In this document: positions 1-64,000 of the stretch, piece after piece
Layout: each line of letters starts with the position of its first letter
Numbering within the stretch: the stretch's first letter is position 1
From: Isoetes taiwanensis
Taxonomy: Eukaryota > Streptophyta > Lycopodiopsida > Isoetales > Isoetaceae
Assembly: GCA_021234155.1 (NCBI GenBank)
Contig: JAJEKV010000200.1
Coordinates: 152,001-216,000, forward strand
Length of the DNA stretch: 64,000 nucleotides
Direction: 5' to 3'
The notes under the pieces: generated by a model
What the model was told of the DNA's origin: nothing
Seen by the model: the letters and a program-made list of their open reading frames with translations, nothing else
The model's database searches: none
Translations under genes and position numbers: made by a program

Positions 1-1080
1 AATGCACGGGAGCGGGCATTGCTATGTGGGAGCGGGCTAAGGGATTCTCGACTTGCGAGTCGAGAATGCAAGTGTTGGCTTCCTGTCTGCATTCTCGACT
101 CGCAAGTCGAGAATGCCTTAGCCATCGAGAACTCCAGATAGTACACATGTAGTGCTGGCTGGTTTAAGGCATTCCCGACTCATGAGTCGAAATGCGCAAC
201 AACAAGCTTCGATGGTTTCCCGTGGTTAGTTGTAGAGGCCTCCCACCAGCCCGAGCCCCTCCCTTCGCAATATTCGACCTAAGATGGTTCAAGGAGAGTG
301 GCTCGACCGGGTGGAGGCTACTTGACTTCATACACGGAGAATTGGTCGGGTAAGGGATTCTCGACTTGCGAGTCGAGAATGCAGGTTAGCTTCAGTCATT
401 TCGACCGCAAGTCGAGAATGCCTTAGCCATCGAGAACTCCAGATAGTACACATGGAGTGCTGGCTGGTTAAGGCATTCTCGACTCGCGAGCCGAGAATGC
501 AGACAGCAAGCTCTGTGGTTTCCCTGTGGTTAGTTGTAGAGGCCTCCACCCAGTCCGAGCCCATCCCCTTCGCAATATTCGACGAAGATGGTTCGAAGGA
601 GACGGTCTCGACCGGGTAGGCCCACCGACCATACAAGGCGAGAATTGGCTAAGAATTGTCAAGCGACGAGGGCCTGCAGAGCCGATCAAAGCCACTTCCC
701 TTCGTAATATCCGAGCAAGATAGTTTGAAGGAGAGTGGCTAAGACTGTCTCTGCACCTAATAAAGAATGCACTAGAGCCGGCACTGGTGTGTGTGAGATT
801 AGCGGGTGTTGTCGACAGGTTAGAGGCATTGGCTAGGTATGACATTCTCAACTCGCGAGTCGAGAATGCAAGAATGGCGTTATTCTCGACTGGCGAGTCG
901 GGAATCCCTCAACCAGCCAACAATCCAGAGTGTACATTCCCTGTTCTCGCCTCGCCCGGTCGAGACATTCTCGGCAGTCGAGAATAAAGGCCCTTTCTTG
1001 ATTGTTGGCAAAGCTGAAGGATTCCCGGCTTCGCCCGATCAAAAGCCGGGTTCCCATACGCACCTCTCACGCAAAGGAGG
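1..1080. repeat. Tandem satellite-like array built of palindromes
   Basis: About two and a half copies of a unit of roughly 305 bp. The phrase GGTTAGTTGTAGAGGCCTCC occurs near 221 and 529, CCTTCGCAATATTCGAC near 263 and 568, and a partial third copy starts near 697. Scattered through the array are about ten near-perfect palindromes of 24-28 bp with core TCGACTCGCGAGTCGA, at about 44-67, 89-116, 169-195, 357-380, 397-421, 473-500, 843-868, 881-904, 963-987 and a diverged one at 1020-1052. Open frames here are products of the repeat and do not look like genes. The array is more GC-rich than the following sequence and is cut by the window edge. Confidence 0.8.
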
Positions 1081-2218
1081 ATATCTTTGTGAGTGAAATT
1101 TTCAATGCGTATGGTAATTCCTATTTTAAGTTTACGTAAAGCAATTTCATGCATAGTTATGTTCTTTTATGAATCATAGGCGGTTCTCTTCTTGTTATGC
1201 AATACTTTTCTTCCTATCTCGAGGGATTCCTAAGTTAGGTGCTTGCCACTACTATTAGCATCTAAGAACACTGATGCCTGTACAAGGTATTCAAGTAAAC
1301 AACAACTAAACACAAGAAAGCACAAACAGAAAGCAAATCAAAAGGAAAGCAGTGAAGCAGCTTTGAAACAGCAGACAAATGAGAAAATATTAAGAAAAAA
1401 AATACCTGGGAGATTTGTTGGATGAGGAGGAAGCTGCAGAGTTCGATTCCATTTTGCTACAGGCGTTTGCAAAGCGAGAGTAAGGATTTGTCGGGCTGGA
1501 AAATGTATCAGGGTATATAAAGAGGCTCTAAACAAATAATAGGAGTAGCACAGTAGTAAAGGAATTGCAAAAAAACAATAAACAAGCAGTATAAGAATAT
1601 AAAAACTTACAGAAAAGGTTTCTCACTTTCTTCTTAGGAAGTACTTTCTGCTGGCTAACTCAAATTGAGCCAAAACCTCGTCACTGGATGCGTCGCGATC
1701 TGTCGACCACGCTATAGTCATAAGATTGCTTCGGAAATGCAGGAGTCGATCGAGCGCCAAGGCGGAACAGGGGAACAGGCGGCTGCCGGAGTCGGAACAG
1801 GGGAAGACAAAGAGGAATGGAAGGAATAGGGGTCGCGGGAGAAGAGGTAGAGGGTGCAGTTATTTCTGGCTGCACCCTCGAACCTCGAAAAAGTGGCATT
1901 TATGACACTCCTAGAGTCACGTGTGTGGCATGCCATCCGTGACCTGGATTGCTGACGTGGCCATGTCAGATGTCGCTGACGAAGGGCCACGTCAGCACAG
2001 TCATGAATTCGGGGAAGCCAATGTTTGAATGGTTATAATGTTTTAATGCTTTTTAATGGTTAATGTTAAATGTTAGTGTTAAAAGTTTTAATGTTTTTAA
2101 TGGTTATAAGGTTATAATATTTTAATGCTTCTTAATGGTTAATGTTAGCCAAGATTTCAATGGTTTTTAATGGTTATATGGTTTCTAATGGTTATATGGC
2201 TATAGTGCTCATTCATAT
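1081..2218. other. Non-coding stretch with AT-rich simple repeats
   Basis: No convincing gene. Positions 1880-2010 are GC-richer and hold a CACGTG box near 1919 and two CCACGTCAGC-like motifs. Positions 2025-2215 are a degenerate array of short units of the type TTTTAATGGTTA. These could be the upstream region of the transposase-like gene that follows, but no terminal inverted repeat was recognised. Confidence 0.5.
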
Positions 2219-5149
2219 ATGGTTGTATATGGTTTTAATGTGTGCTCTTTCATTCAGGGAGCATGTGAGATGAGCAAAATGGAGCCAAGGAAGCCCAGCA
2301 CAGGCCATTGCCCTAGGCTCCAATGGAGGAAGATGGGTTGCTTGTTGTTGCACCCTTGCAACGAGACGGTATTTGCAGAGGGCATAATAACTGCAGTTGA
2401 TCTGGGAGATGATCATCTTGGAGTTGGCATTGTGAAGCTTCTTATCGAAGTTGATACAATCATGTCCCAGGGAAGCTCTAGTGATTGCATTGTGTGCTCT
2501 GGGTTGCTGGAGTCCCAAAGTCAGTTGAGATGGCCAATTAGATATATTACACACAAGAATGGTGATAGTTTGGAATGCCCTACTGAACTACATACCCCAA
2601 GGCCCACCCAAGGCCATGTGGAAGATTTGGTGGTCGATGAGCATCCTTTGATCACAAGGAAGAGACGCTATGTTTTTTATAAAAGGCAGCCACGGGTGCC
2701 CAAGAGGCCTAGAAGTGACAAATATTTAGAAAGGATGGAAAGTATGGCCCCAACCAAAGAAAACCTAGAGGCAATTAGGGGACAAGAGTGTTGGAACCTA
2801 GATTGCACAGGGCAGTACAGTGTGGATGACCTCGTGCAGATAAGGTCCCAATACATTGGACAACTTCAAAAAGATAGGATTAATTTCATCTACTCCTTGT
2901 GTAGGAATTCTAGCTATGATGAAAACACAGGAAGGCTAATATATCAATTGAGGGGCATGAAGGTATATATGAGAGCATTGAGATGGATTCTTGGGGTGAG
3001 CAAGTCTTCATTCTACAGATACTGGGAGCAGGTTAGAAAAGGGCACAGTTTGTTCCAACATAGTAATGCACTCACTTTGAAACCTAGAGCAAATACTCTC
3101 AAGGCCATTGCAGTCTTCGAGAGCTTTGTGAGATACATGTCTCAATCTATGCCCCACAAGTCGAAGGTGAACGAGCACGGTGTGCGAGTGGTGCAAAGGG
3201 TGTTGCCACAACACTATATCCAAAAGGAGTGCCTTAAAGAGGTCAACTCCATCCTAGAAACTACTGGAGGTAGGCCTCTTTCTCAATCACATTTCAGCAA
3301 GTTATGGAGCACTCACTTCTCGGGGCGTGAGTGTCCCGCAACACATGCCATTCTCAAAGTGCAACACTTGCATTCAACTCAAGGATACACTTGCATCAAC
3401 TGCAATAGAGAAAGAAAGAATGGCAATTAGGGAGCAATTTGCAGATCACCAAAGGGACCAAATATCATGTAGATAGTTGTATTGGCAGTGGAGAACATTT
3501 TCTGAGATGCAGCCGGACAAATGTTTGTGTATAATTCATGATAAGATGGACCAACACAAGACTTTCTTGCCAAAGCTAGATCCTTTACCCAAGCGTTGTC
3601 AAAACGCTTTTCAGATGAAAGTAAGTCTGGCGGATGTCTTAACACATGGTCATGGAACTGGAACATATGGTCATTTTATGCTTGATCTATGGAGGGATGA
3701 TCCAAACTTCCATGTGAGCTCTATTTTCAAGTGCTTGAGAACACTAGAGAAATGATCGATAGAAGGGAGGAGGTATTCCCCTTCAAACCCATTTTGAGGC
3801 TTTGATGGATGATCAACCGCTTTGTTACCAAAGGCGGATAAAAAGCTCACATCCAAGGTGTCTAGTGAATCAAGGAGGACTTGGGATGATTTCCCCTTAC
3901 TTGAGAAACCACTGCCTGAGGAGCTATGTGTTCAATTGGACAACTGTTGGAAAGAAAACAAGAATAGATGGATGTTTGGGGCAATGTCATACTTGACAAA
4001 AGGTGGGAGTATTCAAAGTTATGAAAGTGGGATTCATGATGGTTGGGCATACGATGATGATATAGATGGATTCTTTGGAACTTTCTCCACCAAGCTCAAG
4101 AGAGAAAAACGTGACTAGTCTCCCTGAACTAATGGATGTGTTTGAGAGCTGCATTGACCCCAACCCAATGGCTTTCTTGATGGATGAGGTTGCAGATTGG
4201 AAATCATTTGTAGAGGGATACTTGCTAGATGGTAAGGACCAGTTATTGATGACACACACAAAGCCACTTCAGTTCAAGTTTTGGGTTAGGGATGGAATAC
4301 CAATCATGCAATATAAGTGGAGACCAGGTGACAAGTTGTGGATGCACTGTACAAGGAATCGAGTTGTGGCAAAGGGGTCTTCTTTGGTGAAGTTCTCATT
4401 CCTAAAGGGCAGCCAAAACCACTACCTCCCTTCAAGACTGTCAAAGACTCTAGCCAACTAGTGAAGGGCATCAAGGATTACATAACGCATTGGGATGATG
4501 TTCGAAATGGAAAGCACACCTCCACTCTTAAGAAAAATAAAATGGACTCCCTAATCAAGTACTGGGAGAAAGTTGTGACATGCTTAGAACCCAACAACCA
4601 TGTGGGAGGAAGCTAAGAGACGGGTTCTTGCCAGAGTCAAGATGGGAGGGTTCTCAAGGAGCAAGCACGTCTAAGAATGTTCACTTGGGTCCTAACAAGG
4701 GTTCCAAGTGGTTTGTGGGAAGTAAGGCCTCAAAGCCGAAGTGGTTTGATCTTCCTGAGTGGGATCCCTTTGAGGACATCAAGGAAGGATACTTTGTGCT
4801 AGTAAGGCCTGATGATGAGGACTTGTCCAATATGGTTAGGGGTGGCACTCTCGATGTAACCACCACTATGCCCGATGGAGAGGAGTTAGCGCCCCGATTC
4901 CAAATTCAATATTGGGAGCCCATTGGGAGACACAAGAAGGGCAACTTGAAGGAGCAATACACCGACTGCTGGGAGAAGAAGTGGAGGGCAAATTATGCTG
5001 ATCCTCAAAGGAGGGAATTGGTGGAGTGTGTGGTATGGTCATATCCAAGTTCTCACACTGCAAAGGACAACACACACAAGATCCCAAAAAGGGAGATGGA
5101 CAAAGCCATGAGCAACCTCCATGCTATATCATTGTATGAGGGTAGATAA
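2219..5149 (+). pseudogene. Degenerate DDE-like transposase gene (DUF7869-like)
   Basis: A transposase-like protein broken over several frames. The N-terminal part (2219-3430, probable start at MSKMEPRK near 2270) is open for about 385 codons. It has a basic segment (KRPRSDKY) and ends in a short Cys-containing motif (CINCNRERK). The catalytic-like core follows in pieces: IHDKMDQHKTFLPKL near 3533-3577, FDNCWKENKNRWMFG-like sequence near 3930-3980 (read as QLDNCWKENKNRWMFG), and DDDIDGFFGTFSTKLKREKR near 4054-4114. The order hDxMDQxKt, DNCxxENKNR, DIDxxF is what I know from RNase-H-fold transposases carrying the domain called DUF7869; this assignment is from memory. The C-terminal part (4580-5149) holds GYFVLVRPDDED, IQYWEPIG and DCWEKKWRANYADP, and resembles an accessory domain of the same protein type. 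Changes of frame near 3430, 3755, 4060, 4340 and 4580 could be introns in part, but stops inside conserved stretches favour a dead copy. No TIR or TSD was found. Confidence 0.6.
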
Positions 5150-6700
5150 TATTGAGAAGCTTGAAAACTTTCTCAACTAGTGGTTTGTAAAATTTATGAG
5201 GAAAACAAGTAACCCAATTCTTTGTGTGTGATGTGTAATTCTATTCAAGCAATCAATTCAAAAAAAAAAAAATTTATAGGGTGTGAGTCCCATTTTCAGT
5301 CCGAGTCCCAAAATTCAAGATTTGTCCCACTTTAATTAAATACGACTTACTTGTATCCCCCCTAGCTGCAACATAAATTGTGCTGTTTTGTTGCTAGACA
5401 AAGATTAATTATAGTACTTATATCTCCTTGTTGCAAAAAGGGAGCCCCAAGCTCCATTCACCTGCAAAAGGAAAGTAGGGAGATAGAAAGAATTACCTGC
5501 TATTGGAGACAAAATGACCTGCGCTCGACGGCTTGAGAAAAATCATGGCCCCGACTTCTATTCCAAATTATTGGGTAGTGCCCCATGGCGTCACCGAAAT
5601 TGTATTTCGGGTTAACATCGACCCACTTTCCATGTTGTCTAAATAATTGAGTAATACCTAGGAGTGATGAGAGGGAATAAAAAAATATAGGACACATGGG
5701 ACATGGATATAATGTTAATTGATGAAATAGGGACGGACATCAAGACACATGGACATGGATGTAACGCTAAGTGATGAAATAGGGACAGATATCTACGACT
5801 TTAAATGCTGAGTTAAATTTGATATGGAACTCCAACCTTTGTAAATTAATTTGCCTTTTCAAAATGGCGTTCCATGATAAAGCCTTGGCAAATTCGTTGC
5901 CCATGTCACATCTTTTTAAGAAAAAGGTGTGGCAATTTTCAACCATAGGTCATAACGATTCAAGTCATTTATTAATTTATTAATCTACACAATTTTAGGC
6001 CAATAGACATAGAAACAAAGTATTATTTAGTTCCTAAAAAGGTGTTCCATGATGAAGGGTTCGCAAATTCATTACTCATGTGAAGGCTTAAACTCGTGTA
6101 GCGTTTTTCAATCATAAGGTTATAACAATTCAATTATTAAAAGGACAGAATTTTGAGCCCAAACATAGAACAACGTAATGCATGAAAAGCATGAACCTTA
6201 CTAACAAACTGCTCAATGTCATATAAGTAATACCTACAGTCAATCCCATTGGTACTTTGCAAACAACCAGTATGCACAGATCTAGAGAATGGCTGATGAA
6301 AGAATCTAGAAAGCAGTAAATGACAATGACATTCTTGTGGTCAATCAGTATATCATCACTGGAGGACGTTATAATTTTGTAAGCAGTAGGCAGGGTCGAT
6401 TTCACGGGTTCCATAACACACCTAGACCACAAATCAAGTGCGAATGATCTCCTCAAATTCCAATATTTAAAAGCTTTTAAAATTGCCCTAATCTATTCAC
6501 CCATTAATGTCCCTGCAAAGCAAAGTGAAGTATCAATCATGCCTCACACTTGTAAGAATATCTATCGAGCCGTGCTTTTCTATTATTAGGAGGCTTGATA
6601 GTTCCTTTAGCTTCAGGAGGTATAAAATCCTAGGAAGGAATGGCATAGCTGTCTTTCTATCATATTGGCCAATTGACAGCAGGTAATTGTACCTTTCTTT
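5150..6700. other. Non-coding stretch with local tandem duplications
   Basis: No gene supported. A direct duplication of about 56 bp lies at 5691-5795 (ACATGGATATAATG... / ACATGGATGTAACG...). A diverged duplication of about 175-185 bp is visible between 5865 and 6150 (TTCCATGATAAAGCC / TTCCATGATGAAGGG, each followed by CAAATTC and later AATTTT). An A-rich run sits at 5260-5272. Confidence 0.5.
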
Positions 6701-6712
6701 GGCTGAAATCTC

Positions 6713-7132
6713 CTTTTTTTTTTTTTTTTTTTTTTTTTTGAAGACAAGGTATTTTTATTTTTATTAATAATATGTAAATAATTACATTTATTCATGGCTC
6801 TATGGTAGCCAGATAACCTAAACATATCAGCACCAAGTCTCCCAGGTGTGGAGATGAGATAAAAGCACCATTAAACAATCCTTCTCAAATAGTGAGTGAT
6901 CCTAATCAACCTGCAAATGAACCCCTTTAAGTTCCACCCCCGGAAATGCAGTAGACACAAGCAAAAGAGAGTGGAGGCTTCATCTCTCGCATTAACTTCT
7001 GATCTACCTATACCAGAGTACTACTGGAAGAAAGAAACCCTGTTCCAATTTCTCGTACTTAGAGTTGCATATTCTCACCATCTTCCTTGGGTATAGATAC
7101 CAGGGCCTACCCCCAAGAGGTTTAGGGTTTAG
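6713..7132 (-). mobile_element. Retroposed fragment (LINE/SINE 3' end) with 12-bp TSD
   Basis: A T-run of about 25 (poly(A) on the minus strand) begins at 6713. It is followed by about 400 bp, and the piece is flanked by the direct repeat GGCTGAAATCTC at 6701-6712 and 7133-7144. Poly(A) plus TSD is the signature of target-primed retroposition. The body shows no recognisable reverse transcriptase, so it may be a 5'-truncated LINE 3' UTR or another retroposed RNA. The 5' junction carries two plant telomere-type repeats, TTTAGGGTTTAGGG, at 7121-7134. Confidence 0.75.
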
Positions 7133-7144
7133 GGCTGAAATCTC

Positions 7145-9680
7145 TACATGCGGGAGGGCCTATTTTCTCCTTATCAATAACTTATTCTCTGCAAATATAT
7201 TTCTTGTTCATCTCTAGACATGTACATGCCTACACCTTTTATTAGGGCACTCTCCGCACTCTCCAGCCAGTTGACTAGAAATTGTATTTGCAACCTATTG
7301 TAACTTAAGAACATACTTTTTTTTTGTTCAACTTGAAATGCAGACAAATAATGTTCAATCTGTTCTAACATTATATAGACCTCTCAAGTATATCTCTAGA
7401 TCCATAGTTTCTACGCAAAAACTTACCTGTAGCAAGCACACGATCAAGCAGCAGAACATGACGTTCTTGCAAGAGTTATATATTGTTATCATGTAATCAA
7501 GTAATCATTCAAGTATAAGATGAGATGGAAGCTATGATACTTATTGCTTATGTACCTATTTACCATTGTCTCCTTCACAATGAATCAATATTTTTTCAAT
7601 TTTTATACCTTTGCAGCAAGTATACAATGCATTCTCCATGGTCTCCATTGCCATAATAATAAAAGTCCAAAGAATAGTAAATAGATAGGTTCAACATGTA
7701 TTTAAACTTCATTAATTCAAGGTCTTCAATTTGAAAGTGCTTTATACTGTTTTAAAACTAAGGTGCAGCCAGTTCCTAACCAGGTTTATCAACATTTGGC
7801 GCATCTGGAGATCATATTAGCAACACTCAATTTGGAGGTGCTTTATATAATTTCATAAACAAGGTGCAGCCAGTTCCGAAAGAACCTTTGCGTAGTCAAG
7901 TAACACTGAAAGAGAACCTAGTATCAAGTAATAGATTTCACATGTCTTCCTTGCCATAGGCAAATTGATTGGAAAAGGTGTATACTTATATCACAGTCAA
8001 AAGATCAGGGTCACCTTCAGATTTTCAATCAGGGCCAAGTTCATGGCTATGGTAATGGCCGGATTTGCATTTACAAAATTACAATATTGTACTGCAGAGC
8101 ACTCCTTGCAGTTCCTGCTAAAGCTAGGAATCATTTAACCTATAGATCAAGGTAGGGGCGTTCAAACTATGGACTAACACCAAAGAAAATGCTTCATTTA
8201 GCATGTAGACAACGCAGAATCGAAATGCAAACCAAAGAATAAAAATAGAAGCGAAATAGCACCTGCAATGTGGATTCCCAACTCCTCTGCTCCAAGCAAA
8301 CAAATAAAGCGATTTCTCTGATGACAAGCTCAAGGCAAGCAAGACGGATTGGGACGGACGCGAAAAAACAAGGAAAACTAGATCGAGGTTTCTGATCTGC
8401 TGGAACACTATATGTGAGAACAAAAGAGAAGGAAAGAACTAGCATATAGGATAATTTCTCCAATTTTTTTAATTTTCAGTGTCGTAGATGTAGAAAATTG
8501 AGAATCTAATGGCGTAAACTAAACTTTGCTGAGGTGAAGTGAGATGGCGTAAATGGATGATGTTGTAGTTGTGTTTAAACAGTTGTTCTATAAGGAGTGG
8601 CTTGCAAAAAAGTCGATACAAAGCATTAATATAAACATACATATTTACCATTTCTAGAGCTATCGAGACAAGGAGGACAAACAGACACATGCTGAATGAA
8701 TGGCCCTTGTGAGCATCTCCATAAACAACTGATACATGATACAAGCTAGCTCTAAGACAGAAGCTTATCCTCGGGATGAAAACCTCGCCCTTACGGGTTT
8801 TCGAGGAAAACCTAAGGATAAACAACCATCTAAGAGATCTTGAACACAACTGAAAAGGAAAGGAACCCTCATGCCTACAGGCCTTTTCGGGTTTTACAGA
8901 AACTTGTAAAAGAAAAACCACATGCAGCTGTGAGATGCCAGTTATACAGGAACTCGGTTGAAACCAGCAGCCTCACCATCCAAAATTGCAAACATGACTG
9001 CGTCAACCTGCGAAAGAACAACACTAGTAAGACAAGACCCTGTGCCCATCGGCACCAAAGGCCACAACATCAGCCACCAAGGCTCAAAAAATTGCAAAAC
9101 CGCCACCAAGGCTTTAAACCATAACCAAGCCACCAAGGCTGTAAAACCATAAGCAACAGTCCCATCATGATATAAGCCACCAAGGCTCCATCACCATGCC
9201 AACATACATAACCATCACTAAAGCGAGTCACATAGACGAAGTCAAGAGGGAACCATTAGAGCATGCTGCCTATGCATCACCAGAGAAGGGACAGGAAAAA
9301 GGAGGGTTGGGGAAGAGAGCTCGAACAATCTACCAAATGGAGATGCATGCACAAAAAGCGATGCCAAAACACCCGTAAGCCAAGCTACAAATAGAGCAAG
9401 CTCCTGGCAGTTGCTAACTACCCGGGACACTTGTCCCTTAGTTCTAGAAGTCCATTTACCATCTATTCGTTGAAAACGAAGGTAAATGGAACTTCACTAA
9501 AAGAGTGATGGTGCCCGGTGTTGTTGGGCATAAGTACAATTGTATCTGCAACGAATGATAAAGTTGCATTACATATCGAAAATATCTTGATGTTAAGTGT
9601 ATTGAGTTGCCCTAACATGCCAATTAATGATGCTAAGTGTATTGAGTTGCCCAAACATGCCAATTAAGTGTATTGAATTT
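7145..9680. other. Non-coding stretch with small duplications
   Basis: No gene supported. A diverged duplication lies at about 7730-7780 and 7835-7890 (TTGAAAGTGCTTTATA / TTGGAGGTGCTTTATA, each followed by AAGGTGCAGCCAGTTCC). Several copies of GCCACCAAGGCT lie between 9073 and 9190. About two and a half copies of a roughly 40-bp unit (AAGTGTATTGAGTTGCCC...) lie at 9594-9675. The hairpin-like GTGCCCGGTGTTGTTGGGCA is at about 9510-9530. Confidence 0.45.
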
Positions 9681-10730
9681 GAATGTATGTATTTGTAGAT
9701 GGTACGAAGGCTATGTTTCATCACAATTGGACCAGTTTGCTTTGTACCAGTTATCTGGGGTTTTTTATAGGACGTTATATGTCTTTTCTAAACATACATG
9801 TAAAGGTGTCATTTGGGGGCATGTCCCAAGGACCATACTAGCATTTTTTGTTGTGGGTACTCAGCCACAGAGTGGCATTTTCCGACTGTGGTCGCCACTA
9901 TTGGGGTGGTATAGGAGACTGTATACATGGTCGTATATGGGAGGTATATATACATGTATGTACACACATGCACGTGTGGAGGAGATACACACGTATGCAT
10001 TGTGTACCTGGTCTATCAGAGCGAGTGTATTCTGAGAAGGGAGAGAAAACAGAGCGAAGGTGTATGAGAGAGAGAGATTGTCTTGATCTAGTTATGGAGA
10101 TTATGAGTCTTTATGTTGTGCATTGCATAGATCTGGTAGATTGAAGCTTGGATTACTGGTTTTTCATCCTTCTTGCAAGGTTGGAGTTTAGGCTCTAACA
10201 CCTATGGATATCAAAGTTCCACAATCTGTACTTCTGGATATCTATCTTGAAGAAAAGAATAGCTTATGGATTCTAGACCACACTTGTGGGCTTTTATCAG
10301 GCTTGCTTCTACCAGAAAATAATAGTTAAGAAGCATCCCGTAATAATTGCACTCTTATTTCCTCTAAATTGGACAGTGGAATTTGACAAGATAATTACAA
10401 TATTATGATGAACCGGTGATAAGTTGCGCAATAAGGTGAGTCAATTCTGTTGCTCAGAGTAAGCCGTGCAATTTCCACATGTTTTAATGATTATAAAATC
10501 CTCTAGTTGATTCATGGCTTTAAAGTTTAGAGATATATGAAGGCTCAAGGATTCACCCTCCTGATGCTTCACGCCATACAAAAGCGGTACCTCAACATAA
10601 CGTGTGCAAAGATAGATTTATCCTCAAACATTCTGAGATGTTCTTATCCAGCATCCATGGGCACTGTGGAAAAACTTCAGACAATTAAGCATGGGAAGAT
10701 GGGTCGTTATGAATAAGAGACCTTTATGCA
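9681..10730 (+). other. Possible degraded LTR end with primer-binding-like site
   Basis: The sequence around 10190-10220 reads CTCTAACACCTATGGATATCAAAG. This resembles the end of a plant copia-type LTR (...ACA) followed by a decayed initiator-tRNA-Met primer-binding site (TGGTATCAGAG). A purine-rich stretch (GAGAGAGAGA) precedes it at about 10065. No gag or pol reading frame can be recognised downstream, so this is only a suggestion. Nothing else is supported here. Confidence 0.25.
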
Positions 10731-11968
10731 CATTAACAAGTGGCATCTATATAAAATGACAAGTGATGAGCAGGCACTTATTCTAAGTGGTGACAAATGC
10801 ACAATTGATCATGCAAAGATACAATATATGTAGAGACGTTCAAGGACAACACAGACCATTTTGCTTCAATGTAAGTCATGGGTTGTTGTACAACAGTCCT
10901 CTGCCTGTGGTTTGGTGGCTAGCCCTTTGAGTTATCAATTAGAAGATCTTGTGTTGAAGTCTCTCTTGGAACATTTAGGGGACCGTCATATGTCCTATGG
11001 GATGATGTCGTGCGGTATGGTATAAAAAATAATGTCCATCTATGTTCAATGATGCTGACCTAGATGACATCACAAATAAATGTCACAAGATACACAACAA
11101 TGTTTATCTCTACATGAAAAAACTAGTAGACATTAGAGTCTTGTACTTATTTCTTGGCATATTTGTATAAAATCTATTTTAAGATTGAGATATGGTTGAA
11201 ATAGCATTCTAAACGGATTGGCACCATGCAAGAAAATGAATGTTGTAAAAGGATATAAAAAGGGGTGCATGCCTTACTTTGGAATAAAAAAATATGCTTT
11301 AGAGATATTATGTTCTGTTGTGGAAGAAAAGGGAGGGGATTGTGCATGGTTTATTAGCACATTGATATATTTTTTTTCTTTCGACAAGGAGTTTTTAGAA
11401 CAATAATGGTTTGGGAGTTTTATGGAGGATGATTGTTTTGTTTTTGTTTGCCCAGGTCAAAGTGAACACATGCACATTTACTTCCTTTTTGGGGGGAAAG
11501 TGGTGCTGGGGATGGTGTTTGCATGCCGGATTAGTGCCTCTGTTAAAAATGCTCAAGTGAAACGTAATTTGCTTAAAGTCAATCCTGCTATTTATCAAAT
11601 CAATGTAAAAATATGTTATTGGATTGTCCTTTTGGTTCCATCAAAGCAACCCACATTGTAGAAGCATCGTGTCTAATATCAGGGAAAGAGACAAACGATT
11701 TCTTCTATGCACATGCACAACCTTACGTGCAAGGATTTTCTAGTAGGATATTAAGAATATTCACTTAACCAACTAATTTTTTGGTATGTTTGATTATAAC
11801 AATAATAAGCTGGGAACATCCTGAAGCTAGTTAGGCTACCCAGCTATTGCTTTGTCCTATCATGAGGGCATGTCTCATAGGAGAGAAGTGAAGTGCATTG
11901 TTTTAACAATTTGGTTGTGTACATGCTTGCGCTAGAGTTGAAATATATAAGCAAGGCAAGTTCATTCG
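10731..11968 (+). repeat. Left arm of inverted segmental duplication (distal part)
   Basis: This matches 43140-44150 in inverted orientation. Shared landmarks are TATATAAAATGACAAGTGA (about 10750), AATGATGCTGACCTAGATGACATCACA (about 11050), the CATGCCTTACTTTGGAAT block (about 11268), and TTTGATTATAACAATAATAAG near 11788. In both copies the block lies beyond the 3' end of a MYB gene, so it belongs to the duplicated locus. The left copy also has extra sequence between about 10890 and 11040. Short open frames here are not recognised. Confidence 0.75.
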
Positions 11969-12192
11969 AAAGCAATGCAATTTCTTTTTTTTTTAATTGA
12001 AGGCTTAGTATTTGTATTAATTAAGATTTAGGTGTACATATCGACATATGTATATACATATGTTTACAAAAGGCAACCAGATTGGGTAGGGTTGGTTGTT
12101 TAGACCCTTCAACATAAAACAGCAACAGAAAATTTTCAGGCCTATCATAAGCCTAAACCATCAAAAGTTTCCTTAAGTTATGAGATCAAAGT

Positions 12193-12424
12193 TCATATGA
12201 CCGAATCCTGAGAGAGGTCATTCCAGAAATCTTCTTTTCTTGGGCTCATTCTCGGCATGGTCTTTTCTCCCCATTCCTTTAGTAGCCAATATGAATAGAC
12301 AGAATTGACATTTGCATAAGTGAGCTTTCCCCGGATTAAATCTTCCTTTTTTATCCTTAGCCTCGCATAGGATATGCCTTTTTGCATCATATGCCGTATT
12401 ACAGGCACAGTTACATTGGCATAG
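12193..12424 (-). pseudogene. LINE ORF2 C-terminal remnant
   Basis: A minus-strand open segment ending in LSQDSVI at 12193, between the poly(A) end of the LINE and the nested insertion. Motifs visible are IRHMMQKGISYARLRIKKED and KEWGEKTMPRMSPRKEDFW. It is probably the extreme C-terminus of ORF2, separated from the zinc-finger part by foreign sequence at 12440-13080. I do not recognise an RNase H domain. Confidence 0.4.
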
Positions 12425-12439
12425 TCCATCTTCATTGTT

Positions 12440-13080
12440 AGTCCTGTGCCTCCTGGTACAGGACTATTCATGCATACGACAAACCAGGTCAAGCTCAAGG
12501 ATCCTCAGTCAGCCACGGGTCAGACATCCAAGGCTCCGCAGAAGACCAAGCAGCAGACCACGCAGTCAAAGCCTGTGGCTGTCAACAAGAGGCGCCGCTC
12601 AGACAAGTGACGGCCCGTCACCGCCCGCGTCAGCGTCAGCGTGATTCTAGGCACTTCAAGAGGCACCGCCAACATTCCTGCAAATCAGGCCTCCTTCCAG
12701 GAATCGGCACCGAGATCAGTCAGAGTGTCTATATTGGGCCCAAGGCCATTGTACTATATATATGAGTAGAGTTAGCACATAAGTTTTTTAGATGAGTTTT
12801 GAGTCTTGTCTCCTTTCAGTTTTCTCTCTATTGTGAGAGCTCATGTATTCTCATCATTGATATCAAGGAAGCTTATCATCTTCCTCTCATTTGTTCTGTT
12901 TTCTTCTTTTTCTTCTCTTCTTGCAAATCCCGCGTGACATAGTCCCCCGGACTCTCCTGTTAGATCCACGGGTCCTCACAGAGGGCTGTCTTCCAGGAGT
13001 TCCCGAACCCAGACCCCAAACATTCATGAATTGTTGGAATCTCGACCCCAAACTGAGTACCACAGCGCATTAGAGTGAAG
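12440..13080 (+). mobile_element. Foreign insertion within the LINE, possibly an LTR-element fragment
   Basis: This block is not LINE-like and is GC-richer than its surroundings. Read on the plus strand it has a short basic open tail ending KRRRSDK (stop near 12610). A TATATATATGAG core lies at about 12756, and a leader-like run with CT-rich sequence (TTCTTCTTTTTCTTCTCTTC) at about 12900-12922. This layout resembles the end of a gag/pol reading frame followed by an LTR with promoter and leader. No clean TSD or LTR borders (TG...CA) were found, so the family is uncertain. Confidence 0.35.
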
Positions 13081-13168
13081 GTCGATTCTTCTCCACTTCA
13101 GCTTCTTTACCAATATCAGAATGTTACCTGAGAAATTCAAAGTAAAGTTAGAAACAGATAGGTAGAAT

Positions 13169-14085
13169 TCAGCTATGAATATCAAAGATTTCCTCAATCC
13201 AATTAATATCATATTTGGTTTGCTCGATGATAGCCTGAGGCCAAATAATTTCCTCTTTGAAGATCAGGGAATTCCTCCCCTTCCACATTCTCCAAAGGAG
13301 AAGGTAGATACGCCAATTCGATGGGTTCTCTGGAAGAAAGAAATCAATGGAGCTCATAGTTCTAAGATCAGGCAAATCAAGCTCAATTTCAGCTAACTCC
13401 AGAGTCCATTCAGCCCATAAACAGTTCCTAAAGAGGTGATTCTCATCTTCCTGATCCTGCATACATCGAACACAGATGTTAGAATCCGCCATATTCATTC
13501 TCCATCTCTTCATGTTTGTTGCTAGAGCCTTGTGCCAGAGTTGCCATATGAAGGCTTTGACTTTTGGATGGATCGGGCTCTTCCATAAAAATATGAGATT
13601 CCTTTTGATTCTCAAAGGATCCGTGTTCCATTTTACGTGGACTGTATGGCTTGATCCTTATTAAGGAATTTATAGGCCATTTTAACCTTATAACCCTTGT
13701 ATCCGTTTTATATGCCACAAGTCTTCCTAATGGTGCCACCGTCCATTATCAAGTCTCTGGATAATACTATTAAACAAGGTCTCGGACTCCTCCCTAGATC
13801 ACATAAAACCGAGCTATGATAGTGAAAACCATTAATAATATCCTCGATAAAAACAATTCCCTCATTAGTCCATTGTTTAGTGAGGACAGGAAAATGAGAG
13901 GCCAAGCAAGTGTTGGGGTCATCAAGAATAAGAGATGGACTCCAGAAGATAGGCTGATCCTGAGAAAGGCCTTCCTTCCAAGTGTACATTCCCTTGACTT
14001 TAAACCATACGATCCACTTCTTCAATATCGGAGGGGTGGAATTGGGGATGGAAAAAGGAAAGAAAATGCTAAAAGAGAAATGCAT
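13169..14085 (-). pseudogene. LINE ORF2 C-terminal region with zinc-finger RVT domain
   Basis: Read on the minus strand in two or three overlapping frames. The downstream part (13615-13169) contains WKSPIHPKVKAFIWQLWHKA, then the Cys/His cluster ICVRCMQDQEDENHLFRNC, which fits the zf-RVT domain found after the reverse transcriptase in plant LINEs. The upstream part (14085-13708) contains WKEGLSQDQPIFWSPSLIL. The switch between frames shows that this copy is decayed. Confidence 0.75.
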
Positions 14086-14307
14086 CTTAAGCCCTCTCCA
14101 CCCGAAAGGATGGCATCTCCCAATGTAATGCCTAATCGAGCTTTGACCGATGATTAATCTGATGCATGACAGGCCCTCAGAGAAATATTTTGCTTTGCGC
14201 CAAGGCGGTTTGCTTGCTTCTCAATATCAATAACTCCCAATCCACCCATGCTTTTGGTCTTACAAACACTTTCGTTCATGGAGACTGGAATCCAAAGCAT
14301 CTTCTCG

Positions 14308-15765
14308 TTAGTTCCACACCGCAATGAATCTACCAATAATACTTTGCATTTTAGAGTAGACCTTTTTTAGGGCCATGATAATGGATGATTGATATACCTG
14401 AGAAGAGGAAATGACAGAATTTGCAAGAATAGCCCTACCATTCTTAGAGAGAAATTTGGAGTTGAGGGAGTCCACCTTCCTATAGAATTTATCCAAGAGA
14501 TCCCCCCACAGATCACTCGCGTTCACCCTAATAGCATAGGGGATCCCCAGAATTTTGGTTTTAGTGGTGGGAGAGAGGTACATACATCCAAGAGATAAAG
14601 CTGCTTGCTCCCCCTTGGTCTGGTCCCTTGAAATTAGCTTTGTCTTGGCCGAATTGATGTTACAACCTGAGCATCTTCCAAAATCTTCAAGGATCTGCTG
14701 TGTAGCTTGGATGGATTGATTGTCCAGATTCATAAAAAGGAAAGTGTCGTCTGCAAAATGAACATTAAGAATATCCTCCATCTCTTGATTAGGGGGGAGT
14801 TTTAGCCCTTTGATCTCATTGAGATTCCTAAGCTTTTGAAAGTTACTGTGCAGACCTTCCATGACAATTAGAAACAAGAAAGGTGCCAGGGGGCAACCTT
14901 GCTTAACTCCTCTCTTTATGTCAAAGAAGGGACTGCACTCCCCGTTAATTAGGACAGCCGATCTTGAATTTTTCAGAATAGCCATGAAAATTGAAATTAC
15001 CTCTTCCGAGAATCCCAGACTTAGGCAGCATTCTTGCAGAAATTTCCAACTTACCGTATCGAAGGCCTTGGTGATATCCAGTTTCAGAAGCCCTATGTTC
15101 TGTTTGGATTCCTTGGCCCAGCTTATCCCCAAAGATGCTGCTGCAACATTGTCCAAGATGTATCTCCCTTTCAAGTAGGCACTTTGAGTTTTACTTATGA
15201 TGTCATCAAGGATAGGCTTGATTCTAGCTGCAATTGAACCTGAAATGAGCTTATAGACCACATTGGAAAGTGAGATAGGTCTGTAATCTGAAAAAGAAAT
15301 AGGCATATCATTTTTAGGGATGAGAGCAATAAGGCTAGTATTGATCCTGCAGTCCAAACTTTTGGTTAGTAAGAACTCATTAGCAATGGAAACCACAAAA
15401 TTACCCAAAAGCCCCCATGCCTTCTTGAAGAATTCAGCAGGGAGCCCATCTGGCCCAGGAGTCTTGCCATTCTCCATGTCATTGAGCACCTTAAAAATCT
15501 CATTATTGCTGAAAGGTCTAGAAAGGCTATTATTCATATCATTAGACACTCTGGCCTGAATGTCAATGAAATTGTTAATATCCTGAGAGTTGGTGTCTCT
15601 AATGGTACCCATAATTCTGACAAAATGTTCTTTAGCAGCCTCCTTAAGTTGATTGTCATCTTCAATGTTATTTCCCTCCCATAGGACACTATAAATGTGG
15701 TTCTTCTTAATCCTTCCTTTGGCCTTAATGAAAAAATACTTGGAGTTAGCCCTTTCATCTTCCAT
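14308..15765 (-). pseudogene. LINE reverse transcriptase domain
   Basis: An open segment of 485 codons with the ordered motifs of non-LTR reverse transcriptases: NGKTPGPDGLPAEFFKKAW, SLIALIPKNDMPISFSDYRP, ISLSNVVYKLI, SAYLKGRYILDN, LKLDITKAFDTVSWKFL (first catalytic Asp), GVKQGCPLAPFLFLIVMEGL, and VHFADDTFLFM (the catalytic F/YADD box). It would copy LINE RNA into DNA at a nicked target. The frame differs from that of the upstream endonuclease, with the break near 15850, and it stops before the C-terminal region, so ORF2 is no longer continuous. Confidence 0.92.
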
Positions 15766-15850
15766 CAGCTCCTTGACTTTGGCTTTGATCTTCCATCCTT
15801 TAGCAATCTTAATTTCTTTCCTTTCGATTTGAATCTTAAGATCTTCTTTA

Positions 15851-16834
15851 TTACGCCCCCGGTTGTCCGTCTTGATTTCTCAAATCCTGCAAGTGAAAAG
15901 TCTCTTTCTGGTAGATCTCCTTACCCCAAACTTTTAACCAGCCTTTTATGTTCTTGGCAGTCCTTACCCACCAATCCATCCATCCAATATCATTACTGGG
16001 TTTGTCTTCCAGATCCATCACCGAGCTAACTTGGTGAGGAAATCCTCCCGATCCAAATAGATTAGTGTTTAGCTTAAAGTAGGAGTTCCTCTTCCTTTGA
16101 TTATTGTTGGCACTAATATTAATAAGCTTTGAGGGGTAATGATCGGAGATGGTGTAATTTGAAAGATTGGAAACCCTAGAGCTGCTGTTCCATAAGGATT
16201 CACTAAGGTAGAACCTATCATGAAGACAGCAAATAGGCTGGACTCTATGATCATTCCAGCTATAGGAGTGGGGGACCACTCTTGCCATTTTTAAGTGGTG
16301 GCCTGTAAGTAACGTCATCCACTTATCATTCTCCTCCCCACTAAGTGCCCTGAAATTAGCACTCCTCATGTACTCATGAGTAACCATATTGAAGTCTCCC
16401 CCAATAATAATCTCGTCATAAGGGATACTGTTCAAGCTATTATTTATAATATTCCAAAGCTGAGCCCTTTCAACTGGCTGATGATAAGCATAAATGTTCA
16501 CTAGAGCTATTCTAATATTACCTACATTACCATGTAAAATCTGCCACCTCTTGCTACCATCATGCATCATCTGAATATCACCTAGATTAATCCTGTTATG
16601 CCAAGCAATGGAAATGCCAGCCGAAGAGTTATTAGCTTTGAGAGACCAGTGGTTAAAATTGGCAGGCAGAACCTCTCTTATCATATTATCTATGCTGTCA
16701 TCATGAATCTTATGCTCTTGAAAGAAAATGAAATCTAAATTTATAGAAACAAGACAGACTTTCACTCTCCCCCTTTTCAGATTAGAGTTAATACCCTGCA
16801 AGTTCCAAGTAATACCCTTAAGATTTATATCCAT
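15851..16834 (-). pseudogene. LINE apurinic-like (APE) endonuclease domain
   Basis: Begins MDINLKGITWNLQGINSN, the usual N-terminus of plant LINE ORF2. APE-type motifs follow: the metal-binding Glu in FFQEHKIHDDS, IIGGDFNMV, and the catalytic SDH in NYTISDHYP. It would nick the target site to prime reverse transcription. It is open for 327 codons and then shifts frame near 15850 before the reverse transcriptase. Confidence 0.88.
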
Positions 16835-17624
16835 TTAACTGGGGGCTTAGTCTTTCTTGGGGATCTTCTTGGTGGCCCCATGATCTTATACCTTTCATTT
16901 CCCTTTCCCTTCTTTTTTCTTCTTGAAACTAGGCTCCAATCCTCATGCTGAAATTGATCATGGTCGTCCTGATCAGGACTTTCAGAGTCCTCATTTCTGA
17001 ATCTAGTGTTGGGGACTACCTGCCCACAGGTGCTGATAGAGGAAACAACAAAGTTAGCCGGATCAATACATATGAGAAGCTTGGGAGGGAATTGCAGAAT
17101 TATTCGCCCTCTGATCAATCCCCCGAATAGGATTAGGGGTAGGTAAAGGAAGAGGGGTAGGAGGATTAGTAGGGTCTTGCTTAACCACAATTTCCTTGTT
17201 GCTATCACTACCTTCCCCTTTTTCCACTGCAACTTTGCTTTTGGGTCTCCAGACTTGATTCCCACAGTCGGGGTTTTGTCTTTTTACTTTTTCTTTACCT
17301 TTATTCATAGGCTCCTTCGAAATTAGCCACGTGCTCTTTAGAATAGGATATTTCGAGGTCGATAATTTTAGAGCTGCTAATTTTACAAGGAATCTTATCT
17401 ACCCAGGGGGAGTGAATTTTCTTCTGGATACAAACAGCCGGGGTATTGGTTTGAGGGATAGAGATCTGGACGACTTCTCCTAATTTATTAGCAATGGCAT
17501 TCAAGTGAGAAGTAGTCCAAAAACCAGGAGGAAGGTTATTACTGGAAATCCAAGTGGTAGTGGCAACTGTCGAAAAATCACCAGGGACATAATTGGGGTC
17601 CCATTTCATCAGGTACACCATCAT
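16825..17624 (-). pseudogene. LINE ORF1-like protein, partial
   Basis: The 5'-most coding part of the LINE. The N-terminal segment (17624-17301) contains KWDPNYVPGDFSTVATTTW, ISSNNLPPGFWTTSHLNAIA and NKLGEVVQISIPQT, the pattern of the DUF4283-type ORF1 of plant LINEs (RNA-binding role known from the family). A low-complexity, Pro-rich and basic tail follows in another frame (PTNPPTPLPLPTPNPI, RRKKKGKGNERYKIMGPPRR). It ends just before the ORF2 start. Upstream sequence to 17778 also looks ORF1-like but without a clear start. Confidence 0.6.
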
Positions 17625-18213
17625 GCCCAGGACAGAATGAATTTTTCTGGAGAGGATATGGTTTACACTCCTCTCTTACCTACAAATGATTTGGAAGGTT
17701 TTTTGATCCAATTTAAGAATGGATAAAATGGGGATAGCCTGAGATTTAGTTATCCAATACTTAACTTCCCCAATAGAAAAAGCAATGCAATTTCACTAAA
17801 AGAGTTGGACACATTGCGAGACTAATTTCTTATCTAATTGATTATCACATGGGAAAAATATAACAATTTACATAAAGCATCTATACGTAAAATCCGGGTG
17901 GGCTTCTTTCTGCTCCCGTTATCCAATCAGAGTTTGACACGTGTCAGAAATTCAGTTCCGGGAATGTCACCCAAAATTGAGACCAAAGACAGAATTTTTT
18001 CCAGAATGTAGACCAAGGTTGAAGTTTTTGCACAATTGTTTAACACAATTTTTTTACACAATCAAACAAGTTTTGAAACTTAAACTTTATACATGAAACT
18101 TCAGTTTAAACATGAAACTTTACAGATCAAAATTATATGAAAAAAGTCATTTCCATTGATCATATCAGTGTTTCATTGATCATATCAGTTCCAAAATCAA
18201 AAAGTTTCAAGTC

Positions 18214-20316
18214 TCAGCTTTCATTTCCAGAAATCTGCTTCAACAAAGTACCAATATCAAGTTTACCACTGCCAGGAACAATTATGCAATTGTTAAAAAC
18301 TCCACCTGAAATGCTAGTAGATCCAACTGACACATTTAAACCCAAAGCCTTCCTTGCAACAGGATTATCACCAGCAATCAAATTTAGGTCCACTGTATCC
18401 AAGAATGTGTCTGTCAAATCAGAATTTGATTCAGGTACAGAATTCAGCTTCGCTACACACAACAGACCACTCAATCCTGTATTTTGCTGCTCCATATCAG
18501 AATTTTTACCTGCTACATAAAACAAGCTAATTATAAAAGAGGCTTATTATCAAACAACCTAAATAATCTAACTAAAACATTTACCTGCTTCATTCTCCTG
18601 CATGCTACTAGATGACACATTATCATTTGGAACCTGCAAAACCTGAAAATTCCCAGATTTCTGCCTTGAATCAAAAGCAGCCAACTCCTGCTGATACACA
18701 TCATCGAACATCTTCCTAGATCCATCAGCGTTGAATGGCTGAGAAACAATATTCATCGCTGCCTTTGCCTTCAATTCAACGGTCTTATCATACCTGCAAA
18801 CAGAATTCAAAAGTAATAAGAATACAAAATTTATAGAATGCAGAATCTAAATCGAAGAAGAATTACCTCTTATATGATTCTGGATCCCGATGACCAGTGA
18901 CGCACATTCCCACCTCAACAGGTACGTTTGCTCTTGCCAACCGACTAACGACGGAAGTCCTTCCAGACTTTCTAGAAAAGACACCATCAATTCCAATCGT
19001 CTTCAACATATACTTCATCCACGATGCAAGCACCTTTGCACTCACTCGATGTTTCTTATTGTACCAGACCTGCAAGCAAAAAATAAGTATTAACTAAACC
19101 AAATAACAAACTAAAGCAAAGAAATTAAATTAAACTTACCTCAGATTTTGGAACAGTGATAGCCTGCATGAAAATAAATGGCTTTCCATTCTCATTCTGC
19201 GGAGGAAGATGCCTCACAAGTTGTTTAAATGTAAGAACTACGTCTTCTTCAAAACATTGGATCGGCTGCCTAAAAGACTCTTCTTGGTATTTCTTCAGCG
19301 ACACAACATAATTCTTACTCATTCTTTCACTGTACTGCAGACACTCACTCCCATTTGTTACCAAAACTTCAAAATCTGTTACAACCAGCAAATAAAGTTC
19401 TTCTCTGCCTCTGATAGCAAATCTAGACACGCAGTAATACATAAACCGCTTTTGCAAGCCTCGACTATGGTGAATTCCATGATCGGCATCAGATAGTAGC
19501 GCTACTTCAGTGGCATAGCTAATCTCGTCTACTTTCTTCCGCTTGCCACAGACTCCAGGAGTACCTCTGGATCGTCTCATGGAGGCAATGCAAGCTCGTC
19601 TAGCATTTGCAAAAATGGGCGAATGTCTAATGTCAAAAGGTACCTCCTCCTTACCAGTTAATCCAATTCTGATTTCTTGTGCTCTACGAATTATCGCACC
19701 AAACTTTCTGAAGATATCCTGTATGCTGCAAGCACAAGAAACAAGTTATAATAATCAAATAAAAAACTAATTCACGTCTAAAATACAACACTTACCTCTC
19801 GGTTGGATATAATTTCCCATTCAGCTTGCATACCTGAAGCATGAACATCTCAAGTAATCCTGCGAACTCCCTAATATCCATCTCTTCAATTTTCTTGTCC
19901 AATGGAAGTTTCTTGTACTTTCTCCACGCATCAAATCTTCTCCTAGCCCATTCAACTTTCCCAGCAGATTTATTCTGACCTCCAGAATATACTTCCCTCA
20001 CTAAATCAGAATCTAATTCTAAAAAAGGAGTTGAATTCCCTTCACCAGCCTTGTTCTGCTCTTGTTTTCCACTAGCTACCCCAACATGATTCACCGGAAC
20101 ATTTTCCTTACCCTCACTCTCATCGTCATCAGGAATGCAAACAGGAACAAACAAACCTGGCATAAGTTTCACATCTGCAATATACTTCTGAAGGTCTTCT
20201 TCCCCAAACTCTTCCAGTAGCTTTGACTCGAAATCTGAGTCACTCTCATTCTCAACATCAGCTTGCACTTCTACTTCCTCCGGAAACTTCAGGTCGAAGC
20301 TTGCAACCTCAGCCAT
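18214..20316 (-). CDS. Crypton-like tyrosine recombinase (DUF3504 type), five coding exons
   Basis: Predicted exons on the minus strand are 20316-19796, 19725-19140, 19069-18867, 18793-18585 and 18512-18214. All have GT-AG borders and the joined frame is open (1818 nt, 605 aa), starting at MAEVASFDLKF. An acidic N-terminus is followed by a core-binding-like region (KVEWARRRFDAWRKYKKLP, REFAGLLEMFMLQVCKLNGK) and by SPIFANARRACIASMRRSRG. The catalytic-type region follows: RFAIRGREELYLLVVTDFEV (first Arg), then FSRKSGRTSVVSRLARANV (second Arg, with Lys where His is usual in HxxR), and GHRDPESYKRYDK (His and the nucleophile Tyr). This matches the DUF3504/Crypton group also present in animal ZMYM and KIAA1958 proteins. 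The C-terminal 150 residues are not recognised. At least one non-coding 5' exon probably lies upstream, since an acceptor TTGCAG precedes the start at about 20351. It could be an active element or a recently domesticated gene. Confidence 0.8.
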
Positions 20317-20319
20317 AAC

Positions 20320-21300
20320 TAACAGGAACAACCACACAACAATGAACAACCTGCAACATGACTTCATATTTAAACACTAGAGAATGAAACCTGCAACAGA
20401 ATGGAACCTGCAACATAATTCAAAAACAAGTCAGACAGAAAGTCAGACTAAACTAAAGATTCAAAAGAAACTAAAGAAAATAAACTAAAGAAAGTAAACT
20501 AAAGACAGAAAGTAAACTAAAGACAGAAAGTAAACTAAAGAAAGTAAACTAAAGTAAGCCTAGTTAAATATTTACCTCCAAATCAGTGAAGGAAATTCGA
20601 AAGTTCGTAAAGATTCCACTTCCTAGCTTGCATGCAATAGCAGAAACCTTGCATGTGTGTACAAAAGCAAGAAAGTCGGAATATCTTACAGGAAACACAG
20701 CAGAATCATGATGATCCAAAAAAACCTGCAATCAAGAATCATATCAAAGTTAAATCTCCAAATGAATGTTAAAACTCGAAATAAATTTGTTTTGCAAACA
20801 TAATAATCATATTTACCTCAATACAGATGCAAGTTTCTTCCCGAAAACCTACAAAACAAACAAAATAACATCAGATTCAACAGAATAAAATGAAATGACA
20901 ACAGAAAGAAGAACCTAAAGCTAACATTCTTTACCAGAAGACAATGCAAAACTCCAGAACGAAAATACTGTGGAACAGTGCCACAATCGCATAAAATACT
21001 CCAAGAACTCGCAAGAATCCTCACTGGAATACTTGAAGAAGTCGCCAGATCCAGCAAAGATGCAAGCGCCTAACCTCAGCCTCCAAAAATCGCTTAATAC
21101 TACTCAAAAATCAAGAAAATGCTCCAAGACTATGCTTACTATATGCACCGCAACCTAGCGCCTCAGCTCATACACAAAAGAAGGCCGGCGCCATAGCTAA
21201 AACAGACAAAAAAGAGCCGGCGCCATAGCTAAAGCTTGGGCCAGAGAAAGAGAAGATCGAAAAAAAAAAATGGCGTACTTATACTCTGCCTACGTGGATC
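20320..21300 (-). other. 5' untranslated exons and introns of the recombinase gene
   Basis: No coding frame supported. On the minus strand several acceptor-like TTGCAG and donor-like GTAAAT sequences occur (around 20351, 20400, 20575, 20728 and 20817), which suggests a spliced leader. A short tandem array of CTAAAGAAAGTAAA-type units lies at about 20460-20560. Confidence 0.4.
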
Positions 21301-21342
21301 CTACGTGGCAGAAAGAACCCCACCCAGATTTCACGTTAGGTG

Positions 21343-21441
21343 AATGGCCCGGAGGGCCATTTTTACAGGCTTTGTCAGGGCCTCCGCCGCAAGGCCGTCG
21401 GTCCCCTTTCCAACCTGAAAAATGGCCCTCCGGGCCATTCC
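21343..21441. repeat. GC-rich inverted repeat (stem-loop) at element edge
   Basis: Two arms of about 27 bp, GAATGGCCCGGAGGGCCATT (21343 onward) and its complement ending at 21440, enclose a GC-rich loop of about 45 bp. Each arm is itself partly palindromic (GGCCCGGAGGGCC). It lies between the inner inverted repeat of the Crypton-like element and its right border. Confidence 0.8.
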
Positions 21442-21489
21442 TCTATACAGAAAGTGCAGCTTAACGGTGTCATATGCACAAGAATAGTC

Positions 21490-22240
21490 CTAATAAATGG
21501 GAGGCAATGATAAAGCTATCCGGCTTGCACTGCAGCAGCATAACGTATCAGCATCTAAGAATGATTCGAATATGAAATCGCATGAGATGCTTTCCAATGG
21601 GACGGATTCTTGAGCTTCAATAGGAGCTTCATTTTCACTTGCATCTTCCAGATTTGGCAAATCGAATTCAATGTTGAAAGGCACTGCGGGTACCCATCTC
21701 GCAATCTGGGACCACCTGTAAGTTTCAACATAAACCCATAAGTAAAACATTTTGTTGAATGGAGTTTGTGGTTTTATATAATAAACTGAATTCAGTTACC
21801 TGTTATCATACACAGTTTGGAGCTCAAACACAAGTTTCAACATAAACCCACAAAATTTTATCTTGAATGATGTGTGTGGTAGTGGTTTTTATATACAGTA
21901 AACAGAATTTAGCCAGTTTAAATTAATCACCTGTTACCATAAAAAGCCGGGAGCTCAAACACAAGCATTTTTTCCTGTGCTGAGAATTTGCCTGGTTTGA
22001 TGCCAGGTTTTAAGTAATTGACCCACCGAAGACGACAACTTCTGGCAGAACGCTGGAGACCTGAAGTTCAGAAAAGGTTTATGAAGCACTCAAAAATCTG
22101 TCATAAGCTGTTGTATGGAAATGACAAGGGCATGAATTACCAGCGTCAAGGGGAATATCATTCCACCTCTTGGCTCCATGTTCTTTTACAAATGCAATAA
22201 GTTTTGCATCCTCTTCGGGAGACCACAGACGCTTCTTCAT
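21490..22240 (-). CDS. R2R3-MYB-like protein lacking the R3 recognition helix
   Basis: Predicted exons are 22240-22141 (100 bp), 22060-21931 (130 bp) and 21715-21490. They use GT-AG borders and encode an open frame of 151 aa. R2 is complete ([28 protein letters not shown]) with its three Trp. R3 starts normally ([27 protein letters not shown]) and then jumps straight to [15 protein letters not shown]. Compared with the paralog at 42.1 kb, an in-frame segment (117 bp) covering [15 protein letters not shown] and the following basic stretch is deleted. The protein therefore cannot make normal R3 base contacts. It may be a pseudogene or, by analogy with truncated MYBs, an interfering form; the latter is speculation. 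A Pro in the first R3 helix (FELPAFYG) is a further oddity. Confidence 0.75.
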
Positions 22241-22510
22241 CTTGTATCAGAAATGCTGTATCAGGAAATTTTAATATGAAAGTATTTAGAGAGCACATGC
22301 TAAAATGTCGTCTTCATACGTAATATTGTGTGCAAAGTACTCATCTGACACATTGGACGCATGTCCCCAGTCTATAGATCCAACTCTTTTCATCATGTAG
22401 ATTAAAACACTTCAACTTTTTTTCAACCACAACTCAGCATGACCCACGCTTACACATGTCCTCTCAGCCTATGTTCAAGATTCTAGCATTAAAATAAATG
22501 GCATTCAATC

Positions 22511-22993
22511 GGGCGCCCGTATATCGAGTCCGGGATGTGGTATTTCCGGACATTTTTTGTGGTGTTTCCGGCCATCTGATATCAGCCAAGTGGTATTTCC
22601 GGCCAAAAAAGTGGTGTTTCTGGCCAAAAAAAGTGATGTTTCTGGCCAAAAATATGGTGTTTCTGGCCAAAAAGTGGTATTTCTGGCCAAAAACCAAGCG
22701 CGAAACTGCGCGGCGGAGTCAAAATCTTTGGCCGGATCCTTCTTGCAGCTCCCTGGACGGCTTGAAATACTTCAAAAGCCCTTCCAATCGCTTTGTCTTC
22801 CTCTTTAACACTACTTTGATGAAGAGAGAAAGTGTTTTGAGCTCAAATAGAGCCGGATCAAGCAAAAAATGACCTAAAACAGCTGATTCTGGGCTTAAAA
22901 CTGTGAAGTGCACAGTGGCTGATAACGGGTGGCCGGAAACACCACAACAAAAGTCCGGAAATACCACATCCCGGACTCGATTTACGGCGGTCC
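22511..22993. mobile_element. Foldback/MITE element with 9-bp TSD
   Basis: A 483-bp insertion with terminal inverted repeats of about 75 bp (inner core ATCGAGTCCGGGATGTGG). It is flanked by CATTCAATC at 22502-22510 and 22994-23002. A nearby paralogous copy (23950-23975) and the MYB paralog at about 41805-41825 read through the site with no insert. A TSD of 9 bp (8 if one end base is counted as element) suggests a Mutator-like or hAT-like non-autonomous element. The middle holds five to six tandem copies of a roughly 20-bp unit, TGGTGTTTCTGGCCAAAAA, at 22600-22695. These units resemble the sequence just inside the TIR. Confidence 0.85.
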
Positions 22994-24200
22994 CATTCAA
23001 TCTTCTACAGCTACATACCTTTTTCCTAAAAGGCAGGACAACAAGTGTCCATGGGCTCCAGTTCAACGCTTTGTTTTTGTGTCTGCTACCTCTCAAAGAT
23101 CTCTTGCTACAAATGTAAGATTCCAATATGTAATATCACAAGAATTTATTTACTGTATGTGAATGTTCACTTCTGAGTCAAACAAGAGCATTATGGATAA
23201 TTGAGGAATCCATCATCTTTTGACCTTGCAGCCATGTTGTTCCGTGGGCAAAACATGTTCTGTCAGGAGCAAACCAGCAGACACCACGGTTTCTCTAAAC
23301 TATAAACAATTCAATCTTTTTTGAACATCTACCTATTTATTAAAAGGTGTCCCTCCTCCCCCCCTCCTCCCTCCTTCTTGGTGGGTGAGGTATCCTCTTT
23401 TCCCGGCACAAACTAATGCCAATAGCTTCAAAATCTGACAAAAAGCGAAATCTGATAATAAAAATAAAAATCCAACAAAATTGAAATCTTGTAATAACAA
23501 ATGGATTTCTTGCTTTCCTAGCTAACTTGGGCCTCCCTCGAACCACGGGGGATTCACGGTTTTTTACATATAAACCATGTGCATGCATGGGAGGGATGTT
23601 TTTCCGACCCATTTTCATATATATACTGTCGCCAGAGGGTCCTTTTCCTATCAGTTTTTGCACTGACCTAGGTAATTTTTATTCAGAAGGGGTCAAAATT
23701 TTCTTTTAAAAAATTGTATTAAGGGGGGGTCTTTTGCCACCCCATGCATGCGGGCAACATATTTTTAAAGGGTATTGAGGAACCTGATATTGTTTGGTTG
23801 CATATAGTTCTAGTTCATTCACTCAAACATTTAGTTGCCTAGCATGTCCAATTAACATGATACTATATAATCACTCACATCAACGATTTTGCCTTTTCTT
23901 ATACAATAATATTTTAGGGTGTGTCTGTTGTCCAGAATTCTAGCATTAAAATAAATGGCATTCAATTTTCTACAGCTACATACCTTTTTCTCAAAAGGTA
24001 GGAATACAAGTGTCCATGAGCCAACACTTTGTGTCTACTACCTCTCAAAGATCTCTTGCCACAAATTCCATTTATATATCACAAGAATTTATGAGAATGT
24101 AAATTATGCCGATGTAAACAACTGTAGCTCTTCAACAAAGCTATGTCTGCATGTTCTGTCTGGAGCAAGCTAGCAAGCACCACGGTTTCTCTAGCTAAAC
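22994..24200. repeat. MYB upstream region, locally duplicated
   Basis: The upstream region of the left MYB is present twice, at about 22476-23310 (interrupted by the foldback element) and 23935-24205. Shared landmarks are TTCTAGCATTAAAATAAATG, CTTTTTCCTAAAAGGCAGGA (CTTTTTCTCAAAAGGTAGGA in the second copy), CTCAAAGATCTCTTGC and CACCACGGTTTCTCTA. The right MYB has the same landmarks once (41700-41835). Between the copies, 23310-23930 holds C-rich and G-rich runs and no gene. Confidence 0.7.
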
Positions 24201-24475
24201 TATAATACTTATCTATTGATAATGTTTTTTTTTAAAGGTGGGTGAGGTGTCCTGCTTTTTTCGAGGCAATAAGACCAATAACATTCAAGAAAGTTACAGG
24301 TCCAAATTTTGGCCTAGTGCATTTGGACCATGCAACCTTCACCACAGCATGCTCTTCATTCCCACCCTAAATAAAGTTACAGATAATTGTAACTATCACT
24401 TGAAATTTTGACTAAGAAGCCAGAAGGGTGGAGGCCATATAATGTGGGTGTTACTTAAAACATGCTTAATGAAGG

Positions 24476-24830
24476 TTACACGCTGACAGAGAGAGCTTTC
24501 ATCAAAACAAATGCTTTTGCAAACCTTCTATGACAAATCTCCCAGGCATCTGAGGTAGAGATATGAATGCCCACAAGAATACCCAGGCATTTAGTAGTCG
24601 TCCCATGAGGAAGCACCTTCCAAGGAAAAGCAGCAACAAAAGGAGGCACATCCCTATCAAGTATCCATAACGCAAAACACTTCAGCCAATCAACAAGTAC
24701 TCCAGATGCAAGAGAAAAAGTATTGAGCAAGAGCTTTGCATTCTAAAATTTTTTTGCATTAGCAACAGGAAAGAGGAATGTGTTATCCGCATATTGATTA
24801 CAAATGACTTGTGAACCATATTGAAATCTT
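24476..24830 (-). pseudogene. LINE reverse transcriptase fragment
   Basis: A minus-strand remnant. The catalytic box reads QYADNTFLFP (24785-24800), so the second Asp of YADD is lost. After one in-frame stop it continues into SLASGVLVDWLKC, FPWKVLPHGTTTKCLGILVG and SDAWEICHRRFAKAF, the region just after the catalytic box in plant LINEs. A short T-run (24225-24234) upstream may be the poly(A) end of the same fragment, but no TSD was found. It is a different LINE family from the one at 12-17.8 kb. Confidence 0.65.
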
Positions 24831-24839
24831 ATAATAAAT

Positions 24840-27800
24840 TATTATGGGAACGTTTTCCTCAGCCACTGATTATGCATATCAAATGGTGTATTCACATTGA
24901 TCCCTCAATCGATTGATATCTCTTTTTTCTTTTTGCTTCTAGATTAGCATTTTTCATTTAGGCATTTGTGTCATTGTTCATCATGCATAAGGTAAAATAT
25001 ACAACATTAAAAGAGGGTTGCTATTTTTATCTGGCGTGTATTCTCATGTGGACACCTATCAACTCCCTACATTACGGATGGAAGTTGGGTCTTCCAAATG
25101 CGCATGTCTAGTTTTCTCAGTAAACAAAGCTCTTCAAGTCATTGGTATTTCATGATTATATTAAAATACGAATTTAAAACAATTGGGAAACAACATTGAA
25201 ACAGTTAAATAAAAGATTTCCAAATTGAAACAAATTACATTTGAAATTGTATTTCCAACACTGAAATAGATCAACGATAGGCAAAATTTCCAACGAACCA
25301 CAAAAATCCCAAAACATTGGTGCAAGCTTAAAAGTTTAAGCTTTTAAGCTTAAACATTTAAGCTTGAGCCAATCTCTGCAAAATAGAAAGTAAGTTGCTT
25401 TGCGGGGATCTTTGAAAGGAGGCTCCTAGGAAAAAAAATAAAAAATGAAATGAAGCACAAAAAGATGACTTACAGTTGTAAATAGAGGCCTTTAGAACTC
25501 TAGGGCCAATCTGAGGCAGCTAATCAGCTTGGCTTCCAAGAGCGGGTAAGCAGGAGATGCCGAAGATACAGTGAGTAACAAATTTCTATTTGGCAAAGGC
25601 CTTGACTTGTTTGGAAAAATTAAAAAAAGGAGTAAGCAAAAGCACAACTTGAAATCGGATTAAGTGGAGGTTCTGAGACGTAAAAATCGATTCATGAGAT
25701 GGAAAACTTTGAATTTCATAGGTTAACTAATTTCCTCCATCGTTGATTGAAAATTGATGAGATCTAACGGCAGAGAGAAAAAACGGATGAGATGGCATGG
25801 CAGGTGGATAGGCTAGAATTGCAGCAATAGTTATAGTGGGGGCTAGGCATGCCTGCTAAAGAAAAGAAAAGAAAAGATTGCTATTTACAAAGGCAAGATA
25901 TTTACAATAGAAAAGGCTAGACCTACCCATCCAAAAATGGGATATGCGAAGGAGTAAATTGATACAAACAAGATGCCTAAATTCGAGCTTGGAATTCCAC
26001 AATACTTCTATAGCGAACATCCCCGAAATAATCCATTTTTTCTTCTTCGGCCTTTTCTCTTCTTCTTCACTATATTATCACACACAAAGGATGCAATTAT
26101 GGCAATTATCTCTTGAGGAGGTGCATGAACGACATGTGAAGCCCCAAATCTTTGGCAAGTTAAGAGGGAAAATGACTTTGATCATGAAATCTTGGAGATA
26201 ATTAATTAAATGTTATGCATTTTGGTGAATCTGCTATCCCAATGTTGCCTACACTTTCATGACTTAAAATTTATCAATTGCCTAGATAGAGTTGTTTTAG
26301 CCTCACTGCCAAGAAAAGCAAGACCAAAAATGTCCTTTAGTATCATCAAACGGAACTTTCAGACACATTCCCGAAGCGACAAAACAACAATAGCCAATCC
26401 AGCGATTCCATCCCAGCTCTAGTTTTGATCCTATGCACATACGCATGTACTTTGGAGAAGGGCATGGAGTCTTGGTGGCATCAATAGCATAGCAATGTCA
26501 TATGCAGAGGTGAGTTCATCAAATTGAGGAATACATCCACTTGATTATACTCCTCTACTTCCGCCAAATTCAGCAAACTCAATAAACTAAAATCAAAATA
26601 ATCACAAGAATTAGGTCTTTTGGCACAAGTCCACCAACCAATTGGCTGAATATCAAATATCGGGACTCAAACCTCTATAAGGGTTTATCTAAGGTTTTAG
26701 ATCATAAAATATGGGGACTTGAACCTCTACAAAAAATAATTCAATATCCTAATAAGAATAGTAGAGGTGCCCAGCATTGCTGGGCATATGTTGGAAGTTT
26801 GTAAATGTTTTGACCGCAATGAGAAAAGCATGCAGTAACTATTTATTATAACAAAAAAATCCAAAGATAATAACAGTGTCAAGCATTGTTGGGGATTATT
26901 TAGGGGAAGGCGCTATCACAATTTACATTTTGGGGGTTTTGGACTCACGCTTCATGTGCATAGTCAGCATCTAAAATGTAGAGCTGGGAATAGCAGGTTA
27001 ATAATTATTGGCATAAGCTGGCCCTACCATATGGTAGGTTCATCCTTGGATCTTGAAATAGTACGATCCACATCCTTCGAATTGCTCGATGTTGGTGCCA
27101 AAGGAAGCAAATGCAAGAGCACTATTGTAGATCCTGATCATGCGTTGGTGAAAGTTAGTGCTTTTTGGGTGTTAGTGGCTCAAAAATCTCTGAATTAGAT
27201 GGGGCATTGCTGTACAGGCTCCAACTTGAGTTGTCCATTATGGCAGCAAGTTGTACCATCATCCTTGAATGACAATGCCCTACAATGCATGCATTCCTTT
27301 TTGAATGGACCGTAGTGGTGGCATTCTCTGTGTTACTCCAAGCATTCGTGCTATTCTGTATGTGGATAATTGCGCTCTCGTTTCACATTCATATCGTGCA
27401 TGTTCATCCAATCTTTGTTGACGCTCCTCTTCTGTTTCTTTGGTCGCATATTGTCGCTTACCAAATCTCAATCTCAAAGAAATCACCTTACACACTTTTA
27501 CACCCTTCAAAATTATTCTGCCTCGATTCAGCGCACAACATTCACCGTAATTGCAAATCACCACCTGTTATGATTCATCCATCTATGATATCAGTTTCAA
27601 GGATTGCCGAAATTTTACAACATCAAAACTTTGTGCTCCCACAATCGTGATTTCTCTTTGATCTGCAAATCTGCAGAAGTCCCAGACCTGCCAAATCTCT
27701 GTATCTTCTTAAAACTTCTTTGATTCTGCAAGCCGATGCACCCTGCACAGGCAGTCCAACTTAATCATGCGCTCAAGCAGATTCAGAATGGTTGCCATTC

Positions 27801-28280
27801 TACTGAACCCCTGCTTTGTTTGATGGTGAGAAAAATCGAGCGATCAATCTTTGATGCCTCCCAGGAACCTCCACACAATGCAAAACCCTACTCCATGAAT
27901 CAAAGGCCTTAGACGACAATTTTACAAGCTCGATCTTAGAGAGAAAATAGCCAACACAACTTTTTTTTTTCCTTTAGCTTTCTTTTCAACCGTCGGATGG
28001 GCCAAACAAATGTTAGCCGTTGGATCTAGGGCGTGATCCACGACATCAAAACATTATAATATAGTACTATGACCGACACAACTAGCGAGCTAATGTGATT
28101 ATTTTTTTTTATTCAATATATTTTTTCCCCTTTTTTTTAATGACCATGTTATTTCGTTGTTGATTAGTGCAAAATGAGTTTCCAGTGGGCCTTGTGGCAT
28201 CCAAAAATCTAAAAATCTTAGGCCTACATTCATTGAAATAATAGTAAGAGAATTGTAATGCATGGTTTGCCCACTGGTCT
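24840..28280. other. Non-coding, AT-rich stretch
   Basis: No gene supported. A foldback cluster of AAGCTT repeats sits at 25327-25366. A (GAAAA)n run lies at 25858-25878. A perfect short hairpin, TGCCCAGCATTGCTGGGCA, is at about 26768-26786 and resembles the hairpin near 9510. Paired plant-type motifs CCGTCGGATG and CCGTTGGATC occur at 27991 and 28017. Short open frames here show no recognisable domain. Confidence 0.4.
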
Positions 28281-28286
28281 GTACAA

Positions 28287-28577
28287 TTGGAACACTGTAT
28301 GATGCTTGCTATTTCTGATCCTGAGCCTTTGCAACAATATCTTGATGGTCGTTTTTCTCAAAAGATGTGGGATGCAGTTACCTTAGCCCAAGTTAAAACT
28401 GGTCATTATCATGCATATATAAATTCCACTTTGGCACCGGGACCAGAAGCTTATTTGCTTGCTTTCTTGTCTGGGAAAAAGCTTGTAGCTATTGCATCAA
28501 ATCGCACAGGATCCCACAAGCTACTGAGGAAGGTAGATGGAAGTGGCAGCAATTGCCATGAGAAGCGAGATTATATG
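28287..28577 (+). pseudogene. Unrecognised open frame interrupted by transposon TE1
   Basis: Open for about 97 codons from MEHCMMLAISDPEPLQQYLD, through AYINSTLAPGPEAYLLAFLS and GKKLVAIASNRTGSHKLLRK, to KRDYM, where transposon TE1 begins. Across the transposon the frame can resume at 35473 (HVASYKLLKMKAIIC, then a stop). I do not recognise the protein. It may be part of a host gene or older repeat; the transposon insertion would have broken it. Confidence 0.35.
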
Positions 28578-28797
28578 GGTGTAAATTCTATACTGGTGAT
28601 CAAAAAAACGCGACAGCACCCAGCACCTAAAGCACTTGGATCCCGTCAGCCTTGTGTCACGCAATTAATGCTGGCAGTTCCCGCGCCATAATCGTACGCC
28701 ATAGCCATAAGCCATAGCTTTTAGTCGAACTTTCTCGCGCCATAGCCATAGCTTTTAGTCTGGGAATTTCTCGCACCATAGCCATACCGAAAGCCAA

Positions 28798-30518
28798 ATG
28801 GAAAGCATCAGAATGGCCGAAGCAGTGACAGTAGAAGATTTTGTGGAAATGCATGGATTTTCGGATGATGGACTAATTCCGGCTCTAAAAATGAAATATT
28901 TGGAGAAAAAAATCACCAAAGAAGATTGGCTATCAGTTTGGAGAGAGGAGATAAATTCCAGACACAATATAAAAATCTCGCGGGTACAACCACATCTGAA
29001 AGAACAATTACAAACATTGATAAAAAAGCTTTATCAGAGTGAGGGATTATGCAATAATGAGGTCAGAAAACAGATAGCCTATGCTTTTGCATGGAAAAAT
29101 TGCATATCTGCACAAAAAAATCCTGAAAAGCACAAGGTAAATTGGGCTGTTGCTGGAGCTCAAATTATGAAATACAGGAGGTGTAGAAAGCCTGAATCAT
29201 TGGAACCAAAAAATACAGAGAAGAAGACGGTAGAAGCTGAAGAGGAAAAGAAGTTGGCAGTGGAATCTTTTATTTTGAACACAAAATTTTTACAGAATGT
29301 AGAACTGATCGAGAATGAGATCACCAGAATTTCTAGTGAGAGAGAAGCTTGTGCATTGGAGTTGAATGACATCTTGTCACATTGGCAGCAGAGGATCTCT
29401 CAAACCAGGCTTTAAGTGGCAATGTGGCAGAAGCAAACAATAATATTGAGCAAATGAAAAAAGAATTAGAACTCAAAAAATCTTTGCAGGTAACTCCAGA
29501 GTTAGAGAAAGACATTGCTGAGCTTGAAACAAGTATTATGCTTGAGACCTATGCAGCAAAAAAAATGGCAAGTTACAGGAAGGTCAATCCAAACACAGCA
29601 TCAAGAAGGGATGAATTGCAAGGTGAACTTCACATGAAGGATGCTAACCTCTCAATACTGAGATCAAACCTCAAAAACTTGGAAGAACTGAAAGGTATGA
29701 AATTTTCACCAATTAGAGTCAATGCAGTTAGTAGAGACTTACCTATGCTATTTGAGGACGCGTGTGCTGCATGTGGATTAGCATTCTCCAGCAATTACAG
29801 GTTATCGGTAAAACTAAAATGTGATCATGAGTATCACTTAATGTGCACAGCTTTGTTGGCTAAAGGTAAATGCATTATTTGCACTTCATCTATCAGTTCT
29901 GCTTTATTTTTAGAGCTTGGTATGACAGTGCCTGTGGACGAGACAGTGCTTGAAAATACAGGATCACCTTCCATTGTACATGATAGGATATCAACTCTTG
30001 GAAATCTTGCTCTGCTACCCTCAACTTCAAGATCTCCTTATAAGATTGGAGCAAATAATGTTATACTAATAGATGATGAGGGTGAAGCTATTACAGAAAA
30101 CCTTGGGAAGGTTGTTGAGGGGAAAGGAAATTCAGAGTCACATCAAGAGAGTGACACAGAGATAGAAATGGTGAAGGAACATTCGAAGAAAAGGAAATTT
30201 TCACCCAAATCAAAAGTGCAGGTTCCAAAGAAACAGAAAAGCAAAGATAAAGCAAGCAGGAAAGGAGAAGCACCTAAGAGGACTTATCCATTCAGAAGCA
30301 AGAAGAATCTGAAAGATGCATTAGAGGATGATGAGAATACAAGTTTAGAGTTGCAGCAAACAATAGATGAAGCATTTGTAGCACTTAATAATGCTGCTAC
30401 TTGGGAAAGCATCATCACGACAGGTCAATCTGCTGCCACTGCTGCTGTTGAAGTAGAAGATCAGGGTCCAACTCCAAAAGAAGGTATTCTATTTCAAGCT
30501 ATACTTGATGCTCAATGA
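28798..30518 (+). CDS. Transposon-encoded coiled-coil RING-H2 protein
   Basis: Read in two frames joined near 29385-29400, where one frameshift occurs. The first part (28798 onward, MESIRMAEAVTVEDFVEMHG) has a conserved N-terminal region (NNEVRKQIAYAFAWKN) and then a Lys/Glu-rich coiled coil. The second part (to 30518) continues the coiled coil and then shows C-x2-C-x15-C-x1-H-x2-H-x2-C-x8-C-x2-C (29763-29885, CAAC ... CDHEYHLMC ... CIIC), which fits the RING-H2 consensus. A basic, nuclear-localisation-like tail follows (SKKRKFSPKSKVQVPKKQK), then an acidic end. RING-H2 fingers normally recruit ubiquitin-conjugating enzymes, so a ubiquitin-ligase role in transposition or host interaction is possible but inferred. 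The homologue in TE2 (minus strand, 55.4-58.7 kb) has the same order of parts. Confidence 0.75.
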
Positions 30519-30799
30519 CAAAAATGATTACGCCTCAATCAAGAGTCTGTTACATGAAAATTAGCTGGCCTTGATTCTATGCAGGGACAATTGGAGATAA
30601 TTCCATATCAATGAAAGGCAGTGTTGTAGCCATTAGAAGGTATTTGAGTGTTCATTGTAGCCATTTGAGTGTTATTAATAAAAAAAATTTAAATTGCTTT
30701 GCAATGGTTGTTTGAATTTGTTTTGTTCTAATGTAGGTCTCACGACGAAATTCAAACAAATTTGATAATGAAAAAGAGAAATCAAACATCATCAATAAA

Positions 30800-31740
30800 G
30801 TGAAGAAAAGGAGAGCAGAAAAGGAGAGTGAAACTATAGTTCAACCAACTATAGTTGAGCCAAATATAGTTGAGACATTTGAAATAAGTGTTGAGCCAGC
30901 TTTTGTTCCACAAAATATAGTTTCAGAGGCAAATATAGTACAGCCAACAATGGTTCAACATTGTGTTGATACAGTTGCCAAGACATTTGAAACAAGTGTT
31001 GAGCCAAAGAAGTTTGCCAGCAAGTGTTGAGCCAGCCAGGTTCAACAAGTAAAAAGCAAAGACATAGCGAGATATCATGGTGAGTAGAAAGGTATTGATT
31101 ATGGACCTCAATGGTGTTTTGGTTAAAACATATTCAAAGTCTGAAAAACTTGAAATACCCGGCCCACACATTATAGAGTATACAAAAACAAGATAGTTTT
31201 ATTCAGGGCCCGGTGTTACGAAATTTTTAAACAAGGTAAGTGTTATGACTTGGCTATATGGTCATCTATGACTGGTTTCAATACAAAGGAGGTGTTACAG
31301 AAGTTGTGTCCATTACTTATACACAGGCTTGTTTTTATTTGGGACAAAATGCCTTTCACGTTACCTGGACATGTTGACAAACCAGTGTTCATGAAACCTT
31401 TGGAAAAGGTGTACTGCCAGTTTCCTCAATACACTGAAAGATGTATTTTGGTTGATGACTTCGGTTTATAAGACATTCTTGTCTCCACCTTATACAACCT
31501 GTTATTGCAAAGAAGCATGAGGATTGAAGAATTTAAGTCAAGTTCAAGTTTGCTAGTGGATTCCATTTTTCCATTGTTGTATCAACTTGCAATGGATGAT
31601 AACTGGAAGACATTATTGAAGAGAGCACAATTTGTGGATTTCTTTGATATGGAGGCCGTGGAAATTCTTGAGAGGTTGGATGCAGCAATGTTAACAGCCT
31701 CAAAGAGGTTTCTTTTGATCTCTATTACTCTACATTTGTG
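30800..31740 (+). pseudogene. HAD/FCP1-like (NIF domain) phosphatase remnant inside TE1
   Basis: A low-complexity N-terminal part (IVQPTIVEPNIVE and similar repeats, 30800-31028) precedes the HAD-type start RKVLIMDLNGVLVKTYSKSE at 31087. After a frame break near 31192 the frame reads CYDLAIWSSMTGFNTKEVLQ, LVFIWDKMPF, VFMKPLEKVYCQF and CILVDDFG. After another break it reads YKTFLSPPYTT. This is the order of motifs in FCP1/NLI-interacting-factor phosphatases (DxDG, WSS, KPL, DD). The second Asp of the DxD signature is Asn here, as in a plant subfamily I recall, which would weaken catalysis. The TE2 copy shows no such gene, so it may be cargo gained by this lineage. Confidence 0.65.
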
Positions 31741-32065
31741 AAGTGGCTGACTGAACATGCAGATAGCAAGTTCATCAACAACTCTGCCTTGCAACATTTG
31801 AAACAATTTGTAAATAGTTAGTTGAAACAAATTGTAAATAGTCAACTGCCAGCCAGCCATTTTTGTTGTTCATGTAGGCTGGCCAATTTTGTATACATTT
31901 TGATATATCCTTTGGATCTGGATATACTTATTAAGTAATCAATGAATATTTTTATCTTCTTTGCACAATTGATGATTGGAAACTGTTATCAACTTGAAGG
32001 CAGGCTGCTCATTATTTGTTGGCATGTCTGCTCATCCATACTATACAGGTTGTCTTTCACCAAAG

Positions 32066-35000
32066 TCATGTCAAATTTGCAAATCCTAACGAGGTGGTCA
32101 GACAATCGTGGCCGATGGTTTGTCTAAAAAGAAGTTGAAAACTTAATTCTCCTTCCAATTGTTTGTAATAGTAGCCAGAAAGTATGACCTCACCAATTCC
32201 AAAAACATTGCCCCAGCCATCTTCATAATCATCTAGTAATGTATTCTTTGTCTCAATACATTTCAGGACATAAAAGTCTACACCCTCAGCATTGCCTTCT
32301 TCTGCATTCACTGCAAAATTGTCCCCTACTTCTATATTAGAGCTGATCAGATCATGGTCACCATCATCTTCACTATCAGTCTCCTCGTCTTCAGACACAA
32401 CCTCATTGTCAGGAATTTCCTGCAGTTCTACTCTTTTTGGGACCAACTCATTTGTCTCCCAACCTCCTATCTGAGATTTAGTGCTTTCTGAGAGTCCCAT
32501 TTCCCTTTGTTGGGTAAGACATGCAAAAACATGACAAAGGTCTATGTGCAAGCTTCAAAGGATTTTTTCTATCAAAAGGCCTGATGCAATGAATTTTAGT
32601 TGTCCCTTTGAGGGTCTGAGCATCATACCTTTCTGATCTATCTATACTATGAGGGTCAATTTCCCAAAAGTACCTGCAGGCAACAATTAATCAAGTGCTG
32701 TAAGCGCTTAACTGCTGTAAGTGCTGTAAGTGTTGTATAGGTAAGTAAACATTCCAATAACAAAAAAAAAAAAGTTCAAATGGTTATATTTGTACATAAA
32801 TGGCCTTCAACATGTATAAAACTAGTAAAGTATCACCAAACATACATAAAAATCATGCACAATAATTATTATAAAATAGAGGTCTAAGTGCTTCAAGTGC
32901 TACAAGTGCAAGATTTACCCGTATATACGGAATCGATGAGTCAAGGTAAAGAATTCATTTAAAATCGAACGACATCTGCGGCCTGCTGGAGTTTTCTCCC
33001 ATTATACTTCAGTTGTTCCTTTGTGAGAAATCTTTTTACCACTGCTCCTTGGCCATCATGCTCACCTTTTCTATGCGAGCTGGCAAAGAAATTCCAAATA
33101 ATCTCCTTCCCAAGATCTCTGTACCATCTACCCAAGAAATAGAATGGTCTTGCAGACTTAAATTGAGATGAACAACCATCTGACCATACATAATGCTTGG
33201 AATATTGAATACTATTTAACTCCAACCAAGTGGCATGTTTTAAGAGGCAATGCTGTACAAATTCAGTACCATGAGACTTCTCATCTGAAATATAGAAGTG
33301 ACACTCTTTTATAATTTTTCTGTTATCATCTTTTTGCTTCATATCTTTTCTTTTCTTCTTGATGTCATTGCCATCCACCTCTTGTTTCCTTCCAAACCTA
33401 TAAGTGATATGAACTAAAATGGATACCTGGTCAGTGTGCCAATGACATGATTGCGCTTCCTGCTGAACTTTGAAACCATAGTTTTCTGCAAAGTCAATTA
33501 CAGAAACTATTGTGTCTTCTCCAAAACTTGCCAAACATTGTCTGAATTGTTTTGCTTGCCAATGAGCCTTGTAGTTGTGTGGCACAAATGCTGCCATTGT
33601 TTTTCTTGCATGTTCCTGAAATTCAAAAGGGGTACCAGTCTTGTAGGCCAATCTTGTAACTTTAGTTGGTTTCTTCTTAGGGTTTATCCTAGAAACAGCT
33701 TCTTGCTGCAAGTAGTAGAATCAACAAATTAGTATAAATGACGTGATCCTTCTAACACAAACTCAACACTAACTTTTTCAAAAACTTTCCAATCCACCAG
33801 GTGTTCTAATTATTTACTTGTTTCCGTTGGACACTTTGGAATCCTGTATAAAGTGGATTAGAGAAAGTACTGTAAGAGAATATTGAAGCTAGATATCATA
33901 GAAATGAAAAATTAAACAATATATATGACATATGTTATCTAGATATCATAGAAATGAAAAGTTAAACAATATATATGAGCTATGTTAATAACTTACCTCT
34001 TGAGACCATTCATCTGCTTCTACTTTGGGGCATACCACATTTCTCCAATACTCACTTGTAGATTTGAAAATATTGTCCTTAGCATTGCATGTTGGACCTG
34101 GACCACATACCCTGCATTCGCATTTGCAATCTTTGTGCACACCATAAGGATCAGACCTCATGTTATTAATTGCATGCATGACAAAATCAAGGTGCATGTG
34201 GTAATCGGGCGTGACAAGTCTCTCTTTCTTGCAATCTCCTAATATAGCTTGGTTTAAGCTTCTCAAAGGTTTGCTGGCATATATTGATCTCAGGATACTC
34301 TTTCCTGAATTGAAGATAAAACTGCAACTGATCATAACACAGATTCAAAAACAATATCATGCAAAATCTGAGAAAAAAAAAAGGCGTAGAATGTGCTTAC
34401 TTGTGTCACCTCCAAAGAAAATGAATAGGATGGTCAATCTTTTCACTGTTTCACTAACATGTTTTCTCACATGTTTTTATATGGTGAGATCCTAGTATTC
34501 TCATCCCAAAAATTCTTTATCTTACCTATTGCTTCATCCGAAAGTGCATCGACCTTTTTCTCCTCCTCAAACATTGACCGTGGATCTGCTTCAAATTTTG
34601 CATACACACGCCTCTCGAAATGCTCTTGCCACAGTTCTTCTTGGAATAGATAGAAGCCTTGCTATTGCTTGATTGATTCACTCCCTTTGTTGAAGATCGC
34701 GACCATTTGCGATTAATACTCCTTTTTGCTTGAAGAACATCGGTTATTTCTATCATATTTTTGAGCTTGAAAAGTCTCTTTCACATTCAAAATTAAATCC
34801 CTCATAAGGGCATTTTCTTTTGGATCTGCTACATCAACATCGAGTGGAAGATGTTTAATCTTCTTGAAGAATCTCGATGCTAACTTCCCTTTGTCCACAT
34901 TTGAGGCAAAAGTATTTGTAATTTCATTGAAATAATCTTCCAAATTCTTCGACAATTCCTGTAATCTTCTTTCACTCAAAACACCACAATCTTTGGTATT

Positions 35001-35126
35001 GGAAGGAGGATTGTTTTCCTTCTCTCTCTGTCTCTTCCTTTCTCGGGATTTTCTTCTATTTTTAGCTTGAATTTGCAAGAAAATCCTTCTTCTAGTTGAA
35101 TCGATGCTTTCAGGGGAGCTTTCCAT
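32066..35126 (-). CDS. TE1 DDE-type transposase (multi-exon, some frame breaks)
   Basis: Starts at MESSPESIDSTRRRIFLQIQ (35126) with a strongly basic segment (RRKSRERKRQREKE). Further exons lie at about 34700-34470 (FWDENTRISPYKN), 34335-33985, 33711-32960 and 32700-32066. A Cys cluster, CKCECRVCGPGPTCNAKD, is at about 34078-34131. The core reads VIDFAENYGFKVQ (first Asp), CHWHTDQVSILVHITYRFG, CHFYISDEKSHGTEFVQH, YVWSDGCSSQFKSARPFYFL (second Asp), and SHRKGEHDGQGAVVKRFL (Asp/Glu). This order fits RNase-H-fold transposases, but the superfamily cannot be named with certainty. A C-terminal acidic region and GVDFYVLKCIETK / ILSGYYYKQLE block follow, as in TE2. Apparent frameshifts near 32972 (a T-run) and 32510 suggest a recently damaged copy or sequence errors. 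Confidence 0.75.
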
Positions 35127-35472
35127 TGAAATGACTTGAATTACAATTCCAAATTGAAAATTCAATTGAAACAATGCAAAATTTGTTCGAATTGTATGAA
35201 TTGGTATTGCAATTCTCTAATTGCAATTCCGAATTCTGATTTCTCCCGCCAACCACTAAAGGAAACTCCAACCATCCTCCCCGCCAACGGAGTTCCCGCG
35301 TCTTTGGAGATCCTAGTCACTGATCCCTGCCATTCCGGAATTGCATATACTATTCTTGGTGCATGCCAATTCTGGTTTAATTCGGTTGGACGTCACACGA
35401 CTAAGGAGGTACTAAGCGCTTTCAGCACATAAAGCACATGTCCGGACAGTACACCACTATAGAATTTACACC

Positions 35473-37285
35473 TATATGCATGTTGCTAGTTACAAGTTAT
35501 TGAAGATGAAAGCCATAATCTGCTAAGATGTCCTGCTTTTGAGATGGTCAGGAACCGTTATTTAACTTTAGCATTCCATTCCACGCTTCCACAATTTCTC
35601 AGAGCCCCATCTATGCAAGATTGGGCATTATACATACTTGAGATTCTGGATTAGCATCTTCAATTATTGCGACCTCAATAGTCATCGCCTACTTATATTT
35701 TCTTCTTGCTTGTCTAGTATCATCATTACTGCAAAGGTTTTTCCCTTGAAAACCTTTCGAGGTTTTTTAATCCTAGTAGGAATGGTTGTACTAGGCCATT
35801 CTCCGGGTCCCATGGCATTCTATTCTATTCTATTCTATTCATCTCTCAAGCATATTTCGCATTGAGTGGAGAGGACTACTAGCTTAGAAATTAGTATATC
35901 TATGCAAAGATTGGACGCATGGTCCAAGATTGAATGTTTTGTCTAAAAAAAAGAAATTATGCTTTATAATGCAATTTCTAGTACAATAAGAAGATGAATC
36001 AATGAATAGTAGTATTCAGCCCAATGTGAAAAAGAAGTTTTGTCACTTTCACATTTGGGGCATCTTAGATCACCATCACTGCTACAATCTATAAGATGAG
36101 GCGACCATTTATACATAGGAATTGATAGAGAAAAAAGCCCAGACCTCATTTGAGCATATTATAAGGAACACCCAAGAGTGTGCAACAAAGACGTCAGAAT
36201 CCTAAGGTCCTTTTGGTTTATCCCAAGATGATGCCATATGAGATCATTCACATTATTGGAGGACCAATATTTATCTACATCAATAATTTTGATAAAGGCA
36301 AGTGTTGGGCAAACTTTAGTATAAGTTGTTAGTTAGTTAGTTAGTTAGTCAGTGGTTAGTTTGTATATCTAATATTAAATATAGTCGGTTGAAAGTAAAT
36401 TTTCTATCAAATTATTTTAGAACTTTCTACTAACACAGTGCAAAATCTCAAGACTTAAAATAATGCATTACCTAAAAAATTCTGTTAGACCAAAAAGGTT
36501 TGCTTAACCTTACCAACAAATGCACCTTCGAAGCAATATGGCCTGCCAGAAACTTGTCTTTTTAATGCTTCGAATGCCAGAAACTCGTATGCCTAGTCAA
36601 CGGTTCCCATTATAGCAACATTGGGTCAAATGTCATCTAGGTCAAATATGACATCACACTAACGTCCACATTACATCCCATAGCAGCATGGACATCAGAG
36701 TGCAAAGTCTAGTGCGATATAGACATGACGTCACCAAGGATGTGTACAGTTGTAGTGTGTAAATAACACTAGCGAATACTTTTCCGGTATTTTATTAGCG
36801 TTTGTGTACATATATATACACAAAATAATATGCAAGTATTGATTTAGGTGCATGAAAAATACACTAAAGCAGATAGAATATGGGCCAAAAGATGTAAAAA
36901 ATTGATTAGGGACAGAGAATATGTGCAAAGGTAGTTTCTCATCTTGAACATGTAGAAATATTTTATGGGGTATACATGCAAAGGGATGGATGGGATTTAT
37001 GAAAAGGGGTTACTGTTATAAACAATGGTAAATAAGGGATATTTGCCTGACCCTATCTTCGCAGATGGTATATCAAGCTTAAATCGAATTGTACCTTTTA
37101 GTGCGAACGGGGCAAAAAACAATCCAATGGGCAAAATTGCTCATGATGGCCTAAGTCAAGGGTCGAACAAACTACAACCATTTGGTCCACTTACGCCATT
37201 GCAATGAAGACATGTTCTTGCCGCAGAGCTAACCTTAGAAAGCAGAAGAAGTGCTTATGTCTATTGACGTTAAGTTACTTAAATC
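35473..37285. other. Non-coding stretch; ATTCT microsatellite
   Basis: Begins with the right TSD of TE1. A pure (ATTCT)n run lies at 35817-35840 and a (TTAG)n run at about 36327-36350. No gene is recognised. Confidence 0.5.
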
Positions 37286-37300
37286 TTGTAATAGACTATC

Positions 37301-37510
37301 TTTTTTTTTTTTTCTTTTTTCTTTTTGAAGGACATCAAACCCTATATTGAAAGTCCAAGTCAAAAGACAGGTACAACTACACCTGCAAAATTAAAATCTC
37401 AGAGGATAATCATGATCCACTTAGTAGGACCACTAGCCTATGCATAAGACAAAACACTCAAATAAGTCTCAAAGATCAGCTGACGCTTGACAGGAGCAAG
37501 CAAAGAGCAA
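37301..37510 (-). mobile_element. 5'-truncated LINE 3' end with 15-bp TSD
   Basis: A T-rich run (37301-37326; poly(A) on the minus strand) and about 180 bp of 3'-UTR-like sequence, flanked by the perfect direct repeat TTGTAATAGACTATC at 37286-37300 and 37511-37525. No coding sequence remains. Poly(A) and TSD mark a LINE or LINE-mobilised insertion. Confidence 0.85.
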
Positions 37511-37525
37511 TTGTAATAGACTATC

Positions 37526-38190
37526 TTGAGCTTTGTACTATAAATTTCAAACATTTTCTTTTACAATCAACTGGAGAAAATCACGGGAGCCGCTAACGTG
37601 ATCTTTTGCTTGAAAACAAGACATATATTGAATTCCCATCTTGAAATTGTGGCTATATATAATGCATTGTGTGGGGGAGAGGAATTAACTTCAACTAAAT
37701 TTTTATATGGGACTGCGCAAACCTATGTGCGGCAAAGTCCTAGGCGCTTCACAGAATTTCCGGTTCAAAAAATAATTTTTCGATTCACTTGAAATATAGT
37801 AGGATATATGGTCGATAGGAACAAGTAACACACAGACGCTTCACATCTCATTAGAGGGAGCTAATATGGAAGACTTTTTACTTTGCGGCAGTAAGCTACT
37901 CATTGACAAAATATTACTCATTAGAGGCGCATTTTCCTAGGAACATGACCTGTTTATGTTATTTTTGCTAGAATTTAATACTATATTGTGCTTTCTTTAT
38001 AGGCTTCAAATTTATTTTAGTATTCTTTTGTTTATGAGATCTGAAGGAAATTTTTCGAACCAAAATTTTATTCGTAGGATAAGTCCCATTCAAATCTGCA
38101 GATGCTTGTTCATCCTAAGGCTAGAAAGAAATTTTCCCATTCATTTCAAGTACTTTGTCATACACTGGCGCAAACACAAGAAGTACTAGG
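37526..38190. other. Non-coding stretch
   Basis: No gene, repeat or regulatory site can be supported between the right TSD of the LINE fragment and the foldback at 38191. Confidence 0.4.
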
Positions 38191-38344
38191 TAATTGCCCG
38201 GAGGAGGCTGATTCTGCCCTGTAAAGGGCTTCGGCGGCGCCACCAGACGAGGCGGAGCACGAGGCGGAGCCGCGAGTGCGCCGTCGAGTCTGGCGGCGCC
38301 GCCGGAGCCCGTTACAGGCGGAATGAGCCGAGTCTGGGCAATTA
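38191..38344. mobile_element. Small GC-rich foldback (MITE-like)
   Basis: Arms of about 60 bp: TAATTGCCC at the outer edge, then GCCTGTAA/GGGCT and CGGCGGCGCCA blocks mirrored on the right side, ending GGGCAATTA at 38344. The interior is GC-rich (GAGGCGGAGC repeats) in an AT-rich neighbourhood. No clear TSD. It could be a small MITE or half of a composite with the next element. Confidence 0.6.
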
Positions 38345-38348
38345 CTGG

Positions 38349-39126
38349 ACGTAATGACCAAATGGTTCAAATTTCCAGGAATAGCTTTGCTTGATCTGGC
38401 CATCCTGCATATTGCTTCTACTTCTAGTTTCTGGCATAGGTCTTGCATACTTCTTCTGGTTTCCGGCACAAATAGATGAAAAAAAACCCTGAAAAAAATA
38501 GATGAAGCCTGCAAATGAGTTTAGATGGAAGCAGAGGAAGCAAATGACGTCTGCGGGCATGGCGGCTGTAGCTTTAATCGTCTCTGTTTTGGTTTTACCT
38601 TCTAGACCCTTTAATCCGTTTAAACCTCCTCAAATCTGTAGCTCCGCCGGTAGCAGAGCTGGTGGATCCATGCCGTCTCGGTTATTACACTGCAAACCTG
38701 CGCTGCAAATAGTCGGAAACAGAAGAAAAAAGCTAGCGTTGATTAGAGAGAAATACAAGCAAACATGTGATGCAAAAGGAGCTGTGAATTCTATCGTGAT
38801 TTAAGAGTCGAGCAAGGGATGAAGCAAAGATTCGAGCTGAATTTAAGAGTCGAGCAAGGAGCCGGATTTAAGAGTCGAGCAAGGGATGAAGCAAAGATTC
38901 GGCAAGAAGATGCAGAAATATGCTAAATTGCTGGAAAAATCTCGAAAACAATGCAGCGGCGAGCAGGATCAAACCTGGAAAATTATTTGGAAGATGGAAC
39001 GCCGAGCAGCGCGAGGAACAAAGGTGCCCTTTTTGAGGTGGAGAAAACAAAGGCGCCGCTCTAAACTATTGCGCCTTATAATCTTAGGCGAATATTGCCA
39101 TAATTTGAACCATTTGGTCATTACGT
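38349..39126. mobile_element. 778-bp element with perfect 25-bp TIR
   Basis: ACGTAATGACCAAATGGTTC and five more bases (38349-38373) are repeated as an exact inverted copy at 39102-39126. The interior has a short open frame (38502-38804) and three tandem copies of TTTAAGAGTCGAGCAAGG at about 38802-38883. No TSD was found. It resembles a non-autonomous DNA transposon. Confidence 0.7.
38502..38804 (+). CDS. Unrecognised 100-aa open frame inside TIR element
   Basis: Begins MKPANEFRWKQRKQ, then one hydrophobic, membrane-like segment (AAVALIVSVLVLP), and a basic C-terminal part (NRRKKLALIREKYKQ). No domain is recognised. Its place inside a short TIR element means it may be a captured exon or chance; confidence that it is a real gene is low. 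Confidence 0.25.
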   Translation: MKPANEFRWKQRKQMTSAGMAAVALIVSVLVLPSRPFNPFKPPQICSSAGSRAGGSMPSRLLHCKPALQIVGNRRKKLALIREKYKQTCDAKGAVNSIVI

Positions 39127-41299
39127 TTATTGAAAATAAGCTTGACATAGTTGGAAGCTTCCACGTGTATAAATTACATTGTTAATCAAATGAGGTGTAG
39201 TGTCATAGCGTCATGTAGGTCCTTGGGTATATCTATGCTCCTACTCATTATGAACATGAGATGTTACAAACTCTCACTATGTTTACCCACTATACACAAC
39301 CACGATTAAAGGTCGGGATCGCCCGAGCACACGTATCTCCGACCCGACGGCTCAAGCAAAATCCGTGTCTTCACATAATGGGTACCCGCATATGCTTTGG
39401 GGGTAGGATTGATAGATCTTTGGGCCAGGATTGATAGATCCGACAACTCATGGTAGTAAGTAGGATGATATGCGTAAAATATGTATCAACACAATACAAG
39501 ATCACATGCACACGCTCCACATTTATATGCAATCGATCATAGTTTGACGTATGTTCATTTATCGTAGGGAGCTCCGAGTGAAGGTGTTGGGGTTCTACAA
39601 CTGTTAGATCTGGCTATAAGAATCTGACATTCAACTGGTAATTGTCTCTCATTCCTGTTATGTTTAAGTTCGGCTCTATATTGTGCAGGTACTTTCAAGC
39701 AACAAAGCATTTACTTAAGTTGACTTTTGGTATTGGCATGAGTTTCAGTTGAACTCATTCTTGTGTTCTGTTTTGAAGTAGAAACTTTTGGATTTGGAAC
39801 CTTGTGTATTTCAGTTTAATGAACATTGTATTGGCATGAGTTTCAGTTGAACTCATTCTTGCATTCTGAAGTAGAAACTTTTGGATTTGGAACCTTGTGT
39901 ATTTCAGTTTAATGAACATTGTCTTGTGTTATGTAATTGTGTAATTGTAATGTGTAATAGTTTAGTGTGTCTAATCTGTGCAGATAATAGTTCAGATGAT
40001 ATGATAGTGCAGATAATATGGCAGATAATTGTAATGTTTAAGCTGTGCAGATAATGTTGTGTATAACAATTTATGTGCAAAAATTTCACTCAATAAATCT
40101 GTTTAAAGTGGTGCAAAATAATGCTAGTGGATGTAAAATTCTGTGTCTTAATTTAGACAGAATATTGCAGTAATCCCAGGCTACTGTTAATTATGTTTAT
40201 GCTCTGCTCTATACTGTGCAGGTACTTTCAAGCAACGAAGCATCTACTTACGGTGACTAGTTACACAAGCTTCTTAATATATCTCATGCTGCGGCAAAGT
40301 GAGTATTACGGTTTTTACTTTCATCGGCGTTTGGTTTAAGAGCACTAAAAGCGACCATCTAGGTGTTACTATATGTGCCATTTTGCTAAGGTAAATCTCT
40401 GTCTTCTGACTGATTAAGCTATGCAGAATATCGGTGTAAGTGTGATGCTCAAGAAGTATTGATAGGTAGGTATGAGATGTTCCAGATATGTAGGTGGATA
40501 TGTTCCAGATGAGATTTGCAAATATGTTGAAAAGGTAGGCATAACAATATGAGCCAAGACTTTTGCCTGTGTAGGTTGGCTCATCATATCATCATCATAT
40601 CATTTTTATTCTCTACAGTAAATCTTTTTGGTTGTTTTGGAGGGAGCAAGTCTTCAGGTTTAGCTGGTCAGTTACCAGGAAGTTCCATTTCCTGGTAAGC
40701 TTTTCAGGTATTTGGTTAACCTCCTCATCTACAGCTGGTCTAGCATGCTACTATCAGTGTGACTATTGCATTTTTTAACAAATATATTTTCTCATCATAT
40801 AGATGTTGTTGGTAGCTCAAGCACAGGATGACATTAACTACTACTTTCTGTATTTTCTTTTATTGACTAATATGACTCTGTCATTTTATGTCCTGTCATA
40901 AGAGGGAACCATACAAACCTGAATTATGTTTTAATCGTTGAAAACTCATGAGAATATAAAAGATTGAATTGTACTACAATATTCGAAACAAATCTATCTC
41001 TCTAATGTGCAACCCTTCTCATGTTTTGCCATTTTTGAATGATATAAAAATGGTAGATTAGATAATATCTGAAGTAGTTGGCACGTCCAATTATTCATTT
41101 GAGTTGTAGGGTTAAAGAAGTAAAGTATTTCTTATTTATGTTCTTCTATGCTTCCAGTTTGACATTGCTTATGTCCTTTAATCCCCTGCAATATACTTTT
41201 AAAACTATTGCCAGAACTTGCCTGGTTTGTGTTTACAATTATAACTTTAATATTCAAGAAAGATGCAATCATCTATAGTTTAGACAACCGTGATGTGTG
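39127..41299. other. Non-coding stretch with a tandem duplication
   Basis: A direct duplication of about 95 bp lies at 39732-39829 and 39830-39922 (TTGGCATGAGTTTCAGTTGA...). A second pair, GCAGGTACTTTCAAGCAAC, occurs at about 39686 and 40219. No gene is supported. Part of 40400-41290 may belong to the MYB flank. Confidence 0.45.
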
Positions 41300-42096
41300 C
41301 TGGCTCGCTTCCGACAGAACATGTCTTGCCACAGCTAACAATTTCTAGTGGATAACTTTCAAAAGCTTTTAACTTAGGAAACAACATGGAAAATAGATAA
41401 AACAAGGCTGGAAAGTCAAAAGATGATGGATTCCTCCACTGTCCATGCAATGATTCAATGATGTCTCAGAAGTAAGTATGCATACAATGATGTCAACGAT
41501 ATCTTAGCAATACAAGGCACCTGTTATATCAAAATCTGTAAAAGTGATTTTCTATAGGATGTCTATTTTAGATATAGACATATTTGATTTGGATAAATGC
41601 AGTTACCACGTTATTAAATCAGAAACACAGTTGTTTACAAAGGGATAACTATCCATTCGGATGAATAGGTTGTTCTGATATCACACAATGTACCTACATT
41701 AGTAATAAGGCATCTTTGAGAGGTAGCAGACAAAAAGTGTTGAAATGGGGCCCATAAAAACTTTCATTCCAGCCTGTTGGGAGAAAGTTACGTAGCCGTG
41801 GAAGATTGAATGCCATTTATTTTAATGCTAGAATGTTGAAGATTTGTTATGAGGACATCTGTAAGGGTGACTCATGCCCAGAGAAATTTGTTGTGGTTGA
41901 AAAGCAGCTGGAGTGTTTTAATCTAAGCATGATCCAAGGAGCTGGATCTATAGACTGGGGACATGCGTCCAATGTGGTCCAATGTCAGATGATTACTTTA
42001 TTGTCTCTTGTACATATGAAGAGGACATTTTAGCACCCCATATGCCCTCTATATACTTCCATATCAAAACCTTCTGATATTAATTTCTGGTACAGG
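41300..42096 (+). promoter_or_regulatory. Upstream region of right MYB gene
   Basis: Inverted homologue of the 22.2-24.2 kb region. Shared blocks are CATCTTTGAGAGGTAGCAGACA, GAATGCCATTTATTTTAATG and GGACATGCGTCCAATGTG. No TATA box or start site can be placed with confidence. Conservation between the two copies marks it as the shared promoter or leader. Confidence 0.45.
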
Positions 42097-42808
42097 ATGA
42101 AGAAGCGCCTGTGGTCTCCCGAAGAGGATCAAAAGCTTATTGCTTTTGTGAACCAACATGGAGCCAAAGGGTGGAATGATATTCCCCTTCACGCTGGTAA
42201 TTCATGCCCTTGTCATTTCCATACAACAGCTTATGACAGACTTTTTGAGTGCTTCATAAACCTTTTTTGAAAATTTTCTCCAGGTCTCGAACGTTCTGCC
42301 AAAAGTTGTCGTCTAAGGTGTGTCAATTACTTAAGACCTGGCATCAAAGGAGGCAAATTCTCAGCGCAAGAAAAAAAGCTTGTGTTTGAGCTCCAGGCAG
42401 TTTATGGTAACAGGTGATTAAACTGGCTGAATTCTGTTTGTTGTATATAATAACCAGTACACACACCATTCAAGATAAAGTTTTGTGGGTTTACGTTAAA
42501 ACTTCAGGTGGTCCCAGATTGCGAAGTGGGTACCCGGCCGATCGGACAATGAAATCAAAACTTTCTGGAAGAATATTGTTCGGAGATCCTCAAAGAAGAG
42601 GCAGAAGAGGCCCTTGTGTTTGGACCAACCTACAAGTTACAGGCTAGCAGTGCCCTTCGACATCGAATTCGATTTGCCAAATCTGGAAGACGCAAGTGAA
42701 AATGAAGCTCCTTTTGAAGCCGGCCCATTGGAAACCATCTCATACGATTTCATATTCGAATCATTTTTAGATGCTGACATGTTTTGCTGCTCTGCAAACA
42801 CATTATAG
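42097..42808 (+). CDS. R2R3-MYB transcription factor, three exons, 176 aa
   Basis: Exons are 42097-42196 (100 bp), 42284-42413 (130 bp) and 42508-42808, with GT-AG borders. The joined frame is open from [14 protein letters not shown] to the stop. R2 shows [16 protein letters not shown], then [12 protein letters not shown], so the third helix Trp is Cys. R3 has [30 protein letters not shown] and [13 protein letters not shown]. Then come a basic patch ([10 protein letters not shown]) and a short acidic C-terminus ([19 protein letters not shown]). The class binds DNA and regulates transcription in the nucleus; the specific pathway cannot be told. It lacks the usual residues before R2, so the protein is short. 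The Trp-to-Cys change may weaken the R2 fold. The paralog at 21.5-22.2 kb keeps that Trp but lacks the R3 helix. Confidence 0.85.
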
Positions 42809-43139
42809 ATTGTTGCCTCCCCTTTATTATTAGAACAATTCTTGTGAATATATTGACATCGTTAAGCTGCTGTTTCTTTACAGATGCTTATGAAACTTGT
42901 TATATCCTTCCCGTGTGATAAATCATTTAGATGACAAATTATTTTCCCAAAGTGTTGCATTATGGACAATTATTTTGGTGAGATTGCATTGCCTTCCAAT
43001 GAACTTGCCTGCTAATATATCTCTCCTCTTCCTCCTTTTCGCGCACATGTTCTTAAAAACGCACTTTCACTTTCATTTTGCATGTCAATCTATGAGAATC
43101 TTAAGAGTAAGCAATAGCTGGATAAGCTGCTGATTATTG
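42809..43139 (+). other. MYB 3' flank with empty insertion sites
   Basis: About 330 bp between the MYB stop and the distal duplicated block. In the inverted left copy this same stretch is split by the LINE (site equivalent to about 42985-43005, AAGGCAATGCAATCTC on the reverse strand) and by the Crypton-like element (site near 42880-42905). Confidence 0.75.
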
Positions 43140-44150
43140 TAGACTAACTAGCTTGAGGTTGTCCTTAACTTATTATTGTTATAATTCAAACATACCAAAA
43201 GATTAATTGGTTCTAATGGATGTTCTTAAATTATGAATACCCTATCTGAAAATCCTTGCAAGTAAGGTTGTGTGTGTGCATAGAAGAAGAAGAAGAAGAA
43301 GTGTGTCTCTTCCCTATGCTTCTGCAATGTGGGTTTCTCTCGTGGAATCAAAAGGAGAATCCAATAATATATTTCTACATTGAAAATAGAAGCATGTGTA
43401 ATCGATATGCTACAAAACTTATCTTGCAATAGAACTTAAGGATTCTTCACATTTGGGTTATTTGAAGGATACCCATCTTCATTCCACAACACCGACATTG
43501 ATAAACAGGTTCAAACTACGTTTTCCTTCAGCTTTTGTATGCATAGACCCTAATACTTGCTCTAAAAAATGTGAAGCATGTCTATGTTCAACAATTGCGC
43601 AAAAAAGTCCACCATAAGACCGCCAGACCATTAATGTCAGAAACACCTTGCCAACATCTGAAATATGCTATTTTGGCATATCAATATGTTGTCTCTTTTC
43701 TTCCACAACAAAACATACTATCTCTAAAACATGTTTCTTGATTCCATAGTAAGGCATGCAATCCTTATGCTTTACATCACTTCTTTCCTTGCATGGTTTC
43801 AATCTGTTCAAAATGATGTGAACTATATGAATCTTAAAATAGGTTCTATACGAATATGCCATAGAATGCAATATATGTATTGAGTTTAACAAGAGACTCC
43901 ATTGTTTCGAGTTTTTTGTGTAGAGATAAACATTGTTGTGTATCTTGTGACATTCCTTTGTGATGTCATTTAGGTTAGCATCATTGATAAGGTGCATGCT
44001 ATGATATTACAACCCCATGACTGGCATTGAAGTAAAATGGTATCTATATATACTGAAGTCCAAGTATGCATGGTCACCACCTAGAAGTGTGTGCTCGCCA
44101 CTTGACATGTATGGCCGTCACTTGTCATTTTATATGGGGGGTATATACTA
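43140..44150 (-). repeat. Right arm of inverted segmental duplication (distal part)
   Basis: Inverted match to about 10740-11830. Landmarks on the reverse strand include CATGCCTTACTATGGAATC, TGATGCTAACCTAAATGACA and TATAAAATGACAAGTGACG. A (GAA)n run at 43284-43301 is private to this copy. Open frames in it are not recognised. Confidence 0.75.
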
Positions 44151-44159
44151 TGCGTACTT

Positions 44160-46540
<2,381 letters not shown>

Positions 46541-46545
46541 TTTAC

Positions 46546-46626
<81 letters not shown>

Positions 46627-46639
46627 TTTTTATGTCCAC

Positions 46640-46784
46640 GGAGGCCAAATCGGCCATGGGACCCAAACAACAAGGGGCGTGGAAGCCCAAAAAGTATAAA
46701 GAAAAAGATAATGAGGCCAAATCGGCCATGGGACCCAAACAACAAGGGGCGTGGAAGCCCAAAAAGTATAAAGAAAAAGATAAT
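46640..46784. repeat. 72-bp tandem duplication in copy A
   Basis: Two head-to-tail copies of a 72-bp unit beginning GAGGCCAAATCGGCCATGGG. The same pair is in copy B at about 59422-59566. Because 72 is a multiple of three, both strands stay open, but no known protein is evident. Confidence 0.9.
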
Positions 46785-46885
46785 GCTAATGCTAACGGTA
46801 ATTTTGCACTACTTAAATTATCTAGACATAGCAAATCCAAGGATTGGACATTGATCTAGAATGATTGCTACGCCTCCCATGTACA

Positions 46886-47137
46886 CTACCCATTTCTTTT
46901 GCAGACGGGCTGCCCTGGCCTTGTAAGGCTCCTCCTTACGGTTACATAATTGAAGAGGAGAGAGGTCCTCTTGTATTGAAAAACTAGTCCCTTTGATATG
47001 GTTACCATGTTGAAGAATATGTAGGTGGCTGAGAGCATCATGAAACCGAACCAAATGATGTCGAGGACGATCTGGCTTTGCCGCTCCCATCCTAGTAGCA
47101 CAGACAACACTAGGAACTTCACATGAGCCTCATCCAC
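46886..47137 (-). pseudogene. Unrecognised hydrophobic coding-like fragment (copy A)
   Basis: Minus-strand frame with DEAHVKFLVLSVLLGWERQS and a hydrophobic segment (IIWFGFMMLSATYIFFNMV). Present also in copy B (59668-59916), where a 3-bp deletion keeps the frame. It may be a captured exon of a membrane protein; I cannot name it. Confidence 0.3.
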
Positions 47138-47630
47138 AGCTGAATGCGCATCAGTTTATGTCTCTGTAACCACTACAATAATCAAGGTTAAGGTACTAGT
47201 AGTAGCAGGTACTGAGACAGCATGGTCCTGTTTGCTAGTTTGACATCGCGGCTCCTGGTCCATTACGAATTGTGGAGATGGCTATACTCCCACCTCAATA
47301 TGTTCCTTTTCCAAATTTCTGCACTCCTGCATCAACACAATGCTTCTGTTGTAATGGTAATTCTGACTCTAATGTCTGCACTGAAGCATCATTTGTTCCC
47401 ATACATTGGCCATTAGAGTCTGGGACCAAAGCATGTATTAACTGTCACTAGAGGTGTGAGGATCTAAAAGCTCAGGAATTGTGTACCAATATATTATGTA
47501 TATAGCCTAACAATACTCTTGTTCCTTGCAACTGTGTGGAAGTGGGTCGTGGGGAATTAATGTAGTTACGAAGTGCTAATATATCTAGTGCTCCAAAACA
47601 TTGTACTATTTCTAAGACAACAAATGTCAC

Positions 47631-47661
47631 GGTTCTATTGCGAAGTATTCGCAATAGAACC
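47631..47661. repeat. Perfect hairpin, 14-bp arms (copy A)
   Basis: GGTTCTATTGCGAA, loop GTA, then the exact complement. The same hairpin is in copy B (60410-60440) and, with the outer base changed, at 63828-63857. In each case it is followed by the block CCATTCTTTGGCAAGGGACG. Confidence 0.9.
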
Positions 47662-50600
47662 GCCATTCTTTGGCAAGGGACGTTGCTATTTATGGACCGC
47701 CTTCTTCTATATATACTATGGAATCTTAGTCTATGGATGCCACATGTGGGTCATTTTATTAGGCATGGGTTATCCCCTATTCATGCTGTGGGGTGGTTCT
47801 AATAAATTGCATATGAAGTTTAAAGTGTGCATGTGGTGATTTGTACACATGAGGTTGCGTACGACGTTTGAGTAAGATGCCTATGGAGTGATTTATACAC
47901 ATGATGTGTGTCCATTCATATAAAGTGATTTATACATCTAGTAGTCCAATCCATTAATAATTCATGTTTGCATGCTTGGTTCATTTTTCTGTGTTACTAT
48001 ATGTTCATGTCAAGGTTGTAGAGTGCTTTTGATATGTCTGAAAGTGGTTTACAATTAACCAGTATTTGCCAAGGTTTCTGACTTCTTGTTTCTTGCGGCC
48101 AATGACTATGTTATTTCTTATTTTTTTTTTTTTTTATGCCATGTCTTAGGCCTTTACTTACTCTTTCTCTTATCTCTGAGGTGACGTTGGTTTTGTTATC
48201 ACACCATGCTAGGTGAGTCTTAGCTCATTGATCTATTTCTTACAGTTTTTTCACAGGGTGCTCTTATTTCCGTTGTTCTTACCATATCCGAAAACATGTA
48301 TGCATTTTTGCCCTAGTTTCTTTTCCCGCCCTTGCTAATATAGCTTGTTTTTCTATTGACATGGCGTTATGTGCTTATGCCGGCCCTTATATTGTTTTGC
48401 ACTAGGATCTCAGTTGGTTGACACCTTAGTACTAGCTTCTTTTGTTCTTTTAGTCTCGTTTGTGGCATTGACATTAGTTTGTTCATGATGCTTGTTGATG
48501 GGCTTCATGTTCATCAACTTTGCCTTGGTGGCTTTGCCAGTTTAGTCTTTTGTATCACATTGTGATAGTTAGTCGATTTTTGCCTGTTATCCTTTTTCTT
48601 TAGATTGTTACATAGTTCCATTGATGCCACTATTTCAGTTGCTCCCTATTCTTATTAATTTCCATCCTTCCCATCTATCTTTGTGCTTCATCGGTCCCAA
48701 TTTGTTGCTAGTTAGCATTTTGCTCCTTTACCCCATTAGTTCCATTTTTGTTCATGGGCTATTTGCTAGCTGCTGTCACTCCTTGACTTTGCTTTAATGC
48801 TTCATTACATATACCTTAGTTTGGCTGCATCGTCCATTCATTTACATGCTCACATGCATCACCTTTGTTACTTTGTTCTTGGTTAAATAGAACACTTGAG
48901 ACATTTTGTTGTGTTTGTCCCAGTCCTCTTTTCTCGACCCTTGTTAGCAAAGGTTTAGTTATGAGAGAGATATATGTTTCATAGCTTTGTGGAGCAGTAT
49001 CAATTAACGCATTTGATTAGTTGTTGGTATTTTTTATCTCTTTATATTTTCTATACTTTGGTTGAATACTTGCATTGGTCGTTAGTGGTGCAATAGTCTC
49101 TTGTAGTTGGTTGACTAGCCACACTCAGTATCCATTATGGTGGTTGGTTTTGACCTCTTTAATGGGTTGATTCATTTATTTGACTTTGGATATTGTTGTA
49201 CTCATGGCCTATAGGTATCGAGCTTGTGACTCTTGGATCGTTCGCTTATTCTATTCTATTCTATTCTATTCTATTCTTCCTATGATCTTTGAAATAATTT
49301 TGGTCTCATTTTGCTCCAGGCTGGATGACTTTTCGCTTGGCGTTATGTGTTTGGAGTTTCATACTAGCTGCACTCTTATTTCGTCGTTGTTCTTACCATC
49401 ACCATAGATACATGCTTGCCCCTTTCCCTATATTCATTTATGGTTAGATTTTAGTTGCTCTCCATTGGTATATCTTGTTTTGTTTATGCTTTGTCTTAAT
49501 ATTGCCATGGTCGAGGTATCACATGTGTCAGCCTTATCTTTATCTGAGCTAAGATCTTGGTACTACCTTCTTCATTTCCTTCAATCCTCTTTGTTCCATT
49601 GTTCAGTTTAGTCTTTTGCTATTTTATTTGTCCTTGCAATTGTTTTCTAGTTCCCTTTGGTCTTATTGTTTCGTTTGTTTCCTTCTTTCATGATACTTTA
49701 TTTTAAGTTTGTTGTGCTTCATGGTTCCATACCATGTCAGCTCTTTTGCAGTTGTTCCCTTCTATGTTAAAGTCTTTAGCTAGATCTGCTTTGCTCTCGT
49801 CCTCTGTGTTGCATTCTTGCATTCTTTCTGTTGCTCCATGTTCTCCATATTTCTTTAGCATTATTTTCTCATTAACTCCATTATCTCACTGTCCATTATT
49901 TGTGTCCAACTAGAGCTCTTTTTCTTTATGAACATTCATTATGTGATATAGGTCGTTGCTCCATTACTTCTCTTTAGTATTCTGATTGGTCAATTTTGCC
50001 CCATTGCCTCGATTGTTGTATTTCATGCATTATTTTTTCTCATTTAGAGGTTCAAATTTATTTTGTTCATTTGGCCACACTTTTATTTTTTTGCGATTTG
50101 TCACATCTCACTTTGCTGCTGATTGTTTCTTTTCAGAGGTTTTGTTCTTGCTTATTTATTGTTAGGACTTCATTTTGGTTGGTTTGTTCCTTTTGTTTTC
50201 ATTGTTTGCTTTTGCTACTCCTGGCGTCGCATTCCACCTTATGCTCCATCCATTCTTCTTTTTCTACCATCAGGTCCCCTTGCTTTGCTCCTCAATTGAC
50301 TCCATTTAGTCATCTAGCCTTGTCATTATCATTTGCTCCATTAATCCCACGTTTCCAATTTGTTTTTATTTACTCTTTTGCCAATTCTATTCTTTCAGCA
50401 GTTCCTATATCCCATTGGCCTCATTTGCTCTTTTTGTCCACTTTAGTCTCGCTCTTTTGCCCCCTTGATCTTAATTTGGCATCGGAGTTGCCTTGGATGT
50501 TTCAGGAGTTGCAATCCTTCGACTTTGCTTCATCAGGACGAATACACATACTTGGATCTCTTTCTGCACTTTATTGAAGCCATTCATTTACGGGCACACG

Positions 50601-50838
50601 CACAATATTGGGGGGCAATTTTACGGACGTCGACATTGGGTGCTGGGGGGGTGCTTTTGGCCTTTTTTCCTAATTTTAGACTCCATTATCGATTTAGGTT
50701 TTATGAGCGCCAAACTGCTCGAGCAATTTGAGGAGAGATCGTTGGCCCGCCAAGAGCATCCTCTCAAAATGATGATACCCCGCCAAATCCGTCTTCCCCA
50801 TTCGAAGATGCACTTCTTCCTATTTTTTTCAAGAAGAG

Positions 50839-53800
50839 ATGGATTTGGTTGAACGTTTTGCTGCCGAATTTGAAGCAAAATTCGGAAATGCTGATCCAGA
50901 ACTGGTGGCAAAGGACCTGGGCTTCGATTTGGAGTCTGAAATACCAGATATAAGGGTGCCAGAGTTTGTGCCATCCACTGCTGTCGTTGCCAGTGAATTA
51001 ACAGATTTAGGAGAAGGATTGCCTTCCCCTTCAATTTCGCCTGTTAAAAGAGTTTCATCTCCCATTTCGGTTTCAGAAAGGTCTGTTGGACACACTTGTT
51101 GTGACTGCATTCGTGTTAAATGCAAATGTTTATCACCAAATACAGCTTGCAGGAAGATTATGTCTGCCAAAAGAAGAATGCAAAGGAAAAGAAGAGCCGA
51201 AAGATTGGCACAAGAATCAGCTGCAACCCCTCATAGATTGGCCACTAGAACCAAACAGAAATTGGCAAAAGATATTTTGGATAATATTCATAATGTGTGC
51301 AAAAATTTGTTTCAAGATGATAGGGATGAGATATTAGCAAGAACAGGTCAAGGATTACCTCAAATTGGCATCATGGGCCACAAAGAATTTTTGGCAGTCA
51401 GGGATGTTGTTGATAATGTTAAGAGCAGTCTTCAAAGCAACAAGCTAAGAAGGAATCATGACATTACTCATGCAAGATCATCTACACTTTTAATGGCTGT
51501 CAACAATTCCAACAATAAGTCTCGTATTGCAAAGACATTGAACATAAAGAGAAAATTTTTTTATCTTTGCTTTGGACAAGAAGAGAGCAGCTGCAATTGG
51601 TGGACCTTGGTCCATGTTTAAAAGGAAAAATAGGAGTGACAAACTTTCTGTTGGTGATCGAGAGAAGGTATACAACTACTGGATTTCCAACACCAGGGTT
51701 TCCCCTAACAAGAAGCAAGTTGTGAAGCTTAGAAGATGCAACGAAGGCTTGAAGACTCAAAACCCCTACAGATTGCATCCGATTCATTTTTTGGAAGAAT
51801 CTCAGGTTTTGAGATCTCTAACTCTGATTTTTTATTCAATTCCAATGCTTTGTCTTCTTTATTTTCTTCTTCACTATGTTGCATATTACATGCATTTCCT
51901 ACATGCAAATTCTAAGCACATGCATTTAACGGTTACGCAAAAACAAAGTTCTAACGAGTTCATTTTTTTTCATTTAGGTTGTATTTTACAAAAATTTCAG
52001 AAAAGAGCACCACGACATGAAGATTGGATTGAGGAGGTTTGAATCTTTGAAACCTTTGTTTGTTAGGAGATTGAAAGATCGAGAAACTTGCATGTGCATT
52101 TATCACCGCGAAGATGGAATTTGTAAAGGGCGGACTTTGAATAGAATTAGAAGAGATCCAAACACACATGGGCCAAATTGTGCTTGCAAGTGTACAGTTT
52201 GTGGTAAGGGAGACCTTTGTGAAGCAAAAGACAAAACATTTAACATTGTAAGTGAACTATGGAGGTCACCGGTCCATTTGTAAAAGGCAGAGGAGGAGAT
52301 TTGGCACAAGGCAAAATGCCTTAAACTTGATCGCACTTTTGTGGTATCAAGAAACTAAGAAGATGTCCAAGGGAGAAGAGTGCATTGAGAACTATCGATT
52401 GGAAGAACTTTGAGAAGGTATTTCTGCTGCTGTACCAATTGTTTTCCAATTGTTTACTTGCCAATTGAATGGTAGTGCTCAAAACAGATTTTTGGCTCTG
52501 TTTGGTGGTATTCATCTTGTTTTTTGTCAACACAAAAGTTAAGGAGACAATAAAGAAGTCCAGAGGGCAAAGAGGGAAAAATCATAGAGAAGACAAAAGA
52601 CATTATGAGGCTTGTGTACAAGACAACTACCTTGAAGGAGTTCATGACACATGCTGATGGTGTTATCAAACAGTTTATCCCACATAATTACACAGCCAGA
52701 TGGCAAGCAGATCAGTTCAAGAACTGTCTTCAATCTTTTCCAAAAGGTACTATGGTTTTACATTATAGACTTTCTTGAAAATTTCTCTTTCAAAGTTCAA
52801 GAAATCCAGAGCATGCATTGGCATAACGACCAATGTTCTCTATTAGTTCATATTACATACAGGCATGCTTTAGATGGAGAGATCCCAAATATCAAGGTTG
52901 GGGATAGAAAGATTGCCAAAGAGACACATTTCTACATATCTGATGACAAGAAACATGATAGTTTGTTTGTCCAGCACAGTTTGCAAAGTCATCATGACTT
53001 TTTATTGAGCAAGGGAGTACACTTGTCTAAACATGTGTTCTGGTCTGATGGATGTGCTTCCCAGTTCAAATCTTCTAGGGCTTTTTTCTTCTTAGGCAGA
53101 TTCTATAAGTTGACAGGGATTAAGATGCGATGGAACTTTTTCGCTTCATCACATGGGAAAGGGGAACATGACGGTCTTTGGAGCTGTCATAAAGAGAATT
53201 TTGACAAGTGAAATGCTCAAACGAGACAAAGACTCCCTTGAGGAATGCACAAGATGTTGTGAACTTCCTGATTTGGTATTTTAGCTCCAAACTGTCTTTG
53301 AAAGAGACTAACATAAACAGGTCAATACTTTTTCTTTCCTTTTTTGGCTGCTTATTACTTCTCAACTGCTACTAACTGTTTATCACTCCAACATTAGGTT
53401 CTTTTGGCTTGTGAAGCTAGGTGATGTTAATAGGGACATGAAATATGACTGTGAGACTCTCAAAGGCACAACAAAGATACATACAATCAGGCCATACTGC
53501 AAAGACAGGCCTCTTGAAGTGGCACACAGGCATCTGTCATGTTTTTGCAGATTCTGTTGGGCAGAACTGTGGTCCAAGTGTAGACATGCATCTCGGCTTG
53601 GAGAGTATGCACATGAAACTTTACTTCCTATGGAGGTGGTAGAAGAGGCATCTGTAACTCATGTACAGTATGAAGGGGACAATCGATGAAGGCGAAATGG
53701 TTGATGTAGGTGACAACTTTGTTGTCAATGCTGAGGAGGGCAATGAAGATAATGTTGATTTTTGGATCATTAAGTGCACTGAACCTAAACACACTGTGGA

Positions 53801-54101
53801 ACGTGCATTTAAGGACTACTGGGGCTCTAAATTCAACAGGCAGGAAATTGTATTGTCAGGTAAGTATTACAAGAGCATTGGAGATGGTAAATACGAGCTG
53901 TTACACAACATGCCTGAAGTAACCTGCTATTCCCACCTTGTAGTGTGTGCAAAAGTTGAATTACAGGCAGTAGCTGATGAGGAACATGTATACTTCCTTT
54001 CAAATGAGGCACATGAACAAATTGTTGAGTATTTGCCTCCTCCAACATCCGAGGTACTTCTGCCCCAGCCCAAGCCTGAAAGAGGTTTGATGCCACAATA
54101 A
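50839..54101 (+). pseudogene. TE2 DDE-type transposase, frame-broken
   Basis: Starts MDLVERFAAEFEAKFGNADP. A Cys-rich motif follows (CCDCIRVKCKCLSPNTAC), then a long basic helix region (AKRRMQRKRRAERL). Later exons show YWISNTRVSPNKKQ, a Cys cluster CACKCTVCGKGDLCEAKD, and the core FLENFSFKVQEIQSMHWHND, THFYISDDKKHDSLFVQH, FWSDGCASQFKSSRAFFFLG and ASSHGKGEHDG. After it come RHLSCFCRFCW and the C-terminal DVGDNFVVNAEEGNEDNVDF and IVLSGKYYKSI blocks. The order matches TE1 throughout. At least three frame breaks (near 51557 in a T-run, 52755 and 53172) lie inside conserved segments, so this copy is probably dead. One intron with AG acceptor at about 51978 is likely. Confidence 0.75.
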
Positions 54102-55372
54102 AGGTTTGCTTGCATTGGACTTAGATTAAACTATTTGCGATTCTGGGATCTTAAGTACAAAAACCCATTACTTACTTTAGGGTTCTTTGAGCAAAGGCTC
54201 AAACAATGTACTGGAATCTGATATACATTGCAGTGGAAGCAATTTCTTCAACTCTTGTCTGTTTCTATAAAATTTTTTGGTACTATGTGCTCAGACATAA
54301 ATTTTTATCTCTTAATGACATGATTGAACCAATTTGTTTTTAACATATTTACGCCTTTCTAGTAGTGGACTTTTGTTGTAATGGAATTTCTTTGAGGTCC
54401 GCTTGTACAAAAGAATTACTTGCATCCACATTATTGTGAATTTTTTAGATGTGCATTTGGCTACATGCTGAAAAGACAAGCTCCAGTGAAGAACATATCG
54501 ACCAGAATCTTATCCTCTTGGAAAATGTGTAAAACTTAGCTAATTGTGCAAGGTATGTAATCAGTTAACCCTCATTGTGTGTGTTGCTAGACTACCCTTG
54601 ATTTAGACTGAAGAATGTTTACTTTGTAAACTTGACAAACAGATCTGACATTGAAAGAACATTAAATGACTCCAACTTGGTAAAGAGACCAAGCCAAGAG
54701 TCTACCTAGCTTTGTTGGGACTTAGGCAATTGGCACTTGACATTGTTGGGACTTAGGCAATTTGAGCACACTAAAGCAAATTTTCACACTTAAGCAATTT
54801 GCACTATCTTAAGGAAATTTGCACATTAGCACTACACTTAAGCAAATTTGCACTACACTTCAGCAAATTTGCACATTAGCACTACACTTAAGATATTTGC
54901 ACTACACTTAAGCAAATTCAAAGGTTGAAAGTGAAATTCAGTTTCATATATTGCATTAACGTTTGCAAGTTCAGCAGATTCAAAGCTTCGAAGTGAAATT
55001 CAGTTTGCTTATTGCATATATTGCAATAACGTTTGCAAATTCAGCTTTCAGTTTCACACAGTTTCACGTGTGTGAATCTAGAACTGTATGTTCCTAAAAC
55101 TGTTTGAATCTAACACTGTGTCATGTTGACATTCAGAGCCTGTTTGTAAAAGCATAGAAAGTACAAATTCATTCCTTGAAAAGCCTGTTTTCATTCATTA
55201 AAAAATTGTATGTACATTGTAAAAAAAAACAGACTTCTTCAAAAAAGATCCGTAGAGCCGAAAATGAAGCTTCATAGCCTAGCCATATTGCAGTCTCCAT
55301 CAGTCTGCAGTGAAAAGATGCACAATTGTTAACAAACACAGTTGGTAAACATACATAATAAGAAGCATCTGC
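54102..55372. other. Gap between convergent TE2 genes
   Basis: No gene. A tandem array of about 18-36 bp units (TTGCACTACACTTAAGCAAA, with CATTAGCACTA variants) lies at 54775-54920. A pair of repeats CTTATTGCA...CAATAACGTTTGCAA type lies at about 54945-55035. The TE1 counterpart of this interval holds the HAD-like gene, which is missing here. Confidence 0.6.
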
Positions 55373-58300
55373 CTAACCTGGTATGTTTAGAGTAACTGTC
55401 TTCTCTACATATTGTTCAAGAGTCATGTCTCCTTCATCACTTTCCTCGTCAGATTTGGGAAGCTCAGGTGTGGGATCTTCATGTGTAGGATCTTCAAGTT
55501 TATTTGCAGATACAACACCTTTAGAAACATCACTTGCTTGCACAACTGGCATGCTTTGATCAAAGTGCATCTCAAAGAAATTGGAGAGACCGGGAATGAT
55601 TGGCATTTCAGGAACAATTGGCATTGGTGGAATGATTGGCATTTCAGGAACAATGTGCATTGGTGGAATGATTGGCATCTCAGGAACAATGGGCATTGGT
55701 GGAATGATTGGTATTTCAGGAACTGGTGTAGCAGAAATAGATGGCATGGTAGGAATAGTTGCCATTGCAGGAATAGATGGCATTGTAGGCCTTTGCTTTC
55801 AGATTGATTCAACCTGCAAAGATTAGCAAAGACCCTAAATCTATCTGCGAGATCTTCAATTTGGCTTCCACATACTTCTGCATTTTGCACCAAGCCACCT
55901 GTTGGCACTGTTGCAGAATCGAACCACATGTTTGCAATCTGGCTGGAGTTAAAAGACTCAGCTGGATTGCTTAATGTAGCTTCTGCCAAACAAAAGTGAA
56001 ATGTTCAAACTATTAATTTCAAATCAAACATTAAATGTATCCTACATTAAGCACATACCTGAGAGTTCTTTCTCACATTGTGCACTCTTGATACATACAT
56101 TGGCATTTTTTAGCATACTTCCTCACTAATTTCCCTTTAGGAGTTGGATTCTCACAGTGAGAGTCTCTCTAGCAGAGTCTCTTTGGCAGATTTCTTCAAA
56201 CCACGCTTAGCACCCGCACCCTTCTTATAAGGACCTCTCTTCTTTCCATTTTTGGCACATCCGAAAAGCAAAAACATGTGGTTAAACTTGATTCATTTCA
56301 CAAAAACACCTCTCATTAAAAAGGGCAAAGAAAAATAACCTTTAGTTGCAAATGGAGGTCGTCGTGCACTAAACTTTTTAGGCTTGCCTTTTCTCTCATT
56401 TGGAAGCTTGGCCACAATAACTACATCACTAACAAAAGAAAAAAAAGCATTTGCCCTTCCTTTTCAACTGGTGGGATATTTTCAAGATCAACATCATCTG
56501 CAGCAGCTGTCTTGTCTTCTCCTCTTCTCCTTCTTGTGGAAACTACTGCAACAAGAATAAAAATGTTAAGAAGAAAGTTTTTGAATTACAAAATGCAAGT
56601 TGACATTTGCTTGCCTTTCGGTGGCGAGGTGTTTTGAAGATCAAGATCATCTGCAAAGATCGTATTGTCTTCTCCTCTTCTCTTTACGGTGGAAACAAGC
56701 TGCAATAAGAATAAAAATGTTAAGAAGAAAGTTTTTGAAATACAGAATGCAAGTTGACATTTGCTTGCCTTTCTGTGGCGAGTTGTTTTGAAGATCAAGA
56801 TCTTCTGCAGCAGCATCTTCAGGTGTCTGGTCTTCTCCTCTTCTCTTCCGGCTGGAAACTACTACAATAACAAAAAAATAAATTAAGAAGAAAGTTTTAC
56901 AATTACAAATTGAAATTGACATTTGCTTGCCTTTCTGTGGTGATGTCATTGACCGGGTTAAAGGTCTCTTACCCTGACCCTGTACAATATCAGCATCTTC
57001 CTCTTCTTCTTCAGCATCATCTTCAGCTGGATCTTCTGCACTCTCCTTAATAGGTAAGAAGTCTAGGTATCCAAGTTCAGCATACAACTCTCTCAGTATA
57101 TCTCGTTTGCAAACCATGCATTGTAGGTTTTCCATTAGAGGTAATTTGAGATCTCATTTTGTCCCATTAAGGGATGCTTAAAAAGCCACATCAGCTTTTT
57201 AAACTGTCCAATAAGAGAAGAGCTCCAGTGTATTTTATTCCAGTATTATGTGGCAGCAGTAATTAATGCAGTTCTAACTAACTTTTGCAGTGTCATTTTT
57301 CTACTATAACTTTTGATCAAAAACTCCGATTCGAACACTATTTGTGGCAATGGATTCGCCTCCTCGAGATCTTTCTAATGACAACCCATTATTATATCTT
57401 TTGGGATGTAAATATATAAGAAAAGAGCAAAAAACCATATTTTTTAAGGTTAACACATATGGCTTGTATTGAAATACATCATAACCATATATCACTTGAA
57501 AGATCTTTTCATTCTGCATCTAATGCAACAAACGCCGCAGCATTTTCATGAGTAGATCAAAAGTTATAGGGAAAAAACAACAGCAATGAAGTTGTTAATG
57601 CTGCATTAATTGCAGTTTGATGTAGAGTACTCATTCTATTGGAGGATTCTTATGGGGACAAAAGGAGATCTCAAATTACCTCTAATGCACACATTGCTGG
57701 AAACAAAAGAGGTGATATTTGTGTCCACAAACCAATTGGACAAACATGCTATAAGATGGACTAAAAGCAAAGCCACAAACTTGGCAACCATCTTCAAAAT
57801 TGATAACAAGCAGGCTGCCTGGACTAGGTTTTACAATGCTTGTGCTCATAAAATTATCCCCCAAGTACTGCAGATTTTTAACCTTCACCTTGTAATCATC
57901 AACAGCTGCAATCTTAGCCTGCAAGTCAGTTCTTAGATCTGTTAGTTGCTGGTCCAAATCTGCACTATTATCAGCTTGCCTCTTCCTTTTCAAAATCGTG
58001 AGCAATGACAAACCAAGCTTTGATTCATCTTGACAAAGCTTTCCAAGGGCCTGGTCTTCATCTGGACATGCTTCTACAAGATCTTCAATCATTACTTTAG
58101 TCTTCTTCAATCTATCCGAGACAGAAGCAGCTGCCTCATCAAAGCCTGCCATCAAGCCCTCAACTCTGATTTTCTGAAACTCCAGCTCTCTGATACTGTT
58201 TTGTATACGTGAAATTGATTCTTCAAAACTTAACATGTCAGTCTCTAAAGAAGAAACACCCATACTAATGTTCTTCAAAGCAATCTCCTCCATATCTGTT

Positions 58301-58700
58301 TTATGTCTCTTGTTTCTATTGGAAATCTTAATTCTTTCAAAGGCAAATGTAGCCCAATCCAACATATACTTACCAGGGTTTTCTTCAGCTCTTCGAGTGT
58401 GCTGCCATGCAAATGCACGGGCAAAAATAGTTCTAGCTTCATTGTTCTTCAGACCAAACTGATAGATTTTCTATTCTATTCTATTCTTGATCAATACCTT
58501 CAGTCGATTCTCAAACTCTGGCCTAATGCAAGACACTTTTATTTTGTTATCCTTCTTTACTTCTTGAGACCAAACTGTCAAAAAATCTGACTTAGGGCAA
58601 TCTGTCCAAGTGATACTGCAAGGATCTTTGCCCTCATTGCACACAAGCCACGATATTGGACAAACTCCTCATTTGTAAGCTATCTTCATCCGCAAAATAA
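55373..58700 (-). pseudogene. TE2 coiled-coil RING-H2 protein, disrupted
   Basis: Minus strand, many exons. The N-terminal part (about 58700-58365) matches TE1: FLTVWSQEVKKDNKIKVS and NNEARTIFARAFAWQH. An (AATAG)n expansion at 58468-58487 adds an in-frame stop. The coiled coil (58365-57800) leads to CQVC, x15, CGHKYHLFC (57700-57790). Then a foldback MITE (57134-57686) splits the finger from its last pair, CMVC (about 57110). Further on is an acidic stretch (EDDAEEEEEDAD), four tandem copies of a roughly 155-bp exon-plus-intron unit (56455-56960, motif KRRGED...DLDLQN), then basic patches (RGPYKKGAGAKRG). The end consists of four 36-bp repeats coding IPPMPIVPEMPI (55590-55730) and an acidic tail. 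The repeated exons appear to use GC donors (AAAG/GCAAGC). Confidence 0.7.
57134..57686. mobile_element. Foldback MITE inside the RING finger of TE2
   Basis: ATTAGAGGTAATTTGAGATC at the left is matched by its complement at the right end (GATCTCAAATTACCTCTAAT), extending with one mismatch to a TIR of about 32 bp. Inner segments are also mirrored (ACTATAACTTTTGATC / GATCAAAAGTTATAG). It separates CGHKYHLFC from CMVC of the RING-H2 motif. The TSD is unclear; TA or a short AT duplication is possible. Confidence 0.75.
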
Positions 58701-59259
58701 ATAGAAGGTAAATCGAGAAAATGAGGTCGGATCATAACGGATAAATAAGAACATTAAGCATCCAAAATTGAAAAGCCATGAACTTAAAGAATCGAGAATG
58801 GAGGCCTTTATTCGACTTTTTAGCCTAAAAAGATCGACCGAAACTAAAAAAATGATCCCGGATCATAAAGACTTCAAAAATTAACCATTGTCATCATCCT
58901 TTCACATAAAGGAACGAAAAGATCGGCCCTGTTATCTATCTTTACCGAAAATATAGAATGCAAAAGAAACTTTACCTCTGGTTCTTTGAAGATCCGGTGA
59001 CTGTCTCTTTCACTTAGGCGCCTCCTCATAGAACTGGACTATCGGATTTGTAGCCAGTAGGGACAATCATGGGAGGCATGGCAATGATGAAGATGGAGTA
59101 GAGAATCATAGCTCGCCTAGTCTCAAGCGAGCACGCAAAAAACTAGCCCTAGGGGTTCCGTCAGAGTCGAAAAAGTAATTACAATTAAAAAAAAAAATGG
59201 AGGGAAAAAAAGGGTTGGGGGTCTTTGGAGGGTGCTTGCCATGCGCGTTTTGGCCCCCC
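58701..59259 (-). other. 5' region of TE2 RING gene and right terminus
   Basis: A possible first exon on the minus strand, MRRRLSERDSHRIFKEPE (about 59031-58978), ends at a donor GTAAAG. The rest is leader-like and poly-T-rich sequence up to the terminal GCCCCCCAATAT. Confidence 0.35.
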
Positions 59260-59263
59260 AATA

Positions 59264-63384
<4,121 letters not shown>

Positions 63385-64000
63385 ATGGTCACAATTCATG
63401 TTGCATCCTTTTCAAGGTTTTGTCATATTGCCAGTTTTGTCTCTACCTTTTTTCATTTTCTTTGTTCTTCATTTGTTCCTTTGTTCCAATTGTTACAATA
63501 TTCCTGCCCTTATGCTTTGTTTTATTTGAGTTATCCATGCCATATTAGTTCAGTCTGTACTCCAATGCTTTAACCTTTCCATTCTAACTTTGTTTACTTT
63601 GGCCCCATTTGTTTCGTTTCTACCTCTTTTGCTCTTCATATTCCACCAGTTCCTTTGATAGATGTTTGATCCATGTTTCACTACCCTTTTTAATCCCTTT
63701 AGCATCTATATCTATTTTTTGTATTTTATATTTTTTGGTATTTTTAGTATCTATGGTGGATTTGAGTTAGCTTCCTCTTCTGTCCGCTGATATATCTTGT
63801 GTCTAGGACCTCGCCATAGAATGTCACGGTTCTATTGCGAAGTATTCGCAATAGAACTTCCATTCTTTGGCAAGGGACGTTGCTATTTATGGACCGCCTT
63901 CTTCTATATACAGTATATGCTGTGCTATCTATGTTCATAGATGAAAACGCAGAGACGATGCCACACCGCTCGAAAATTACGAGCGAGGGTAGCAGACAAA
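63385..64000. other. Continuation of pyrimidine-rich unit; third hairpin module
   Basis: Sequence like the end of the direct repeat, then at 63821-63906 a third copy of the hairpin module (AATGTCACGGTTCTATTGCG...), followed by unrelated sequence to the window end. No gene. Confidence 0.6.

Follow-up and report, generated by a model that had tools for sequence, protein, structure and literature searches.

Whether a coiled-coil RING-H2 gene lying between the terminal inverted repeats (TIRs) of a DNA transposon belongs to that transposon, and what it may do there, is the question raised by a locus of Isoetes taiwanensis within a 64,000-nucleotide stretch of contig JAJEKV010000200.1 (the window). 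The reading preferred here, at a probability of about 0.5, is that the copy at this locus (element 1) is a decayed member of a recently amplified family in a group of cut-and-paste DNA transposons, both large and old, that would combine a DD(D/E) transposase with a convergent, trans-acting coiled-coil RING-H2 factor. The features of element 1, and of a divergent relative in the same window (element 2), are listed in Table 1.

Table 1. Features of the two elements in the window (positions are those of the window; TSD, target-site duplication).
Feature	Position	Strand	Details
Element 1, TIR transposon copy	28577..35473	.	Redrawn boundaries: terminal G (28577), terminal T (35473)
Left 4-bp TSD, ATAT	28573..28576	.	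Junction comparison
Right 4-bp TSD, ATAT	35474..35477	.	Junction comparison
Left TIR, GGGTGTAAATTCTATACTGGTG	28577..28598	+	TIR match, genome counts, junctions
Right TIR	35452..35473	-	TIR match, genome counts, junctions
Coiled-coil RING-H2 protein gene	28798..30561	+	Broken near 29373 and near 30511 by frame changes
RING-H2 finger, C-x2-C-x15-C-x1-H-x2-H-x2-C-x8-C-x2-C	29763..29882	+	Ligand pattern, profile
FCP1/NIF-type phosphatase domain, DLNGVLVKT motif	30740..31818	+	Several stops in element 1 copy
Transposase gene, several coding pieces (T1-T4)	31992..35132	-	Decayed in element 1
Transposase catalytic core, RNase H-like model	32959..33711	-	Candidate catalytic residues D73, D178, E217/D219 of ORF
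Element 2	50592..59264	.	Left end GGGCACACGCACAATATTGGGGGGC; ATAG microsatellite in place of the right outer TIR
Element 2 transposase	50776..54098	+	54% identical to element 1 in best core piece
Element 2 coiled-coil RING gene	57685..58638	-	27% identity to element 1 RING over about 310 aa, E 1.6e-27

The matching TIRs reported in the initial annotation agree at 20 of 21 nucleotides (28578-28598 and 35452-35472), and the window contains two occurrences of the TIR 15-mer, against a mean of 0.18 in shuffles (up to two mismatches allowed). Other copies with the same TIR, proposed there as a check, were found, the 15-mer occurring 85 + 79 times across the 1.66-Gb genome compared with 2 + 0 times for the reversed control. 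The TSD, previously given as a perfect 6-bp TATATG, is instead the 4-bp ATAT: a 4-bp TSD is present in 23 of 25 junction pairs, with the element reading G-GGTGTAA...TTACACC-C, whereas 6 bp fits seven of the 25 under the earlier boundaries and all seven also fit 4 bp. Mismatched flanks, the control for TSD length, match over 4 bp in 8 of 600. The extra terminal base on each side is G on the left in all 25 pairs and, on the right, C in 23 and T in two, element 1 having T at 35473. The 6-bp fits do exceed chance expectation, and this excess is taken here to reflect a preferred target close to CNNNNG. The copy had also been called intact-ended, which is true of its ends, but the RING, NIF and transposase frames are all broken, the last two by stops or frameshifts.

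The coiled-coil RING-H2 protein is confirmed as the product of a plus-strand gene, the frame of which is unbroken in another copy (L013; 590 aa), and the finger is RING-H2 as judged by ligand pattern and profile. An eight-ligand RING-H2 regular expression, run in six frames over the whole window, has its sole match at 29763-29882; the eight-ligand C3H2C3 pattern also turns up at 10 of 23 other loci scanned, frame breaks possibly masking it elsewhere, and the first six ligands are retained in all six proteins of the RING alignment. The finger scores 14.7-15.6 bits against Pfam zf-RING_2, below the gathering score of 27.3, and the best match of the RING profile among solved structures was the E3 ligase RLIM (E 5.6e-4), with RNF38 and Arkadia also matched. 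Coiled-coil matches (haemagglutinin HA2 and others), interspersed with and following the RING chains in that list, were set aside as chance, and a weak RING match at 13151-13381 (E 0.002) was dropped, the three-frame translation there showing nothing that resembles the RING gene. The structure model of the RING protein is weak (mean pLDDT 51), and no RING relatives were among the matches listed in a protein database search, in which coiled-coil words probably dominated the candidates. Trp and Pro occupy the usual E2-contact positions of RING E3 ligases, and the element's finger has neither there. From the sequence of the finger we infer a putative ubiquitin-ligase activity, by which the protein may use the host ubiquitin system.

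Element 1 had been described as a two-gene transposon, and this has to be amended, as there is a third coding region, at about 30740-31818, with an FCP1/NIF-type phosphatase domain. Its frame is unbroken in two copies (L020 and L017; 366 aa), and a sister copy matches Pfam NIF at E 2.5e-13 (50.4 bits against a gathering score of 21.8). One NIF protein searched against solved structures gave no match, and a three-sequence NIF profile matched UBLCP1 at 5e-5. The active-site motif of FCP1/NIF phosphatases is DxDx(T/V); all three sequences of the NIF alignment read DLNGV, so the predicted domain may bind more than it hydrolyses. The region may be a 3' exon that belongs to the RING gene and is spliced to the RING frame; one copy (L045) has the donor AG/GTAAAG and the acceptor TTAG/G, both in phase 2. 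The NIF domain is an addition in the branch holding element 1.

The transposase is confirmed on the minus strand, and its predicted structure has an RNase H-type integrase/transposase fold; the candidate third acidic residue is divided between D219 (25 of 27 homologues) and E217 (21 of 27), next to D73 (31 of 31) and D178 (31 of 33). Altogether 64 homologues of the minus-strand gene of element 1 were found, and relatives include sequences from Taxus, Klebsormidium and others. The suggested profile comparison with known DDE superfamilies gave no assignment, none of 33 homologues matching a Pfam transposase or integrase family. No relatives were confirmed in viral contigs or GTDB genomes (78 and 100 pattern matches, respectively). 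Recent variants within the family look near neutral in a selection test, with piece T3a outside the test.

The idea that the RING gene is a genuine transposon component, rather than a chance feature of a single copy, is supported. Full-length members without it had been named as the outcome that would speak against this, and the opposite was found, with the gene carried by all 15 TIR-bounded copies compared. Both genes are also present at eight of nine divergent loci opened; at the ninth (L049) no transposase piece was found within the locus, and a transposase is listed 11.7 kb from its RING gene. Genome-wide, among the matches listed, a transposase lies within 25 kb of 57 of 140 RING loci, 56 of these pairs being convergent, where approximately 0.6 would be expected; the searches give best-ranked candidates only (for example, the best 150 of 7444), and loci without a listed link therefore do not show that a partner is absent. 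The RING proteins of divergent elements are mostly only 24-38% identical and diverge faster than the transposase, although their genes keep the same convergent position and long unbroken RING frames are found in divergent copies. Element 2, very divergent from element 1, has both genes. Its first reading, with TIR TGGGGGGC and TSD ATAT, was wrong, as the TIRs of other copies start GGGTCAAAGCACAATATTGGGG or GGGCACACGCACAATATTGGGG, and comparison with those copies shows that the right outer end has been lost in the window; some element 2 ends have GGGC instead of GGGT. TIR scans at five loci (L046-L048, L050, L051) gave no convincing pair within the stretches scanned, and applying a stricter scan to L059 and L060 likewise yielded none. 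The RING-transposase pairing is conserved. Gene content and convergent order are shown directly, the order being retained in very divergent elements, and termini and TSD length are shown for three families.

The initial annotation had proposed kinship with IS3EU or Dada, and this loses its basis because the TSD is 4 bp and not 6. Dada TSDs are 6-7 bp. IS3EU/GingerRoot elements are described with TA..TA (or TG..CA) termini and a TSD of usually 6 bp (PMC10045372), whereas the termini here are GGGT..ACCC. Element 1 and six other junctions show an apparent 6-bp TSD, but the 4-bp fit of these same seven junctions, the termini and the lack of Pfam integrase matches in 33 homologues make membership of either superfamily hardly credible. 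The RNase H-like fold is common to integrases. A stronger candidate, at even odds, is the known Sola superfamily, the extra genes then being ordinary cargo, so far undescribed, of Sola elements in plants. Sola elements are reported to have DDD transposases and 4-bp TSDs, to be mostly 2-9 kb long and to occur in a moss (PMC10741241), and SOLA elements are more numerous in Azolla than in Salvinia (PMC6786969); the element shares the 4-bp TSD, TIRs, a size within that range and occurrence in non-flowering plants, and the third acidic position offers both D (25 of 27 homologues) and E (21 of 27), of which D would suit such a placement. Nevertheless, no Pfam transposase family was matched, and the Sola accounts cited mention no RING or NIF gene, both of which the element carries. 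A more tentative possibility is a distinct superfamily or deep Sola branch, the standard equipment of which would be a transposase plus its own putative ubiquitin ligase, spliced in one branch to an FCP1-like domain that would dock on the Pol II CTD or another phosphoprotein.

In the preferred reading, the group is defined by GGGT..ACCC termini, 4-bp TSDs and a predicted DD(D/E) RNase H-like transposase convergent with the coiled-coil RING-H2 gene, to which the branch of element 1 would add the FCP1/NIF-type domain, perhaps joined to the RING protein by splicing. The RING protein would act in trans as an accessory factor whose coiled coil mediates oligomerisation, and could recruit a ubiquitin E2 so that a host chromatin or silencing factor, or the transposase complex, is modified, while the NIF domain might confer phosphoprotein or Pol II-CTD recognition. 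A host-facing role fits the faster divergence of the accessory proteins. It is possible, if rather doubtful, that the RING-H2 protein has no ubiquitin-ligase role and instead serves the transpososome as a subunit for structure or DNA binding, its zinc cross-brace and coiled coil binding the TIRs or bridging the ends. Its constant pairing with the transposase at the loci examined, the sub-threshold Pfam scores and the missing Trp/Pro positions are consistent with this, and zinc-finger domains of piggyBac-related transposases provide a precedent (PMC8086355); the best profile matches are nonetheless E3 ligases, and faster evolution than the transposase is unexpected in a subunit tied to conserved TIRs. 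Very unlikely is the idea that RING and NIF are captured host sequences, Pack-type transduplication passengers with no part in transposition. NIF domains do occur in host enzymes and recent variants within the family look near neutral, but homologous RING genes at so low an identity in the same convergent place, their long unbroken frames and a linkage to the transposase far above chance argue against passengers.

The data suggest that host regulation may be a target of elements that bring a RING gene of their own and, in many cases, a phosphatase-like one, and if the putative ligase is standard equipment, the element would carry a ubiquitin-based system of anti-silencing or transposition control. 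Few DNA transposons have conserved accessory genes, and the RING-H2/transposase pair makes it testable whether transposons use ubiquitin against silencing or for transposition control.

Of the known systems closest to the element, the VANDAL MULEs are likewise DNA transposons of plants, and they carry an accessory gene acting on host silencing (VANC, or KIU with Ulp1), and some VANC genes contain an Ulp1 domain (PMC13317346); VANDALs are non-TIR MULEs, however, and the proteins scanned here have no Pfam MULE or Ulp1 match. PIF/Harbinger elements also carry a second ORF as standard equipment beside the transposase (PMC10741241), but this is Myb-like and the TSD is 3 bp, unlike the RING gene and 4-bp TSD of the element. 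In KolobokP, of the Kolobok lineage, a DDD/E transposase is again paired with a second enzyme, in this case a homing endonuclease of the His-Me finger type, and the reports come from animal phyla (PMC9587614). RING fingers themselves occur in the RAG1-RAG2/Transib and Chapaev transposons, and the inferred ancestor TransibVDJ encoded two proteins, a transposase with a RING and a Kelch-PHD protein; according to the same 2015 paper, RING fingers were found in no known transposable elements outside the Chapaev/RAG1 lineage (PMC4411706). In RAG1, Transib and Chapaev the RING lies inside the transposase, behind a Chapa domain in the Chapaev/RAG1 arrangement (PMC4411706), whereas here it belongs to the coiled-coil product of a gene of its own, convergent with that of the transposase, and the element lineage would represent a second, separate case of a transposon RING beside that of RAG1.

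Copies of the transposon regularly carry the RING gene, as the initial annotation had proposed. In a sample that favours full-length members, because copies were chosen by two TIRs lying 5.6-8.4 kb apart, RING protein coverage is at least 96% in all 15 TIR-bounded copies of element 1 (the window copy and 14 others). Each transposase piece is covered over at least 70% in 14 of the 15, with one copy (L020) lacking most of the core, and NIF (FCP1/NIF-type phosphatase) protein coverage is at least 93% in 14, with 8% retained in the copy at L021; these figures sum pieces in any frame and are not a measure of intact frames. The expected co-occurrence of transposase and RING gene is thus borne out. 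The matching TIRs described for element 1 are also confirmed, and their first 15 bases have 85 forward and 79 reverse occurrences in the 1.658-Gb genome (1110 contigs); the reversed control has 2 and 0. Both TIRs are present in 14 of the 16 genomic stretches examined. Ten of these elements measure 6.87-7.11 kb and the remaining four 5.6, 6.4, 7.7 and 8.4 kb; seven align end to end with the window copy in a single piece, at 91.5-94.5% identity, and the other seven in several pieces. The family was recently amplified, since the 15 copies diverge by only 1.4-6.2% from their majority sequence.

Target-site duplications were compared in 25 junction pairs (the window copy, L009-L022 and ten wider-spaced pairs). 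The 6-bp duplication originally reported has to be replaced by one of 4 bp: the original boundaries give six matching bases in 7 of the 25 pairs, and boundaries widened by one base on each side give an exact 4-bp duplication in 23, compared with 8 of 600 in a mismatched-flank control. The added terminal base is G on the left in all 25, and C (23) or T (2) on the right. The two misfits (L027/028 and L035/036) may result from pairing ends that belong to different elements. All seven six-base fits also fit 4 bp, and they exceed what base composition predicts. By hand count of 23 junctions, the left 4-mer is preceded by C (12), T (10) or G (1), and the right one followed by G (10), C (6), T (4) or A (3). 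The excess and these counts are taken to reflect a target preference near CNNNNG, which is lopsided (left pyrimidine 22/23, right purine only 13/23). Four-base duplications also flank three of three element 2 family copies (AGCA, AAAT, CATT) and the divergent element in L045, whose TIR starts GGGTGTAAAT and which is flanked by CATT. GGG..CCC termini and a 4-bp duplication are common to element 1, the element 2 family and L045; the form GGGT is seen in element 1, in L045 and at most ends of element 2.

Coordinates of features in the window and, in the last line, in the L045 stretch
Feature	Position	Remark
Element 1 TIRs	28578-28598 and 35452-35472	20/21 positions complementary
Regions flanking element 1 transposase core	34203-34006, 32690-32129	Cys-rich region before core; second Cys cluster and conserved region after core
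Element 2	about 50592-59264	convergent transposase and RING gene
Short tandem repeats	56479-56946	unit about 155 bp; region of element 2 RING-gene tail
ATAG microsatellite	59265-59330	replaces outer part of element 2 right TIR
4.05-kb direct repeat, left copy	46546-50591	ends one base before element 2 left terminus
4.05-kb direct repeat, right copy	59328-63384	98% identity; begins about 60 nt past element 2 eroded right end
L045 divergent element	1604-8934	TIR 29/30

Element 2 retains 54% transposase identity to element 1 (best core piece) and 27% RING identity over about 310 aa (E 1.6e-27); no NIF was found in it. The element 2 copy in the window has no visible target duplication because of the microsatellite at its right end, and the repeat pair flanking it resembles the product of a recent tandem duplication whose junction is occupied by the transposon. 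A similar RING-tail segment is likewise repeated in L049, another RING locus. Four loci selected by weak NIF matches (L045-L048) carry RING, NIF and convergent transposase in unchanged order. Compared with the element 1 majority, L045 is 52-64% identical in the transposase pieces, 38% in NIF and 33.5% in RING; the L045 lineage may have been active recently, as its RING, NIF and transposase stretches are long and open.

Genome searches with the element 2 proteins listed 150 RING matches, with identities between 32% and 100% (146 of 2473 candidates scored), and 150 transposase matches (150 of 7444 scored). Among the matches listed, a transposase lies within 25 kb in at least 57 of 140 distinct RING loci, against about 0.6 expected by chance, and 56 of these 57 are downstream of RING on the opposite strand; the other 83 loci are no evidence of absence, because the transposase matches are the best 150 of 7444. 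Two transposase loci without a listed RING (L059, L060), opened to challenge the pairing, both hold a divergent RING gene at the expected place (24-38% identity; one 36-aa piece 43%). The pair is directly visible in L050 and L051; L049 has the RING gene alone within 9.6 kb, its listed transposase lying 11.7 kb from that gene. No NIF was found in L049-L051. Named relatives of the transposase come from Taxus and the alga Klebsormidium, which makes a plant the likely host. A conserved region after the core (VGDNFAVNAEEGN...VDFYVLKC...DGWGN) is common to distant homologues, and the scanned pieces gave no Pfam match.

The RING protein is most likely an accessory, host-facing factor: its coiled-coil RING would target a silencing factor or the transposase for ubiquitylation, and the NIF domain, where present, would recognise a phosphoprotein. 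This account fits the observation that RING and NIF diverge faster than the transposase; its main rival gives the RING protein a structural role in the transpososome. The eight zinc ligands fit the RING-H2 pattern. A six-frame scan of the window finds this pattern once, and 10 of 23 other loci scanned also contain it; frame breaks can mask it in the rest. With a profile of six divergent RING proteins, the top matches are E3 RING chains (RLIM, E 5.6e-4; RNF38 and Arkadia, both near 4e-3), and coiled-coil chains rank between them. Evidence against a ligase is that Pfam scores of the protein fall under cut-off and that a Trp and a Pro, common E2-contact features of RING E3s, are both missing from the element finger. 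No relatives of the protein appear among the protein-database matches listed, and the whole-protein model is too weak to inform. There is no sign of recent constraint on the RING gene within the young element 1 family. Long-term constraint can be argued solely from open frames in divergent copies: at least 33 matches that span 200 aa or more, with no more than 46% identity, are stop-free (hand count; element 2 RING search, 146 of 2473 candidates scored). Transposon-encoded anti-silencing has a precedent in the VANDAL VANC proteins (PMC13317346; PMC10398659; PMC5735166).

The suspected kinship with IS3EU fails on membership, because those elements have TA..TA termini and usually 6-bp duplications (PMC10045372), whereas element 1 has a GGGT terminus and 4 bp. 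Sola elements have DDD transposases and 4-bp duplications and occur in moss (PMC10741241), and SOLA elements are more numerous in Azolla than in Salvinia (PMC6786969); compared by description only, Sola is a good fit for the element 1 group. Among the open-literature papers listed, no title or abstract opening describes a separate transposon-borne RING or NIF gene, a result that does not establish novelty. TransibVDJ, the inferred ancestor, carried a second gene (PMC4411706). In Chapaev subgroups and RAG1 the RING lies inside the transposase (PMC4411706), whereas in element 1 it is a separate, convergent gene.
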